This document shows, piece by piece, positions 1 to 64,000 of a stretch of DNA of 64,000 bases. The notes under the pieces are model-generated. The model was not told the origin of the DNA, did no database searches, and saw nothing but the letters and a program-made list of their open reading frames with translations. A program made the position numbers and the translations under genes. This stretch comes from Roseococcus sp. SDR. GTDB lineage: Bacteria; Pseudomonadota; Alphaproteobacteria; Acetobacterales; Acetobacteraceae. The DNA is taken from contig NZ_JAHRCU010000008.1 of the NCBI RefSeq assembly GCF_019083995.1, positions 62,001 to 126,000 of the forward strand, read 5' to 3'. How positions within the stretch are numbered: position 1 is the first letter of the stretch; each line of letters opens with the position of its first letter.

Positions 1-121
1 GCGGCGCCACGCCTTCGAAGACGCGTTCCGGATCACCGCCGCCTTCGCCCCCCGCGGCCGCGAGGATGGCGGCGAGCGGCATGAGGCGCGGTGGCCCTAG
101 GAATCGTCGTTCGTCCGCCAT
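1..121 (-). CDS. lpxD: LpxD, UDP-3-O-acylglucosamine N-acyltransferase (N-terminal fragment)
   Basis: Partial gene cut by the window start. An ATG at 119-121 (complement) opens a frame reading MADERRFLGPPRLMPLAAI, then about 20 more codons to the edge. The PPR..PLA.I..AAG pattern and the GVAP at the end of the visible part match the start of LpxD, which adds the second 3-hydroxyacyl chain to UDP-GlcN in lipid A synthesis. The identification rests mainly on position: in alphaproteobacteria lpxD directly follows bamA and the skp/ompH gene, and it starts here 22 bases after the skp stop. Only about 40 residues are visible, so no catalytic hexapeptide repeat can be checked. Confidence 0.75.
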   Translation of the reverse strand, partial: MADERRFLGPPRLMPLAAILAAAGGEGGGDPERVFEGVAP

Positions 122-143
122 GCGGGCCCCGTGTCGCCCGGAC

Positions 144-911
144 TCAGTTGCGGCGGGGCTGCTGCGCGGGCGCGGGTGCGGCCGGGCGGGCGGGCGGCGT
201 CGGCGGGGCGGGCGGGTTCGCGCCGTCGGAATCGGGGGCGATCGTCACCTGGCGCAGCGTGCGATTGAACTGCTGCGCAACCTCCTCGGTCAGGTCGAAG
301 CCCGGATCATTCATGATGACCAGCGGGCGCGGCACCACGATGTTGACCGAGCGGCTGGCGGCGACCTGGCGCACCACACCGGCCAGCGCTTCCTCGATCT
401 GCATGAGGGATTGCTGCGCCGCCTGCTCGATCGCCTGGCTGCGGTTGCGGAAAATGCGCTGGCTGTCCGTGATGCGGTCCTGCAGCTCACGCTCGCGGGC
501 GCGGATCTGGTCCGGCGTCATCTGCGTGCGCTGCACGGAGAGTGCCTGCTGCGCCTCGCGCCAGCCATTCTGCTCGCGCTGCAAATCGTCATTCAGGCGG
601 GTGCGGCGGCGCTCGATCTCTTCACGCACCTGGTTGAAGGCGGTGGAGAGGCGCTGGATCTCGGGGATGTCCACGATGCCGATGACCGCCGTCGGCGGCG
701 GCGAGCCGGGCGGCAGGGCGGCAGGGCGGGCCGGCTGCCCCTGGGGCGGCCGCTGCGGCTGGCCCTGCGGCTGCTGCGGCGGGCGCTGCTGCTGCTGGCC
801 CTGCGGGCGCTGGCCGCCCTGGCCAGGGACGAACCATTCCTGGTTCTGCTGCGCCAGGGCGGGGCTCGACGCCATGAGCAGCAGGGCGAGCGCGGTGCGG
901 AAGGATGTCAT
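144..911 (-). CDS. skp: Skp/OmpH-family periplasmic chaperone with Pro/Gln-rich insert
   Basis: 255 residues. Residues 1-20 form a signal peptide ending ALA. The helical, Gln/Arg/Glu-rich body (about 75-200) matches OmpH/Skp, a periplasmic chaperone that holds unfolded outer-membrane proteins for the BAM complex. It contains IGIVDIPEIQR, equivalent to the usual IAVVD start of the Skp fold, then a long coiled coil and a closing beta segment. The gene lies 21 bases after bamA and before lpxD, the standard order. Unlike classical Skp (about 160 residues) it has a low-complexity Pro/Gln/Gly linker at about 31-74 and a Pro/Ala-rich tail from about 230. Both add length without obvious domains. Confidence 0.85.
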   Translation of the reverse strand: MTSFRTALALLLMASSPALAQQNQEWFVPGQGGQRPQGQQQQRPPQQPQGQPQRPPQGQPARPAALPPGSPPPTAVIGIVDIPEIQRLSTAFNQVREEIERRRTRLNDDLQREQNGWREAQQALSVQRTQMTPDQIRARERELQDRITDSQRIFRNRSQAIEQAAQQSLMQIEEALAGVVRQVAASRSVNIVVPRPLVIMNDPGFDLTEEVAQQFNRTLRQVTIAPDSDGANPPAPPTPPARPAAPAPAQQPRRN

Positions 912-932
912 GTCGTGTACCTGTCTGCGCGC

Positions 933-3260
933 TCAGAAGCGCGTCCCGAAGCCGAAACGGAATACCTGGGTCTGGTCGTAGGATTGCTTCACCACCGCCT
1001 GCGCGAGGTCGATGTTGATCAGCCCGAAGGGGCTGCGCCAGGAGATGCCGACGCCCGTGCCCACGCGCGGCGAGGAACTGGTGCCGATATTGGGGCCCTG
1101 CACCGTGTCCCACAGCGCGCCGACATCCACGAAGGCACGGCCCAGCAGGCCGATTTCGGACGGAATGCCCGGAAGCGGGAAGCGCATCTCCGTGCTCTGC
1201 GTCCAGAGGCGGCGGCCGCCCAGGGCGTCGTTGGTCTGCAGGTCACGCGGGCCGGCGCCGGCCAGCGCGAAGCCGCGCAGGTTCTCGCCGCCCAGGAAGA
1301 AGCGGTCCACGATGCGCTCCTGGTTCCCGTTGCCGTTCCAGGGCTCGATGTAGCCAAGGCTGCCCGAGATGCTCAGGACGTAGTCCGGGTGCCCGAAGAC
1401 CTGCTCGAAGGGCAGGAAGAGGGCGCCGTCCAGGCGGGCGCGGAAGAAGGCCACGTCGCCGCCCAGGCCCGCGAAGTCGGTGCCGAGGCGCATGATGTAG
1501 CCGCGCCGCGGCTCGATCAGGTTGTCGCGGGTGTCATAGGCGATGGTCTGGCTGATCTGGCTCAGCAGCGTCGTGCCGGCCTGCTCCTGGATGTAGATCG
1601 AGGCGCCCGGCTGGATGTTGTAAACTTCGCGGTTGATCAGGCTGTAGGACCAGGACTGGCGCAGGCGCTCGTTGAACTCGTAGCCCGCGCGGACCGCGAA
1701 GCCGCCGCGGCGCTCGCTGAACTGCGAGATGTTCTGCAGGTTTCGCTGGATGTAGAAGAGGTCCGCGCCGACCGCGAGGTTGCGGTCCATGAATTGCGGG
1801 TTGGTGGCCGAGAGGTCAAGCTGGCTGCGGCGCTGGGCGAGCGTCGCATTGATGCGCGCATCAATGCCGGTGCCCGAGAGGTTGCGCTCGCGCAGGCCGA
1901 CATCCGCCAGGAAGCCGGCATCCGTCGAGTAGCCGCCGCCGATGCTGACCTCACCCGTCGCGCGCTCGACGACCTGGGTGTTCAGGATCGTGCGGTCCGG
2001 CGCCGAGCCGGGCGAGTTGGTGATCTGGACGTCCGAGAAATAGCCCAGGTTGCGCAGACGCTCACGCGAGCGGCGGACCTGCGCGGCGTTGAAGGCGTCG
2101 CCCTCCGCGAGGCGGAACTCGCGCCGGATCACGCGGTCCTGCGTGCGGGTATTGCCGTTGATGTCGATGCGCTCGACGAAGACGCGCGGCGCCTCGTTCA
2201 CCGCGAAGGTGATGTTGATCGTGTTGTTCTCGGTGTCGCGCGTCACGCGCGGCTGCACGTCCACGAAGGGGAAGCCGCGCAGGTTCGCGCCATCGGCGAT
2301 GGCCTGGGCGCTACGCTCCACCGCGTCGCCGTTATAGACGCCGCCCGCGCTGATCTCGAGGAAACGCTGCAGATCCGCGGGATTCAGGTTCGGGAAGGCC
2401 GAGGTGATCTCAACCGTGCCGAAGGTGTAACGCGGCCCCTCGTTGACGTTGTAGGTCAGGAAGAAGCCGCTGCGGTCCGGCGCCAGCTCGGCCGTCGCGG
2501 TGCCCACCTGGATGTCGGCATAGCCGGTGCGCAGATAGTAGCGGCGCAGCAGCTCGCGGTCGAAGTTCAGGCGGTCCGGATCGAAGGTGTCGGAGGAAGA
2601 GAGGAACCGGTACCAGGCCTGCTGCTTGGTCGAGATCACATCCGCGAGGCGCGCATCCGAATAGGCGCGGTTGCCCACGAAGTTCACGCGCGCGACCAGC
2701 GCGGCATCGCCCTCGGTGATCTCGAACACCACATCCACGCGGTTCTGGTCGAGCTCGATGATCTTGGGCTCGACCCGCGCGGCGAAGCGGCCGCGGCGGG
2801 CATAGAGGTCCAGGATGCGCTGGCGGTCGGCCTGCACCATCTGCGTGGTGAAGACCGAGCGCGAACGCAGCTGCACCTCCGGGCGCAGGTTGTCGTCGGA
2901 GACGCGGCGGTTGCCCTCGAAGGCGACGCGGTTGACCAGCGGATTCTCCGCCACCGTCACGATCAGGCGCGAGCCGTCGCGCGCGATGCTGACGTCCCGG
3001 AACAGGCCGGTCGCGAAGAGGCTGCGCAGCGAGCGGTCTGCGCGGTCGCTGTCATATTGGTCGCCGGGGGCGAGCAGCATATAGCTGCGGATCGTATCGA
3101 TCTCGATCCGCTGGTTGCCGCGGATCTCCACGGCCGTGATCACGCCGCCCGGCGCCTCCGCACGCGCAGGGATGCTGCGCGGGCGATTCTGCGCCTCGGA
3201 GGGGACGGGGGCCAGGACCGTGAGGCCGGCCGCCACGAGCAGGATCGGATGCAGCTTCAT
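933..3260 (-). CDS. bamA: BamA, outer membrane protein assembly factor
   Basis: 775 residues with the chosen start. BamA is the beta-barrel core of the BAM complex that inserts outer-membrane proteins. I start at ATG 3260 because the next residues (MKLHPILLVAAGLTVLAPV..SEAQ) make a clean signal peptide. An upstream in-frame ATG at 3368 would add 36 charged residues and overlap rseP. Five POTRA repeats fill roughly residues 35-420, followed by the Omp85 barrel. The conserved barrel-lumen motif appears as LRGF (in GGENLRGFALAG), and the protein ends with an aromatic beta-signal, FGFGTRF. The gene is transcribed after rseP and before skp. Confidence 0.96.
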   Translation of the reverse strand: MKLHPILLVAAGLTVLAPVPSEAQNRPRSIPARAEAPGGVITAVEIRGNQRIEIDTIRSYMLLAPGDQYDSDRADRSLRSLFATGLFRDVSIARDGSRLIVTVAENPLVNRVAFEGNRRVSDDNLRPEVQLRSRSVFTTQMVQADRQRILDLYARRGRFAARVEPKIIELDQNRVDVVFEITEGDAALVARVNFVGNRAYSDARLADVISTKQQAWYRFLSSSDTFDPDRLNFDRELLRRYYLRTGYADIQVGTATAELAPDRSGFFLTYNVNEGPRYTFGTVEITSAFPNLNPADLQRFLEISAGGVYNGDAVERSAQAIADGANLRGFPFVDVQPRVTRDTENNTINITFAVNEAPRVFVERIDINGNTRTQDRVIRREFRLAEGDAFNAAQVRRSRERLRNLGYFSDVQITNSPGSAPDRTILNTQVVERATGEVSIGGGYSTDAGFLADVGLRERNLSGTGIDARINATLAQRRSQLDLSATNPQFMDRNLAVGADLFYIQRNLQNISQFSERRGGFAVRAGYEFNERLRQSWSYSLINREVYNIQPGASIYIQEQAGTTLLSQISQTIAYDTRDNLIEPRRGYIMRLGTDFAGLGGDVAFFRARLDGALFLPFEQVFGHPDYVLSISGSLGYIEPWNGNGNQERIVDRFFLGGENLRGFALAGAGPRDLQTNDALGGRRLWTQSTEMRFPLPGIPSEIGLLGRAFVDVGALWDTVQGPNIGTSSSPRVGTGVGISWRSPFGLINIDLAQAVVKQSYDQTQVFRFGFGTRF

Positions 3261-3355
3261 TGTCAAACGGGAACCCACCCTGTTTCGGCCACGGAAAAGC
3301 GGCCGGACCATAGCCTCAGGCGCCTGTGGCCGCCACCCCGGGAGTGTCGTCTTCT

Positions 3356-4471
3356 TCATCCGATCCACCCCGCAACCCAGCGGCCGATGCCGCCATGGGC
3401 GATATCATTCCAGGTTGCAAACAGAAAAAGCCCGATCAGCACGGCGAATCCCGCCCGGAAGCCCAATTCCATGGCCCGGGGCGGCAGCGGCCGCCCGCGG
3501 ATCGCTTCCGCCGCATAGAACATCAGGTGCCCGCCATCCAGCAGGGGAATCGGGAAGAGGTTCAGCAGGGCGAGGCTCACCGAGAGCAGCGCCATCAGGT
3601 TCACCAGGGGCACGATGCCGAGCGTCGCCGCCTCGCCCGAGACCTCGGCGATGCGGATCGGCCCGCCCAGCTCCTTCGGGCTGCGGGTGCCGGCGAACAT
3701 TTCGCCGATGCCCACCAGCGTCTGCCAGCTGACATCGGCGGTCTGCACGGTGCCGGCCCAGAGGGCGTCCAGCGGCCCGAGGCGCTCAAACTGCGCCCGC
3801 CCGCCCTGGATGCCGAGCACGCCGACCGGCGGCGAATCGCCCCGCGCCTGCGCCGCCGGCACGGCGGTCAGCGTCAGCTCCCGCCCGTCGCGGTCCACGC
3901 GCACCTGCACCTCCTGCCCGGCGCGGGGCTGGATGTGGCGCTGCACCTGGTCGAACCGCGTGATGCGCTGGCCGTCCAGCGAGAGCACCACGTCGCCCGG
4001 CAGCAGCCCGGCGCGCTCGGCGGCCGAGGCCGGCACGACGGCCGCGATGGTGGCCAGCCCGCGCGGCACGCCATGCGTGGCGAAGAGGCCGGCGAAGAGC
4101 AGGGCGGCCAGCACGAAATTGGCGATCGGGCCGGCGGCCACGATGATGGCGCGGTCCAGCACCGGCTTGTTGTGGAAGGTTTCGCCCTCGCGCTCGGGGA
4201 CGCGCTCGGCCTCGGGCGTGTCATCCAGCGGCGACTGGCCGTGCAGCTTCACGTAGCCACCGAGCGGGATCCAGGCGAGGCGCCACTCCGTGCCGCGCTT
4301 GTCGGTCCAGCGCAGCAGGGCGCGGCCGAATCCGATGCTGAAGGCATCCACATGCACCCGGCGCCAGCGCGCGGCGGCGTAATGGCCGAGCTCGTGGAAG
4401 AAGATGAGCACGCCCAGGACCACCAGGAAGGCGATCACGGTCCGCGCGGCGTCGGGCAGGAAATCCAGCAA
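3356..4471 (-). CDS. rseP: RseP-type site-2 metalloprotease
   Basis: 371 residues, usual for this family. It is an intramembrane zinc protease that cleaves transmembrane anti-sigma factors and remnant signal peptides in the inner membrane. The zinc motif HELGH lies at residues 26-30 inside the first membrane helix. A single PDZ domain (about 125-210) carries GLLPGDVVLSLDG. The third zinc ligand motif appears near the C-terminus as PLLDGGH. Like other alphaproteobacterial RseP it has one PDZ rather than the two of E. coli. It sits between dxr and bamA in an envelope-biogenesis operon, 12 bases after dxr. Confidence 0.95.
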   Translation of the reverse strand: MLDFLPDAARTVIAFLVVLGVLIFFHELGHYAAARWRRVHVDAFSIGFGRALLRWTDKRGTEWRLAWIPLGGYVKLHGQSPLDDTPEAERVPEREGETFHNKPVLDRAIIVAAGPIANFVLAALLFAGLFATHGVPRGLATIAAVVPASAAERAGLLPGDVVLSLDGQRITRFDQVQRHIQPRAGQEVQVRVDRDGRELTLTAVPAAQARGDSPPVGVLGIQGGRAQFERLGPLDALWAGTVQTADVSWQTLVGIGEMFAGTRSPKELGGPIRIAEVSGEAATLGIVPLVNLMALLSVSLALLNLFPIPLLDGGHLMFYAAEAIRGRPLPPRAMELGFRAGFAVLIGLFLFATWNDIAHGGIGRWVAGWIG

Positions 4472-4483
4472 GGTCAGCTCCCG

Positions 4484-5668
4484 TCAGGCGGCCGCGCGAG
4501 TGGCGGCCAGCTCCGATGCGATGTGGCGTGCCGCGCGGTCCAATTCCAGCACGGCGTCCAGGTCCGGCACGCCGCGCCCGGCCAGGGCCGCCATGGTGTC
4601 TTCCACCACGGCCGCAATGTCGAGGAATCCCAGGCGCTTCTCCAGGAAAAGGCCGACCGCGACCTCATTGGCGGCGTTCAGCGCGCAGGGCGCGCCGCCC
4701 TCGGCCGCCAGCGCCTCGCGCGCCAGGCGGAGCGCGGGGAAGCGGACCGGGTCGGGGGCCTCGAAATCCAGCCGGCCGAGGGCGGCGAGGTCGAGGCGGG
4801 GCACGTCCACGGCCATCCGAGCGGGCCAGGCGAGGCAATGGGCGATGGGCGTGCGCATGTCGGGCGAGCCCAGCTGCGCCAGCAGCGAGCCGTCGCTGTA
4901 CTGCACCATGCCATGCACGGCCGACTGGCGGTGCACCAGCACCTCCAGCCGCTCGGCCGGAACGGGAAAGAGGCGTGCGGCCTCGATCAGCTCCAGGCCT
5001 TTGTTGAACATGGTGGCGCTGTCCACGCTGATCTTGGCCCCCATGGACCAGACCGGGTGCCGCACCGCCTGCTCTGGGGTGGCCGTCCGCATCTGGGCCA
5101 GCGGCCAGTCGCGGAAGGGGCCGCCCGAGGCGGTGATGATGATTTTCTCGATCACCCGCGGGTCGCGCGGGTCGAGCGCCTGGAAGATGGCGTTGTGCTC
5201 GGAATCGACCGGCAGCAGCGTCGCGCCATGCCGGGTCGCCATATCGAGCACCAGTTGCCCGGCGCAGACCAGGCTCTCTTTGTTGGCCAGCGCCAGCGTG
5301 CCGCCGCGCTTCAGCGCCGCCATGGTGCTCTTGAGGCCCACGGCGCCGACGATGGCGGCCATGGTCCAGTCGGCCGGGCGGGCGGCGGCCTCGATCACCG
5401 CCTGGGCGCCGGAAGCGGTCTCGATACCGGTGCCCGCCAGCGCCGCCTTCAGCGCGTCATGGCAGGCCTCATCGGCCACCACGGCCAGTTCGGCCCGATG
5501 GGCGCGGGCCTGGGCGGCCAGCGTCGCCACGTCGCGGCCGGCCACAAGGGCGCGCACCCGGAACTGCCCAGGCTGGGCCGTATCCAGCAGCGCCATGGTG
5601 CTGCGCCCGATCGAACCCGTGCTGCCGAGCACGGTGACGCTGCGCGCCGAAGTCTCCGTCACACCCAT
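4484..5668 (-). CDS. dxr: 1-deoxy-D-xylulose 5-phosphate reductoisomerase
   Basis: 394 residues. It converts DXP to 2-C-methyl-D-erythritol 4-phosphate with NADPH, the committed step of the MEP isoprenoid pathway. I use ATG 5668 because TVLGSTGSIG, the NADPH-binding motif, then falls close to the N-terminus; an earlier in-frame ATG adds a 50-residue Arg/Gly-rich stretch unlike any Dxr. The metal and substrate region reads VDSEHNAIFQ, followed by TASGGPFRD and later SVDSATMFNKGLE, all hallmark Dxr segments. The start lies 10 bases inside the end of cdsA, suggesting translational coupling, and rseP follows 12 bases downstream. Proximity to uppS puts isoprenoid supply next to its use. Confidence 0.96.
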   Translation of the reverse strand: MGVTETSARSVTVLGSTGSIGRSTMALLDTAQPGQFRVRALVAGRDVATLAAQARAHRAELAVVADEACHDALKAALAGTGIETASGAQAVIEAAARPADWTMAAIVGAVGLKSTMAALKRGGTLALANKESLVCAGQLVLDMATRHGATLLPVDSEHNAIFQALDPRDPRVIEKIIITASGGPFRDWPLAQMRTATPEQAVRHPVWSMGAKISVDSATMFNKGLELIEAARLFPVPAERLEVLVHRQSAVHGMVQYSDGSLLAQLGSPDMRTPIAHCLAWPARMAVDVPRLDLAALGRLDFEAPDPVRFPALRLAREALAAEGGAPCALNAANEVAVGLFLEKRLGFLDIAAVVEDTMAALAGRGVPDLDAVLELDRAARHIASELAATRAAA

Positions 5669-6471
5669 CTCCACACATGAACCCCCGGCCCGGATGCCAG
5701 GCCGATCAGGGCCGCGACCGGGGCGGCGGCCATCACGCCGTCCAGCCGGTCGAGCAGCCCGCCATGCCCAGGCAGCAGCCCGGACGAATCCTTCACGCCG
5801 AAGCGCCGCTTGATCCAACTCTCAAACATGTCGCCCGACTGGGTGGCAAGGCCCAGCAGGACGGCCACCGCCGCGATGGTGCCGAGCGGCGCTGGCCCGC
5901 CCAGGGCCAAGGCGGCGCCAAGGCCAACCAGCATGGCGCCGAGCAGGCCGCCCAGCGCGCCCGACCAGGTCTTATTGGGGGAGATCCGGGGCGCGAGCTT
6001 GGGCCCGCCCAGGAAGCGGCCGGTGAAATAGGCCGAGATGTCCGAAGCCCAGACGACGAGGAACAGGAACAGCACATTGCCGCGCCCGGCCGCGCCGTCA
6101 TGCCGCAACTCGAGCAGCGCGATGCCCGCCAGGCCGATATAGAGCACGCCGAAGCCCAGCCAATGCGCGGGCAGGGCGCCGGCCATGCGCCAGGCCACCA
6201 CCGCGCCCAGCGCCACCACGGCAAGGCCCGCGAGCGGCCAGTTCAGCGCGGCAAGGCCCGCGCCGATCAGCACCGGCGGCAGCACCAGCAGCCCCGGCAG
6301 CCGGCGTGAGCGCCCCCCGCAGAGCCGCACCCATTCCCAGCCGAGCCCCAGCACGCAGAGCAGCATGAGCCCCGACCACCAGGCGCCGCCCACCCACATG
6401 CAGAACAGCGCGGCGGGCGCGATGAGGGAGGCGGTCAGGACGCGCGCGCGCAGATCCGCGAGCTGGGCCAT
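5659..6471 (-). CDS. cdsA: CdsA, phosphatidate cytidylyltransferase
   Basis: 270 residues, strongly hydrophobic with about seven to eight membrane helices. It makes CDP-diacylglycerol from phosphatidic acid and CTP for phospholipid synthesis in the inner membrane. The family signature is present near the C-terminus as S-x-x-KRRFGVKD followed by PGHGGLLDRLD, which contains the metal and CDP-binding acidic residues. Its ATG shares an A with the TGA of uppS (TGATG at 6469-6473), so the two are almost certainly translated in a coupled way. The gene's end overlaps the dxr start by 10 bases. Confidence 0.95.
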   Translation of the reverse strand: MAQLADLRARVLTASLIAPAALFCMWVGGAWWSGLMLLCVLGLGWEWVRLCGGRSRRLPGLLVLPPVLIGAGLAALNWPLAGLAVVALGAVVAWRMAGALPAHWLGFGVLYIGLAGIALLELRHDGAAGRGNVLFLFLVVWASDISAYFTGRFLGGPKLAPRISPNKTWSGALGGLLGAMLVGLGAALALGGPAPLGTIAAVAVLLGLATQSGDMFESWIKRRFGVKDSSGLLPGHGGLLDRLDGVMAAAPVAALIGLASGPGVHVWRWV

Positions 6472-7211
6472 CAGCCGGTGCGCGCGCCGAAGCGCCGCTC
6501 CCGCGCGGCATAGGCGGCTAGCGCCGCATTGAAATCCTCGAGGCCGAAATCGGGCCAGAGCACGGGCTGGAAGATCAGCTCGGCATAGGCGGCCTGCCAG
6601 AGCAGGAAATTCGAGATGCGCTGCTCACCGGATGTGCGGATGATCAGGTCCGGGTCCGGCATGCCAGCGGTAAACAGATGCCGTTCGAAGCTCGCCTCAT
6701 CCAGGGCGGCGGGGTCGAGCTCGCCGCGCCGCGCGGCCTCGGCCACGGCGCGCGCGGCGGCCAGGATCTCGGCCCGCGCGCCGTAGGAGATGGCCATGTT
6801 GAGGTTGAGGCGCGTGCCGCCGGCCGTCACTTCCTCGGCCGCCAGCATGGCCTTCTGCGTCTCCTCCCCGAAGCGCGCGCGGTCGCCGATGACGCGCAGG
6901 CGCACCCCTTCCTTGGTCAGCTGGTTCACCTCGGCCCGCAGATAGTGGCGCAGCAGCAGGGTGAGTTCCTGCACCTCATCGGCCGGGCGGGACCAGTTCT
7001 CGGAGGAGAAGGCGAAGAGCGTCAGCCAGGAGACGCCGGCCCGGATCGCCGCCTCGATGGCGCGCCGCGCCGCATCCGCCCCGGCGCGGTGGCCGAGTGC
7101 GACGGGAAGTCCACGCGCCTGGGCCCAGCGGCGGTTGCCATCCATGATGATGGCGACATGCCGGGGCGTCTCCGCCCCTGCACCCGCCACTGGAGCCGGG
7201 TGCGCGCTCAT
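6471..7211 (-). CDS. uppS: UppS, (di-trans,poly-cis) undecaprenyl-diphosphate synthase
   Basis: 246 residues. It condenses isopentenyl-PP onto farnesyl-PP to give the C55 lipid carrier used for peptidoglycan and other envelope polymers. The catalytic motif is clear as HVAIIMDGNRRWA near residue 20, where the Asp binds the allylic diphosphate. FAFSSENW follows in the middle and IIRTSGEQRISNFLLWQ near the end, both diagnostic for cis-prenyltransferases. The ATG at 7209-7211 shares a base with the frr stop (TGATG). A TTG one codon earlier is possible but less likely. Confidence 0.96.
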   Translation of the reverse strand: MSAHPAPVAGAGAETPRHVAIIMDGNRRWAQARGLPVALGHRAGADAARRAIEAAIRAGVSWLTLFAFSSENWSRPADEVQELTLLLRHYLRAEVNQLTKEGVRLRVIGDRARFGEETQKAMLAAEEVTAGGTRLNLNMAISYGARAEILAAARAVAEAARRGELDPAALDEASFERHLFTAGMPDPDLIIRTSGEQRISNFLLWQAAYAELIFQPVLWPDFGLEDFNAALAAYAARERRFGARTG

Positions 7212-7786
7212 CAAACGGTCTTGATGTCCTTTTCCTTCTCGGCGAGGAGGACATCGATCTTCTTCACATACTCGTCCGTCAGCTTCTGGACCTCGTCGGA
7301 CCAGCGCTTGGCGTCATCCTCGCCGATCTCGGACTTCTTCTTCCAGGCCTGGATCTGCTCCATGCCGTCGCGGCGCACGCCGCGGATCGCGACCTTGGCA
7401 CCCTCGGAATACTTGGAGGCGGTCTTCGCCAGCTCATTGCGGCGCTGCTCGGTCAACGGCGGCAGCATGACGCGGATGGTCTGGCCTTCGGATTGCGGAT
7501 TGAGCCCGAGGCCCGAATCACGGATCGCAATCTCGACGGCCTTCACGACCGAGCGGTCCCAGACCTGCACCTGCAGCATGGACGGGCCGGCGACCGAGAC
7601 GTTGCCGACCTGCGAGAGCGGCTGGTTGTTGCCATAGGCCTCGACGCGGATCGGCTCCAGCAGCGAGGGGCTGGCGCGGCCGGTGCGAAGCCCGCTGAAC
7701 TCCTTCTTCAGCGTGTCGATCGCGCCATCCATGCGGCGCACCAGATCGGTCTTCAGGACCTGACGGTCGGGCGGGGGAGCGGCCAT
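7211..7786 (-). CDS. frr: Ribosome recycling factor
   Basis: 191 residues, near the family's usual 185. With EF-G it splits the post-termination ribosome. The sequence shows the expected three-helix-bundle pattern: an N-terminal DLVRRMDGAIDTLKKEF, the conserved LRTGRASPSLLEPIRVEAYG, and the C-terminal helix with RRDGMEQIQAWKK and KLTDEYVKKID. It lies 12 bases after pyrH and overlaps the start of uppS, in the usual order pyrH-frr-uppS. Confidence 0.97.
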   Translation of the reverse strand: MAAPPPDRQVLKTDLVRRMDGAIDTLKKEFSGLRTGRASPSLLEPIRVEAYGNNQPLSQVGNVSVAGPSMLQVQVWDRSVVKAVEIAIRDSGLGLNPQSEGQTIRVMLPPLTEQRRNELAKTASKYSEGAKVAIRGVRRDGMEQIQAWKKKSEIGEDDAKRWSDEVQKLTDEYVKKIDVLLAEKEKDIKTV

Positions 7787-7798
7787 GATGTGTGACTT

Positions 7799-8524
7799 TC
7801 AGGGCGTGTCGGTGACGGTGGTGAAGCGGCCTTCGCCGCGGATCACGGCGGTGAAGGCGCCGGGTTCGTGGATGTTGAAGACGATGATGGGCAGGTGGTT
7901 CTCGCGCGCGACCGAGATCGCCGCCGCATCCATCACGGCGAGGTCGCGCGAGAGCATTTCGAGGTAGCTCAACGTGGTGTAGCGCGAGGCGTCCGGGTTC
8001 TTGCGCGGATCGCTGTCATAGACGCCATCCACCTGCGTGCCCTTGAGCAGCGCCTGGCAGCCCATCTCGGCCGCGCGGAGCGCCGCAGCCGTATCGGTGG
8101 TGAAGAAGGGGTTGCCGGTGCCGGCCGCGAAGATCACCACGCGGCCCTTCTCCATGTGCCGCATGGCGCGGCGGCGGATATAGGGCTCGCAGATCGAGCT
8201 CATCTCGATGGCGGATTGCACGCGCGTCTGCACGCCGATCTTCTCGAGCGCGGATTGCATGCCGAGCGCGTTCATCACGGTGGCCAGCATGCCCATGTAA
8301 TCGGCCTGGGCACGGTCCATGCCGGTCGCCGCACCTGCGACACCGCGGAAGATGTTGCCGCCGCCGATCACCAGCGCGACCTCGACACCGAGGTCCACCA
8401 CGCCCTTGATGTCCTGCGCGATGGCCTTCACGGTCGTGACGTCAAGGCCATAGGCGCGGTCGCCCATCAGGGCCTCGCCCGAGACCTTCAGCAGGACGCG
8501 CTTGTAGCGGGGCGGTTCGCTCAT
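7799..8524 (-). CDS. pyrH: Uridylate kinase (UMP kinase)
   Basis: 241 residues. This hexameric bacterial UMP kinase phosphorylates UMP to UDP in pyrimidine nucleotide synthesis. It belongs to the amino-acid-kinase fold: [14 protein letters not shown] at the N-terminus, [13 protein letters not shown], the [13 protein letters not shown] helix, and [19 protein letters not shown] near residue 140, all standard PyrH segments. A terminator-like hairpin (8616-8653) separates it from tsf upstream, so the 92-base region 8525-8616 probably carries its own promoter and the pyrH-frr-uppS-cdsA-dxr-rseP-bamA-skp-lpxD chain may start here. Confidence 0.97.
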
Positions 8525-8615
8525 GGCGGGGGACGGTTCCTTGGCGGTTGGTGCGACGATAGCAGGGGGGCGGGTCGCCGCAAGCGCTCGCGGCCGCCGG
8601 ATGGTCGGGCCCGCC

Positions 8616-8653
8616 GAAAAAGGGGCGGGCCGGGGCTGATCGCCCGGCCCGCC
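8616..8653 (-). terminator. Rho-independent terminator after rpsB-tsf
   Basis: Read on the minus strand, an 11-base-pair perfect GC stem (arms 8643-8653 and 8624-8634) with an 8-base loop is followed, two bases later, by a run of T residues (A run at 8617-8621 on the plus strand). It lies 8 bases past the tsf stop and should end the rpsB-tsf transcript before pyrH. Confidence 0.8.
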
Positions 8654-8661
8654 ATTCGCCT

Positions 8662-9573
8662 TTACGAAACGCCGGCGGTGGCGGCCACTTCGGCCGCGAA
8701 GTCGGAGACCTGCTTCTCGATCCCCTCGCCGAGCTGGAAGCGGGTGAAGCCGGTCAGCTTCAGGCCCAGCTTGTCCACCACGGCCTTCACGCGGCTCTCG
8801 CCGTCATGCACCCAGACCTGCTCCAGGAGGACCACTTCCTCGTAGAACTTGCGGATGCGGCCTTCCACCATCTTCTCGATGACGGCGGGCGGCTTGCCAG
8901 AGGCCTGGGCCTGCTCGGTCAGCACGGCCTTCTCGCGCTCGAGCGCGGAGGGCTCGACGGCGCTGATGTCCAGCGCCGCCGGGCGGGTGGCCGCGACGTG
9001 CATGCCGATCTGGCGACCCAGCGTCTCCATCACCGACATCTCGTTCTCGCCCTCGAGGGCGACGAGCACGCCGATCTTGCCGAGGCCCGGCTTCACGGCG
9101 TTGTGCATGTAGGTGGCGACCGCGCCCTTGCTCACGCGCAGCACGCTGGCGCGGCGGATCGTCATGTTCTCGCCGATGGTGGCGATCAGCTTCGTCAGCT
9201 CTTCCTGGGTGCTGTGCTGCGTGCCCGGATAGGTCGCGGCCTTCAGCGCCTCGATGTCGTCGCCGACGGAGAGCGCCAGCCCCGCCACCTCGGAGACGAA
9301 GTTCTGGAAGCTCTCATTGCGCGCGACGAAATCCGTCTCGGCATTCACTTCCACCATCGCGGCCACATGCGGGCCGGAGGCGACGCCCACCAGGCCCTCG
9401 GCGGCCACGCGGCCGGACTTCTTCGCCGCGGCGGAGAGGCCCTTCTTGCGCAGCCAGTCGATCGCGGCCTCGATGTCGCCGCCGGTTTCCACCAGCGCCT
9501 TCTTGCAATCCATCATGCCGGCACCCGTCGCTTCGCGCAGGTCCCGAACCAGGGCAGCCGTGATTTCAGCCAT
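8662..9573 (-). CDS. tsf: Elongation factor Ts
   Basis: 303 residues. EF-Ts is the guanine-nucleotide exchange factor for EF-Tu. The N-terminal UBA-like domain has [19 protein letters not shown], and the first core signature is [11 protein letters not shown]. The C-terminal [10 protein letters not shown] and the alphaproteobacterial dimerisation region are present. It is 24 bases downstream of rpsB, the universal partner gene, and is followed by an intrinsic terminator, giving a two-gene transcript. Confidence 0.97.
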
Positions 9574-9597
9574 CTTCTTGCTCCTTCTTGCGCGCGA

Positions 9598-10383
9598 TCA
9601 GGCCTGGGCGGCCGGCTCTTCGGCGGCGACCTCGATGGTCACCTCCTCGGCCACCGGCTCGGCCAGGGCGCCGACATCGCGGCCCGAGGCTTGCATCTCG
9701 GCCGAGATGCCGTCGAACACGGCGGCCGCGATCAGGTCGCAATAAAGGTTGATGGCGCGGATCGCGTCGTCATTGCCCGGGATCGGGAAGGTGACGCCGG
9801 TGGGATCGCAGTTGCTGTCCACCACGGCCACCACCGGGATGCCAAGCGTATTGGCTTCCTGGATGGCGAGCTTCTCCTTCACGACGTCGATCACGAAGAT
9901 CATGTCGGGCAGGCCGCCCATCTCCCGGATGCCGCCCAGCGCGCGGTCGAGCTTGTCGCGCTCGCGCGTCAGCATCAGGATTTCCTTCTTGGTCAGGCCC
10001 TGGATGTCGCCCGAGAGGCGCGCATCCATCTCCTTCAGGCGCTTGATCGAGCCCGTGATGGTCTTCCAGTTGGTCAGCATGCCGCCGAGCCAGCGGTGGT
10101 TCACGTAGTACTGGCCGCAGCGCGTCGCGGCCTCGGCCACGTATTCCGCCGCCGCCTTCTTGGTGCCCACGAAGAGCACGCGGCCGCCGCCGGCCACCGT
10201 GTCACGCACCGTGCGCAGCGCGCGCTCCAGCATGGGCACGGTCTGCTGCAGGTCCAGGATATGCACCTGGTTGCGCACGCCGAAGATGTAGGGCGCCATG
10301 CGCGGGTTCCAGCGCCGCGTGTGGTGGCCGAAATGCACGCCCGCCTCGAGCAGCTGGCGCAGGGAAACTTCTGGCATCGCCAT
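9598..10383 (-). CDS. rpsB: 30S ribosomal protein S2
   Basis: 261 residues. S2 binds the back of the small subunit between head and body. Recognisable segments are [20 protein letters not shown] at the N-terminus, RVLFVGTKK, the MTNW of [12 protein letters not shown], and [18 protein letters not shown] near the C-terminus. A Glu/Ala/Val-rich tail of about 25 residues extends past the fold, a common alphaproteobacterial feature. It is the first gene of the rpsB-tsf transcript, and its 5' leader (10384-10520) has striking complementary segments that may regulate it. Confidence 0.97.
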
Positions 10384-10404
10384 GTCGAACTTCCTTCCGA
10401 ATCA

Positions 10405-10481
10405 GTCCGGTTGAGCCTCCGCGGTGCAAACCTCGGGGATGAGCCGAGACCGGACCCTGCCGTGAGGAAGGGAGCACCGCG
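10405..10481 (-). promoter_or_regulatory. Structured leader upstream of rpsB (candidate autoregulatory RNA)
   Basis: The rpsB 5' leader, read on the minus strand, has three complementary pairs: an 8-base pair (10474-10481 with 10420-10427), a 7-base pair (10449-10455 with 10405-10411), and a 5-base hairpin (10444-10448 with 10432-10436). The first two cross, so they would form a pseudoknot or two exclusive folds. The last arm ends 22 bases before the ATG, next to the ribosome-binding region (GGAAGGAA). Regulation of rpsB-tsf by S2 binding to a leader is known in gammaproteobacteria; applying it here is inference. Confidence 0.45.
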
Positions 10482-10520
10482 TGTGGATTTCCGCGGGGCC
10501 CATGCCTCGCGGTGGCTGGC

Positions 10521-11117
10521 CTATGGCCGAAAACCGCCCGGAAGGCAACCCGCGGCCACCGCTTCCAGCGCGGATCTGAGCCGCGCGGCACCCTGTTCCA
10601 CCGGGCCGTCATTGATGACGCGCAGCATGTCGAGCCCGTCCGGCAGCGGCACCTCGCGCGCCAGGCGGGCTGCGATGGCGCCCGCATCCTCCCGCCCGCG
10701 CGCGGCCAGGCGCGCGGCCAGCAGGGCAGGGGGCGCCGTCACCTCGATCACGGTCAGCGCGCGTAGCGCCGCCGCCTGGAGGAGCACCGCGCGCGAGAGG
10801 CTGAGCACCACGACCCGATCCGCCGGCGCCTCCTCATGCCGGATGCCGTAGCCCAGGCCATGGGCGCGCCAATGCAGCAGGAACTGGCCTGCCGCGAGGG
10901 CTGTCTCGTAACCCTCGGGCGTCAGTGCCTCATGCACCTCGCCACCCGCGACCTCGGGCCGGGTGATGCTGCGGCGGGCGAAGTGGAAGCGCGGGTCACC
11001 CTTCAGCCCTGCCCTCACCGCATCCAGCAGCGTGTCCTTGCCCGCGCCCGAGGGGCCGGCGAGCGCGACCCAGCCCGGTTGACCGAAGCCCGCAATCGCC
11101 CCCAGATCAGACGGCAT
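10521..11117 (-). CDS. phnN: PhnN-type ribose 1,5-bisphosphate kinase (guanylate-kinase fold)
   Basis: 198 residues. The Walker A motif is GPSGAGKDT at residues 21-29, the PhnN form with Asp after the Lys, and RRSITRP follows as in the family. PhnN converts ribose 1,5-bisphosphate to PRPP at the end of the C-P lyase route. It can be told from guanylate kinase by the Walker A form and by FLLHWRAHGLGYGI. No other phn gene is in the window, so here it is an orphan that may simply salvage ribose bisphosphate. Its ATG is only 17 bases from the divergent gamma-glutamyltransferase-like gene. Confidence 0.8.
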   Translation of the reverse strand: MPSDLGAIAGFGQPGWVALAGPSGAGKDTLLDAVRAGLKGDPRFHFARRSITRPEVAGGEVHEALTPEGYETALAAGQFLLHWRAHGLGYGIRHEEAPADRVVVLSLSRAVLLQAAALRALTVIEVTAPPALLAARLAARGREDAGAIAARLAREVPLPDGLDMLRVINDGPVEQGAARLRSALEAVAAGCLPGGFRP

Positions 11118-11134
11118 CCGAAAAGGTCTTCCCC

Positions 11135-12922
11135 ATGTTCACCACCCGCCCCGAGATCGCCGGCACCTTCGGCGCGGTCGCCACCACGCATTGGCTGGCG
11201 AGCCAGGTCGGCATGGCCGTGCTCGAGCGCGGCGGCAATGCCTTCGACGCCGCGGCCGCCGCCGGCTTCACCCTGCAGATCGTCGAGCCGCACCTCAATG
11301 GCCCGGGCGGTGATTGTCCCATCATTCTGCACGATGCCAAGCAGGGTCGCGAAATTGTCATCTGCGGGCAGGGGCCGGCCCCTTCCGGGCTGAGTGTGGA
11401 CCTGATCGCGAACAAGCTCGGCCTCGACATCATGCCGGGCACGGGCTTCCTGCCCGCCCCCATCCCCGGCGCCTTCGACGCCTGGGCCACCATGCTGCAG
11501 AACCACGGCACCTGGCGGCTGCGCGACGTGCTGGCCTATGCCATCGGCTATGCCCGCAATGGCGCGCATATGGTGGCGCGCATCTGCCAGACGGTGGCCA
11601 CCGTCCGCCCGCTCTTCGAGGCGGAATGGACCTGCTCCGCCGCGCTCTGGCTGCGCAATGGCGGCCCGCAGCCCGGCCAGCTCTATGCCAACCCCACGCT
11701 GGCCGACACCTATGAGCGCGTCCTGCGCGAGGCCGAGGCCCCCGGCCGCTCGCGCGAGATGGAGATCGAGGCCGCCCGCCGCGCCTGGTATTCCGGCTTC
11801 GTGGCCGAAGCGGTCGAGCGCTTCGCCCGCATCCCCGCCATGGACACCTCCGGCCAGCGCCATGCGGGCGTGATCACCGCGCATGACATGTCCCAATGGC
11901 GCGCCGGCATCGAGGAGGCGGTGCGCCTCGATTATCGCGGCACCACCGTCCTGAAATGCGGCGCCTGGAGCCAGGGGCCGGCCATGCTGCAGACGCTGGC
12001 GCTGCTCGCCGGCTATGACCTCGCCGCGATGGACCCGGTGGGCGCGGATTACGTCCATCACGTCACCGAGGCCATGAAGCTCGCCTTCGCCGACCGGGAG
12101 GCCTTCTATGGCGACCCGAATTTCGTGGATGTGCCGCTCGCGACCCTGCTCTCGCCGGAATATGCCGAGGCGCGCCGCAAGCTGATCGGTCCCGACGCGT
12201 CGCTGGAATTCCGCCCCGGCAATCCGGACGGCCTCCCCATCCGCGGTGTGGACTATGCCGCCGCCGTCCGCCGCGCCGAGGAAATGGCCATGGCCGCCGG
12301 CACGGGTGAGCCCACCGTCTCGCGCCTCGGCGCGGCCGGTGGTGACACCTGCCATGTGGACGTGATCGACCGCGACGGGAATTTCGTCAGCGCCACGCCC
12401 TCGGCCGGCTGGCTGCAATCCTCGCCGGCCATCCCGGAACTCGGCTTCTGCCTCGGCACGCGCTGCCAGATGTTCTGGCTCGACGAATCCCTCCCCAACG
12501 GCCTGAAGCCCGGCAAGCGGCCGCGCACCACCCTCTCGCCCTCCATGGTGCTGCGCGACGGCAAGCCCTGGATGAGCTTCGGCACGCCCGGCGGCGAGCA
12601 GCAGGACCAGTGGCAGCCCATCATGCTCACCCGCATGCTGGCGCATGGCTTCAACATCCAGGAAGCGATCGACCTGCCCAGCTTCCACTCCGAACACTGG
12701 GTCAGCAGCTTCTGGCCGCGCGGCGCCAAGCCCGGCAAGCTCGTCCTCGAAGGCCGCTTCGCGCCGGACGTCCTCGCCGCCCTCCGCGCCCGCGGCCACC
12801 GCGCCGAAATGGGCGGCGACTGGAGCGAAGGCCGCCTCACCGGCGCCCGCCGCGAAGCCGATGGCCAGATCTTCGCCGGCGCCAACCCGCGCGGCATGCA
12901 GGGCTATGCCGTGGGGCGGTGA
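11135..12922 (+). CDS. Gamma-glutamyltransferase-family Ntn hydrolase
   Basis: 595 residues with no signal peptide, so probably cytoplasmic, unlike the periplasmic Ggt of E. coli. The N-terminal segment (GTFGAVATTHWLAS..GMAVLERGGNAFDAA) and NGPGGD are typical of the large subunit. The likely autoprocessing nucleophile is Thr405 in GGDTCHVDVIDRDGNFVS. PRTTLSPSMVLRDGKPWMSFGTPGG near the end is the conserved small-subunit segment. Family members hydrolyse or transfer gamma-glutamyl groups or act as acylases; the substrate here cannot be told. An upstream AAGG provides a weak ribosome-binding site. It converges on an SDR gene across a hairpin-rich spacer. Confidence 0.85.
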   Translation: MFTTRPEIAGTFGAVATTHWLASQVGMAVLERGGNAFDAAAAAGFTLQIVEPHLNGPGGDCPIILHDAKQGREIVICGQGPAPSGLSVDLIANKLGLDIMPGTGFLPAPIPGAFDAWATMLQNHGTWRLRDVLAYAIGYARNGAHMVARICQTVATVRPLFEAEWTCSAALWLRNGGPQPGQLYANPTLADTYERVLREAEAPGRSREMEIEAARRAWYSGFVAEAVERFARIPAMDTSGQRHAGVITAHDMSQWRAGIEEAVRLDYRGTTVLKCGAWSQGPAMLQTLALLAGYDLAAMDPVGADYVHHVTEAMKLAFADREAFYGDPNFVDVPLATLLSPEYAEARRKLIGPDASLEFRPGNPDGLPIRGVDYAAAVRRAEEMAMAAGTGEPTVSRLGAAGGDTCHVDVIDRDGNFVSATPSAGWLQSSPAIPELGFCLGTRCQMFWLDESLPNGLKPGKRPRTTLSPSMVLRDGKPWMSFGTPGGEQQDQWQPIMLTRMLAHGFNIQEAIDLPSFHSEHWVSSFWPRGAKPGKLVLEGRFAPDVLAALRARGHRAEMGGDWSEGRLTGARREADGQIFAGANPRGMQGYAVGR

Positions 12923-12932
12923 GGTTGCCCTA

Positions 12933-13140
12933 GGGAGGACGCCGTCCTCCCCAGACCCCACCTGCCAAGGGCCGAGAGGCCCTTGGAACCCGGGACTGGG
13001 CCTTGGGAGGGAGGGGGCGTCGCGGGAGCGCCCGTGATCCAGGGCGCGCCCTGCCCCCTCCCTCCCAAGGCCAAACTCTCGGCGGGTCCAGGGGCGCCAC
13101 GCCCCTGGCGGGAGGGTCCGGGAGGGCAACGCCCTCCCGG
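12933..13140. repeat. Run of five perfect intergenic hairpins
   Basis: The 235-base spacer between two convergent genes is almost wholly inverted repeats: 12933-12951 (stem about 8-9), 12965-12986 (9-base stem, GAGA loop), 12999-13018 with 13053-13072 (20 bases, perfect, enclosing 34 bases), 13088-13108 (9-base stem) and 13118-13140 (10-base stem, AAC loop). None has a clear T run. The fourth hairpin has the core CCAGGGGC/GCCCCTGG also found between hisG and hisD (20147-20165), so this looks like a dispersed REP-like family. It may also act as a bidirectional terminator. Confidence 0.8.
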
Positions 13141-13157
13141 GGAAGAACCTCAACGCA

Positions 13158-13907
13158 TCACAGCTTGCGCTGCATCTGCGCCAGGTAGCTGCGGTTGCGC
13201 GTCGGCGTGATCAGCACTTCGTTGATGCAGACATGCGGCGGCTGGCTGGCGAGGAATTTCACCAGGGCGCCGCAATCTTCCGGCTGCACCATCTCGGCGA
13301 GTTCCTTTTCGGTGAGCTTGTTGGGGCGTTTGTCGAGGATGGGCGTGCGGACTTCGCCCGGGCACATCACGGTGCTGCGGATGCCGTTGCCGCATTCCTC
13401 CATGTTCAGCGAATGGCTCATGGCGACCACGCCGTGCTTGCTCGCGGTATAGCCGGCGCCGCTCAGCGGGCTGACGAAGCGGCCGGCCATCGAGGCCGTG
13501 TGGATGAAGAGGCCGTCCTTCTGCGCGCGCATGATGGGAAGGGCCGCCAGCACGCCGTGGAAGGCGGAGGTGAGGTTGCCTTCGACGAGTTCCTTCACGC
13601 CCTCGGCCGAGAGGTTGCTCCAGCGGCGTTCGGTGATGTTGAGTCCGGCATTGTTCACCATGACGTCGAGGCGGCCGAGCTTCTGCTGGATGAAGTCCGC
13701 GACCTTCTGCACGGCGGCGGCCTTGCTCATGTCGGCGGTCTTGACGTGGGCGGTGCCGCCCATGGCCTTGATGCGCGCGGCGACGGCATCAAGCTTGGCC
13801 TTGGTGCGGCCGGTCAGCACGACGATCATGCCCATCTCGGCCAGCGCGATCGCCGCTGCCTCGCCGATGCCGCTGCCCGCACCCGTCACCCATGCGACCT
13901 TTGTCAT
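13158..13907 (-). CDS. Short-chain dehydrogenase/reductase (SDR)
   Basis: 249 residues. Classical SDR: NAD(P)-binding TGAGSGIG at residues 8-15, NNAG in the middle, and catalytic Ser (TASMAG), Tyr and Lys (YTASK). Function is oxidoreduction of an unidentified alcohol or ketone. I start at ATG 13907, which has a long purine-rich ribosome-binding site (AGGAAGGAAGG) just upstream and places the Rossmann motif normally. It is divergent from the D-2-hydroxyacid dehydrogenase gene (128 bases between starts), which suggests shared regulation. Confidence 0.88.
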   Translation of the reverse strand: MTKVAWVTGAGSGIGEAAAIALAEMGMIVVLTGRTKAKLDAVAARIKAMGGTAHVKTADMSKAAAVQKVADFIQQKLGRLDVMVNNAGLNITERRWSNLSAEGVKELVEGNLTSAFHGVLAALPIMRAQKDGLFIHTASMAGRFVSPLSGAGYTASKHGVVAMSHSLNMEECGNGIRSTVMCPGEVRTPILDKRPNKLTEKELAEMVQPEDCGALVKFLASQPPHVCINEVLITPTRNRSYLAQMQRKL

Positions 13908-14034
13908 TGGACCTTCCTTCCTTGGCTTGGTTGCGGCCAGTCTGCCGCAAGGCCGCGCGCTGGCAAGCCCGCGGCCTTGCCGGGTGCGGGGACGCATGCT
14001 TGGCTTGCCCCACAAGAGAGGGAGGCCAAGGCCA

Positions 14035-15078
14035 ATGGCGAAGTTCCGCATCGTGACGCCCGCGGGCGCCAGTTTCACCACCGCCGGGGGCGGCTATGAG
14101 CTCGAAATGGAGGCGCTTGCCGGCCTCGATGCCGAGATCGTGGAAGCGCCGACGGACACGGCGGGTTTCATCGCCGCGGCCGCCACGGCGGATGCGATCT
14201 ACGCCAAGGGCATTCCCATCACGGCCGAGATCATCGGCGCGCTGAAGAACTGCAAGGTGATCAGCCTGGGTTCGGTGGGCGTGGACAGCGTGGATGTGAA
14301 GGCGGCGACGCGTGCGGGCATTCCCGTGACGAACGTGCCCGACACCTTCATCGAGGAGGTGGCGGACCACTGCATGATGCTGCTGCTGGCGACCTTCCGC
14401 CGCGCCATCGAGCAGGACCGCATGGTGCGCGAGCATCGCTGGAAGGAAGGCCGCCCGGCGCTGCTGAAGATCCCGCGCCTGATGGGGCAGACGCTGGGCT
14501 TCATCAGCTTCGGCCGCGTGGCGCGCGCGGTGGCGAAGCGCGCCGCCCCCTTCGGCCTGCGCATGATCGCCTATGATCCGTTCCTCGATGAGACGCTGAT
14601 GAGCGAGCACGGCGTGCTGCCGGCGACGCTGACCGAGGTGATGAGCCAGTCCGACTTCGTCTCGATGCATGCGCCGGCCCGGCCGGAATGCAACAAGATG
14701 CTGCAGGAGAAGCACTTCCGCCTGATGAAGAAGAGCGCGATCTTCCTCAATGTCGGCCGTGGCCCTACGGTGGATGAGGCGGCGCTGATCAAGGCGCTGA
14801 GCGAGGGCTGGATCGCCTATGCGGGCCTGGATGTGCTGGAGGTCGAGCCGCCCTCCCACAACAACCCGATCCTCAGCATGGACAATGTGATCCTCTCGGC
14901 GCACACGGCCTCGGCCTCGGCGCGCTTCGATGAGGCGCGCAAGCGCCGCGTGGGCAGCGAGCTCTCGCTGGTGCTGCAGGGCAAGTGGCCGATGAGCTGC
15001 GTGAACCCCGCCGTGCTGCAGAACACGAAACTGCAGCGTTGGCAGCCCGTCGGCCTGGGCCGCGGCCCGAACAGCTGA
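14035..15078 (+). CDS. D-isomer-specific 2-hydroxyacid dehydrogenase (CtBP-like)
   Basis: 347 residues. NAD-dependent dehydrogenases of this family reduce 2-keto acids or oxidise D-2-hydroxy acids. The cofactor loop reads LGFISFGRVARAVA, with Ser where most members have Gly (LGxxGxGxIG). Catalytic candidates are the Arg in NVGRGP, the Glu in LDVLEVEPP and the His in SAHTAS. The segment RPECNKML is usual in this family. I use ATG 14035, preceded by GGGAGG. The substrate is unknown; neighbouring SDRs and a Bug receptor suggest catabolism of an organic acid. Confidence 0.85.
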   Translation: MAKFRIVTPAGASFTTAGGGYELEMEALAGLDAEIVEAPTDTAGFIAAAATADAIYAKGIPITAEIIGALKNCKVISLGSVGVDSVDVKAATRAGIPVTNVPDTFIEEVADHCMMLLLATFRRAIEQDRMVREHRWKEGRPALLKIPRLMGQTLGFISFGRVARAVAKRAAPFGLRMIAYDPFLDETLMSEHGVLPATLTEVMSQSDFVSMHAPARPECNKMLQEKHFRLMKKSAIFLNVGRGPTVDEAALIKALSEGWIAYAGLDVLEVEPPSHNNPILSMDNVILSAHTASASARFDEARKRRVGSELSLVLQGKWPMSCVNPAVLQNTKLQRWQPVGLGRGPNS

Positions 15079-15117
15079 GGTGATGGGGCGGGTGATCCGG
15101 CGGGGCCGGATCACCCC

Positions 15118-16089
15118 TCAATCCAGCACGATCCCGCGCGCCCGGATGATCGCGGACCAGCGCGCGCGTTCCGTCTCGATCATCCGGCTGAGGGCGGCCT
15201 GGTCCCGCACCGGCTGGATCAGCAGGCCGAGGCCGCCGAAGCGCTCCTGGAAGCCATTGTCGCGCTGCACCTCGGCCAGTGCCGCGCTGAGCCGGGCCTG
15301 GATCGGCTGTGGCGTGGAGCGCGGCGCGGCGACGCCGAACCAGGTCGTCGCCTCGTAATCCGGGAAGCCCTGCTCGGCCACGCTCGGCACCTGGGGCAGC
15401 ACGGGCACGCGGCCGCGCGTCGTCACCGCCAGCGCGCGCAGGCGCCCGGCCTGCACCAGGGGCAGCGCCGTCAGGATCACGTCGAACATCACCTGCACAT
15501 CGCCCGCCATCAGCGCGGTCAGTGCCGGCGCGCTGCCGGGATAGACGACGTTCTCCAGCTCGATCCCCGCCGCGCTGCGGAACAGCTCGGCGGCGAGGTG
15601 GATCGGATTGCCCACGCCGACCGTCGCGGCGTTCAGCCGCCGCTGGCGGGCAAGCGCGACGAATTCCGCGAGGTTCGCGGCGGGCAGCGCGGGCGGGACG
15701 ACCATGAGCAGCGGCGTTTCGACCATCGCGGCCAGCAGCGTGAGGTCGCGGTCGGCGTCGTAGGGCAGGCGGCGGTAGAGCAGCGGGTTCACCACCATGC
15801 TGGCGCCCGAGGCCATGAGCAGCGTGGTGCCATCGCCCGCGGCCTGGGCCACGGCCTGGGTGCCGATGATGGTATTGGCCCCGGCGCGGTTCTCGACCAC
15901 GACCGGCTGGCCCAATTCGCGTGAGAGACGCTCGGCGATGAAGCGGCCGAGCTGGTCGGTCACACCGCCCGGCGCATAGGGCACGACGAGGCGGAGCGGG
16001 CGGCTGGGCCAGGCCTCCTGCGCGCGCAGGGCTGGCGCCGCCAGCGCGGCCGGAACCGCGATGGCCGCGCGGCGTGTCAGCGATGCCAT
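15118..16089 (-). CDS. Bug-family (TctC) periplasmic solute-binding protein
   Basis: 323 residues. The N-terminus MASLTRRAAIAVPAALAAPALRAQ is a signal peptide ending ALRAQ. The body starts with WPSRPLRLVVPYAPGG and contains VVENRAGAN, the phosphate/carboxylate-binding pattern of Bug proteins. These bind small carboxylates or related compounds for tripartite tricarboxylate transporters; no TctA/TctB membrane gene is nearby, as is common for these expanded families. It starts 3 bases after the upstream SDR, so it is the third gene of a SAF oxidoreductase-SDR-Bug operon. The ligand cannot be predicted. Confidence 0.92.
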   Translation of the reverse strand: MASLTRRAAIAVPAALAAPALRAQEAWPSRPLRLVVPYAPGGVTDQLGRFIAERLSRELGQPVVVENRAGANTIIGTQAVAQAAGDGTTLLMASGASMVVNPLLYRRLPYDADRDLTLLAAMVETPLLMVVPPALPAANLAEFVALARQRRLNAATVGVGNPIHLAAELFRSAAGIELENVVYPGSAPALTALMAGDVQVMFDVILTALPLVQAGRLRALAVTTRGRVPVLPQVPSVAEQGFPDYEATTWFGVAAPRSTPQPIQARLSAALAEVQRDNGFQERFGGLGLLIQPVRDQAALSRMIETERARWSAIIRARGIVLD

Positions 16090-16092
16090 GGC

Positions 16093-16875
16093 TCAGTCCT
16101 CGACGAGGGGCGGGCCGGCCAGCACGCCGCCATCGATCACCATGCTCTGCCCGGTCATGAAGCCGGAGGCGGCGCTGGCCAGGAAGACGGCAGCCCCCGC
16201 GATCTCGTCCGGCTCGCCGATGCGCAGCAGTGGCGTGTCGCGCGTGCGCTTCTTCAGGTTCACCGGATCTTCCCACAGGGCGCGGGCGAAGTCGGTCCGC
16301 ACCAGGCCGGGGGCGATGGCGTTCACGCGCACGCCGCGCGGGCCCCATTCGGTGGCCAGCGCGCGCGCCAGCTGCATGTCCGCCGCCTTGGAGACGCCGT
16401 AGATGCCCAGCCGCGGTGAACCGCGGAAGCCGCCGATCGAGCTCACGATGATGACCGAGCCGCCGCCACGCGCCGCCATGCCCGGGATCGCCATCTGGCA
16501 GAGCCAGAGGTTGCTCCGGACATTGGAGTTCATGATGCGGTCATAGGCCTCGTCCGGAATGTCCTGCGAGGGGCCGAAATAGGGGTTCACCGCCGCGTTG
16601 CAGACCAGCACGTCCACCTGGCCATAGGCCGCGATGGTGGCATCCACCAGCGCCTGCAGCTCGGGCTTGCGGCCGATGTTGCAGGCGACCGCCATGGCGG
16701 TGCCGCCATTCGCCGTGATGCCGTCCACCACCTCCTGGCAGGCATCGAGCTTGCGGGAGCTGACGACGACCTTGGCGCCATGCTGCGCCAGACGCTCGCA
16801 GATGGCGCGGCCGATGCCGCGGCTGCCGCCGGTGACGATGGCGACCTTGCCGGTCAGGTCGAACAGGTTTTGCAC
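16093..16875 (-). CDS. Short-chain dehydrogenase/reductase (SDR), GTG start
   Basis: 260 residues. Begins at GTG 16875, chosen because GGAGGAAG sits 5-12 bases upstream and the next residues are the normal SDR start (LFDLTGKVAIVTGGSRGIG). The cofactor motif is TGGSRGIG; the NNAG motif is changed to CNAA; catalytic Ser is in SSIGG and Tyr/Lys in YGVSK. NPYFG after CNAA and the C-terminal GQSMVIDGG are often seen in DHRS4-like carbonyl reductases. It lies 40 bases after the SAF-domain oxidoreductase and 3 bases before the Bug gene. Confidence 0.9.
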   Translation of the reverse strand: MQNLFDLTGKVAIVTGGSRGIGRAICERLAQHGAKVVVSSRKLDACQEVVDGITANGGTAMAVACNIGRKPELQALVDATIAAYGQVDVLVCNAAVNPYFGPSQDIPDEAYDRIMNSNVRSNLWLCQMAIPGMAARGGGSVIIVSSIGGFRGSPRLGIYGVSKAADMQLARALATEWGPRGVRVNAIAPGLVRTDFARALWEDPVNLKKRTRDTPLLRIGEPDEIAGAAVFLASAASGFMTGQSMVIDGGVLAGPPLVED

Positions 16876-16915
16876 GCGGGCTTCCTCCGTTTTGTTGGGA
16901 GGAAGCGTAGCGGGC

Positions 16916-18268
16916 CTATTCGGCGGCCAACAGGGGGCGCGCCTGGCTTTCCATCTCGTGGCGGAGCCGCACCGCATCCTGCGTCGCGTCCAGCGCCACG
17001 TCGGATTGGCGCAGGACCGCGCCCGCCGGAATGTCGCGCAGCAGCTTCACGCCATGGGCGAGGCCGATCGGCAGCGCGTTCTCGGCCAGGCTGCGCGCGG
17101 CCGGGATGCACTTGCCCCAGACCATGGCGCCGCCCTCGCCATCCAGGATCTCGCCGGCCTTGAGCGGACGCTTGGCGGTGGCCACCGCATCGCCGCGCCA
17201 GGCCTCGCTCATGCCCGTGGGCTCGCGCCGCAGCGCGACGGAGGCGACGGAGACGGCGAGTTCCAGGCCGATGAGGTGATAGGGGCGCCAGAGTGCGGCG
17301 TAATGGCCGGTGCTGTCCGTGTGCACGCCGTACTCCGAGAAGCAGCGGCGGATATAGTCGGTCTCGCCCTCGAAGACGGCATAGACGCCCCAGCGCAAAT
17401 CCCCTACCACCTGGCGCGCATCGCGCTCCAGGCTGCTGATCACCTCCACCATGCCCTTCTGCGGCAGGATGCCGCCCTCGCTGCGCGGGCGGAGGATATG
17501 CGGCAGGTCCTGCACGCCGCAGGGCGGGAAGGCGAGGCCATCCTCGGGCGGGAGAAGGCCGGTGGCGTTCGCGATGGCGGCCATCTCGATGCTCGACTTC
17601 GTGCCATCGAGGAAGGAGTTGAACATCTGCGGGTTCATCCCGCCCGCCTTGGCCTGCTCCGGCGTCAGCCCGTAATGGCCCCAGACCGTCTCGGGCGTGG
17701 AGGCGTGGAAGATGGGCAGGTATTTCGTGCCCTTGCCGGCGGCGATGACCGGCAGGCCCATGGCGCGGATGGTATCCACCATCTCGCAGACCAGGGCCGG
17801 CTGGTCGCCATAGGCCATGGAATAGACGACGCCCGCCTGGGCGGCCTTCGCCGTCAGCAGCGGGCCGGCCAGCACATCCGCCTCGACATTCACCATGACG
17901 ATGTGCTGGCGCGCGGCGATGGCGGCGAGCGCGTGGCGGATGCCGGCGGCCGGGTTGCCGGTGGATTCCACCACCACCTCGATGCGCGGATCATTCACCG
18001 TCGCCGCATCCTCGGTGACGAAGGTGGCGCCGGAAGCCAGCGCGGCATCGAGGCTGGCGGCGGCCGAACGCTCCGGCTCCCAGCCGATGCGCGTCAGGTT
18101 CTCGCGCGCGCGGGCGGGCGCGAGATCGGCGATCACGGCCACATGGATGCCGGGCGACCGCGCCGCCATGGCGAGGAACATGGCGCCGAACTTGCCGGCG
18201 CCGATGACGCCGACGGTGATGGGCTTTCCAGCCGCCGCGCGGGCGGCGAGGAGGCGGGAGAGGTTCAT
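16916..18268 (-). CDS. COG4091-type NAD(P)-dependent oxidoreductase with C-terminal SAF domain
   Basis: 450 residues. The N-terminal Rossmann domain (ITVGVIGAGKFGAMFLAMAA) resembles the homoserine dehydrogenase NAD-binding domain. A central catalytic-like region carries HASTPETVWGHYGLTPEQA, and the final 80 residues (RPLKAGEILDGEGG to LRQSDVAL) are a SAF-like domain. The family is called predicted homoserine dehydrogenase with SAF domain, but hom activity is doubtful because the classical homoserine-binding and ACT regions are absent. First gene of a three-gene operon with an SDR and a Bug receptor, so catabolism of a sugar acid or polyol is a reasonable guess. Confidence 0.8.
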   Translation of the reverse strand: MNLSRLLAARAAAGKPITVGVIGAGKFGAMFLAMAARSPGIHVAVIADLAPARARENLTRIGWEPERSAAASLDAALASGATFVTEDAATVNDPRIEVVVESTGNPAAGIRHALAAIAARQHIVMVNVEADVLAGPLLTAKAAQAGVVYSMAYGDQPALVCEMVDTIRAMGLPVIAAGKGTKYLPIFHASTPETVWGHYGLTPEQAKAGGMNPQMFNSFLDGTKSSIEMAAIANATGLLPPEDGLAFPPCGVQDLPHILRPRSEGGILPQKGMVEVISSLERDARQVVGDLRWGVYAVFEGETDYIRRCFSEYGVHTDSTGHYAALWRPYHLIGLELAVSVASVALRREPTGMSEAWRGDAVATAKRPLKAGEILDGEGGAMVWGKCIPAARSLAENALPIGLAHGVKLLRDIPAGAVLRQSDVALDATQDAVRLRHEMESQARPLLAAE

Positions 18269-18333
18269 GGTCGGGTCACCTGTTCAAATGCCTGGCGCAG
18301 ACAAGCCACGGCCCGGCCCTGGAGGCAAGCCGC

Positions 18334-18705
18334 CTACTGCACCAGCACGCAGGAGGGGTTTTCCTGCGTGCCCGAGACCTGGAGCGTGGCCGCCCGGTCG
18401 CCCAGCCCCGTGACCTGGCAGAGTTGGCGCAGAGGGCCGCCCACATTGCCGCGGATGGTGAAGCGCACCTGCGTGGCACCCGGCTGGCCGCGCTGGCAAC
18501 GCCGGCCGGGGTCGGTGACGACATAGTAGATGTTGTTCCAGGTGCCGGCGCTGTCGCGGGCGTCCATGATGATATTGGCGGCCCAGCTGCTCTGAAGTTC
18601 CACGCAGTAGAGGAAGAAGGTCGAATTCTGGCTTTGCGCGGGGGGCGCGATGGCCAGGGCCGAGAGGCCCAAGGCGGATGCGGCGAGCAGGGTGTTGCGG
18701 ATCAT
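18334..18705 (-). CDS. Small secreted protein of unknown function
   Basis: 123 residues, not recognised. Residues 1 to about 25 (MIRNTLLAASALGLSALAIA..AQSQ) form a signal peptide, so the mature part of about 98 residues should be periplasmic or exported. It contains three Cys (in LYCVEL, RRCQRG and QLCQV) and one near the C-terminus (SCVLVQ), enough for two disulfides, and looks beta-rich. It stands alone between the SAF oxidoreductase and hisD, with GGAGAT just upstream as a ribosome-binding site. Confidence 0.7.
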   Translation of the reverse strand: MIRNTLLAASALGLSALAIAPPAQSQNSTFFLYCVELQSSWAANIIMDARDSAGTWNNIYYVVTDPGRRCQRGQPGATQVRFTIRGNVGGPLRQLCQVTGLGDRAATLQVSGTQENPSCVLVQ

Positions 18706-18817
18706 CGGGGATCTCCTTCGCCAACCATGCTACCGCTGCGCCGGGGCCTGCCCAATCGGTGCGCGCGATCGATGCGATCGGTTTCGCCCGATCATCACGG
18801 CCGCCACACGCCGCCTG

Positions 18818-20104
18818 TCAGAGCCGGATGGCGACGCTCGCCGCATGGGCGCCCAGGCCCTCGGCCTCGGCCAGCTTGACCGCGGCGGGGCCGATGGCGG
18901 CCAGGCCCACGGCATTGGCCTCCACCCAGGTGGTCCGCTTCAGGAAATCATAGACCGAGAGGCCCGAGGCGAAGCGGCTGGTGCGGCCGGTGGGCAGCAC
19001 ATGGTTGGGGCCGGCCACGTAGTCGCCGATGGCTTCGGGCGTGTAGCGGCCGAGGAAGGCGGCGCCCGCGTGGCGGATTCGCGCGAAGAGGGCCTGTGGA
19101 TCGGCCGTCATGATCTGCAGGTGCTCCGGCGCCAGGCGATTGGTGAGGTTGGCGGCCTCCTCCCAGTTCTGGACCAGGATGATGGCGCCATGCCTGGCCC
19201 AGCTTTCGCCCGCGATGGCGCGGCGGGGCAGGGTTTCCAGGGCCTTCTCCACCTCGCGCGCCACGGCCTGCGCGAAGCCCGCGTCATCGGTGATGAGGAT
19301 GGATTGCGCGGCCTCGTCATGCTCGGCCTGGGCCATCAGGTCCATCGCCACATGGGCCGGGTTGTTCGTGCCATCGGCCAGGATCAGCACTTCGGAGGGG
19401 CCGGCGATGGAATCGATGCCGACGCGGCCGAAAACCTGGCGCTTGGCTTCCGCCACATAGGCATTGCCAGGGCCCACCACGCGGTCCACCGGCGCGATGC
19501 TCGCCGTGCCCCAGGCCAGCGCCGCCACCGCCTGCGCGCCGCCGATGCGCCAGACTTCCGTGACACCCGCGCGGCGGGCGGCGGCCAGCACCAGCGGGTT
19601 GAGCGCGCCGCCCGGCGTGGGGACGACCATGGCGAGGCGCGCCACGCCGGCCACGCGCGCCGGGATGGCGTTCATCAGCACGGAGGAGGGGTAGGCCGCC
19701 TTGCCGCCAGGGACGTAGAGGCCGACCGCATCGAGCGCGTTCCAGCGCAGGCCGAGGGCGACGCCATCGGCGCCGGGGAGGACGAGGTCGGCCGGGAGTT
19801 GCGCGCGGTGGAAGGCTTCGATGCGCTGTGCGGCCAGGTCGAGCGCTTCCAGCAGCGTTGGCTCCACGCTGGCGATGGCGGCGTCGACCTCGGCGGGGGT
19901 GACGCGCAGCGCCGTGGGGTCGGCCGGCGCCCAGCCGTCGAAGCGCGCGGTCAGGCGCAGCAGGGCGGTGTCGCCTTCGCTGCGGATGGACTGGATGATC
20001 TCGGCGACGGCGGCGTCCACGCGCGTGGTCGTATCGCGCCCATCTTCCAGGATGGCGGTGAAGGCGGCTTCGAAGCCGGCATCGCGTGTGCTGATCAGCT
20101 GCAT
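18818..20104 (-). CDS. hisD: Histidinol dehydrogenase
   Basis: 428 residues, the normal length. It catalyses the last two steps of histidine synthesis, histidinol to histidine, with zinc and two NAD. I start at ATG 20104 (MQLISTRDAGFE); an earlier in-frame start adds residues encoded by an intergenic hairpin region. Recognisable segments are YVPGGKAAYPSSVLMNAIPA, the zinc-ligand region AQAEHDEAAQ, and PNHVLPTG near the C-terminus. It lies 119 bases downstream of hisG across a spacer with three hairpins. Confidence 0.96.
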   Translation of the reverse strand: MQLISTRDAGFEAAFTAILEDGRDTTTRVDAAVAEIIQSIRSEGDTALLRLTARFDGWAPADPTALRVTPAEVDAAIASVEPTLLEALDLAAQRIEAFHRAQLPADLVLPGADGVALGLRWNALDAVGLYVPGGKAAYPSSVLMNAIPARVAGVARLAMVVPTPGGALNPLVLAAARRAGVTEVWRIGGAQAVAALAWGTASIAPVDRVVGPGNAYVAEAKRQVFGRVGIDSIAGPSEVLILADGTNNPAHVAMDLMAQAEHDEAAQSILITDDAGFAQAVAREVEKALETLPRRAIAGESWARHGAIILVQNWEEAANLTNRLAPEHLQIMTADPQALFARIRHAGAAFLGRYTPEAIGDYVAGPNHVLPTGRTSRFASGLSVYDFLKRTTWVEANAVGLAAIGPAAVKLAEAEGLGAHAASVAIRL

Positions 20105-20120
20105 GTCAAACTCATGGTTC

Positions 20121-20214
20121 CCAAAGGCCTGGGCCTTTGGCGGGGTCCAGGGGCAGCGCCCCTGGGGGCATGTTTGAGGGGCTGATTCACGCCTTTGGTG
20201 ATTCCACCAAAGGC
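20121..20214. repeat. Three hairpins between hisG and hisD
   Basis: Three perfect inverted repeats follow each other: 20121-20140 (stem 8-9 bases, CCAAAGGC type), 20147-20165 (8-base stem CCAGGGGC, AGC loop) and 20191-20214 (10-base stem, ATTC loop). The outer two share the CCTTTGG/CCAAAGG core. The middle one matches the CCAGGGGC core of the 13088-13108 hairpin. They sit inside an operon, so they may stabilise or attenuate the murA-hisG-hisD message, or be dispersed REP-like elements with no function. Confidence 0.75.
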
Positions 20215-20223
20215 GATCAGACC

Positions 20224-20907
20224 CTAGGCGAGGGCGGCCCTGAACCGCGCAATCCACCCGGCGATTTCTTCCGGGCGCGTCTTCAGCGCGGTGCGGTTCA
20301 CGATGAGGCGCGAGGTGACATGCGCGATGACTTCGGTTTCCACCAGCCCATTCGCCTTCAGGGTCGAGCCGGTCTGCACCAGGTCCACGATGACGCGGGA
20401 GAGGCCGAGGGAGGGCGCCAGCTCCATGGCGCCGTTCAGATGCACCACCTCCGCCTGCACGCCGCGGGCGGAGAAGTGGCGGCGGGCGATGTTCGGGTAT
20501 TTGGTGGCGACGCGAATGCGCGACCAGCGTGACGGATCGTCCTGCCCCGCCGTCACCGCCTGTTCGGCGACGGAGACGCGGCAGCGGCCCAGGCCCAGGT
20601 CGAGCGGCGCGTAGATCTGGTCCGTGTCGTATTCCATCAGCACGTCGCCGCCGCAGACGCCGATCTGCGCGCCGCCATGGGCCACGAAGGTCGCGACGTC
20701 GAAGGGGCGGACGCGCACCACGTCCAGCATCGGGTCATTGGTCTCGAAGCGCAGGCGGCGACTGTCCTCATCGGCGAAGTCGGCGGCGGGGACGATGCCG
20801 GCGCGGGCCAGCACGGGGCGCAGTTCCTTCAGGATGCGGCCCTTCGGCAGGGCCAGGATGAGGCCGGTGCCGGCCTCGCTGGTGGTCAGCGGCATGGGCA
20901 TGTCCAT
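20224..20907 (-). CDS. hisG: ATP phosphoribosyltransferase catalytic subunit, short form
   Basis: 227 residues, the short HisG form lacking the C-terminal allosteric domain. It commits ATP and PRPP to histidine synthesis. Evidence: ILALPKGRILKE, FETNDPMLDVVRVRP, GVCGGDVLMEYD, DLGLGRCRVSVAE and VDLVQTGSTLKANGL. Short HisG needs the HisZ regulatory subunit, a HisRS paralogue not in this window, so hisZ should be elsewhere. ATG at 20905-20907 overlaps the murA stop (TGATG), so the two are translationally coupled, an arrangement typical of Rhodospirillales. Confidence 0.95.
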   Translation of the reverse strand: MDMPMPLTTSEAGTGLILALPKGRILKELRPVLARAGIVPAADFADEDSRRLRFETNDPMLDVVRVRPFDVATFVAHGGAQIGVCGGDVLMEYDTDQIYAPLDLGLGRCRVSVAEQAVTAGQDDPSRWSRIRVATKYPNIARRHFSARGVQAEVVHLNGAMELAPSLGLSRVIVDLVQTGSTLKANGLVETEVIAHVTSRLIVNRTALKTRPEEIAGWIARFRAALA

Positions 20908-22169
20908 CACGCGGGCAGCCGCGCGATGTCGGCGCCGACGGCGGCCAGCTTCTGCTCGACATGCTCATAGCCGCGGTCGAGGTGATAGACGCGGTTCACG
21001 ATGGTCTCCCCCTCGGCGGCGAGGCCGGCCAGGATGAGGCTGACCGAGGCGCGCAGGTCGGTCGCCATCACCGGCGCGCCGGCGAGCTTCGGCACGCCGC
21101 GGATGATGGCGGAGGTGCCGTGGAAGTTGATGCGGGCCCCCATGCGCATCAGCTCGGGCACATGCATGAAGCGGTTCTCGAAGATGGTCTCGGTGATCAT
21201 CGAGGCACCCTCGGCCACGCACATCAGCGCCATGAACTGGGCCTGCATGTCGGTCGCGAAGCCGGGGAAGGGTTCGGTCACCACATCCACGCCGCGCAGG
21301 CCGTTGAGGCGGCTGACGGTGAGGCCGGTATGGGTCTCGGCCACATCCACGCCGGCATCGCGCAGCACGCGGGCGACGGCGCCCAGATGCTCCATCTTGG
21401 CACCTTGCAGGTGCAGCGTGCCGCCGGTGATGGCCGCCGCGCAGGCATAGGTGCCGGCCTCGATCCGATCAGGGACGATGGGGTGGGTGGCCGACATCAG
21501 CGTGGCTCCGCCCTCGACGCGCAGCGTGCCGGTGCCGATGCCCTCGATGCGGGCGCCCATGCGCATGAGGCACATGGCGAGGTCGCTGATCTCGGGCTCG
21601 CGCGCGGCGTTGACCAGCTCGGTCTCGCCCTCGGCGAGGCAGGCGGCCATCAGCAGGTTCTCGGTGGCGCCGACGCTGACCTGGGGGAAGATGATCTTGG
21701 CCCCGCGCAGCTTGCCCTGGGGGGCGCGGGCCTCGATGTAGCCGGCATTGATGTCGATCTCGGCGCCGAGCTGCTCCAGGCCCTTGATGTGCAGGTCCAC
21801 CGGCCGGGTGCCGATGGCGCAGCCGCCGGGCAGCGAGACGCGGGCCTGGCCGTAGCGGGCCAGCAGGGGCCCGAGCACGAGGACGGAGGCGCGCATCTTG
21901 CGGACGATGTCGTAGGGCGCTTCCAGGTTGGTGGCGGCGCCGCTCAGCTTCAGGGTCCGGGCCTCGCGGTCATGCTCGACGGTCAGCCCGTGCTGGACGA
22001 GCAGGGCGCGCATGGTGGCGATGTCGGCCAGGTCCGGCGCGTTGGTCAGCGTCAGTGGCCCGTCGCAGAGCAGGGCGGCCGCCATCAGCGGCAGGGCCGC
22101 GTTCTTGGCGCCTGAGACCGGCACGGTGCCGTTCAGCTTCACGCCGCCGCGGATGCGAATCCGGTCCAT
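20907..22169 (-). CDS. murA: UDP-N-acetylglucosamine 1-carboxyvinyltransferase
   Basis: 420 residues. MurA transfers enolpyruvate from PEP to UDP-GlcNAc, the first step of peptidoglycan precursor synthesis. The N-terminal [21 protein letters not shown] holds the conserved Lys and Asn. The catalytic Cys is Cys117 in [13 protein letters not shown], so the enzyme should be fosfomycin-sensitive in principle. I start at ATG 22169 (MDRIRIRGG) rather than a GTG/ATG 18 codons earlier, which has no conserved residues. It heads the murA-hisG-hisD run. Confidence 0.96.
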
Positions 22170-22289
22170 GTGATCTCTGCCTAATCCAAAACCCAGCCTG
22201 GAGCCTGGATCATCTGCCACCACCCCCCGCTCAAGACAACCGCGCCCTGAGCATGGCCCGCCCCCGGCCGGAGGGGGCGGCGGCGCCGG

Positions 22290-23516
22290 TCAGTGGCCGG
22301 AGAACACCAGTGCCTTGAAGGGCAACATAAGGGTCTGAATTCGCAGCAGGATCGCATGCACCAAGCCGACGGCGTCGATCCCATGCAGTGCGATGGCCTG
22401 CAGTGTCCCGGTGGCCGGGTCGCTCAGCGCCTCGTGGTTCGAGGTGTAGGCGTTGGCGAAGCAGTTGCTGCCAGGGATCACCTGGTCCAGCCCGCCGGGA
22501 TAGAGCGGCTCAAGGATGGCCAGCACGGTGCCGGGCCGGCTGAACTGCTGGGCGTCCAGCAGCACGTCGCCGCCGCGCACCTGCCCGCTGGCGACGAAGG
22601 GCTGCACGCCCGTCACCACCATGGGGATGACGGTCCAGGGCAGGGACGCGCAGCTCGCCTCGGCCAGCATGCCGACGCGCAGGACGCGCGCCTCGATCTG
22701 GCCGAAGCCGGCGGCGAGGCGCGGGCTGCGCTGGCCCAGATCCTCCGGCACCAGCACGCCCGCAGGGCGGGCGAAGGGGTTCACCACATCGCCCACCTGC
22801 AGCAGGAACTGCTCCACACGGCCAGAGACGCCGGCGCGCACGATGGTCTTGTCCAGCTCGGCCTCGGCCTGGGCGAGGGCGGCCAGCGCGCTGGCCCGCT
22901 CGGCCGGGAGCTGATCGGAGAGCCGGGCGGCGACGGCCTCGCGCGCGGCCTGGGCGGCGGCGACCCCCGCTTCGCGCTGCCGCACCGTCACCTGGAGGCG
23001 CTCCACCTCGCGCCGGGCCGCGACATCGCCGAGCGAACGGCGCATCGCCAGTTCATCCGCCGTCTGCTGCAGCGCGGCCTGGGCTTCCAGGATGCGGGCC
23101 TCGGCGGCGGCAAGGTCGGCCTGGGCCACCAGCCGGGCGGCATCCACCTCGGCCACCGCGCGCCGCGCGACCTCGACGGCGGTGCGCTGGGTTTCGTCCG
23201 CCAGGCGGAACAGCGGCGCGCCGGCCTCCACCGCCTCGCTGCCGCGGACGTAGATCTCGGCCACGCGGCCGTTGATCTGGGGGACGATCGGCACGGTGCG
23301 GAAGACCGAGCTGACATGCACGCTGGTCGGGTGGAAGTAGAAGACGGCGGTGATCAGGCTGATCGCCAGCAGCAGGCAGGTGACGATGCCCCAGCGCAGC
23401 TCGAACCAGACCGAGAAGAGCGTGATCTCATGGCCGAAGCGCTTGCCCTGGGCGTAACGCCGGAAGAGGTAGTCCGGCAGGATCGTGACCATCGAGCAGA
23501 GCAGGATTTCCAGCAT
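22290..23516 (-). CDS. HlyD-family membrane-fusion (adaptor) protein
   Basis: 408 residues. An amphipathic N-terminus (LPDYLFRRYAQGKRFGHEITLFSVWFELRWG) precedes one membrane helix at about 43-61. VSSVFRTVPIVPQINGRVAEIYV is the first half of the biotinyl-lipoyl domain, then a long Ala/Glu/Arg coiled coil (about 115-225), the second lipoyl half (TIVRAGVSGRVEQF) and a beta-barrel domain. Such proteins link an inner-membrane pump to the outer membrane; no pump or TolC gene is adjacent. It starts 3 bases after the small membrane protein gene, its likely partner. The exported compound is unknown. Confidence 0.85.
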   Translation of the reverse strand: MLEILLCSMVTILPDYLFRRYAQGKRFGHEITLFSVWFELRWGIVTCLLLAISLITAVFYFHPTSVHVSSVFRTVPIVPQINGRVAEIYVRGSEAVEAGAPLFRLADETQRTAVEVARRAVAEVDAARLVAQADLAAAEARILEAQAALQQTADELAMRRSLGDVAARREVERLQVTVRQREAGVAAAQAAREAVAARLSDQLPAERASALAALAQAEAELDKTIVRAGVSGRVEQFLLQVGDVVNPFARPAGVLVPEDLGQRSPRLAAGFGQIEARVLRVGMLAEASCASLPWTVIPMVVTGVQPFVASGQVRGGDVLLDAQQFSRPGTVLAILEPLYPGGLDQVIPGSNCFANAYTSNHEALSDPATGTLQAIALHGIDAVGLVHAILLRIQTLMLPFKALVFSGH

Positions 23517-23519
23517 GGC

Positions 23520-23936
23520 TCAGTGGCCCCGCTTCCTGGCGGCCTGGGTCTGCGGCTGCGCCTCGGGATCGTCGCCGCCGCCGGGCGGCAGGCCTGCGAT
23601 GCGCTCGCTCGATCCGGCGATCCGGCGCATGGGGCTCAGGAAATCCGGGAAGTCGATCAGCGCCAGCAGGAGCCCGGCCACCCAGAAGGCATGGATATGG
23701 GTGAAGAGGGCGAGCAGCCCGAGCACGGCCACGATCTCGAATTGCAGCTTGTGGGTGCGGTGCGCCATGCGCTCCGGCAGGGTGTGCAGCCTGAGGAAGA
23801 GCAGGCCGAAGGCGATGGTCGAGACCAGCAGGATGCCGGCCGTGATCCACATCAGCCCGTCGCTGCCATCGGGGCCGGGGATGAAGATGGGCAGGTGGTG
23901 CGGGGCGGCCGGATGGATGGCGGCGGGCGTGCTCAT
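23520..23936 (-). CDS. Small integral membrane protein paired with the HlyD-like adaptor
   Basis: 138 residues, not recognised. The Pro/His-rich N-terminus (HPAAPHHLPIFIPGPDGSDG) is followed by two membrane helices (about 29-48 and 66-92), joined by a loop with RLHTLPERMAHRTHK, then a charged Gln/Arg-rich tail. It is immediately upstream of and co-transcribed with the HlyD-family gene (3-base gap). The pairing resembles E. coli yibI-yibH in layout (small membrane protein plus HlyD), but I see no sequence basis to call it the same family. Confidence 0.7.
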   Translation of the reverse strand: MSTPAAIHPAAPHHLPIFIPGPDGSDGLMWITAGILLVSTIAFGLLFLRLHTLPERMAHRTHKLQFEIVAVLGLLALFTHIHAFWVAGLLLALIDFPDFLSPMRRIAGSSERIAGLPPGGGDDPEAQPQTQAARKRGH

Positions 23937-24014
23937 GCGGCGGGATTCTTGTGCTGTCGGGGAGGGAGGGCCCGCGCGAGCCTATGGCCTTCGCCTCCCC
24001 GGCGAAAGTCCTGG

Positions 24015-24818
24015 TCAGCCGGTCCGGCCGCGTTGGCGAGCGAGGTGCCAGCGCTGCACCCGGGCGATGAGCGCATTGCGCAGATCTGGCGGCAGCGCGC
24101 CCACCAGCCGGATGCCCAGATGCACGCGGCGCGGGAAGGAGATGCGCGTCCGGCCGGCGGCAATTCCCTCCAGCGTGAGCCGCGCGGCGCGCGCCGGCCG
24201 CATGATCAGCGGCATGGGCATGGTGTTGCCGGCACTGAGCCTGGTGCGGATATAGCCCGGTGCCACGGCATGAAGCCGGATGCCGCGCGCGCGCTCATTG
24301 CCATCCATCGCCTCCGCCCAGGCCTGGAGGGCTGATTTGCTGGCCGAATAGGCGGGCGCCATGGGTGCGGCCACGAAGGCGAGGATGGACGAGATCACCG
24401 CGATGCGGCCGCGCACGCCATCGGTGTCCATCGGCTGCTCCGCCATGGCGGCGATGGCTGGCAGCGCCGTGTTGATGGTGCCGGTGACATTGGTGTTCAG
24501 GATGCGCCGCGCCTGCTCGGCGCATTCGAAGGGGGCACCGATCTCGCCCAGCACAGCGGCATTGGCGATGACGAGGTCGAGCGGCCTGGACCCCTGCACC
24601 CAGCTCGTCATGGAAGCCGCGTCGCAGACATCGATCACGGCCGTGGTGACGCAGGCCCCGCGGGCGATGCACAATGCCTCGGTCTCCGCCAAGCCCGCCG
24701 GGTCGAGATCCCCGAGATGAAGCATGACTCCGGGCGCGGCGCAGGCCTCGGCCAGCGCGCGACCCAGGCCGGAGGCCGCGCCGGTGATCAGCACGTTTCG
24801 CCAATTGTAGCGACCCAC
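24015..24818 (-). CDS. Short-chain dehydrogenase/reductase (SDR)
   Basis: 267 residues. Starts at GTG 24818 (GTG GGT CGC TAC), which places the cofactor motif TGAASGLG near residue 12. ANAA replaces NNAG; catalytic residues are Ser in SSILAF and Tyr/Lys in YSASK. The substrate is unknown; membrane-lipid or polyketide-like SDRs such as this are often annotated without function. The C-terminal PRRVHLGIRLVGALPPDL may be a short amphipathic helix. It is separated by 30 bases from the end of dcd upstream. Confidence 0.82.
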   Translation of the reverse strand: MGRYNWRNVLITGAASGLGRALAEACAAPGVMLHLGDLDPAGLAETEALCIARGACVTTAVIDVCDAASMTSWVQGSRPLDLVIANAAVLGEIGAPFECAEQARRILNTNVTGTINTALPAIAAMAEQPMDTDGVRGRIAVISSILAFVAAPMAPAYSASKSALQAWAEAMDGNERARGIRLHAVAPGYIRTRLSAGNTMPMPLIMRPARAARLTLEGIAAGRTRISFPRRVHLGIRLVGALPPDLRNALIARVQRWHLARQRGRTG

Positions 24819-24848
24819 GGGGTGTCTCGGCCTTCGCGAACCCGTCCT

Positions 24849-25403
24849 CTACAGCCGTGGCAGCGCCACGCCGCGCTGGCCCATGTATTTGCCCGCGCGG
24901 TCGGCATAGCTCACCTCCGGCGCGCCGGCCCCCTGCAGGAAGAGGAACTGGCAGATCCCTTCATTGGCGTAGACCTTGGCCGGCAGCGGCGTGGTGTTGC
25001 TGATCTCGATGGTGACCTGGCCTTCCCACTCGGGCTCCAACGGCGTCACGTTCACGATCAGGCCGCAGCGCGCATAGGTGGACTTGCCGAGGCAGACCAC
25101 CAGAACGTCGCGTGGCACCTTGAACCACTCCACCGTGTGGGTCAGCACGAAGGAATTGGGCGGGATGATGCAGACAGGGCCCTTGCGGGTGACGAAGCCG
25201 GTCTCCGAGAATTCCTTGGGGTCCACCACCGCGTTGTCCACATTGGTGAAGACCTTGAACTCGTCCGCCGCGCGCGCGTCATAGCCGTAGGAGGAGAGGC
25301 CGTAGGAGATCACGCCTTCGCGCTTCTGCGCCTCGATGAAGGGCGAGATCATGCCATGCTCGGTCGCCATGCGGCGGATCCAGTGGTCGGGCATGATGGG
25401 CAT
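24849..25403 (-). CDS. dcd: dCTP deaminase
   Basis: 184 residues. Deaminates dCTP to dUTP, the main route to dTMP in many bacteria. Family features: [15 protein letters not shown] at the N-terminus, [59 protein letters not shown] (containing the conserved Arg and catalytic Glu region), and [11 protein letters not shown] at the end. ATG 25403 is chosen because an earlier in-frame start lies inside the small ORF upstream. The stop of that ORF is one base away (TGACATG), so translation is probably coupled. Confidence 0.95.
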
Positions 25404-25404
25404 G

Positions 25405-25575
25405 TCAGGGCTTCCTCGGCTCTGGCTCGGAGGAGGGGGGTCTAGCCTCGTTCGGGGCGTCCCGTCCATCGGCCGAGGCGTCCGGCGCCTCGGCGCGGGC
25501 GCGCTGCTGCGCCTTGCGCTTGCGGAGATTGGCCCGCAGCGCGGCGGCGCGGCGGGCTTCCTTGTCGTCGGTCAT
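25405..25575 (-). CDS. 56-residue basic protein upstream of dcd
   Basis: A short open frame from ATG 25575 to TGA 25405, one base before the dcd start. It reads [23 protein letters not shown].., with a strongly basic helix-like N-terminal half and an acidic, Pro/Ser-rich C-terminal half. The Arg/Ala/Lys pattern looks like the small [15 protein letters not shown] proteins of related bacteria, which I recall only as hypothetical. The tight junction with dcd supports expression. Function unknown; the alternative is a translated leader. Confidence 0.6.
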
Positions 25576-25621
25576 GCGGCGGCGTGGTCCAGCTGGTTGG
25601 GCGATGCCGGCCCGTCACACC

Positions 25622-26599
25622 TCAACCCGCATCCATCTGCAACCCCTCGCGGCGGATCACCTCGGCCCATTTGCGGGTCTCGGCCGCGACGAAGGCGGCG
25701 AATTCCTCCGGGCTGAGGCGCAGCGGCACGCCGCCCAACTCGGTGAAGCGGGCCTTGGTCTCATCGAGGTCGAGCCAGGCATTCACCTCGGCATTCACGC
25801 CGGTCACGACGGCCGTCGGCAGGCCTGCGGGGCCGAAGACGCCGAACCAGGTGTTCACCTCATAGCCCGCCAGCTCGGGCAGCGTTTCGCGCATCGCGGG
25901 CACCTCGGGCAGCTGCGGGCTGCGCTCGGCGCTGGTGACGGCGAGGGCGCGGACGCGGCCGGCGCGGATGTGCTCCATCACGCCGGTCAGGTTGTCGATC
26001 ATGAAGGCCACATGCCCGGCCAGCAGGTCCACCTGGGCCGGGCCCGAGCCCCGGAAGGGCACATGGATCGCCTGGGCGTTCAGCATCTGCAGCATGAGCA
26101 CGGGCGAGAGATGCGTCGATTGCCCCACACCCGTGGACGCATAGGGGATCTGCCCCGGCCGCGCTCGCAGCAGCGCCGCGAGCTCAGCCACGTTGCGGGC
26201 CGGCGTGTCGTTGTTCACCACCAGCACGTTGGGGCCGCGGATGGTGCCGGCGATGCTGGTGATCTGATCCGCGCGGTAGGCGAGGTTGCGGAACAGCGAA
26301 TAGGCGATGGCCTGCGGGCCGATATTGCCCGACATCAGCGTGAAGCCATCGGGGCGGGAGCGCACCAGCTCCAGCGTGCCGATGGTGCCGCCGGCGCCAG
26401 CCCGATTCTCCACCACCACGTTCACGCCCCAGCGCGCCTGGAGCCGTGGGGCCATCAGGCGGGCCATGATGTCGGTGGTGCCGGCGGGGGCGGCGGGAAC
26501 GAGGATGCGCACCGGCTGGGCCGGCTTCCAATCTTGCGCCCGGGCGGCGAGGGGAAGCAGTGGCAGGGCAAGCGCTGCGCGCCGGGCGAGCTTGGGCAT
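25622..26599 (-). CDS. Bug-family (TctC) periplasmic solute-binding protein
   Basis: 325 residues. Signal peptide MPKLARRAALALPLLPLAARAQ, then VRILVPAAPAGTTDIMARLMAPRLQARWGVNVVVENRAGAGG, the Bug fold signature. Preceded by GAGGAGA as ribosome-binding site. Ends with EVIRREGLQMDAG as in many members. No membrane subunits are near, and no enzyme is in an obvious operon with it, so the ligand is unknown. It is distinct in sequence from the other Bug protein at 15118-16089 and is likely a paralogue. Confidence 0.92.
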   Translation of the reverse strand: MPKLARRAALALPLLPLAARAQDWKPAQPVRILVPAAPAGTTDIMARLMAPRLQARWGVNVVVENRAGAGGTIGTLELVRSRPDGFTLMSGNIGPQAIAYSLFRNLAYRADQITSIAGTIRGPNVLVVNNDTPARNVAELAALLRARPGQIPYASTGVGQSTHLSPVLMLQMLNAQAIHVPFRGSGPAQVDLLAGHVAFMIDNLTGVMEHIRAGRVRALAVTSAERSPQLPEVPAMRETLPELAGYEVNTWFGVFGPAGLPTAVVTGVNAEVNAWLDLDETKARFTELGGVPLRLSPEEFAAFVAAETRKWAEVIRREGLQMDAG

Positions 26600-26673
26600 G
26601 GACGTTCTCCTCAAGGCCTTGTCTTTGGCCGGAGCATGTCCCCCTTTGGCGCGCGCGTCACGCGCCTTCGTGG

Positions 26674-27102
26674 TCAGACCAAGCGCTTGCGGTACCAGAT
26701 CCGCGCATGCCCGGGCGGCATGCCGTCCAGCCGCCCGGCCTCCACCCAGCCATTGCGCGTCCAGAAATGGGGCGCGTGGAAGCTGAAGGTGTCGGTATAG
26801 GCATCGGTGCAGCCGCGGGCGCGCGCCACCGCCTCGGCGCGCGCCAGCAGCTCGGTGCCCAGTCCCTTGCCGCGCTGGTCCTGCGCCAGCCAGAGCCAGT
26901 CGATGAAGAGCCAGTTCCAGTAGGTGAGGCCGAGGAGCCCGCCCTTCACCACCTCATCCTCGTCGCGCGCCAGGACGGTCACCGGCTCGCGGTCATAGGG
27001 GCCGCCGCGCTCCTGGTTGTAGCTGTGCAGGCCGCGTTGGATGGCGGCCACCGCCTCCAGCTCGGGATAGTCGTCGTCGCGGATGGTGAGGTTGTGCGTC
27101 AA
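26674..27102 (-). CDS. GNAT-family N-acetyltransferase, TTG start
   Basis: 142 residues. The acetyl-CoA-binding motif A is clear as QDQRGKGLGTELLARAE, preceded by WNWLFIDWLWL; the C-terminal FWTRNGWVEAGRL follows the usual motif B. No ATG or GTG precedes the conserved part, so a TTG at 27100-27102 overlapping the previous stop (TTGA) is the best start. This implies translation coupled to the membrane protein upstream. The acetylated substrate is unknown. Confidence 0.8.
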   Translation of the reverse strand: MTHNLTIRDDDYPELEAVAAIQRGLHSYNQERGGPYDREPVTVLARDEDEVVKGGLLGLTYWNWLFIDWLWLAQDQRGKGLGTELLARAEAVARARGCTDAYTDTFSFHAPHFWTRNGWVEAGRLDGMPPGHARIWYRKRLV

Positions 27103-27554
27103 CCGATGCGCCCCCAGGCGGCGATGCCGAGTGTTGTCAGGCCCAGCAGGAGATTGGCCGTGACGAGCAGGCGGATGCGGTCATTGGCGGCGGCGGCGCG
27201 CGGCGCATCGCCCGCCGCCAGCGCCTCGCGCATCGCCCGCCAGGGGCCGAAGAAGATCGCGAGGTAGATGGCGGCCATCAGCAGGCCCGTCAGGTGCATC
27301 AGGTGCACATGCCACCCCACGCCACGGAAGCCGCCGTAATGGCCGAAGAGCAGCCAATAGCCACTCACCAGAACGATCGGCATGGCGTGCCAGACGATGA
27401 GGAAGAAGCGCCTGTGGACGCGGCCCATCAGGGCCAGGCGCTGCGGTGGCTCCAGCACACTGAGCGCCGGACGGAGCGCGAGGATGGCGAAAGCCATGCC
27501 ACCCACCCAGAGCGCCGCGAAGACAACATGCAGCGCGAAGGCGAGGTTCGCCAT
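27099..27554 (-). CDS. Four-helix membrane protein, CopD-like
   Basis: 151 residues with four predicted membrane helices (about 3-28, 48-70, 82-104, 127-147). It contains several His residues in or near helices (LHVVFAALWVGGMAF, WHAMP, VHLMHLTG), which resembles the CopD/YkoY or cytochrome-b-like four-helix proteins that may bind haem or copper. I cannot assign a definite family. Its ATG shares a base with the stop of the ParA gene (TGATG), and its stop overlaps the GNAT start. Confidence 0.72.
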   Translation of the reverse strand: MANLAFALHVVFAALWVGGMAFAILALRPALSVLEPPQRLALMGRVHRRFFLIVWHAMPIVLVSGYWLLFGHYGGFRGVGWHVHLMHLTGLLMAAIYLAIFFGPWRAMREALAAGDAPRAAAANDRIRLLVTANLLLGLTTLGIAAWGRIG

Positions 27555-28195
27555 CACTTGCCCTTGGCCTTGCCGGCGACAAGCTTGCCGATCGCCGCGG
27601 CCAGCGCGCGCATCTCCTCGGCGGCGGGGCTGCGAGCGGCACTTTCCGTCACGCCCTGTCCCAGCGCGAAGGCGGCGCCGAAGGCCGAGCGGTTGCCGAG
27701 CGTCTGCGCCATGACGGGCGCCTTGCGCCGCGCCAGTTCCTCCATGACCACATCCCGCAGGCGGCCCGAGGCAGGAAGGCGGTTCAGCACCAGCCGGTGC
27801 GCACGCTTCTCGGCCTCGGCCAGCGCGATGGTCGCCTCGCTGGCCCAGAGGTCGGGGAGCGAGGCCTGGAGCGGGATCAGCACGAGGTCGGCGCCGCGGA
27901 TCGCGATCCGGCTGTCGGTGTCGGCATGGGGCGGCGTGTCCAGCACGATCACATCGGCCTCGCGCTTGAGCTTTTCCAGCGCGCCGGTGACGCGCCAGCC
28001 CGACGGCGCGTCGAAGAGGAGGCGCGGGGCCGTGGCGGGGCGCAGCGCATGCCAGCGCGAGAGGCTCGCCTGCGGATCGGTGTCGAGCAGCGCGACCCGC
28101 CGGTTGCCCTGGAGCAGGGCGACCGCGAGGTTGGAGGCGAGGGTGGATTTCCCAGCCCCCCCCTTCTGCTGTGCGACGGCGATGATGAAGGCCAT
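27554..28195 (-). CDS. ParA-family partition-type ATPase
   Basis: 213 residues. The deviant Walker A is KGGAGKST at residues 11-18, preceded by FIIAVAQQ as in the small ParA/McdA group; Walker A' DTDPQASLSRW follows and Walker B is VIVLDTPP. These ATPases position cargo such as plasmids, carboxysomes or chemoreceptor clusters on the nucleoid. No ParB-like or cargo gene is adjacent. Instead it is overlapped downstream by a membrane protein and a GNAT, so the partner may be elsewhere on the chromosome. Confidence 0.88.
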   Translation of the reverse strand: MAFIIAVAQQKGGAGKSTLASNLAVALLQGNRRVALLDTDPQASLSRWHALRPATAPRLLFDAPSGWRVTGALEKLKREADVIVLDTPPHADTDSRIAIRGADLVLIPLQASLPDLWASEATIALAEAEKRAHRLVLNRLPASGRLRDVVMEELARRKAPVMAQTLGNRSAFGAAFALGQGVTESAARSPAAEEMRALAAAIGKLVAGKAKGK

Positions 28196-28227
28196 TCCAG
28201 CGCTCCGGCGAATCGTCGGCGCGCAGT

Positions 28228-28857
28228 CTAGCGCGAATCCCGCGCCTTGAGCGCGGCCCGCGCCGCCGCCATCACACTGATGGCGGGAACCGTCAGCGGC
28301 GGCGCCTCCGGCAGCAGGGCGGAGGCGCCCGCCATGGAGGCCTGGGCAAGGACGACGCGCCCGGGCAAGGGGCGCGCCACCTCGGCGATGCGGGCGTGGT
28401 AGGCCGCCGTCTCGCCAGCCTGGAAGAGCGGCCAGGCGCCCTCCACCAGGTGCAGGCGCAACTGCGCGCCGCTCTTCCGGGCGGCCGCCTCGAAGATGCT
28501 GCGCGTGGGCCCCTCGGTGGTGGGGGCGGCATAGAGCACTTCGACCAGCCCGCCGCGCCGCGTCGCCGCCTCGGCGAGCGCGGCATCGGCGCGCAGCACG
28601 GGCCGGGGCGCATCCTGCGCATGGGCGGCTGCGTCGCCGATGGTGGAGCAGGTGAGCAGAACGGCATCCGCCCCCTGGGCCATTTCGCGGAGCAGGGCAG
28701 CCGCCTCCTCCAGCGTCTCCGGCGTCGGGTCGCGCAGCAGGTCCGGCCGGACCCGGTGCGTGAGGGCGAGGGCGCCGCCAGGGAGGGCGGCGGCTGCGGC
28801 CTGGAAAAGGAGGGCGTTGCTTTCCGCCGTGTGCAGGCAGGCCAGGGTCAGGGGCAT
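28228..28857 (-). CDS. Asp/Glu racemase-like protein, second Cys missing
   Basis: 209 residues. The fold of the Asp/Glu/hydantoin racemase superfamily is suggested by LTCSTIGDAA with a Cys at the first catalytic position and by VLAQASMAGA where the second catalytic Cys normally lies. There the Cys is replaced by Ser/Ala, so a two-base racemase mechanism is unlikely; a decarboxylase/isomerase-like or non-catalytic role is possible. The first residues MPLTLACLHTAESN are typical. It is 32 bases upstream of ParA and divergent from the CBS gene. Confidence 0.7.
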   Translation of the reverse strand: MPLTLACLHTAESNALLFQAAAAALPGGALALTHRVRPDLLRDPTPETLEEAAALLREMAQGADAVLLTCSTIGDAAAHAQDAPRPVLRADAALAEAATRRGGLVEVLYAAPTTEGPTRSIFEAAARKSGAQLRLHLVEGAWPLFQAGETAAYHARIAEVARPLPGRVVLAQASMAGASALLPEAPPLTVPAISVMAAARAALKARDSR

Positions 28858-28997
28858 GGGGGATGCTACCGGCGGTCCTGCGGCGTGTTGCATGAGCGAA
28901 ACATGAAGTCTTCGACAGGTCGACGGAATCTGTGATGCCTGAGTGTGCCCGTAGGTTATAGCGGTGGGCTTCGTTTCCCCATCGCAAGGATGCAGCC

Positions 28998-29456
28998 ATG
29001 ACCGTCGGTGCCGTGCTCAACCAGAAGGGTGCTGCCGTGATCTCGGTCCTGCCGGGTTCTCCGGTGACCGAGGCGGCGGAGATCATTTCCAAGCGGCGCA
29101 TCGGTGCCGTCGTGGTCTGCGATGCCGAGGGCACGCTGGTCGGCATCCTGAGCGAGCGGGACGTGGTGCGCGGCCTGACGCAGCATGGCGCGGGCCTGCT
29201 CTCCCTGCCCGTCTCCGCTCTGATGACCCATGAGGTCGAGGTGGTGACGGCGGCCACCTCGGTGGATGAGGCCATGGAGATCATGGATGCCGGCTATTTC
29301 CGCCATCTGCCGGTGGTGGATCGGAACCGGCGCCTGTGCGGCATCGTCTCGATCCGCGACCTCGTGCGCTTCCGCATCACCAGCCAGCAAAGCGATGTGG
29401 AATCGCTGCAGGCTTACGTCATCGGCCGCGGCTACGGCCTCGGGCGGGTGGCCTGA
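28998..29456 (+). CDS. CBS-domain-pair protein
   Basis: 152 residues made of two CBS motifs (about 18-70 and 82-135), with GTLVGILSERDVVRGL and HLPVVDRNRRLCGIVSIRDLV. A Bateman pair usually binds an adenosyl ligand and senses energy state; small stand-alone proteins like this are widespread in alphaproteobacteria. The target is unknown. The ATG is 140 bases from the divergent racemase-like gene, a region that could hold the promoter. Downstream lies a strong inverted repeat shared with the convergent sorB-like gene. Confidence 0.9.
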   Translation: MTVGAVLNQKGAAVISVLPGSPVTEAAEIISKRRIGAVVVCDAEGTLVGILSERDVVRGLTQHGAGLLSLPVSALMTHEVEVVTAATSVDEAMEIMDAGYFRHLPVVDRNRRLCGIVSIRDLVRFRITSQQSDVESLQAYVIGRGYGLGRVA

Positions 29457-29467
29457 GGGGAGGGGGC

Positions 29468-29491
29468 GCCGGGCGGGGTGGGCCGCCCGGC
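29468..29491. terminator. Bidirectional terminator-like hairpin between CBS gene and cytochrome gene
   Basis: Perfect 9-base stem (29468-29476 with 29483-29491) with a 6-base loop lies between two convergent stops (29456 and 29497). It has no T run, so termination efficiency is uncertain. Confidence 0.55.
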
Positions 29492-29496
29492 GGTTG

Positions 29497-29829
29497 TCAG
29501 TTGAGGAAGGGGTTCCGCCCCCGGGCCGGAGCCGCGCGCGGGCCGAAATGCTGCGCGAGGTAATCCACGATGAGGGTGCGTTCGGCACCCTCCAGCGGAT
29601 TCATCCCGTGCTTCTCCGTCATCCAGTCCATCAACCCATCCCACTGCTCCCGCGGGAAATGGCTGCGGCGGATGATCGCGGTGCTGTGGCACGCGGTGCA
29701 GGTGTAGAAGACTTCCTCCTGCCCCTGGCCGGCGGGCAGGATGGAGGGGTCCTCGGGCGGGTCGGCCGCCTGGGCGATTGCCAGCGCTCCGCCGAACAGG
29801 CCGACCGTGAGCAGAAGAAAGCGCCGCAT
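29497..29829 (-). CDS. sorB: Sulfite dehydrogenase cytochrome c subunit (SorB-like)
   Basis: 110 residues. Signal peptide of about 22 residues (MRRFLLLTVGLFGGALAIAQA), then one haem c motif CTACH at residues 44-48. A Met 25-30 residues further (HGMNPL) can be the distal ligand. This c-type cytochrome accepts electrons from the molybdenum subunit and passes them to the respiratory chain. The ATG shares a base with the stop of the molybdoprotein (TGATG at 29827-29831), the standard sorA-sorB arrangement. Confidence 0.85.
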   Translation of the reverse strand: MRRFLLLTVGLFGGALAIAQAADPPEDPSILPAGQGQEEVFYTCTACHSTAIIRRSHFPREQWDGLMDWMTEKHGMNPLEGAERTLIVDYLAQHFGPRAAPARGRNPFLN

Positions 29830-31145
29830 CAGCCGACCAGGATCGCCGCCCGGCTGATCGGGTTCGCCCCATAGCCCTGCGGGTTCCAGTTGGCGGCGGC
29901 GAAAGGCTGCATCTTCCCGTTGCTGTCCGTCGCCCGGTACCAGATCTCGAAATACCCGTCCGACGGCAGCGCCACGCGGCCCTGCCAGCGCTGCCAGGCA
30001 TGGCGGTTGGCGGGGGCCGCAACCTGCATCGGCGTCCAGCTCGCGCCGAAATCCACGCTGACATCCACCGCGCGCACCGTGAGGTCGCCGGCCCAGGCCG
30101 CCCCGCGCAGATCCAGGCTGCGGGTGCCGGCCGGCAGGCGCGAGCCGTGCGCGTGTGAGGAGAGGATCGAGCGCACCGGCATGCTCGTCATGTCCACGAA
30201 ATCGGCGCCGTTGTTGTTGCTGCCGGGGACGATCGGGCGCACCGGGATGCGGTAGCTGGTGCCGCCCATGCCCGCGCCGGTGTGCGGCTTGTCGAGGATG
30301 GTGATGCGCGTCAGCCATTTCTGGCTGAGGCTGCCGGGCCAGCCGGGCGTGACGAGGCGGATCGGCGCGCCATGGATGTGCGGCAGCGGCTGGCCGTTCA
30401 GCGCGAAGGCGATGATGGTGTCCTCGTCCATGGCCTTGGCCAGCGGCATGCCGCGGCTGATGGCCTGGCGATCGGTGGCACCCGAGAGATGCGGGTCGGC
30501 GCCGAAATGGCCGGTATAGGCCGCGCCCGGCTTGAGGCCGGCGGCGGCCAGCACGTCGCGCAGACGCACGCCTGTCCATTCGCCATTGCTGATGGCGCCA
30601 TTGCCCCATTGGTTGCCGCGCGTCTGCGGCGTGAAGAAGGCGCGGCCATTTCCGCCGCACTCCATCTGCAATTGCCGCGTGACGTTGGGGAAGCGCGTGC
30701 GCAGATCACCCACCGTCAGCGTGAGCGGGCTGTTCACCTCGCCATCCAGGGTGAAGCGCCAGGCATTGGGGTCGGTCGTCAGCGGCTCGGGGATCTGGCC
30801 GTTGTTGCGCACGAAGAAGTAGCGATAGCTGGTCACCGCCTCATCCAGCATGTGCTCGGGCGTCTCACCGACCAACGGACGGTCGCCCTGCAGAATGAGT
30901 TCCGCCTTGCCCTCCATCCGAAAGACGGCGGGCGCCTGCTGGGCCGAGGCCGGGCGGGCGAAGAGGGCCGGCAGCAGGCCGTCGGGCATGTGGCGGCCAA
31001 AGGGAATGGCACCGCCCACGGCGGCGCCCATCGTGGCGAGGGCAGCGCCCTTCAGCACGCCACGCCGGCCCCAGGCCAGCGCATCGGCGCGCTCCGGATC
31101 GTCGCGATAGAGTTCCTGGATCGAGCGTTCCCGCTTCTGGACCAT
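29829..31145 (-). CDS. sorA: Sulfite dehydrogenase molybdopterin subunit (SorA-like)
   Basis: 438 residues. A twin-arginine signal (GRRGVLKGAALATMG, Arg27-Arg28) exports it folded to the periplasm. The molybdenum-ligand Cys is Cys163 in LQMECGGNGR, the sulfite-oxidase family signature. GSHAHGS-like HAHGSRLPAG and the C-terminal Ig-like Mo-cofactor dimerisation domain (DVSVDFGASWTPMQVA) follow. It oxidises sulfite to sulfate; some SoxCD-like relatives act on sulfur-bound intermediates, but no other sox gene is here. The ATG is only 26 bases from the divergent nnr gene, with GGGAGA as ribosome-binding site. Confidence 0.9.
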   Translation of the reverse strand: MVQKRERSIQELYRDDPERADALAWGRRGVLKGAALATMGAAVGGAIPFGRHMPDGLLPALFARPASAQQAPAVFRMEGKAELILQGDRPLVGETPEHMLDEAVTSYRYFFVRNNGQIPEPLTTDPNAWRFTLDGEVNSPLTLTVGDLRTRFPNVTRQLQMECGGNGRAFFTPQTRGNQWGNGAISNGEWTGVRLRDVLAAAGLKPGAAYTGHFGADPHLSGATDRQAISRGMPLAKAMDEDTIIAFALNGQPLPHIHGAPIRLVTPGWPGSLSQKWLTRITILDKPHTGAGMGGTSYRIPVRPIVPGSNNNGADFVDMTSMPVRSILSSHAHGSRLPAGTRSLDLRGAAWAGDLTVRAVDVSVDFGASWTPMQVAAPANRHAWQRWQGRVALPSDGYFEIWYRATDSNGKMQPFAAANWNPQGYGANPISRAAILVG

Positions 31146-31171
31146 GTGACGTCTCCCTTTGTTGCCCCATT

Positions 31172-32614
31172 ATGGCGGCAATGACACCCAACCCCGCAAT
31201 CCCCCCGGAGCTGCTGACGCCCGCCGAAATGGCCGAGGCGGACCGTCTCGCCGGCAACGGGCCGGCCCTGATGGACGCCGCCGGGCGCGCCGTGGCGGTG
31301 GCCATCCGCCGGCGCTTCCGGCCCTGCCGTGTCCTGGTGCTGGCGGGCCCAGGCAACAATGGCGGCGATGGCTATGTGGCAGCGCGCCTTCTGGAGCGCG
31401 CAGGCTGGGATGTGGGGGTTGCGGCCCTGGCGCCGCCCAGGGGCGACGCGGCCCTGGCGGCCGCTGCCTGGCGCGGGCCGATGCGGCCCTTCGCGGCGGC
31501 CGAGGTGGCGCGCGCCGGGCTTCTGGTGGACGCGCTTTTCGGCGCCGGCCTCTCCCGCCCGCTGGACGGGCCGGCGGCGGAACTGCTGGCCGCGGCGCAG
31601 GCGCCGATCGTCGCGGTGGATGTGCCCTCGGGCGTCTGCGGCGCGACCGGCGCGGTGCGCGGCTTCGCGGCGCGGGCGGCGCTGACCGTCGGCTTCTTCC
31701 GCGCCAAGCCCGGCCATCTGCTCCGCCCGGGGCGTGACCTCTGCGGGGAGCTGGTCCTGGCCGATATCGGCCTGCCGGCCGATGTGCTGCGGTCCATCCG
31801 GCCCAGATGCTTCGCCAATGGCCCGGCCCTGTGGCGCCTGCCGCGCCCCGATGCGGCGAGCCACAAGCACAGCCGCGGCCATGTGACGATCATCTCGGGC
31901 ACGGAGATGGCCGGTGCGGCGCTGCTCGCCGCCCGTGCAGCCCGGCGGATCGGCGCCGGGCTCGTCACCCTCGCCTGCGCCGACGGCTCGAGCGCCCTCC
32001 TGCACCGCCTGGCCGAGCCGGGCGCCCTGGTGATCCAGGCCGCGGGCATGCAGGACCTGCTGGGCGCGCTGCTCGATGATCCGAAGCGCCAGGTGATCCT
32101 GCTTGGTCCGGGCTTGCCGCCCGATGCGACCACGCGCGGCGCCGTCGTCGGTTTGCTCGCGGCCGGACGGCGCCTTGTGCTCGATGCCGGCGCCCTGACC
32201 GCCTGCGAGGGCCAATCCGAGGCGCTGCGCGGGGCCGCCATCCTCACGCCGCATGAGGGCGAATTCGCGCGCCTCTTCGGCGCCCCGGGCGCGGATCGGC
32301 TGACGGCGGCGCGTGAGGCCGCACGCAGCACCGGCGCCGTGGTGCTGCTCAAGGGCTCGGACAGCGTGATCGCGGCGCCGGATGGCCGGGCTGCGATCAA
32401 CCACAACGCGCCGCCCACCCTCGCCACGGGCGGCAGCGGCGATGTGCTGGCGGGCCTTGCCGCCTCGCTGCTCGCGCAAGGGATGGAACCCTTCGAGGCC
32501 GCCTGTGCCGCCGCCTGGCTGCAGGGCGAGGCGGCACGGCTCCACGGGCCCGGATTGCTGGCGGAGGACCTGCCCGAGGCGGCCATGCGTGCGGCTATTT
32601 CTCTCGGCGAATGA
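31172..32614 (+). CDS. nnr: Bifunctional NAD(P)H-hydrate repair enzyme Nnr
   Basis: 480 residues. The N-terminal half (to about 215) is the NAD(P)HX epimerase domain with AGPGNNGGDGYVAARLL. The C-terminal half is the ADP-dependent (S)-NAD(P)HX dehydratase with ILTPHEGEFARLFG and PTLATGGSGDVLAGLAASLL. Together they repair damaged hydrated NAD(P)H. Start is ATG 31172 or 31181; neither has a strong ribosome-binding site. It is oriented away from the sulfite dehydrogenase operon with almost no room for two promoters. Confidence 0.95.
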   Translation: MAAMTPNPAIPPELLTPAEMAEADRLAGNGPALMDAAGRAVAVAIRRRFRPCRVLVLAGPGNNGGDGYVAARLLERAGWDVGVAALAPPRGDAALAAAAWRGPMRPFAAAEVARAGLLVDALFGAGLSRPLDGPAAELLAAAQAPIVAVDVPSGVCGATGAVRGFAARAALTVGFFRAKPGHLLRPGRDLCGELVLADIGLPADVLRSIRPRCFANGPALWRLPRPDAASHKHSRGHVTIISGTEMAGAALLAARAARRIGAGLVTLACADGSSALLHRLAEPGALVIQAAGMQDLLGALLDDPKRQVILLGPGLPPDATTRGAVVGLLAAGRRLVLDAGALTACEGQSEALRGAAILTPHEGEFARLFGAPGADRLTAAREAARSTGAVVLLKGSDSVIAAPDGRAAINHNAPPTLATGGSGDVLAGLAASLLAQGMEPFEAACAAAWLQGEAARLHGPGLLAEDLPEAAMRAAISLGE

Positions 32615-32712
32615 AAGATTTGCATCCTGCGCGAACGGGGCCGGAGCCTCTGATCGCACTTTATTTCTGAATGTTTCCGGGTTACGCTCATGCCCTCCCT
32701 TGGAGACTGCTC

Positions 32713-34113
32713 ATGCCAGATGCCACCCTGTCCCTGAACGACTCCCTGGTGGATCGCGCGCTGCGCCGGGTCACCGGTCTCTGGCGGGACATGGCGGACC
32801 GCGTCGGCGGCCGTGACGATGCCGAGGATGTGGCGGCGCAGATGCAGGCCTGCCTGGCCGCGCGTGGCGGCGAGGTCTCGGCCCGGGCCCGCGCGGCCAA
32901 GCTCGCAGCGGCGTATCGCGGCTTCTCCGAGGCGGAGCGGGTGAGTTTCCTGCGCGTCCTTGCGGGCTTCGACGCCGACCCGAAGGCTGTCGAGCGTGCC
33001 ATCGCCGAATGGACCCAGGCCGCGGATGGCCCGGCCAAGGCGGCCGCCAAGGTTCGGCTGCGCCGTGCCCTGGAAAGCCCGCGCGTGCGGCTGCTGACGC
33101 AGTTCACCGCGATCCCCGACGGCATGAAGCTGCTGGTGGACCTGCGCGCCGACCTGCTGCGTGCCGTCGAGACCGACCCGCTGCTGGAGGCGCTGGAGGC
33201 CGATCTCAAGACGCTGCTCACCTCCTGGTTCGACCTGGGCTTCCTGGAGCTTCGCCGCATCGACTGGAACTCGCCCGCGGCCCTGCTCGAGAAGCTGATC
33301 CGCTATGAGGCGGTGCACCGCATCGAGAGCTGGGACGACCTGAAGAACCGCCTGGATTCCGACCGCCGCTGCTACGCCTTCTTCCACCCGCGCATGCCGG
33401 AAGAGCCGCTGATCTTCGTCGAGATCGCGCTGATGAAGGGCCTCGCCGGCTCCGTGCAGGCGCTGCTCGACCCCAAGGCCGAGGTGATGGATCCGAACCA
33501 GGCCGATACCGCGATCTTCTACTCCATCAACAACTGCCAGCGTGGGCTCGATGGCATCGCCTTCGGCAATTTTCTCATCAAGCGCGTGGTCGAGGTGCTG
33601 GGCCAGGAATTCCGCGGCCTCAAGCAATTCGCGACCCTCTCGCCCGTGCCCGGCTTCTGCCGCTGGCTGAACGCGCGGGAGGAGGCAGGGGATGCGACGC
33701 TGCTGACGGCGGAGGAACTCACCGCCATCCGCAACGCGGCGGGCGTGCCGCCGGAGACCTCGCCCGGCGCGGCCCTGCAATTGCTGCTCTCGCGCAAGGA
33801 ATGGCCGCCGGCGCTGTCCAAGGTGCTGGAGCCGGTGCTGGTCCGGCTTTGCGCGCGTTTCGTCGCCGTCGAATCCGGTCGCAACCCCAAGCGCGCGGCC
33901 GATCCGGTGGCGCATTTCCACCTCTCCAACGGCGCCCGCGTCGAGCGCATCAACTGGCGGGGCGACACCTCGGCCAAGGGCATGCGCGAGAGCGCGGGGC
34001 TGATGGTGAACTACCTCTATGATCCTGAGTTCATCGAGGACAATCACGAGGCCTATGCCGGCGAGGGCAAGCGCGCGATGGCCAGTACCGTTCGCAAGCT
34101 GGTCAAGGCCTGA
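32713..34113 (+). CDS. Malonyl-CoA decarboxylase
   Basis: 466 residues. Converts malonyl-CoA to acetyl-CoA and CO2. Recognised from the four-helix N-terminal domain and the GNAT-like catalytic domain: CYAFFHPRMPEEPLIFVEIALM, SPVPGF (catalytic Ser) and HFHLSNGA (catalytic His), then SAGLMVNYLYD near the end. I start at ATG 32713 rather than an upstream Met in an unstructured segment. No malonate transporter or malonyl-CoA synthetase is next to it, so it may drain surplus malonyl-CoA rather than serve malonate growth. The AceE-like gene follows after 70 bases. Confidence 0.95.
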   Translation: MPDATLSLNDSLVDRALRRVTGLWRDMADRVGGRDDAEDVAAQMQACLAARGGEVSARARAAKLAAAYRGFSEAERVSFLRVLAGFDADPKAVERAIAEWTQAADGPAKAAAKVRLRRALESPRVRLLTQFTAIPDGMKLLVDLRADLLRAVETDPLLEALEADLKTLLTSWFDLGFLELRRIDWNSPAALLEKLIRYEAVHRIESWDDLKNRLDSDRRCYAFFHPRMPEEPLIFVEIALMKGLAGSVQALLDPKAEVMDPNQADTAIFYSINNCQRGLDGIAFGNFLIKRVVEVLGQEFRGLKQFATLSPVPGFCRWLNAREEAGDATLLTAEELTAIRNAAGVPPETSPGAALQLLLSRKEWPPALSKVLEPVLVRLCARFVAVESGRNPKRAADPVAHFHLSNGARVERINWRGDTSAKGMRESAGLMVNYLYDPEFIEDNHEAYAGEGKRAMASTVRKLVKA

Positions 34114-34183
34114 GCCTGCGAGCAATGCGGGTCTAGCCACGCCGGGGGGGGATCGGGGTAAGCTGCCTCCCAAGCCAGGAAGC

Positions 34184-36577
34184 ATGCCCATGAACCAGCA
34201 GACCCCCCTCTCGCGTGCCGCCACCATGGACGAGGCGCGGCGCGTGGCGCTGCTCAACGCGGTCGAGCGCAAGCTGCTCTGGATCTCGGCCTGGATGATC
34301 CATCACGCCAACCATGTCCGCCCCAACCGGGACGGGCTGAAGGTGGGCGGGCACCAGGCCTCCTGCGCCTCGGTCATCTCGATCCTGACCGCGCTCTATT
34401 TCGACATCCTGAAGCCGGCGGACCGCGTCGCCATCAAGCCGCATGCGGGGCCGGTGTTCCACGCGATGAACCTGCTGCTGGGGCGGCAGAGTGCCGACCG
34501 CCTCTCCACGCTGCGACAATTCGGCGGCATCCAGCCCTATCCCTCGCGCATGAAGGATGGCGGCGAGGTTGATTTCTCCACGGGCTCCGTCGGCCTCGGC
34601 GTGGCGCTCACCAGCTTCGGCAGCCTCGTGCAGGATTATGTGCGGCTGAAGAAGCTGGCCCCCGAGGGCCTGCCCGCCGGCCGGCATGTCGCGATCGTCG
34701 GCGATGCCGAGCTGGACGAGGGCAATATCTACGAGGCCCTGCTGGAGGGCTGGAAGCACGACATCCGCAATGTCTGGTGGGTGGTGGACTACAACCGCCA
34801 GAGCCTGGACAGCGTGGTGCAGGACCGCCTCTTCGGCCGCATCGAGGGCCTGTTCCGCGACATGGGCTGGAATGTCGTCACCCTCAAATACGGCCGCAAG
34901 CTGCAGGCGGCCTTCGCGCGGCCGGGCGGCGAGGCGCTGCGCCGCTGGATCGATGACTGCCCCAACAGCCTCTATGCCGCGCTCACCTTCCAGGGTGGGG
35001 CGGCCTGGCGCTCCGCGCTGCTGGCGGAACTGGGCCGCGAGGAGGGGCTGCGCGCCATCATCGATCCGCTGACGGATGACGAGCTGGCGGCGCTGATGAA
35101 CAACCTGGGCGGCCATGACATCGAGACGCTGATGGAAGCCTTCCGCGCGCAGGACGCGGCGGGCGACCAGCCCACCTGCTTCATCGCCTATACCGTGAAG
35201 GGCATGGGCCTGCCCTTCGCCGGCCACAAGGACAACCATGCCGGGCTGATGACGAAGGAGCAGATGGAGGAGTTCCGCTCCGCCATGCGCATCCGCCCCG
35301 GCCATGAATGGGACGAGTTCGAGGGCCTCGACGTCCCGGCCGAGGAGATGCGCGCCTTCATCGACAGCGTGCCCTTCGCTGAGAAGCTGACGCCCGCGGG
35401 CCGCTCGCTCACCTCGCCCAAGATCCCCATCCCGGCCGTGCTGCCGGTGCCGCGCGTGCCGGCGGGGCGCAAGCTCTCCACCCAGGCGGCCTTCGGCGAG
35501 ATCCTGGCCGGCATCGGGCGCGGGGAGGGGGAGTACGCGCCCATGGCGGGGCGCATCGTCACCACCAGCCCGGATGTGACGGTCTCCACCAATCTCGGCC
35601 CCTGGGTGAACCGGCGCGGCATCTTCGACCGGCATCTGAAGAATGATGTCTTCCGCGATGCGAAGCTGGCTTCGGCCCAGCGCTGGGGCATGTCGCCCGA
35701 GGGGCAGCATGTGGAGCTCGGCATCGCCGAGCAGAACCTCTTCCTGGTGCTGGCCGCACTCGGCCTCTCCGACCGGCTCTATGGCGCCCGCCTGCTGCCC
35801 ATCGGCACGGTCTATGATCCCTTCGTCAATCGCGGCCTCGATGCGCTGATCTATGGCTGCTACATGGATGCGCGTTTCCTGCTGGTCAGCACACCGTCCG
35901 GCATCACCTTGGCGGCCGAGGGCGGGCAGCACCAGTCGGTGAACACGCCGCTGATCGGCATGGCGCAGGATCGGCTGGCCGCCTATGAGCCCGCCTTCGC
36001 GGATGAGCTCTCCATCCTGATGCGCCACGCCTTCGCGCATATGCAGGAGCCCGACGGCTCCTCCGTCTGGCTGCGCCTTTCGACCCGCGGCCTGACCCAG
36101 CCCGAGCGGCAGCTCGACCCGGCGCAGGTGATCGCCGGCGGCTATTGGATGGTGCCGCCCGCGGTGGGCGCGCGCATCGCCATCGCCTATCAGGGGGCGC
36201 TGGCCCCGGAGGCCATGGCCGCCTTCGAGACGCTGCGGCAGGAGGAGCCGGGCGCCGGCCTGATGGCCGTGACTTCGCCTGACCGTCTGCACCAGGGCTG
36301 GCTCGAAGCCCGCAAGCGCGCCCGCGGTGGGCCGGGCGGCGCGCCCTCCCACATCGAGACGCTGCTGGCGCCGCTGGCCCCCGGCGCGGGCATCGTCACC
36401 CTGCTGGATGGCCACCCGGCCGCGCTGGACTGGATGGGCGGGGTGCGCGGCCAGCGCATTGCCGCGCTCGGCGTGGACCGCTTCGGCCAGGGCGGCGACA
36501 TCCCGGCGCTCTATGCCGAATACGGGCTGGACGAGGCGGCGATCCTGGATGCCTGCGCGGAGCTGCTGCTGGGCTGA
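34184..36577 (+). CDS. AceE/transketolase-like thiamine-diphosphate enzyme
   Basis: 797 residues. The TPP motif is GDAELDEGNIYEAL..WWVVDYNRQSLD at about residues 171-210, the AceE form. Other features are GGHQASCAS, RLSTLRQFGG, GSVGLGVALTSFGSLVQDY and HVELGIAEQNLFLVLAALG with the catalytic Glu. Homodimeric pyruvate dehydrogenase E1 is about 890 residues and binds E2 through an N-terminal part this protein partly lacks. No E2/E3 gene is nearby, so it may be a stand-alone 2-oxo acid or sugar-phosphate transketolase. Start at ATG 34184 or 34190. Confidence 0.82.
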   Translation: MPMNQQTPLSRAATMDEARRVALLNAVERKLLWISAWMIHHANHVRPNRDGLKVGGHQASCASVISILTALYFDILKPADRVAIKPHAGPVFHAMNLLLGRQSADRLSTLRQFGGIQPYPSRMKDGGEVDFSTGSVGLGVALTSFGSLVQDYVRLKKLAPEGLPAGRHVAIVGDAELDEGNIYEALLEGWKHDIRNVWWVVDYNRQSLDSVVQDRLFGRIEGLFRDMGWNVVTLKYGRKLQAAFARPGGEALRRWIDDCPNSLYAALTFQGGAAWRSALLAELGREEGLRAIIDPLTDDELAALMNNLGGHDIETLMEAFRAQDAAGDQPTCFIAYTVKGMGLPFAGHKDNHAGLMTKEQMEEFRSAMRIRPGHEWDEFEGLDVPAEEMRAFIDSVPFAEKLTPAGRSLTSPKIPIPAVLPVPRVPAGRKLSTQAAFGEILAGIGRGEGEYAPMAGRIVTTSPDVTVSTNLGPWVNRRGIFDRHLKNDVFRDAKLASAQRWGMSPEGQHVELGIAEQNLFLVLAALGLSDRLYGARLLPIGTVYDPFVNRGLDALIYGCYMDARFLLVSTPSGITLAAEGGQHQSVNTPLIGMAQDRLAAYEPAFADELSILMRHAFAHMQEPDGSSVWLRLSTRGLTQPERQLDPAQVIAGGYWMVPPAVGARIAIAYQGALAPEAMAAFETLRQEEPGAGLMAVTSPDRLHQGWLEARKRARGGPGGAPSHIETLLAPLAPGAGIVTLLDGHPAALDWMGGVRGQRIAALGVDRFGQGGDIPALYAEYGLDEAAILDACAELLLG

Positions 36578-36580
36578 GCC

Positions 36581-37132
36581 TCAGCCCGGGAAGGGCACCA
36601 GCGCCGCATCCCGCCGCTGGTAGAGGGGGTGCTTCGGGCTGCCGTCATTGTTCGTGCCGAAGCACATCGGCGTGATCCCTGCCCCCCGCAGAAGTGCCGC
36701 CAGAGCCGGCCCGCGCCCCATCAGCGGTTTGGGGGGCTGCCCCCAGGCGACGACGACCAGCGGTGCCCCGCGCGCATAATGCAGGATGGTCGCGTCATTC
36801 TCCGCCCCCACCGGGTCATCCACCTCCAGCAGGCGCTTCTTGTCGGTCGCGCGATAGGCGAAGGCATTGAGCATGACGAGGCCGGGCAGGCCCCAGCGGT
36901 GCCGCGCCCGCCAGATGCAGCCGGCGACCGTCGGGTCATCCGCGTCCAGATCGGCCGTGGAGGGGTTCATGCCGATCACGACCCCGAAGCCGGGCGTGCC
37001 GATCGGCTGCCCATCCCAGCGCCGCTCCAGCCACCAGCGCCAGCGGCGGCATTCGGAAAAGGCGGCGGCGGAGACGATGTCGGAGGCGAGGCGCAGCCGC
37101 ACCTTTCCGCCCGGGTCATGCGGGATGGTCAT
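36581..37132 (-). CDS. DUF1643 family protein
   Basis: 183 residues. The DUF1643 pattern is FGVVIGMNPSTADLDADDPTVAGCIWRARHRWG, then LVMLNAFAYRATDKKRLLEVDDPVG and VVVAWG. The family's function is not established to my knowledge. It is convergent with the AceE-like gene (stops 3 bases apart) and divergent from tRNA-Leu. Start at ATG 37132; an upstream in-frame start adds a non-conserved segment. Confidence 0.88.
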   Translation of the reverse strand: MTIPHDPGGKVRLRLASDIVSAAAFSECRRWRWWLERRWDGQPIGTPGFGVVIGMNPSTADLDADDPTVAGCIWRARHRWGLPGLVMLNAFAYRATDKKRLLEVDDPVGAENDATILHYARGAPLVVVAWGQPPKPLMGRGPALAALLRGAGITPMCFGTNNDGSPKHPLYQRRDAALVPFPG

Positions 37133-37202
37133 GGGGGGCCAGTATTGGCGAGGGCGGCCGTTTCGGCTACATGCGCCGCTTCCCATTTGGCCACGCGGTC
37201 AT

Positions 37203-37287
37203 GCGGGCGTGGTGGAATTGGCAGACACGCTGGATTTAGGTTCCAGTGGCGCAAGCCGTGGGGGTTCAAATCCCTCCGCCCGCACCA
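37203..37287 (+). tRNA. tRNA-Leu (anticodon TAG)
   Basis: 85 bases. Acceptor arms GCGGGCG and CGCCCGC pair perfectly, discriminator A and an encoded CCA end it. The anticodon stem CTGGA/TCCAG (37230-37234 with 37242-37246) encloses TTTAGGT, giving TAG at 37237-37239. A long variable arm is present, as expected for class II Leu tRNA. T arm GGGGG TTCAAAT CCCTC is normal. It lies 39 bases before tig. Confidence 0.96.
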
Positions 37288-37325
37288 CGGCCGCGCCCAT
37301 CAACACACGAACGGAATCGCTCACT

Positions 37326-38648
37326 ATGCAGGTCACTGAGGTTGCGAACGAAGGGCTCAAGCGGGCCTACACGGTGGTGGTTCCCGCGACGAGCATCGCC
37401 GCCCAGAAGGACAAGCGCCTGGCGGAGCTGGCCAAGGACATGAAGATGCCGGGCTTCCGCCCCGGCAAGGTGCCGCAGAAGGTGGTGCTGGCCCGCTACG
37501 GCCAGGCCGTGATGGGCGAGGTGCTGGAAGCCTCCGTGCAGGAAGCCACCAGCAAGGTCGTCACCGACAACAACCTCCGCCCCGCGCTGCAGCCCAAGAT
37601 CGAGCTGGTGAACTTCGCCGATGGCGCCGACCTCGAATTCCGCATGGATGTCGAGGTGCTGCCCACCATCCCGATGCCGGACTTCGCCAGCATCAGCCTG
37701 ACGCGCCTGAAGGCCGCCCCGGGCGATGAGGAAGTCGCCAAGGCGCTGGAGAGCATCAGCCGCCGCCAGGCGAGCCTGGAAGAGACGGAAGCCCGCGCCG
37801 CCGCCAAGGGCGAGGTGCTGGTCTGCGACTTCGTCGGCCGCATCGGCGGCGAGGAGTTCCAGGGCGGCTCCGCCACCGACATGCCGATCGAGGTGGCCGG
37901 CCCCGGCTTCATCCCGGGCTTCACCGAGCAGCTGGAAGGCCTCGCCCCGGGCGAGCAGCGGATCGTCAAGGTGACCTTCCCGGCCGAATACGGCTCGGCC
38001 GAGCTGGCCGGCAAGGATGCCGAGTTCACCGTGACCGCCAAGGCGCTCAAGGTCTATTCCAAGCCCGCGCTGGACGATGAGCTGGCGAAGAAGCTGGGTC
38101 TCGAGAGCTTCGAGAAGCTGCGCGAGGTGATCCTGGAGAGCCTGCAGCGCGAATATGACAGCCAGAGCCGCATGGCCATCAAGCGCAAGCTGCTGGATGC
38201 GCTGGCCGAGCGCGCCAGCTTCGAAGTGCCCGAGGGCATGGTGGAGAATGAGTTCAAGCAGATCTGGGAGCGTGTGGAGGCCGATATGAAGGCCGGCCGC
38301 CTGGACGGCGAGGATGCCGGCAAGGACGAGGCCACGCTGAAGGCCGAGTACCGCGGCATCGCCGAGCGCCGCATCCGCCTCGGCCTGCTGCTCTCCGAGA
38401 TCGGCACCACCAACAACATCACGGTGAGCCGCGAGGAGCTGGGCAACGCGATGCGCGCCGAGGTGCAGCGCTATCCGGGCCAGGAAAAGCAGGTGTTCGA
38501 GTTCTTCCAGAAGAACCCGCAGGCGCTGGAGAACCTCCGCAGCCCGATCTTCGAGGAGAAGGTCGTGGACTTCATGCTGGAGCTGGCCAAGGTCGAGGAC
38601 GAGACCGTGACGCCGGAGAAGCTGGCCGAGGCCGCCACCCAGATCTGA
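37326..38648 (+). CDS. tig: Trigger factor
   Basis: 440 residues. Ribosome-associated chaperone and prolyl isomerase. The N-terminal ribosome-binding domain has GFRPGK at residues 43-48; the FKBP-like PPIase domain follows (about 160-245) with VLVCDFVGRIGGEEFQGG and PGFTEQLEGLAPGE; then the long helical C-terminal arms. It starts the tig-clpP-clpX-lon quality-control run, as in most alphaproteobacteria. A terminator (38662-38690) follows. Confidence 0.97.
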   Translation: MQVTEVANEGLKRAYTVVVPATSIAAQKDKRLAELAKDMKMPGFRPGKVPQKVVLARYGQAVMGEVLEASVQEATSKVVTDNNLRPALQPKIELVNFADGADLEFRMDVEVLPTIPMPDFASISLTRLKAAPGDEEVAKALESISRRQASLEETEARAAAKGEVLVCDFVGRIGGEEFQGGSATDMPIEVAGPGFIPGFTEQLEGLAPGEQRIVKVTFPAEYGSAELAGKDAEFTVTAKALKVYSKPALDDELAKKLGLESFEKLREVILESLQREYDSQSRMAIKRKLLDALAERASFEVPEGMVENEFKQIWERVEADMKAGRLDGEDAGKDEATLKAEYRGIAERRIRLGLLLSEIGTTNNITVSREELGNAMRAEVQRYPGQEKQVFEFFQKNPQALENLRSPIFEEKVVDFMLELAKVEDETVTPEKLAEAATQI

Positions 38649-38661
38649 GGGTGAAACGGGG

Positions 38662-38690
38662 GAGGGGGTTTTCGCGCCCCCTCTTTCCTT
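38662..38690 (+). terminator. Rho-independent terminator after tig
   Basis: Stem GAGGGGG/CCCCCTC (38662-38668 with 38677-38683), loop TTTTCGCG, followed by TTTCCTT. It lies 14 bases past the tig stop. Confidence 0.7.
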
Positions 38691-38790
38691 GGGCGCGTCT
38701 CTGCCCACATGCTGTGCCTGACCGAGGGGCCGGGGCACGATTCGTCCGGCCTTAACCAGGCCGTGCCCATCCTGGGGCGGACCTCAGAAG

Positions 38791-39462
<672 letters not shown>

Positions 39463-39612
39463 GCCTCGACAGAGGTTTATGGGGCAGGATGCGTCGGCAA
39501 GGGCGGCAAAGCTTCCCTTGCAGGCCCCCGGGAGGGTAGATTCCCGGGTCACGAGTTTGAAACGCGGCCTGGGGGCAGACAGCCGGGTCCCTCCCCGCCG
39601 CGAGGAGTGCGC

Positions 39613-40869
<1,257 letters not shown>

Positions 40870-40887
40870 GCCGGCGGAGGTCAGAGG

Positions 40888-40910
40888 GGGCGGCTTGTTT
40901 GCCGCCCTTT
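40888..40910 (+). terminator. Terminator-like hairpin after clpX
   Basis: Perfect 7-base stem GGGCGGC/GCCGCCC (40888-40894 with 40901-40907), loop TTGTTT, then TTT. It is 18 bases past the clpX stop. A second short hairpin (40912-40929) follows directly. Lon may therefore be transcribed from its own promoter in 40930-40999. Confidence 0.6.
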
Positions 40911-40999
40911 CATGACCAAATAAGGTCATCAACCCGTGGCTTCGGGTGGGCGTGCCGAATTCGGGCGCCTGCCCCGCCGACTGTCCCAGTGAGGTCCTC

Positions 41000-43396
41000 A
41001 TGACGGAAACCATTCGCGGCGACCTGCTTCCCGTATTGCCGCTGCGGGATATCGTCGTCTTCCCGCACATGATCGTGCCGCTTTTCGTTGGCCGCGAGAA
41101 ATCCGTCCGCGCGCTTGAAGCCGTGATGCGCGAAGACAAGCAGATCCTGCTCGTCGCCCAGAAGAACGCTCTGCAGGATGACCCGGCGGCGAAGGACCTC
41201 TTCGAGACCGGCACCGTCTCCACGGTGCTGCAGCTGCTGAAGCTGCCGGATGGCACCGTGAAGGTGCTGGTGGAAGGCGGCCGCCGCGCGAAGATCGTGG
41301 GCTTCAAGGAGACCGAGAGCTACTTCGAGGCTTTCACCGAGCCGATGGCCGAGGCTGCCTCGGACAAGCGCGAGGTCGAGGCGCTGATGCGCACCGTGAT
41401 CTCGCAGTTCGAGAGCTACATCAAGCTCAACAAGAAGATCGCGCCCGAGGTGCTGGTCTCGATCAACCAGATCGATGACGCCGGCAAGCTCGCGGACACG
41501 GTGGCGAGCCACCTCTCCATCAAGATCCCCGAGAAGCAGGAGCTGCTCGAGATCGCCTCCGTCGCGGCCCGGCTGGAGCGCGTCTTCTCCCACATGGAAG
41601 GCGAGATGAGCGTGCTCCAGGTGGAGAAGCGCATCCGCAGCCGCGTGAAGCGGCAGATGGAGAAGACGCAGCGCGAATACTACCTGAACGAGCAGATGCG
41701 CGCGATCCAGAAGGAGCTGGGGGAGGGCGAGGACGGCAAGGACGAATCGGCGGAGATCGAGGCCAAGATCAAGGCCACGAAGCTCAGCAAGGAAGCGCAT
41801 GACAAGGCGATGGCGGAGCTGAAGAAGCTGCGCACCATGTCGCCCATGTCGGCCGAGGCGACCGTCGTCCGCAACTACCTCGACTGGATCCTCAGCATCC
41901 CCTGGAAGAAGCGCAGCGTCATCCGCCGCGACATCACCGCGGCCGAGAAGGTGCTCGACGCCGACCATTACGGCCTGGAGAAGGTGAAGGAGCGGATCAT
42001 CGAGTATCTGGCTGTGCAGGCGCGCAGCAAGAAGATCCGTGGCCCCATCCTTTGCCTGGTCGGCCCGCCTGGCGTGGGCAAGACCTCGCTCGGCAAGTCC
42101 ATCGCCAAGGCCACGGGGCGCAACTTCGTCCGCATGTCGCTGGGCGGCGTGCGGGACGAGGCGGAGGTGCGCGGCCACCGCCGGACCTATATCGGCTCCA
42201 TGCCGGGCAAGGTCATCCAGGGCATGAAGAAGGCGAAGACGAGCAACCCGCTCTTCCTGCTGGACGAGATCGACAAGCTCGGCGCGGATTGGCGCGGCGA
42301 CCCCTCCAGCGCGCTGCTGGAGGTGCTGGACCCCGAGCAGAACGCCACCTTCGCCGACCACTACCTGGAGGTGGATTACGACCTGTCGGATGTGATGTTC
42401 GTCACGACCGCCAATTCGCTGCGCATGCCCCAGCCCCTGCTGGACCGCATGGAGATCATCCGCATCCCCGGCTACACCGAGGATGAGAAGGTGCAGATCT
42501 CCAAGCGCCATTTGCTGCCCAAGGTGACCGAGGCGAATGGTCTGAAGCCGGCCGAATGGTCGCTTTCGGATGACGCACTGCTCGACCTGGTGCGCTACTA
42601 CACGCGCGAGGCCGGCGTGCGGAACCTGGAGCGCGAGCTGGGAGGCCTGGCCCGCAAGGCGGTGAAGGAGATCGTGACCGGCAAGGCGAAGAAGGTCGCG
42701 ATCACCCGCAAGAACCTCGAGAAATATGCGGGCGTGAAGAAGTTCCGCTACGGCGAGGCCGAGAGCGAGGACATGGTGGGCGTCGTCACCGGCCTCGCCT
42801 GGACGGAGGTGGGGGGAGACATCCTCTCCATCGAAAGCGTGGTGGTGCCCGGCAAGGGCAACATCAAGCCGACCGGCCAGCTGGGCGATGTGATGAAGGA
42901 ATCGGTCAGCGCCGCGCTGTCCTATGTCCGCTCGCGCTCCATCACCTTCGGCATCAAGCCCACGCTCTTTGAGAAGCGCGACATCCATGTGCACGTACCG
43001 GAAGGTGCGACGCCCAAGGATGGGCCCAGCGCAGGTGTCGCCATGGCGACCTCGATCATCTCCGTGCTCACCGGTATCCCGGTGCGGCGCGAGGTGGCGA
43101 TGACGGGCGAGATCACATTGCGCGGCCGCGTCCTGCCGATCGGCGGCCTGAAGGAGAAGCTGCTGGCCGCGCTGCGCGCGGGCATCACCACGGTCTTCAT
43201 CCCGAAGGACAATGAGAAGGACCTGGCGGACATCCCGGACAGCGTGAAGAAGGCGCTGAAGATCATCGCCGTCAGCCATGCCGACGAGGTGATCAACAAG
43301 GCGCTCGTGCGCGCGCCCGAGGCCATCACCTGGGTGGAGCCGGAGGAGGCGCCGGTGCCGGCGGTCGAATCGGGAGCGGCTGTCCGGCCGCACTGA
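41000..43396 (+). CDS. lon: Lon protease
   Basis: 798 residues. ATP-dependent serine protease for damaged and regulatory proteins. The N-terminal substrate-binding domain begins [27 protein letters not shown]. Walker A is GPPGVGKTS; catalytic Ser is in [11 protein letters not shown], and catalytic Lys in [14 protein letters not shown]. Start is ATG 41000; an upstream frame to 40946 adds only a spacer-encoded segment. HU follows after a terminator. Confidence 0.97.
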
Positions 43397-43419
43397 CGGG
43401 GCCGGGATTGCGTTCCGGG

Positions 43420-43450
43420 AAGGGCGTCCCTCGTGGGCGCCCTTTTCATT
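43420..43450 (+). terminator. Rho-independent terminator after lon
   Basis: Stem AGGGCG/CGCCCT (43421-43426 with 43438-43443), loop of 11 bases, followed by TTTCATTTT. It is 24 bases past the lon stop. Confidence 0.7.
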
Positions 43451-43530
43451 TTCGCCACGGCCATCAAGGGTTTGCGGAAGCTATCCCCAAAAAACCCAGG
43501 CAAACCGCCGCGAATCGGAGGTGTGGCTGA

Positions 43531-43559
43531 TTGACGCGGCGGAAAACCGCCGCTTACTG
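43531..43559 (+). promoter_or_regulatory. Putative hup promoter with palindromic spacer
   Basis: TTGACG (43531-43536), then exactly 17 bases, then TTACTG (43554-43559) fits a sigma-70-type -35/-10 spacing; the -10 is weak (consensus TATAAT). The spacer plus the last -35 base forms a perfect inverted repeat GCGGCGG AAAA CCGCCGC (43536-43553), an operator-like arrangement or a chance GC palindrome. It is 67 bases upstream of the HU start. Confidence 0.4.
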
Positions 43560-43626
43560 TCCCGCTCAGGCCAGTGTGGAGAATCGGTCTTCACGTGCGT
43601 AGGCCGTTCAGTAAGGGGACCGTCCC

Positions 43627-43899
43627 ATGAACAAGCAGGATCTCGTGGCCGTCGTTGCCGAGTCGGGTGAACTGTCCAAGGCGAAGGCCGGCGACGTTCT
43701 CGACTCCGTCTTCGAGGCGATCACCAAGGCGCTGAAGAAGAAGCAGGAAGTCCGCCTCGTCGGCTTCGGCACCTTCAGCACCAGCAAGCGCAAGGCCGGC
43801 AAGGGCCGCAACCCGCGCACGGGCGAGGAGATCAAGATCCCCGCCTCGACCACGGTTCGCTTCAAGGCCGGCAAGAACCTCAAGGACGCCGTGAACTGA
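43627..43899 (+). CDS. hup: DNA-binding protein HU
   Basis: 90 residues, the standard length. Histone-like dimeric DNA-bending protein of the nucleoid. Evidence: MNKQDLVAVVAE at the start, VRLVGFGTFS, the beta-arm GRNPRTGEEIKIPAS that inserts in the minor groove, and VRFKAGKNLKDAVN at the end. Its position after lon matches hupB of many proteobacteria. A good intrinsic terminator follows. Confidence 0.96.
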   Translation: MNKQDLVAVVAESGELSKAKAGDVLDSVFEAITKALKKKQEVRLVGFGTFSTSKRKAGKGRNPRTGEEIKIPASTTVRFKAGKNLKDAVN

Positions 43900-43921
43900 G
43901 CTGACGCCAGTTCCGTCTTGC

Positions 43922-43958
43922 AGGGCCGGTCCGCCAAGTGCGGGTCGGCCCTTTTTCT
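43922..43958 (+). terminator. Rho-independent terminator after hup
   Basis: Stem AGGGCCG/CGGCCCT (43922-43928 with 43946-43952), inner loop of 17 bases, then TTTT and TCTT. It lies 22 bases past the HU stop and before the tRNA genes. Confidence 0.8.
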
Positions 43959-43990
43959 TGTGCGGGGCGTCATGGCATGATGACGCCCTG

Positions 43991-44065
43991 GGGCGCTTAG
44001 CTCAGAGGTAGAGCGCCTGCTTTACACGCAGGATGTCGGCGGTTCGACCCCGTCAGCGCCCACCA
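43991..44065 (+). tRNA. tRNA-Val (anticodon TAC)
   Basis: 75 bases. Acceptor GGGCGCT pairs with AGCGCCC, discriminator A, encoded CCA. Anticodon stem CCTGC/GCAGG (44016-44020 with 44028-44032) encloses TTTACAC, giving TAC. D arm TTAGCTCAGAGGTAGAGC and T arm GGCGG TTCGACC CCGTC are normal. Confidence 0.96.
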
Positions 44066-44128
44066 TCTTTTCCGGCTCCGGTTGGTTGACAGCCACTCGG
44101 GCGGGGCCTAAACGCCCCTTCGTCTGCT

Positions 44129-44205
44129 GCGGGTGTAGCTCAGTCGGTTAGAGCGCCGGCCTGTCACGCCGGAGGTCGCGGGTTCGAGCCCCGTCACTCG
44201 CGCCA
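44129..44205 (+). tRNA. tRNA-Asp (anticodon GTC)
   Basis: 77 bases. Acceptor GCGGGTG pairs with CACTCGC (one G-T), discriminator G, encoded CCA. Anticodon stem CCGGC/GCCGG (44156-44160 with 44168-44172) encloses CTGTCAC, giving GTC. It lies 63 bases after tRNA-Val, probably in one transcript. Confidence 0.96.
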
Positions 44206-44422
44206 GATTTTACCCTCCTCAACATTGCCAATCCGATCCGATCGCACGGCGCAACCGCCTGTGCTGACGTGCGTTTAACTTGCACCCCCTATGGCGGAGC
44301 GGGCCTTCCTTGCTGTATGGTGCGCCGCGTCAGAGGCGCAGTCCCGCGCCCCTGGCCCATCGTGCATCCGCCGTGGCAAAGCGGCCAGGAATGCGCGAGG
44401 CAAAAGAGTCGCCGAGGCAAAG

Positions 44423-44791
44423 ATGACGCAGCCCTTGCTCGCCGAGTATTTCCCGATCCTCGTTTTTCTGGGGATCGCGGGAGGCATCGCCCTCGCCATG
44501 GTGGGCGGCAGCCTGCTGGTTGCGCGGCAGAAGCCCAATGCCGAGAAGCTCTCCGCCTATGAGTGCGGCTTCGCGCCCTTCGACGATACGCGCCGCCGCT
44601 TCGACGTGCGGTTCTACTTGGTCGCGATCCTGTTCATCATCTTCGACCTCGAAGTGGCCTTCCTCTTCCCCTGGGCGGTGACGCTGGGCGAGATCGGCTG
44701 GCTCGGCTTCTTCTCGATGATGGGCTTCCTCGGCGTGCTGACGGTGGGCTTCATCTATGAGTGGCGCAAAGGCGCCCTGGATTGGGAATAA
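44423..44791 (+). CDS. nuoA: NADH-quinone oxidoreductase subunit A
   Basis: 122 residues, three membrane helices. Part of the membrane arm near the quinone site of proton-pumping complex I. The conserved loop has [35 protein letters not shown], including the Cys and acidic residues of the family. It opens the nuo operon; the 217-base gap upstream (44206-44422) should hold the promoter, though no convincing -35/-10 pair is visible. Confidence 0.96.
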
Positions 44792-44795
44792 GGCC

Positions 44796-45329
44796 ATGAA
44801 CGAGATTGCCTGGAACCCGGCCGGAGCCCCGCAGGACGCCGTGATTCGCGCCGTGACCGGCGAGATCGAGGAGAAGGGCTTTGTCGTCGCCAACCTGGAC
44901 AAGGTGGTGAACTGGGCCCGCACCGGCTCGCTCTGGCCGATGACCTTCGGCCTCGCCTGCTGCGCGGTGCCGATGATCCATGCCTACATGGCGCGCTATG
45001 ACCTCGACCGCTTCGGCATCATCCCGCGCGGTTCGCCGCGGCAGAGCGACGTGATGATCGTGGCCGGCACGCTGACCAACAAGATGGCCCCCGCGCTGCG
45101 CAAGGTCTACGACCAGATGAGCGAGCCGCGCTGGGTCATCTCCATGGGCTCCTGCGCCAATGGCGGGGGCTATTACCACTACAGCTACTCGGTGGTGCGG
45201 GGCTGCGACCGAATCGTGCCGGTGGACATCTACGTCCCCGGCTGCCCGCCCACGGCCGAGGCGCTGGTCTACGGAATCCTGCAATTGCAGAAGAAGATCC
45301 GCCGCACGGGGACCATCCTTCGTGGTTGA
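44796..45329 (+). CDS. nuoB: NADH-quinone oxidoreductase subunit B
   Basis: 177 residues. Holds the terminal iron-sulfur cluster N2, which passes electrons to quinone. Ligands: adjacent Cys55-Cys56 in GLACCAVPM, Cys121 in GSCANGGG and Cys151 in VPGCPPT. It is 4 bases after nuoA, and its end overlaps the nuoC start. Confidence 0.97.
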
Positions 45330-45963
45330 CGCACTCGAGAACGACATCCGCGGCCTGATCGCGGACCGCCTGCCCGTGGCCTTCACGCGCGAGCGTGGCG
45401 GGGCCGAACTCGTGCTGCACGTGACGCGCGATGCGCTGCTGCCGCTCATGACGCTGCTGCGCGACGCGCCCGCGCTCGATTTCGCGCAGCTCATGGATGT
45501 CTGCGGCGTGGACTGGCCCGACCGGCCGGAGCGATTCGAGGTGGTGTACAACCTGCTCTCGCTGACGCGGAACGAGCGGCTGCGCGTGATCACGATGACG
45601 GATGCCGAGCAGCCCGTGCCGAGCGTGGCTTCCATCTGGCCCACCGCCACCTGGTTCGAGCGCGAGACCTGGGACATGTACGGCGTGGTCTTCGCGGGCC
45701 TGGCCGATCTTCGCCGGCTGCTGACCGATTACGGCTTCGAGGGGCATCCGCTCCGCAAGGATTTCCCGCTCAGCGGCTTCGTCGAGATGCGCTACGACGC
45801 CGAAGTCGGCCGCGTGGTGCAGGAGCCGGTGAAGCTCGTGCAGGATTTCCGCAACTTCGACTTCCTGAGCCCCTGGGAGGCGATGACCACCCTGCCGGGC
45901 GACGAGAAGGTGCATCTGAACCGCATCGCGCGCCCCGAGGATGAGAAGGGGGACAAGGCATGA
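45322..45963 (+). CDS. nuoC: NADH-quinone oxidoreductase subunit C, GTG start
   Basis: 213 residues. Peripheral-arm structural subunit (30 kDa). The family signature is [40 protein letters not shown]. No ATG is positioned to give a full N-terminus, so I start at GTG 45322, overlapping the nuoB stop by 8 bases. Overlap with nuoD is ATGA. Confidence 0.95.
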
Positions 45964-47192
45964 GCGACCTCAGCCCGATCGGCGAAGCGGCCCCGAACGA
46001 GACGGAACGCCGCATCGTCGAGATGGACAGCCACACCATCAATTTCGGTCCGCAGCACCCGGCGGCACATGGCGTGCTGCGCCTCATCCTCGAGATGAAG
46101 GGCGAGGTGGTGGAGCGCGCCGATCCGCATATCGGCCTGCTGCATCGCGGCACCGAAAAGCTGATCGAGTACAAGACCTATCTCCAGGCGCTGCCCTATT
46201 TCGATCGCCTCGACTACGTCAGCCCCATGTGCATGGAGCACAGCTTCGCCCTGGCGACGGAGCGGCTGCTGGGCATCACGCAGGACGTGCCGGAGCGCGC
46301 GCAGTACATCCGCGTGCTCTTCGCCGAGATCACGCGCATCGCGAACCACCTGCTGAACGTGACGACCTACGCGCTGGATTGCGGCGCGATCACGCCGGCG
46401 CTCTGGGGTTTCGAGCAGCGCGAGCATCTGCTCGAAATGTACGAGATGACCTCGGGCAGCCACTACCACGCCAATTACTTCCGGCCCGGTGGCGTCGCGA
46501 AGGACATTCCCGCCGCGCTGCCCGAGAAGATCGAGCGCTGGATGGCGCAGTTCCCGGCCTTCCTCGACGAGCTGGAAGGGCTGCTGACCAACAACCGCAT
46601 CTTCAAGCAGCGCACGGTGGATATCGGCGTGATGACGGCCGAGCAGGCGATGGAATGGGGCTTCTCCGGCCCCTGCCTGCGCGCCTCGGGCGTCGCCTGG
46701 GATCTGCGCAAGTCGCAGCCCTATGACGTCTATGACCGCATGGAATTCGACGTGCCGGTCGGCCGCAATGGCGATTGCTACGATCGCTATCTGCTACGCA
46801 TGCAGGAGATGCGGCAGTCGCTGCGCATCATCCGGCAATGCCTGGACCAGATGAAGCCCGGCCCCATCAAGGTGCTGGACAACAAGATCGTCCCGCCGAC
46901 GCGCGGGCAGATGAAGCGCTCGATGGAAGCGCTCATCCACCACTTCAAGCTCTACACCGAGGGCTATCACGTGCCCGCCGGCAGCACCTACACGGTGACC
47001 GAGGCGCCCAAGGGCGAGTTCGGCGTGTATCTGGTCGCCGACGGGACCAACAAGCCGTATCGCTGCAAGATCCGCGCCCCTGGCTACGCGCATCTCCAGG
47101 CGATGGAGGTGCTGAGCAAGGGCCACATGCTGGCCGATGCGGTGGCCATCATCGGCAGCCTCGACATCGTCTTCGGCGAGATCGACCGGTGA
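45960..47192 (+). CDS. nuoD: NADH-quinone oxidoreductase subunit D
   Basis: 410 residues. 49-kDa subunit, which together with NuoB forms the quinone-binding cavity. Motifs: [14 protein letters not shown] (conserved His), [11 protein letters not shown], and [15 protein letters not shown] near residue 270; the C-terminus ends in DIVFGEIDR. It overlaps nuoC by 4 bases (ATGA) and the following small ORF by 4 bases (GTGA). Confidence 0.97.
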
Positions 47193-47344
47193 GCGACAAC
47201 GCCCTGATCAGCTTCATCGGCTTCTATGTGCCGGCGCTGGTCGCGGGCGTCCTGTTCCGTTGGCTGAAGCCCGCCTGGGGCTGGACGCCGCTTTGGCTGG
47301 CGGTGATCCTCACCGCGGCCGTTTTCTTCGTGCAGAAGCTGTAA
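47189..47344 (+). CDS. 51-residue membrane protein between nuoD and nuoE
   Basis: Not a standard nuo gene. GTG 47189 overlaps the nuoD stop (GTGA) and the frame ends in TAA at 47344, 5 bases before nuoE. It encodes [20 protein letters not shown].., with two hydrophobic stretches (about 6-24 and 32-48) joined by a basic Lys/Arg/Trp turn (RWLKPAWGW). The tight fit in the operon supports real translation. It could be a small accessory or assembly subunit of complex I, or a lineage-specific ORF. I do not recognise a family. Confidence 0.6.
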
Positions 47345-47349
47345 GCCCC

Positions 47350-47952
47350 ATGAGCGAGCCGACCTCCTTCGAATTCGACGCCGAGAGCGAAGCGCAGATC
47401 GCCAAGATCCTGCCGCGCTATCCGGCCGGCAAGCAGGCCAGCGCCGTCATGCCGCTGCTCTATGTCGCGCAGAAGCAGATGGGGCGGCAGACCGGCTCGG
47501 CCTGGGTGCCGCGCGTGGCCATGGATGTGATCGCGGCCCGCCTCGGCATGGCGCCGATGCGCGTCTATGAGGTCGCGACCTTCTACTTCATGTACAACAC
47601 CAAGCCGATCGGGCGCTTCCACCTGCAGGTCTGCGGCACCACGCCCTGCTGGCTGCGCGGCTCGGATGACGTGCTGCGCGCCTGCAAGGATGCGGGCGCG
47701 CTCAAGGGCTATGGCGACACCAGCGCCGACGGCAACTTCACGCTGACGGAAGTCGAATGCCTGGGCGGCTGCGTGAACGCGCCGATCCTGCAGGTGGATG
47801 ACGACTATTACGAGGACATGGACTACGACAGCACGGTGAAGCTGATCGAGGCGCTGAAGCGCGGCGAGCGGCCCAAGCCCGGCTCGATGATCGGGCGGCA
47901 GACCAGCGCGCCCATCGGTGGCCCGCAGGTGCTGAACGGGGCGGAGGACTGA
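47350..47952 (+). CDS. nuoE: NADH-quinone oxidoreductase subunit E
   Basis: 200 residues. 24-kDa subunit with a 2Fe-2S cluster (N1a) of the thioredoxin-like fold. Ligands: Cys95, Cys100, Cys137 and Cys141 (QVCGTTPC and ECLGGCVNAP). The N-terminal helices hold ILPRYPAGKQASAVMPLLYVAQ. It lies 3 bases before nuoF. Confidence 0.97.
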   Translation: MSEPTSFEFDAESEAQIAKILPRYPAGKQASAVMPLLYVAQKQMGRQTGSAWVPRVAMDVIAARLGMAPMRVYEVATFYFMYNTKPIGRFHLQVCGTTPCWLRGSDDVLRACKDAGALKGYGDTSADGNFTLTEVECLGGCVNAPILQVDDDYYEDMDYDSTVKLIEALKRGERPKPGSMIGRQTSAPIGGPQVLNGAED

Positions 47953-47955
47953 ACC

Positions 47956-49269
47956 ATGGCGCTCTCCGACAAGGATCGCATCTTCACCAACCTCTATGGC
48001 ACGCAGCCCTGGAATCTGGCTGCGGCGCGCATGCGCGGCGACTGGGACGGCACGAAGGACCTGCTCATCCGCGGACGCGATGCGCTGATCGAGGAAGTGA
48101 AGAATTCCGGCCTGCGCGGCCGCGGCGGCGCCGGCTTCCCGACCGGCATGAAGTGGTCCTTCATGCCCAAGGCGCCCGTCGAGGGCCGGCCCTCCTACCT
48201 CGTCGTGAACGGCGATGAGAGCGAGCCCGGCACTTGCAAGGACCGCGACATCATCCGCCACGATCCTCATAAGCTGGTCGAGGGCTGCCTGATTGCAGGC
48301 TTCGCCATGGGGGCGGTGGCCGCCTACATCTATGTGCGCGGCGAGTACTACAACGAGATCCAGGTGCTGCAGGCCGCGATCGACGAGGCCTATGACGCGG
48401 GGCTGATCGGCAAGAATGCCTGTGGCTCGGGCTATGATTTCGACGTCTTCGTGCATCGCGGCGCCGGCGCCTATATCTGCGGCGAAGAGACGGCGCTGAT
48501 CGAGAGCCTCGAGGGCAAGAAGGGCATGCCGCGGTTGAAGCCGCCATTCCCCGCTGCCGTCGGCCTCTATGGCTGCCCGACGACCGTGAACAATGTTGAG
48601 ACCATCGCGGTGGTGCCCACCATCCTGCGGCGCGGCGCCTCCTGGTTCTCCAGCTTCGGGCGGCCGAAGAATTCGGGCACCAAGATCTTCTGCCTGCAGG
48701 GCCACGTGAACAAGCCGTGCAATGTGGAAGCCGAGATGAGCATCCCGCTGCGCGAACTGATCGACCGTTATGCCGGCGGCGTGCGCGGCGGCTGGGACAA
48801 TCTGCTGGCGGTGATTCCGGGCGGCTCCTCCACGCCGATGATCCCGAAGAGCGTCTGCGACGACGTGCTGATGGATTTCGACGCGCTGCGCGAGCACAAG
48901 ACCGGCCTCGGCACCGCCGGCGTGATCGTGATGGACAAGTCCACCGACCTGATCAAGGCGATCCAGCGCCTCTCCGCCTTCTACAAGCATGAGAGCTGCG
49001 GCCAGTGCACGCCCTGCCGCGAGGGCATGGGCTGGGTGAACCGCGTGATGCTCCGCATGGTGGAAGGCCGCGCCGAGATCGAGGAGATCGACGTGCTCGA
49101 GCAGGTGACGCGGCAGATCGAGGGCCACACCATCTGCGCGCTGGCCGATGGCGGCGTCTGGCCGGTGCAGGGGCTGATCCGCCACTTCCGTCCGCTGATG
49201 GAAGAGCGCATCGCCGCCTACAAGGCGCGCAACAACCTGCCCCAGGGCTTGAACATGGCTGCGGAGTAA
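47956..49269 (+). CDS. nuoF: NADH-quinone oxidoreductase subunit F
   Basis: 437 residues. 51-kDa subunit that binds NADH, FMN and cluster N3. FMN/NADH region: [19 protein letters not shown] and [16 protein letters not shown]. The 4Fe-4S ligands are in [12 protein letters not shown], plus the Cys of HTICALADG. Ends 4 bases before nuoG. Confidence 0.97.
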
Positions 49270-49273
49270 GGCG

Positions 49274-51295
49274 ATGGCCAAGGTCACCATCGACGGCATC
49301 GAGGTCGAGGTCCCGAACGGGTCCTCCGTGCTGCAGGCCTGCGAGGCCGCGGGCAAGGAAATCCCGCGCTTCTGCTACCATGAGCGCCTCTCGGTCGCCG
49401 GCAATTGCCGCATGTGCCTGGTGGAGGTGGAGAAGGCGCCGAAGCCCGTCGCCTCCTGCGCCTATCCGGTCATGGATGGCATGAAGGTCTTCACCGACAC
49501 GCCGGTGGTGCGCAATGCGCGGCGCGGCGTGATGGAATTCCTGCTGATCAACCATCCGCTCGATTGCCCGATCTGCGACCAGGGCGGCGAATGCGACCTG
49601 CAGGACCAGGCCATGTCCTACGGCAAGGATGGCAGCCGGTATCACGAGCAGAAGCGCTCGGTGAAGGACAAGTATGTCGGCCCGCTGATCAAGACGGTGA
49701 TGAACCGCTGCATCCATTGCACGCGCTGCATCCGCTTCGCCGCCGAAGTGGCCGGCGTGCCGGAGATGGGTGCGACGGGCCGCGGCGAGAACATGGAAGT
49801 CGGCACCTATGTCGAGAAGGCGCTGACCAGCGAGCTTTCCGGCAATCTGATCGACCTCTGCCCTGTCGGCGCGCTGACCAGCCGGCCCTATGCCTTCGTC
49901 TCCCGCCCCTGGGAGCTGTCGAAGACGGACAGCGTGGATGTGCTGGACGCGACCGGGGCCGCCATCCGCGTGGATGTGCGCGGCGGCGAGGTGCTGCGCA
50001 TGCTGCCGCGCGTGAATGATGATGTGAACGAGGAGTGGCTGGGCGACCGCTCGCGCTTCTCCTTCGATGGGCTCAAGCGCAAGCGGCTGGACCGGCCCTG
50101 GGTGCGGCGCGACGGCGTGCTGAAGCCGGCGAGCTGGGCCGAGGCGTTTGGCGCGATCGTGCAGAATGTGCGCGGCCAGCGCATCGGCGCCATCGCGGGC
50201 GACACGATGGATGCGGAGAGCCTCTTCGCGCTGAAGGCGATGCTGGCCGCCATGGGCAGCACGAACCTGGATGCGCGGCAGGATGGCGCGAAGCTCGATG
50301 CCTCGCGGCCGGACTACTATCTGTTCAATTCCAGCATCGCCGGGATTGAGGAGGCAGATGCCATCCTCATCATCGGCAGCAATCCGCGCGTCGAAGCGCC
50401 GGTCATCAATGCCCGCATCCGCAAGCGCTGGACGCTAGGCGGGATGCGGGTCGGCGTGATCGGCGAGGCGGTGGACCTGACCTATCCCGCCACGCATCTG
50501 GGCACGGGCCCGGCGGATTTCGCGGCCGGCGCGGAGTTCCTGAAGGGTGCCGCCAAGCCCATGGTGATCCTGGGCCGTGGCGCGCTGGCGCGGGAGGATG
50601 GCGCGGCCGTGCTCTCCTCCGCCTGGGAGATCGCCAAGGCGGCCGAGGCGCTGCGCGAGGATTGGCACGGCTTCAACCTGCTGCACCAGTTCGGTGGCCA
50701 GGTGGCGGCCCTCGACCTCGGCTTCGTTCCGGGGGAACGGGGCCTCGACATGGCCGGCATGCTGGCGGGTGGCGTGGATGCGCTCTGGCTTCTGGGGGCG
50801 GATGGCTTCGATGTGTCGCGCATCAAGCCCGGCACCTTCGTGATCTATCAGGGCCATCATGGCGAGGCCGCGGCCGCGCGGGCCGATGTGATCCTGCCGG
50901 GGGCCGCCTATACCGAGAAGGACGGCACCTACGTCAACACGGAAGGCCGCGTGCAGCGGGGCCGCATGGCCGTGCCGCCGCCGGGCGAGGCGCGGGAGGA
51001 TTGGCGCATCATCCGCGCCGCCTCGCAATTCCTGGGCGTGACGCTGCCCTTCGACACGCTGGAGGCGCTGCGGGCCGAGATGGCGGCCGCACACCCGGTC
51101 TTCGCGCGGCTGGACCAGGCGCCGCTGCCGGGCTGCACCGATGATGCAGGGCCGGAAGTGACGGGCGGGCTGAGTGCGGCGCCCTTCGGCCTGCCGATCC
51201 GCAACTATTGGCAGGTGGACCCCATCACGCGGGCCAGCTCCACCATGGCGGAATGCGCGGCCACCTATCTGCGCCCGGCGCTGGCGGCGGAGTGA
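49274..51295 (+). CDS. nuoG: NADH-quinone oxidoreductase subunit G
   Basis: 673 residues, the shorter alphaproteobacterial form. The N-terminal 2Fe-2S domain has [21 protein letters not shown]. The His-Cys cluster and 4Fe-4S clusters are in [19 protein letters not shown] and [16 protein letters not shown]; the remainder is a molybdopterin-oxidoreductase-like domain without catalytic cofactor (IPKG-like [20 protein letters not shown]). Start ATG 49274 is 4 bases after nuoF. Confidence 0.97.
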
Positions 51296-51299
51296 GGGC

Positions 51300-52310
51300 A
51301 TGACGGATTTACTCAACTCCCCGATCGGCGTGCTGGCGCTCACCGTGGCGCAGGCGCTGGCGCTTCTGGTGCCGATCCTGGTCGCGGTCGCCTACCTCAC
51401 CTGGGCCGAGCGCAAGGTGCTGGGTGCCATGCAGATGCGGCGCGGACCGAACGTGGTCGGCCCCTTTGGCCTGCTGCAGCCCTTCGCCGATGCGTTGAAG
51501 ATGCTGATGAAGGAGACGATCATTCCTTCCGGCGCCTCTCGCGGGCTGTTCATCCTGGCGCCGATGCTCACCTTCATCCTGGCCATGATGGCCTGGGCGG
51601 TGATCCCGGTGAATGACGGCTGGGCGATCGCCGACATCAATGTCGGCATCCTCTACCTCTTCGCCATCTCCTCGCTGGGTGTCTACGGCATCATCATCGC
51701 GGGCTGGGCGTCCAATTCGAAATACGCCTTCCTCGGCGCGCTGCGCTCGGCGGCGCAGATGGTCTCCTATGAAGTCTCGATGGGCTTCGTGATCGTGACC
51801 GTGCTGCTCTGCGTCGGCTCGCTGAACCTGACGGAGATCGTCCGCGCGCAGGAGAACCTCTGGTTCGCCATCCCGCTCTTTCCGATGTTCGTCATCTTTT
51901 TCATCAGCACGCTGGCCGAGACCAACCGTGCCCCCTTCGACCTGCCCGAGGGCGAGAGCGAGCTGGTGGCGGGCTTCTTCGTCGAATACAGCTCGATGAG
52001 CTTCGCGCTGTTCTTCCTCGGCGAATACGCGAACATGATCCTCATGTCCGCGCTGACCACCATCCTCTTCCTGGGGGGCTGGTATCCGCCGCTCGACATC
52101 GCGCCGCTGAACTGGATCCCGGGCCCCGTGTGGTTCGCGCTGAAGGTGGCGGCGCTGCTCTTCGTCTTCATCTGGGTGCGCGCGACCTTCCCCCGCTATC
52201 GCTATGACCAGCTGATGCGGCTGGGCTGGAAGGTTTTTCTTCCGTTCAGCCTGGTCTGGCTCGTGCTCACAGCCGCGTTCCTCAAGCTGACAGGGTTGCT
52301 GCCCGCATGA
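51300..52310 (+). CDS. nuoH: NADH-quinone oxidoreductase subunit H
   Basis: 336 residues, eight membrane helices. Forms the quinone entry site and couples to the membrane arm. Signatures: [38 protein letters not shown] and [29 protein letters not shown], both with the conserved Glu residues. It overlaps nuoI by 4 bases. Confidence 0.97.
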
Positions 52311-52795
52311 CCTCTCTGGACCGCTTTGCGCGCTCGTTTCTGCTGGCCGAGCTGGTCTCGGGCATGGCGCAGACCCTGCGGCAATTCTTCAGCCGCAAGG
52401 TCACGCTGAACTACCCCTACGAGAAGACGCCGCTCTCGCCGCGCTTCAAGGGCGAGCACGCGCTGCGCCGCTATCCCAATGGCGAGGAGCGCTGCATCGC
52501 CTGCAAGCTCTGCGAGGCGGTCTGCCCCGCCCAGGCCATCACCATCGAGGCCGAACCGCGCGAGGACGGCTCCCGCCGCACCACGCGCTACGACATCGAC
52601 ATGACGAAGTGCATCTATTGCGGCATGTGCGAGGAAGCCTGCCCGGTGGACGCCATCGTCGAGGGGCCAAACGCGGAATTCGCGACCGAAACCCGCGAGG
52701 AGCTGATGTACGACAAGGACCGCCTGCTCGCGAATGGCGACCGGTGGGAGAGCCTTCTCGCCAAGCGTCTCGAACTGGATGCGCCCTACCGATGA
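52307..52795 (+). CDS. nuoI: NADH-quinone oxidoreductase subunit I
   Basis: 162 residues. Carries two 4Fe-4S clusters (N6a, N6b) with ligands in [15 protein letters not shown] and [15 protein letters not shown], bridging NuoG and NuoB. The N-terminal segment with the amphipathic helix ([13 protein letters not shown]) is usual. ATGA overlaps with both nuoH and nuoJ. Confidence 0.97.
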
Positions 52796-53472
52796 TCGCC
52801 GGCCTCGCCTTCTACCTCTTCGCCTTCATCCTCATCGCCTCGGCGGTGATGGTGGTGACGTCGCGCAACCCCGTCTATTCGGTGCTCTACCTCATCCTCG
52901 CCTTCTTCAACGCGGCAGCGCTCTTCCTGATCGCGGGCGCGGAGTTCCTGGCGATGATCCTGGTCATCGTCTATGTCGGCGCGGTCGCGGTGCTGTTCCT
53001 GTTTGTCGTGATGATGCTCGACATCGGCTTCGCGCAGATGCGGGAGGGCTTCCAGCGCTATCTGCCGGTGGGCGCCGTGATCGGCGGCATCCTCTTCCTG
53101 GAGCTTCTGCTGGTGCTGGGCGCCTGGCGCTTCGCGGCCGATGTGGGTGACCTGCGGCTCTCGCCGACGCCCGCCGGTGTCTCCAACACGGAGGCGCTGG
53201 GGCGCGTCATCTACACGGACTACATCTACCTCTTCCAGGCTTCGGGCCTGATCCTGCTGGTGGCCATGATCGGCGCGATCGTGCTGACGCTGCGCGACAA
53301 GCCGCAGGCGAAGCGCCAGAACATCGCCGAGCAGATCGCCCGCTCCTCCGAGGTGGTGATGGCGCAGCCGGCCATCGGTGCCGGCATCAACCGCGCGGAG
53401 ATCCTGCGGCCGCTGCCGCCGCCCGTCGCGGAGAAGCCCAAGCCCGTGGCGCATGACGGGGGGCACCACTGA
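52792..53472 (+). CDS. nuoJ: NADH-quinone oxidoreductase subunit J
   Basis: 226 residues, five membrane helices. Membrane-arm subunit near NuoK. Helix 3 with [25 protein letters not shown] contains the conserved pi-bulge region. The C-terminal tail of about 60 polar residues ([15 protein letters not shown] to HDGGHH) is longer than in E. coli. It ends with an overlap of one base with nuoK (TGATG). Confidence 0.96.
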
Positions 53473-53783
53473 TGCTGACCATCGGCCTCGCGCATTACCT
53501 CACGGTGGGCGCCATTCTCTTCGTGCTGGGCGTGCTCGGCATCTTCCTGAACCGCAAGAACGTCATCGTGATCCTGATGAGCGTGGAGCTCATCCTGCTC
53601 GCGGTGAATTTGAATTTCGTGGCCTTCTCGGCCCGGCTCGATGATCTCACCGGCCAGGTCTTCGCCATGTTCATCCTGACCGTCGCCGCCGCCGAGGCGG
53701 CGATCGGCCTGGCCATTGTCGTCATCTACTTCCGAAACCGGGGCAGCATCGAGGTCGATGACGTCTCGGCCCTGAAAGGCTGA
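53472..53783 (+). CDS. nuoK: NADH-quinone oxidoreductase subunit K
   Basis: 103 residues, three membrane helices. Antiporter-like small subunit. Signatures: [34 protein letters not shown] (membrane Glu in helix 2) and [20 protein letters not shown] (second Glu). It lies 4 bases before nuoL. Confidence 0.96.
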
Positions 53784-53787
53784 CCCG

Positions 53788-55698
53788 ATGTTCGTCGGAG
53801 CCATCTTCTTCCCCCTGCTGGGCGCCTGCATCAGCGGCTTCTTCGGCCGCTGGATCGGCGACCGCGCGGCCATGTGGTCCACCGTGCTCTGCATGGCGCT
53901 GGCCGCCATCTGCGGCAGCATGGCCTTCTTCCAGGTGGCGCTCGGCGGCCAGCCGGCCACCGTCACCCTCTTCACCTGGATGGATGTGGGCGAGCTCGAA
54001 TTCGCCTGGGCGCTGCGCTACGATACGCTGAGCGCGATCATGGTCGGCATGGTGACGCTGATCTCCACGCTGATCCATCTCTACAGCATCGGCTACATGT
54101 CCCACGACGCGACGCCGAGCCGCTTCTTCGCCTACCTCTCCCTCTTCACCTTCATGATGCTGATGCTGGTGACGGCGGACAACCTCGTGCAGCTCTTCTT
54201 CGGCTGGGAGGGCGTGGGCCTCGCGAGCTACCTGCTCATCGGCTACTGGTATGAGAAGGACAGCGCCAATGCGGCGGCGATGAAGGCCTTCATCGTGAAC
54301 CGCGTGGGCGACGTCTTCTTCATGCTCGGCATGGCGCTGACCTTCCTGATCTTCGGCAGCCTCGAGTTCAACACGATCTTCGCCGCCGCCGCCTCCAAGG
54401 TGGACGAGACCTTCCTCGGCCTGCCGGCGCTGGAGCTGATCGGCGTGCTGCTCTTCCTCGGCGCCTGCGGCAAGTCGGCGCAGCTTGGCCTGCACACCTG
54501 GCTGCCGGACGCGATGGAGGGGCCCACGCCCGTCTCCGCGCTGATCCATGCGGCGACGATGGTGACGGCGGGCGTCTTCCTGATCTGCCGCATGTCGCCG
54601 GTGATGGAGTACGCGCCGGTGGCGCTCGCCATCGTGACGGTGGTGGGCGCCTCGACCGCGCTGTTTGCCGCGACGATCGGCTGCGTGCAGAACGACATCA
54701 AGCGCATCATCGCCTACTCGACCTGCTCGCAGCTCGGCTACATGTTCTTCGCCGCCGGCGTGGGTCTCTATCAGGCCGCGATGTTCCACCTCTTCACCCA
54801 CGCCTTCTTCAAGGCGCTGCTCTTCCTGGGCGCCGGCAGCGTGATCCATGCCATGTCGGACGAGCAGGACATCCGGAAGATGGGCGGCATCTGGAAGAAG
54901 ATCCCGGTCACCTATCTGGTGATGTGGATCGGTTCGCTCGCCCTGGCGGGCATCCCGATCTTCGCCGGCTACTACTCGAAGGATGCGATCCTGGAAGGCG
55001 CCATCGCGGCGCATAGCGGGGTTGGCGCCTATGCCTTCGCCTGCGGTGTGATCGCCGCCTTCCTCACGGCCTTCTACTCCTGGCGCCTGCTGATCCTGAC
55101 CTTCCACGGCAAGCCGCGGGCGGATCACCACACCATGGAGCATGTGCATGAAAGCCCGCTCGTCATGCTCGTGCCGCTGGTCGTGCTCTCAGTCGGTGCC
55201 ATCACCACGGGCTTCGTCTTCGCGCCCTATTTCATCGGCGACAACGCGACGGCCTTCTGGAACGGCGCCATCTTCAACCTGCCGGCCAAGCACATGATGG
55301 AGGCGCTGCACCACGCGCCGCATTGGGTGCCGACGCTCGCGAAGACGGTTGCCATCAGCGGCATCGCGCTGGCTGTGGTCATCTATGGCTTCATGCCGCA
55401 GCTGCCCGGCCGCGTCGCCGCCATGGCCCCGCGCGCCTATCAGTTCCTGCTGAACAAGTGGTATTTCGACGAGCTGTATGACCGCATTTTCGTCCAGCCG
55501 GCGCGCCGCATGGCGGTCCAGCTCTGGCAGGTGGGCGATGTGCGGATCATCGACGGCATGCCCAATGGCGCGGCCAGCATGGCAGCGACCACCGCGCGTG
55601 GCGTGGTGCGGCTGCAGACGGGGAGGGTGGCGAACTACGCCTTCGCCATGATCATCGGCCTCGTCCTCTTCGTCTCACTCTATCTGATGGGGCGCTGA
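53788..55698 (+). CDS. nuoL: NADH-quinone oxidoreductase subunit L
   Basis: 636 residues with about 15-16 membrane helices and the long lateral helix at the C-terminus. Mrp-antiporter-like proton channel at the distal membrane arm. Signatures: FFGWEGVGLASYLLIGYWYEKDSANAAAMKAFIVNRVGD, HTWLPDAMEGPTPVSALIHAATMVTAGVF, and THAFFKALLFLGAGSVIHAM. It lies 3 bases before nuoM. Confidence 0.97.
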   Translation: MFVGAIFFPLLGACISGFFGRWIGDRAAMWSTVLCMALAAICGSMAFFQVALGGQPATVTLFTWMDVGELEFAWALRYDTLSAIMVGMVTLISTLIHLYSIGYMSHDATPSRFFAYLSLFTFMMLMLVTADNLVQLFFGWEGVGLASYLLIGYWYEKDSANAAAMKAFIVNRVGDVFFMLGMALTFLIFGSLEFNTIFAAAASKVDETFLGLPALELIGVLLFLGACGKSAQLGLHTWLPDAMEGPTPVSALIHAATMVTAGVFLICRMSPVMEYAPVALAIVTVVGASTALFAATIGCVQNDIKRIIAYSTCSQLGYMFFAAGVGLYQAAMFHLFTHAFFKALLFLGAGSVIHAMSDEQDIRKMGGIWKKIPVTYLVMWIGSLALAGIPIFAGYYSKDAILEGAIAAHSGVGAYAFACGVIAAFLTAFYSWRLLILTFHGKPRADHHTMEHVHESPLVMLVPLVVLSVGAITTGFVFAPYFIGDNATAFWNGAIFNLPAKHMMEALHHAPHWVPTLAKTVAISGIALAVVIYGFMPQLPGRVAAMAPRAYQFLLNKWYFDELYDRIFVQPARRMAVQLWQVGDVRIIDGMPNGAASMAATTARGVVRLQTGRVANYAFAMIIGLVLFVSLYLMGR

Positions 55699-55701
55699 GC
55701 G

Positions 55702-57207
55702 ATGGGCTTCCCGCTTCTCTCCCTGATCACCTTCCTGCCCCTGCTGGGTGCGGCCATCATCATGTGCGTGCGCGGCGAGGAACAGGTCGTCGCCAGCAAT
55801 GCGCGCTGGACGGCGCTCTGGACCAGCCTCATCACCTTCGGCCTCTCGCTCATTCTCTGGGCACAGTTCGACAAGACGAGCGTGGATTTCCAGTTCGTCG
55901 AGCAGCTCTCCTGGCTGCCGGAGTTCGGCGTCTCCTACATCATGGGCGTGGACGGCATCTCCGTGCTGTTCATCCTGCTTTCCACCCTGCTGACGCCCAT
56001 CTGCGTCCTCGCCTCATGGGAGAGTGTGCAGAACCGTGTGCGCGAATACATGGTCGCCTTCCTCATCCTCGAGACGATGATGGTGGGCATGTTCGCGGCG
56101 CTGGACTTCATGCTCTTCTACATCTTCTTCGAGGCCGTGCTGATCCCGATGTTCCTGATCATCGGCATCTGGGGCGGTGCGCGGCGGGTCTACGCCTCCT
56201 ACAAGTTCTTCCTCTACACGCTGCTCGGCTCGGTGCTGATGCTGCTGGCCATCATCGCGCTCTGGTACCAGGCGGGCACGACGAACATCGCGGAGCTGGC
56301 GGAGTACGACATTCCGTTCAACATGCAGGTCTGGCTGTTCCTGGCCTTCTTCGCCTCCTTCGCGGTCAAGGTGCCGATGTGGCCGGTCCATACCTGGCTG
56401 CCGGACGCCCACGTGGAAGCGCCGACGGCGGGCTCGGTCATCCTGGCCGGCGTGCTGCTGAAGATGGGCGCCTATGGCTTCCTGCGCTTCAGCCTGCCGC
56501 TGCTGCCCGAAGCCAGCTTCTACTTCGCGCCCTTCATCTATGTGCTGAGCATCGTGGCGGTGGTCTACACCAGCCTCGTCGCACTCGCGCAGACCGACAT
56601 GAAGAAGCTGATCGCCTATTCCTCGGTCGCGCATATGGGCATCGTCACGCTCGGTATTTTTACCTTCAACCAGCAGGGCATCGAGGGCGCGCTCTTCACC
56701 ATGCTCTCGCACGGCGTGGTCTCCGGCGCGCTCTTCCTCTGCGTGGGCGTGCTCTATGACCGCGTGCACAGCCGTGAGATCGCGCGCTATGGCGGCGTGG
56801 CGAAGATCATGCCGGCCTATGCGCTGATCTTCATGCTCTTCACCATGGCCTCGGTCGCGCTGCCGGGCACGGCGGGCTTCCCGGGCGAGTTCCTGGTGAT
56901 CCTGGGCGCCTGGGCGGTGAACCCCTGGGTCGCCTTTGGCGCCGCACTCGGCATGATCCTGGGCGCGGCCTATATGCTGTTCCTGTATCGCCGCGTGGCC
57001 TTCGGCCGGATCATCCGGGACGACCTGAAGTCCCTGCTCGATCTCAGCCCGCGCGAATATGCCATCTTCGCGCCGCTCATCGCGCTGACGCTCTGGATGG
57101 GCATCTACCCGCAATCCTTCCTCTCCTTCTTCTCGGTGACGGTGGCGGAGCTGGTGCAGGAGCACCAGGCCGCGATCGGCGCCGCTTCGCGTCTGGCAGG
57201 CCTCTGA
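55702..57207 (+). CDS. nuoM: NADH-quinone oxidoreductase subunit M
   Basis: 501 residues, about 14 helices. Antiporter-like proton channel. Signatures: [51 protein letters not shown], and [16 protein letters not shown]. Its stop shares a base with the nuoN start (TGATG at 57205-57209). Confidence 0.97.
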
Positions 57208-58628
57208 TGAACTGGACCCTCGCCCTCCCGGAACTGGCGCTGGCGCTTTCGGGCCTCGCGATCCTCGTCTTCGGCGTGATCCCCAAGCGCGACACGACCT
57301 TCCCCTGCACCATGCTGGTGCTGGGCGCCTTCCTGCTGGCCGGCGTGCTGGTGCTGGCCCAGGGCGAGGGCACGGCCTTCGCCGGGCAGTACGTGGCCGA
57401 TGCCTTCTCGGGCTTCATGAAGCTGCTGGCGCTGGCCGCCGCGGCCCTCGGCCTGCTGCTGGCGCTGGACTGGAACGAGAAGGAGCGCCTCTCGCGCTTC
57501 GAATTCCCGGTGCTCGTCCTCTTCGCCACGCTCGGCATGATGGTCATGATCTCGGCGAATGACCTGATGAGCCTTTATCTCGGGCTCGAGCTGCTCTCCC
57601 TGCCGCTCTACGTGCTCGCCTCCTTCGACCGGGACAATGGCCGCTCGGCCGAGGCGGGGCTCAAGTATTTCGTGCTGGGCGCGCTGGCCTCGGGCCTGAT
57701 GCTCTACGGCGCCTCGCTGGTCTATGGCTTCGCGGGCACCACGAATTTCGATCGCCTGGCCGATGCGCTCTCGAGCCCGCAGGATGTGTCGAACGGCGTG
57801 GTGGTGGGCATCATCTTCATCATCGCCGCCATGGCCTTCAAGATCGCGGCCGTGCCCTTCCACATGTGGACGCCCGATGTTTATGAGGGCGCGCCCACGC
57901 CGGTGACGGCCTTCTTCGCCTCCGCGCCCAAGGTGGCCGCCGTGGCGCTGCTGGTCCGCATCCTGGCCGGGCCCTTCAGCGATGTGGTCGGCCAGTGGCA
58001 GCAGGTGATCGTGCTGGCCTCGCTCGGCTCCATGATCCTCGGCGCCTTCGCCGCGATCGGGCAGACCAACATCAAGCGGCTGATGGCCTATTCCTCCATC
58101 GGCCATGTCGGCTTCACCCTGATGGGCCTGGCCGTCGGCGGCGAGAGCGGTCTGCGCGGCGTGCTGGTCTACATGGCCATCTACATCGCCATGAACATCG
58201 GTGCCTTCGCCGTGCTCATCGCCATGCGGCGCGATGGCCGCGCGGTGGAGGGCGTGGAGGACCTGGCGGGCCTGGGCCGGAGCGACCCCGGCATGGCGCT
58301 GGCCATGGCGATCTTCATGTTCTCCATGGCGGGTATTCCGCCGCTGGCCGGCTTCTTCGCCAAGCTCTACGTCCTGCTGCCCGCGATCGAGCAGGGCTTC
58401 TGGCTGCTGGCGGTGGTGGCCGTGCTCTGCTCGGTGGTTTCAGCCTATTACTATCTGCGCATCGTGAAGGTGATGTATTTCGACGCGGCGAAGCCGGGCT
58501 TCGATGCGCGCCCCACCGGCGTTTCGGTGGTGCTGGCCGGCACGGGCGCCTTCACGCTCTTCTTTTTCCTGTTCCCCGCGCCGCTCCTCGCGGCCGCGCG
58601 GCAGGCGGTGGCGGCGCTGATCGGGTGA
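57207..58628 (+). CDS. nuoN: NADH-quinone oxidoreductase subunit N
   Basis: 473 residues, about 14 helices. Third antiporter-like channel. Signatures: DLMSLYLGLELLSLPLYVLASFDR, PFHMWTPDVYEGAPTPVTAFFASAPK, and AYSSIGHVGFTLMGLA. Last complex I gene; its stop overlaps the GTG of birA by 4 bases (GTGA). Confidence 0.97.
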   Translation: MNWTLALPELALALSGLAILVFGVIPKRDTTFPCTMLVLGAFLLAGVLVLAQGEGTAFAGQYVADAFSGFMKLLALAAAALGLLLALDWNEKERLSRFEFPVLVLFATLGMMVMISANDLMSLYLGLELLSLPLYVLASFDRDNGRSAEAGLKYFVLGALASGLMLYGASLVYGFAGTTNFDRLADALSSPQDVSNGVVVGIIFIIAAMAFKIAAVPFHMWTPDVYEGAPTPVTAFFASAPKVAAVALLVRILAGPFSDVVGQWQQVIVLASLGSMILGAFAAIGQTNIKRLMAYSSIGHVGFTLMGLAVGGESGLRGVLVYMAIYIAMNIGAFAVLIAMRRDGRAVEGVEDLAGLGRSDPGMALAMAIFMFSMAGIPPLAGFFAKLYVLLPAIEQGFWLLAVVAVLCSVVSAYYYLRIVKVMYFDAAKPGFDARPTGVSVVLAGTGAFTLFFFLFPAPLLAAARQAVAALIG

Positions 58629-59359
58629 CGGGCGGCTTTCGCCTCGAAATCCACGATCTTCTCCCCAGCACGCAGAGTCTCCTCACCGAGAAGGCGGGGC
58701 AGGGGGAACCTGCCGGGCTCGCCATCCTGGCCCGCCGGCAGAGCGCGGGCAGGGGCCGGGCGGGCCGGCCCTGGCTCTCCGACCCGGGCAATTTGCACAT
58801 CTCCATCCTGCTGCGGCCGGGCGGGCCTGCCCGGGACATCGCGGGCTATGCCCTTCTGGCCGCCGTCGCGCTGCATGACGCCGCCTGCCACCACGCGCCC
58901 GGCCGGGCGCTGCGGCTGAAATGGCCCAACGACCTGATGGGGGAGGGGGCCAAGCTCGCCGGCATCCTTTCCGAGGCGGCATTGGATGACCAAGCCAGGG
59001 TCGCCCATCTGATCTTCGGCATCGGCGTGAACCTGGCCCATGCGCCGCCGGTGCCGGGGAGGGAGGTGACCTGCCTTGGCCCCATTCCGCCCGAGGGATT
59101 CGCCGCGACCCTGCTGGACCGCCTGGCGCATTGGCTGGCGCTGCGGGAGGCCCAAGGCTTCGCCCCCATCCGCGCTGCCTGGATGGAGCGTGGCCCTCAG
59201 CGCGGCTCTCACATGACGTTGCGGCAAGGCGACAATCCCGTCACGGGAAGCTACGAAGGGCTCGCCGAGGATGGCGGGCTCATTCTCGCCACGGCCGGAG
59301 GCCCGCATGTCTTCCATGTGGGCGAGGTGATGGAACGACCCGATGCTTCTCGCGATTGA
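58625..59359 (+). CDS. birA: Biotin-[acetyl-CoA carboxylase] ligase, lacking HTH
   Basis: 244 residues. It activates biotin and attaches it to carboxylase BCCP. The biotinyl-AMP motif is [22 protein letters not shown] and the catalytic KWPNDLM is present; the short C-terminal SH3-like domain follows. There is no N-terminal winged-helix domain, so it is a group I ligase without repressor function. Starts at GTG 58625, overlapping nuoN. The end overlaps coaX by 17 bases. Linkage birA-coaX-rnj downstream of nuo is common in alphaproteobacteria. Confidence 0.93.
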
Positions 59360-60137
59360 CGCCGGCAACACCAATGTCGTCTTCGCCGTGCATGACGGCA
59401 CGGAGTGGCGCGGCCGCTGGCGGATCGCGACGGACCCCAATCGCACCAGCGACGAATACGCCGTCTGGCTGCTGGCGCTGATGCAGCATGCGGGGCTGCG
59501 CCCGGCCGATGTGCAGCGCTGCGTCATCGGCACCGTCGTGCCGGTCGCGCTCTACAACCTCCGCCGACTCTGTCGCGACTGGTTCGGCAATGAGCCGCTG
59601 GTGGCGCGTTCGGTCCTGGACTGGGGCTTCCAGATCAAGGTGGATCAGCCGCAGGAGGTGGGCGCGGACCGCCTGCTGAACGCACTGGCGGCGCATCACC
59701 ATTACCAGGGGCCGCTCATCGTCATTGATTTCGGCACGGCCACCACCTTCGACGTGGTGGATGGCACGGGCGCCTATCTGGGCGGCGTGATCGCGCCTGG
59801 CATCAATCTCTCCATCGAGGCGCTGCACCGCGCCGCGGCCCGTCTGCCCCGCATCGGCATCGGACGGCCGCAGGCGGCGATCGGCCGCAACACGGTCTCC
59901 GCCATGCAATCGGGCATCTTCTGGGGTTATGTCGGCATGATGGAAGGCATCGTCTCGCGCATCCGCGCCGAGGTGGAACTGCCGCGCATGAAGGTCATCG
60001 CGACCGGCGGCCTGGCTCCCCTGCTGGCCGAGGGCACCACCCTGATCGAACGCATCGACCCTGACATCACGCTGGAGGGGCTTCGCCTGTTGGCGGAACG
60101 CAACCCCAGCCCCATCTCTCAAAAAGACCTTTTGTGA
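59343..60137 (+). CDS. coaX: Type III pantothenate kinase
   Basis: 264 residues. Phosphorylates pantothenate in the first step of coenzyme A synthesis; CoaX forms are not inhibited by CoA. ATPase-superfamily motifs are [15 protein letters not shown] (phosphate 1), [13 protein letters not shown] (phosphate 2) and [16 protein letters not shown]. The start lies inside the birA end, and the stop overlaps the rnj start, so translation is likely coupled along the chain. Confidence 0.95.
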
Positions 60138-61786
60138 AATCAACAGACACCATGGACGACTTTGCCTTCATCCCGCTCGGTGGCACCGGCGAGATCGGGA
60201 TGAACCTCAATGTGTACCGCTGCGACGGGAAATATCTCGCCGTGGATTGCGGCATCGGCTTCGGCGGGGCGGAAAACCCGGCCGTGGATGTGATGGTGCC
60301 CGACCCGGCCTGGCTGTCCGAACGCAGCAAGGATCTGGTGGCGCTGGTCATCACCCATGCGCATGAGGACCATATCGGGGCCGTGGCCCATCTCTGGCCG
60401 AGCCTGAAATGCCCGGTCATCGCCGGGCCCTTCGCCAGCAACGTGCTGCGCCGCAAGCTGGCCGAGGCGGGCCTGGGCCAGGATGTGAAGATCATCACGC
60501 ACGGGTTGCCAGGGACGCATGAGGTCGGGCCCTTCGGCCTCGAATTCATCCGCGTCACGCATTCCGTGCCGGAAGCCTGCGCGCTGGCCATCCGCACGCG
60601 GCATGGCCTCGTCGTGCACACGGGCGATTGGAAGCTCGACCCCCAGCCGCTGATCGGCCCGCCCACGGACGAGGCCGCCTTCGCGCGCCTGGGCGCCGAG
60701 GGCGTGCTGGCCATGGTGTGCGACAGCACCAATGCCATGGTGGAGGGCCATTCGGGCAGCGAAGCCGAGGTTCGCCGCAACCTCAAGGCGCTGATCGGCG
60801 GGCTGCGCGGGCGCGTGGCCGTCACCTGCTTCTCCACCAACCTGGCGCGCATCGAATCCATCGCGCTGGCCGGTCAGGCGGCGGGGCGGGAGGTGGCGCT
60901 GTTCGGCCGCTCGCTGCGCAACGCCGTGCAGTCGGCGCGGGATTGCGGCTACCTCTCCTCCGTGCGGGACTTCATCAGCGAGGAGGAGGCGGACCGCCTG
61001 CCGGATGATGAACTCCTCATCATCTGCACCGGCAGCCAGGGCGAGGAGCGCAGCGCGCTCGCCAAGATCGCGGCCGATACCCACCCCAACATCTCGCTGG
61101 GGGAGGGGGATACCGTCATCTTCTCCTCGCGCATGATCCCGGGGAATGAGCGCGGCATCCTGCATGTCCAGGATGAGCTGACGCGGGCCGGCTGCCGGGT
61201 GATGACGGCCGATGACCACGCCGTCCATGTCTCGGGCCACCCGGCGCGGGATGAACTGAAGAAGCTCTACGCCCTGGTGAAGCCCAAGGTGGCCATCCCG
61301 GTGCATGGCGAATGGCGGCACCTCTCGCAGCACGCCGACCTCGCGCAGGAATGCGGCGCCGAGCCGATCCTGGTCGAGGATGGGGATGTGGTGCGCCTCG
61401 GCCCGGGCAAGCCGAAGATCGCCGAGAGCGTGCCGACCGGGCGCCTCGCGGTGGATGGGCCACGCCTGCTGCCCATGGAGGGCGGTGTGATCGGGGCACG
61501 CAAGCGCATGCTGTTCAACGGCATCGTGGTTGCCAGCCTGGCGGTGGATGAGGCCGGGCGCGTCATCGGCCGCCCGCGCGTCTCCGCACCTGGGCTCTTC
61601 GAGGCGGAGGGGCCGGAATCGGGGCAGCTCGAGGATGAATTGGCGCGCGGCGTCGGCGAATTGCCAAAGGGCCTGCGCCGCGAGGACGACGCCCTGACCG
61701 AGGCCGCGCGCGCCGTGCTGCGAAAGGCCGTGGGGCGGCGGCTGAAGAAGCGGCCCAATGTCGAAATCCACCTCTTAAGAGTCTGA
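60134..61786 (+). CDS. rnj: Ribonuclease J
   Basis: 550 residues. Metallo-beta-lactamase/beta-CASP nuclease with 5' exonuclease and endonuclease activity for mRNA and rRNA. Zinc motif HAHEDHIG, then HTGDWKLDP, and the beta-[13 protein letters not shown] and VHGEWRHL. The GTG at 60134 overlaps the coaX stop; an ATG at 60152 ([16 protein letters not shown]) would remove six non-conserved residues and is equally possible. Followed 1 base later by the DUF1467 gene. Confidence 0.95.
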
Positions 61787-61787
61787 T

Positions 61788-62051
61788 ATGGGCTGGTTTC
61801 TCGGTTTCGTCGTCTATGCGCTGATCTGGTGGACGGCGCTGTTCTGCGTCCTGCCCATCGGCGTGCGGCCGGATGCCAAGGGCGATGTGGAGGCGGGCGG
61901 CTGGCGCGGCACGCCGACGAAACTGCATCTCGGCCGGAAGCTGATCGGGACCACGATTCTCTCGGCCGTGCTCTGGCTGGGGGTCTATGCGCTGGTCGAG
62001 AGCAACTGGATCAGCTTCCGGGACCCCTGGCTCTCGATCCCCGATCGGTGA
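61788..62051 (+). CDS. DUF1467 family small membrane protein
   Basis: 87 residues. Two membrane helices (about 4-24 and 52-70) joined by the conserved PIGVRPDAKGDVEAGGWRGTP, the recognisable core of DUF1467. The function is not known to me; it typically follows rnj or precedes proS in alphaproteobacteria, as here. Its ATG lies one base after the rnj stop. Confidence 0.9.
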   Translation: MGWFLGFVVYALIWWTALFCVLPIGVRPDAKGDVEAGGWRGTPTKLHLGRKLIGTTILSAVLWLGVYALVESNWISFRDPWLSIPDR

Positions 62052-62439
62052 CCTGCACAAAGAAAAGGCGACTGTCCGGGTTTCCCTGGACCGCCGCCTG
62101 CGTTTTGAGCATCCGTTGGCCGGACGCTCGTTTTTTCGCCGTCTACAGCACCGATTGGCGTTGAGGCTTCCCGGCCTTTTGCGGCAATCTTCACTTCAGA
62201 GAGAGGATTTTCCTCTTTCTGCCGTGTGACTGGCGTTTCCTCCCTAAACTTGGGCCGCTCCCGTTCGGGGGTGGCCCTTTCTTTTTCTTAAGCCATTTCG
62301 TTCACACCTATCAAGACATTTTCGAGCCTTCCGGACATGTTGCGGCGCAGCATTGTTGCGCGTCCGTGCGGGCGGTTTCGGCCAAACCCGTTCTCGGTTA
62401 GGTTCCGCGCCGACCCCCGACCGGTAAGGAATTCTGGCC
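62052..62439 (+). other. 388-base gap with no convincing protein gene; possible sRNA/long 3' UTR
   Basis: Visibly less GC-rich than the flanking genes, with several T runs. It holds a small hairpin AGAGGA TTT TCCTCT (62202-62216) followed by TTTCT, and then a strong terminator (62252-62290). The latter is 200 bases past the last stop, too far for a simple operon end, so an independent sRNA is possible. The proS promoter should lie in 62291-62430, but no convincing -10/-35 pair is visible. Short open frames here lack protein-like features. Confidence 0.5.
62252..62290 (+). terminator. Rho-independent terminator upstream of proS
   Basis: Imperfect stem GGGCCgCTCCC/GGGgGTGGCCC (62252-62277) with a short TTC-type loop, followed by TTTCTTTTTCTT. 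The T-rich tail is the strongest in the window. Confidence 0.85.
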
Positions 62440-63753
62440 TTGCGTCTCACCCGCGCCTTTCTGCCCACCCTCAAGGAAACCCCGGCCGAGGCGCAGATCG
62501 TCTCGCACCGGCTGATGCTGCGCGCGGGGCTGATCCGGCAGACCTCGGCCGGCATCTATGCCTGGCTGCCGGCGGGCTGGCGCGTGCTGCAGCGCGTGAC
62601 GCAGATCGTGCGCGAAGAGCAGGACCGCGCCGGCGCCCAGGAAGTGCTGATGCCGACCATCCAGTCGGCCGAGCTCTGGCAGCGCTCCGGCCGCTATGAG
62701 GATTACGGCAAGGAGATGCTGCGCCTGAAGGACCGGCATGAGCGCGACATGCTCTTCGGGCCGACCAATGAGGAGATGATCACGGACATCTTCCGCGGCT
62801 ATGCCACCAGCTACCGCGACCTGCCGCGCAACCTCTATCACATCCAGTGGAAGTTCCGGGACGAGGTGCGCCCGCGCTTCGGCGTGATGCGTGGCCGCGA
62901 ATTCCTGATGAAGGACGCCTATTCCTTCGACATGACGGTGGAGGGCGCCCAGCATTCCTACCGCCAGATGATGCTGGCCTATCTGCGCACCTTCCAGCGC
63001 ATGGGGCTGAAGGCCGTGCCGATGCGCGCGGATACCGGCCCCATCGGCGGCAATCTCAGCCACGAATTCATCATCCTGGCCGAGACGGGCGAGAGCACCG
63101 TCTTCTACGACAGCGAATTCGAAAGCCGCGACTGGGCGGATGCGAGCCTCGGCTATGACGATGTGCCGGCTCTGCAGGGCTTCTTCGACCAGGTCACTTC
63201 CATGTACGCGGCGACCGAGGAGATGCATGACCCGGCCGCCTGGGAGGGCGTGCCTGAGGCGCGCCGGCGCGAGGGCAAAGGCATCGAGGTCGGCCACATC
63301 TTCTATTTCGGCCAGAAGTATTCCGCGACGATGGGCCTCTCCGTCGCGGGGCCCGATGGCGCGAATGTGGTGCCGGAGATGGGCAGCTACGGCATCGGCG
63401 TCTCGCGCCTCGTCGCCGCGCTGATCGAGGCGAACCACGACGATGCCGGGATCAAGTGGCCGGATGCGGTCGCACCCTGGAAGCTCGCCATCCTGAACCT
63501 GAAGGTGGGCGATGCGGCGTGTGACGCGCTCTGCGAAAAGCTCTACGCCGCCTTCCCCGACCAGGCCGTGTATGACGACCGCGCCGAGCGCGCCGGCGTG
63601 AAGTTCAACGATGCCGACCTGATGGGCTTCCCCTGGCAGGCCATCATCGGGCCCCGCGGCGCGGCCGCCGGGAAGGTGGAGCTGAAGCGCCGCATGACGG
63701 GTGAGCGCGTGGAGTTGTCTCTCGAGGACGCGCTCGCGAAGCTCAACGCTTGA
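62440..63753 (+). CDS. proS: Prolyl-tRNA synthetase, short alphaproteobacterial form, TTG start
   Basis: 437 residues, a form without the large editing insertion between class II motifs 2 and 3. N-terminal [47 protein letters not shown], motif 2 [30 protein letters not shown], and motif 3 [16 protein letters not shown], then the anticodon-binding domain. The best start is TTG 62440, with TAAGGA 10-15 bases upstream and no ATG or GTG nearby. Its stop shares a base with lolC/E (TGATG). Confidence 0.96.
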
Positions 63754-64000
63754 TGTTCAACGCCTTCGAACGCACCGTCGCCGCGCGCTATCTCATGTCG
63801 CGCAAGAGCGACCGCTTCACCTCGGTGATCGCGGGCTTCTCGCTCATCGGCATCATGCTGGGCGTGGCGACGCTCATCATCGTCATGTCGGTCATGGGCG
63901 GCTTCCGGCAGGAATTGCTCGGGCGCATCCTGGGCCTGAACGGGCATCTCGGCGTCTATGCGGCCGATCGCGGCAATCTGCGCGATTTCGACGCCATCGC
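63753..64000 (+). CDS. lolC: LolC/LolE lipoprotein-releasing ABC transporter permease (partial)
   Basis: N-terminal 82 codons, cut by the window end. [22 protein letters not shown] is the conserved start; the first membrane helix follows (FSLIGIMLGVATLIIVMSVM), then NGHLGVYAADRG. The complex extracts outer-membrane lipoproteins from the inner membrane to LolA. ATG 63753 overlaps the proS stop. lolC and lolE cannot be told apart from this fragment; alphaproteobacteria often have a single merged LolC/E permease. Confidence 0.9.
   Translation, partial: MFNAFERTVAARYLMSRKSDRFTSVIAGFSLIGIMLGVATLIIVMSVMGGFRQELLGRILGLNGHLGVYAADRGNLRDFDAI

Follow-up and report, generated by a model that had tools for sequence, protein, structure and literature searches.

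A dispersed five-stem palindromic cassette at gene 3' ends in Roseococcus and other Acetobacteraceae

The spacer of 235 nt that separates a plus-strand gene (end at 12922) from a minus-strand gene (end at 13158) in the window, that is, in the whole stretch of 64,000 nucleotides of Roseococcus sp. SDR analysed here, is a copy of a palindromic cassette of gene 3' ends that has five stems, is dispersed and appears to be non-coding. The copies of this cassette have a common fold, not common stem letters; of the orthologous sites compared, some have an intact element, some have it inverted in place, some retain a remnant and some have none. Judged from its sequence and placement, it probably serves as a bidirectional 3'-end or terminator unit at gene ends, termination being the part that we infer.

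Architecture of the cassette

Four perfect short hairpins (12933-12951, 12965-12986, 13088-13108 and 13118-13140; arms of 8-10 nt, loops of 3-4) accompany a long perfect pair of 20-nt arms (12999-13018/13053-13072) with 34 nt between them, and the nearly all-hairpin spacer between convergent genes that an earlier note on this DNA had claimed, 20-base arms included, was found as described. Non-overlapping perfect hairpins (arm of at least 8, loop of 3-8) number four in the spacer, against a mean of 0.13 and a maximum of 2 in 1000 dinucleotide-preserving shuffles, and the longest arm of 20 compares with a maximum of 13 in 200 shuffles; shuffle counts and arm length together rule out chance hairpins of GC-rich DNA, and the window hairpins are real and far above chance expectation. 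The five separate hairpins of the earlier note are present; what it overlooked is that they form a single unit in fixed order, and this five-stem unit bears out its remark that there is more structure here than one terminator hairpin needs. The unit spans 12930-13140 (211 bp), slightly more than the 12933-13140 given before, and has the following parts and neighbours:

11135..12922, plus strand: upstream convergent gene
12923..12929, unstranded: left flank, from stop codon to H1; family-wide, flanks pair with the opposite flank
12930..12954, unstranded: H1, outer hairpin; 11 positions per arm, 1 mismatch, loop GCC
12955..12962, unstranded: linker L1 (ACCCCACC), opposite L4; family-wide a weak closing stem of 3 consensus pairs
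12963..12988, unstranded: H2, inner hairpin; perfect 9-bp core at 12965-12986, loop GAGA
12989..12996, unstranded: linker L2 (CCCGGGAC)
12997..13074, unstranded: H3, central long stem; 20-nt perfect arms, apical region of 34 nt at 13019-13052
13075..13087, unstranded: linker L3, with GGGT at its end
13088..13108, unstranded: H4, inner hairpin CCAGGGGCG-CCA-CGCCCCTGG
13109..13117, unstranded: linker L4 (CGGGAGGGT)
13118..13140, unstranded: H5, outer hairpin CCGGGAGGGC-AAC-GCCCTCCCGG
13141..13157, unstranded: right flank, from H5 to the stop codon of the minus-strand gene
13158..13907, minus strand: facing convergent gene

We take the upstream gene to be gamma-glutamyltransferase-like and the facing gene to be short-chain dehydrogenase-like.

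The stem order is fixed in the 26 copies that were folded and parsed: H1, an ACCCC-type linker, H2, an ACCC-type linker and H3 make up the first half, and H3, a linker with a GGGT end, H4, a GGGAGGGT-type linker and H5 the second. H3 has 14-28 pairs (mostly 19-25) around an apex that usually measures 28-34 nt, and the cassette measures 201-222 nt in 25 of the 26 copies and 191 in L023, which was parsed and omitted from the alignment described below (A1). The parsing script missed or misplaced one inner hairpin in L014, L015, L045, L046 and L061, where the folds show it, and the outer limits of L014, L045, L046 and L061 were set by hand; L016 (which lacks part of H3-H4), L056 and L051 were left out of the parsing.

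A known RNA family is ruled out in that no Rfam family reaches threshold in the spacer: all four gathering-level matches in the window lie outside it, and a permissive search gave 55 sub-threshold matches, mostly to microRNA families. Among the matches above threshold elsewhere in the window is a suhB/mmgR sRNA at 62214-62291. The open-access literature searched held no description of the five-hairpin element; in the available part of an older survey of stem-loop families the alphaproteobacteria named are Brucella and Rickettsia (PMC2267715), and intrastrand triplex repeats, as far as the accessible text describes them (PMC4666352), were considered as a type for the purine-rich arms of the cassette.

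Dispersal within and between genomes

A 232-nt stretch of the spacer, searched by BLAST against its own genome (5.0 Mb in 62 contigs), has near full-length relatives elsewhere, mostly matching on both strands. At E<=1e-15 the genome holds ten places, six of them full-length (>170 bits) and four either shortened or further diverged, at 91-115 bits whichever strand is taken; at the same threshold, own genome included, the element occurs in 14 of 21 genomes of the genus and in at least 48 of 200 sampled genomes of the family, belonging to at least 30 of 102 genera. An earlier BLAST of 60 genomes (own included) gave 20 with E<=1e-6, all Acetobacteraceae, and 24 genomes outside the family gave no BLAST match. 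These copies in genome, genus and family bear out the dispersed REP/BIME-like family that the earlier note had suspected; far from being unique to this site, the hairpins recur elsewhere in the genome and in relatives. Within the genus, genomes range from no copy to about 33 places (the number of places is about half that of matches, which include both strands). One genome with the element, G009 (16 matches, about 8 places), is probably Rubritepida flocculans DSM 14296, since at the window locus it shows the same identity as the record of that strain and an equal 150 nt of downstream sequence. The 72 copies examined comprise 10 of 10 from the own genome, 21 of about 33 from G020, 11 of 14 from G004, 15 of about 15 from G010 and 1-4 from each of seven others, with none from G003 (about 11 places), G001 or G017.

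The smaller parts are dispersed to different degrees. Counted genome-wide, as the earlier note had proposed, the hairpin core CCAGGGGC/GCCCCTGG (loop 1-8) has 11 sites in the own genome against 0 for a reversed-pattern control; six lie between tandem and four between convergent genes, one is flanked by a called gene on a single side, and 4 of the 11 fall inside five-hairpin copies (L002, L006, L007 and L011). The same count for the 20-nt arm (<=2 mismatches) returned both arms of the window site and, as the only second place, the copy on contig C46 with 1 mismatch. A separate hairpin cluster lies at 20121-20215 of the window, in the spacer named hisG-hisD by the earlier note; it carries a GGGGTCC-AGGGGC-loop-GCCCCT hairpin common to other spacers, and the five-hairpin model gave no match there (E<=0.01).

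The earlier note had also proposed mobilisation by a RAYT-type transposase, and as dispersed palindromes at 3' ends, with several copies outside genes as the REP criterion asks, the cassettes do resemble a RAYT-mobilised REP/BIME in placement. This proposal did not hold up. A search for PF01797 (Y1_Tnp, RAYT) left the own genome without a match and was positive in 5 of 14 control genomes; in the genus the domain is found in 1 of 21 genomes, G016, which is among the seven without the element (E<=1e-15); and the GTAG tag occurs in 0 of 72 copies on either strand and in 0 of 72 within 8 nt outside the outer stems. The absence of PF01797 and of the tag rules out RAYT mobilisation at the present day, and a RAYT-mobilised REP/BIME, for which only an ancestral RAYT would be left, is thus a highly improbable account of the family.

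Placement at gene ends and mirror symmetry

Mapped against gene ends, another step that the earlier note had suggested, the copies lie just after stop codons, with convergent pairs in excess. Their neighbours are convergent in 39, tandem in 32 and divergent in 1 of the 72 cases, against 31 convergent, 207 tandem and 55 divergent among 293 other adjacent gene pairs of the same stretches and the window (odds ratio 10 for convergence, p 1.7e-14); with orthologous sites merged (n=47) the figures are 26, 20 and 1 (p 2.9e-11 for convergent, 0.0024 for divergent). The median distance from element to stop codons is 10.5 nt in convergent spacers (38 of 39 sites; genes were called by a codon-usage script, and L230, with an overlapping false call, is left out of the distances and kept among the 39). 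In the 32 tandem spacers the element lies a median of 18 nt past the upstream stop and 42 ahead of the downstream start, with even orientation (17 versus 15, a weak figure given a partly strand-mixed model). In the copies measured no more than 57 nt separate the outer hairpin from the closest upstream stop, a distance that agrees with the definition of a hairpin cluster (at least two hairpins, about 80 nt). The sole divergent copy of the 72, L260 (G020, 2501-2718), sits between the inverted arms GAGGCTGGCAGGTGG/CCACCTGCCAGCCTC.

The hairpins are present and the T run of a classical rho-independent terminator is not, so that this candidate is ruled out in the classical sense. Just as the earlier note had observed, no T run follows the window hairpins; across the family, tails with at least 5 T in 8 number 0 of 110 (71 copies; the divergent copy has no tail), and the 5 terminator-like sites in 5000-22000 of the window (5.3 expected) all lie outside the spacer.

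In convergent spacers the palindromy takes up nearly the whole interval between the two stop codons. Among 25 non-redundant spacers of this kind the distances from the element to either stop correlate (Spearman 0.79, p 2.3e-6) and differ by 3.9 nt on average, against 10.1 with permuted partners (0 of 10000 as small); in 20 tandem spacers no such correlation is seen (0.04). Own 30-nt flanks pair at -38.3 kcal/mol against -27.1 when permuted (-28.8 to -26.1, 20 permutations), alike in convergent and tandem copies, orthologous copies being counted separately. The flank letters between stop codon and element vary by site and are therefore unlike inheritance from one master copy. Over the last 8 codons identity is 0.405 against 0.365 permuted (p 0.017), and the same stop codon stands on both sides in 16 of 25 spacers against 10.7 (p 0.024); the signal is weak, and palindromy into coding ends is not claimed.

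Pairing retained while letters change

RNAalifold predicts 51 pairs on the 25-copy alignment A1, and for 35 of these both sides have changed in at least one copy. Ten of the 25 copies (L019, L024, L046, L048, L052, L061, L063, L065, L067 and L069) stand in A1 opposite to their best BLAST strand; the covariance model R1 built from it is therefore partly strand-mixed, which leaves the fold unaffected and makes strand a weak guide to element orientation. In the 72 copies aligned with R1 the pair cells comprise 3468 Watson-Crick, 70 G-T, 46 A-C, 46 other and 42 gaps, counted over related copies and not as independent events; 35 of the 51 consensus pairs have at least two Watson-Crick types, each in at least three copies, and 12 have three or more types. 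The shared fold with changing letters shows a constraint on pairing or a copying process that acts on it.

On the sense (transcribed) strand of the 32 tandem copies G-T numbers 23 and A-C 18 (p 0.53); the excess of 70 over 46 in all copies on the best-scoring strand (p 0.03) is possibly inflated, because the choice of strand can favour G-T. In Bacillus cereus terminators the GU and AC intermediates stand at 68:8, according to the part of that report available (PMC5381666). With no significant G-T excess on the sense strand the stems are thus unlike a one-strand RNA terminator, and simple selection on one RNA strand is not favoured.

In 21 orthologous pairs of the same orientation (species overlap between pairs), 27 cells have changed on both sides with Watson-Crick pairing kept and 8 on both sides otherwise; 22 changes are one-sided, 4 of them to or from G-T, 8 A-C and 10 other. 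The 27 paired changes, some of which are length changes in both arms, are clustered: 13 at the site of the L151 group (six overlapping pairs), 9 in L156/L222, 4 in L213/L237 and 1 in L216/L239. Three inverted orthologous pairs, two of them at one site, have 10 double changes, 5 G-T, 7 A-C and 1 other. The window copy and its G015 orthologue differ by 6 one-sided changes (3 G-T, 2 A-C, 1 other) and no double change, which counts against a reading by DNA copying.

One account of such pairing is that the cruciform itself is functional, as a supercoiling sink, a site for gyrase or nucleoid proteins, or a barrier to forks or polymerase, and that the RNA is not. Watson-Crick pairing with no clear wobble preference on the sense strand would fit it, as would the inversion of copies in place (see below) and, as a weak point given the strand-mixed model, the even orientation in tandem spacers; on the other side, the position behind stop codons and the rarity of the element between divergent genes point to transcripts, and bidirectional use would likewise suppress wobble in convergent copies. 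We regard a DNA-structure element as unlikely.

Fate of the element at orthologous sites

Between relatives the cassette undergoes in-place inversion, partial deletion and replacement. At the window site the upstream gene is present in 19 of 21 genus genomes at the threshold used. The own genome and G015 have the convergent pair with a complete element between the genes, each in a spacer of 235 nt; the same convergent pair has a short element-free spacer in G007 (71 nt), G008 (25 nt) and G013 (42 nt, with a simple hairpin), and in G012 the genes are separated by 1341 nt of other sequence. The remaining 13 genomes did not show the facing gene downstream (in G001 and G018 the sequence available there is at most 130 nt); after the same stop codon G006 has a four-hairpin cassette and G005, G014 and G019 have other hairpin arrays (by eye). 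Around the end of the orthologous upstream gene in G014 (L269) lies a direct repeat of about 30 bp in about three copies.

A second site, L150, is full in the own genome and full and inverted in G019 (hairpin order by eye), reduced to remnants of 72 nt in G015 and 44 nt in G006, to a two-hairpin half in G001 and G008 and to a hairpin-free 18 nt in G012; the facing gene in G001, G008 and G012 is merely 53-57% alike (53% in G012), and at the other 13 of 20 loci it was not found. Orthologous convergent pairs that lack the element (G007, G008 and G013 at the window site, G012 at L150) imply that it is dispensable there, element-free sites being known only from diverged orthologous loci.

The window copy is 72% identical to its G015 orthologue in flank orientation and 84% with one of them inverted, and at the L151 site the G006 copy matches its orthologues in the own genome, G014, G005 and G019 at 65-66% as lying and 77-82% inverted. 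Of 37 orthologous pairs compared, 7 were flagged as inverted, L151/L231 and L210/L223 by margins too small to count; two further pairs with L251 are undecided (0.67-0.68 both ways), and four L231 pairs and the L238 self-pair were left out. This result is independent of the strand-mixed model R1. The window copy also has more in common with a paralogue on contig C46 (88% identity) than with its orthologue (84%), and at the L216/L239 site (G004/G010) the flanks are at least 93% identical, the elements just 85%, and each is nearer to a copy elsewhere. The nearest copy among the 72 is the orthologue for 29, a same-genome paralogue for 34 and another for 9, many G020 copies having no orthologue in the set.

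Related hairpin cassettes

A related four-hairpin cassette, built with the same grammar as the window element, is the cargo of a MITE in the own genome. Its five copies (L163-L167, 95-100% alike) lie at C1:69786, C1:73398, C1:177777, C3:23598 and C17:55661 and have inverted ends CAGGCTGCTGAAAA, which we take to be IS1182-like, and 4-bp duplicated flanks CTAG, TTAG and CTAA (by eye; one copy imperfect); the genome has 12 occurrences of the end motif, some of them outside the five copies (for example at C1:223264/223475). L162, L168, L169 and L273 are four-hairpin cassettes in spacers at which no MITE ends were noticed. Another hairpin family has the form GGCCTCCGGCGGC-hairpin-GACCCC ... GGGGTC-hairpin-GCCGCCGGAGGCC (L030 and L033 in the own genome, L142/L271, L269), and in some copies a T run then follows.

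The five-hairpin cassette could itself be a selfish palindromic repeat, spread by a mobilising enzyme or as MITE cargo and tolerated at 3' ends as harmless and functionless. The wide variation in copy number is what such a repeat would show, and both the related cassette inside the MITE and the inverted GAGGCTGGCAGGTGG arms around the divergent L260 lend themselves to this account. However, harmless insertion predicts neither kept pairing with changed letters nor mirror-symmetric stop distances; the 30-nt flanks of the 72 copies have no shared terminal repeat, only GC-rich 8-mers in at most 10 copies each; and PF01797, the sole transposase family searched, is absent from 20 of the 21 genus genomes. 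A selfish repeat is accordingly a rather unlikely explanation.

Proposed role and maintenance

The two-way 3'-end role is the best reading because of the placement, the near absence from divergent spacers and the match to hairpin clusters near stop codons, which, in the portion available of a computational study, agree with RNA-seq-derived ends and make poly-U unnecessary (PMC8355165). Transcription of either flanking gene past its stop would yield an RNA that folds into a GC-rich run of hairpins, and this run might stop or slow the polymerase, block 3'-to-5' exonucleases, or both; as the unit is palindromic, it would serve both convergent transcripts. Counting against this role are the lack of a sense-strand wobble excess, the element-free orthologous pairs and the divergent L260.

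What keeps such 3'-end units alike and their stems paired may be copying from one unit to another and from one arm to the other, and not a RAYT. Template switching is a published route to the making and mending of perfect stems, as the accessible part of the source has it (PMC8794818), and its link to the upkeep of the cassette is tentative. The absence of a clear wobble preference, the paired multi-base changes (at few sites), the inversions and the site-specific outer palindromy all point to copying at the DNA level. In the fuller form of this idea, which is possible and somewhat doubtful, the cassette would be a self-perfecting palindrome that template switching in replication and conversion from copy to copy create, extend, repair and invert at gene ends, giving a stop-to-stop palindrome and a two-way 3'-end signal with no transposase.

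If these readings are right, the cassette offers a natural experiment in the evolution of perfect stems: a genome can hold as many as about 33 copies, close relatives have orthologous sites for comparison, and the copies display paired changes, inversions and deletions. It would be a 3'-end repeat that does without RAYTs, in a family from which CGTC REPs are reported to be missing, and template-switch maintenance of hairpins would be directly testable in a cultivable bacterium.

Comparison with known systems

The cassette is best read as REP/BIME-like in placement, yet a separate family. GTAG-tagged REP/BIME elements, in the available text of PMC3733652, are likewise dispersed extragenic palindromes, mostly at convergent or tandem genes and often in composite arrays, and most conv-REPs of two species lie less than 20 bp from both ORF ends; by comparison, the cassette of about 210 bp has five stems in fixed order, its letters vary with pairing kept, and it comes without GTAG and PF01797. 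CGTC-tagged REPs, as that same text presents them, have the same placement and likewise no dedicated transposase, but are single small units, unlike the five-stem cassette, and are reported missing from Acetobacteraceae (PMC3733652). With both strands counted, 58 of 72 copies contain a CGTC, a figure that by a rough estimate is unremarkable for such composition; in 8 of 72 one lies no more than 8 nt beyond the outer stems. Lichenicola cladoniae presumably belongs to the Acetobacteraceae. A 2025 survey counts 1,369 REPs in this species, the part of its description available holding no five-stem unit (PMC12306157); single palindromes of this broad kind have therefore already been counted.

Hairpin-cluster terminators without poly-U likewise consist of several hairpins tens of bases from the stop with no T run, but are described per site in the portion of the study available (PMC8355165), whereas the cassette is one repeated family of fixed architecture. 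The bidirectional intrinsic terminators of Bacillus cereus, as the accessible part of their report describes them (PMC5381666), share compensatory stem evolution and, in some cases, a position at convergent genes; against their 68:8 the cassette has 23:18 on the sense strand and 4:8 among one-sided orthologue changes, and no T run. MITEs with structured interiors come close in that the four-hairpin relative of the cassette is MITE cargo in the own genome; unlike MITEs, the five-hairpin copies stand as cassettes without shared terminal repeats in their 30-nt flanks.
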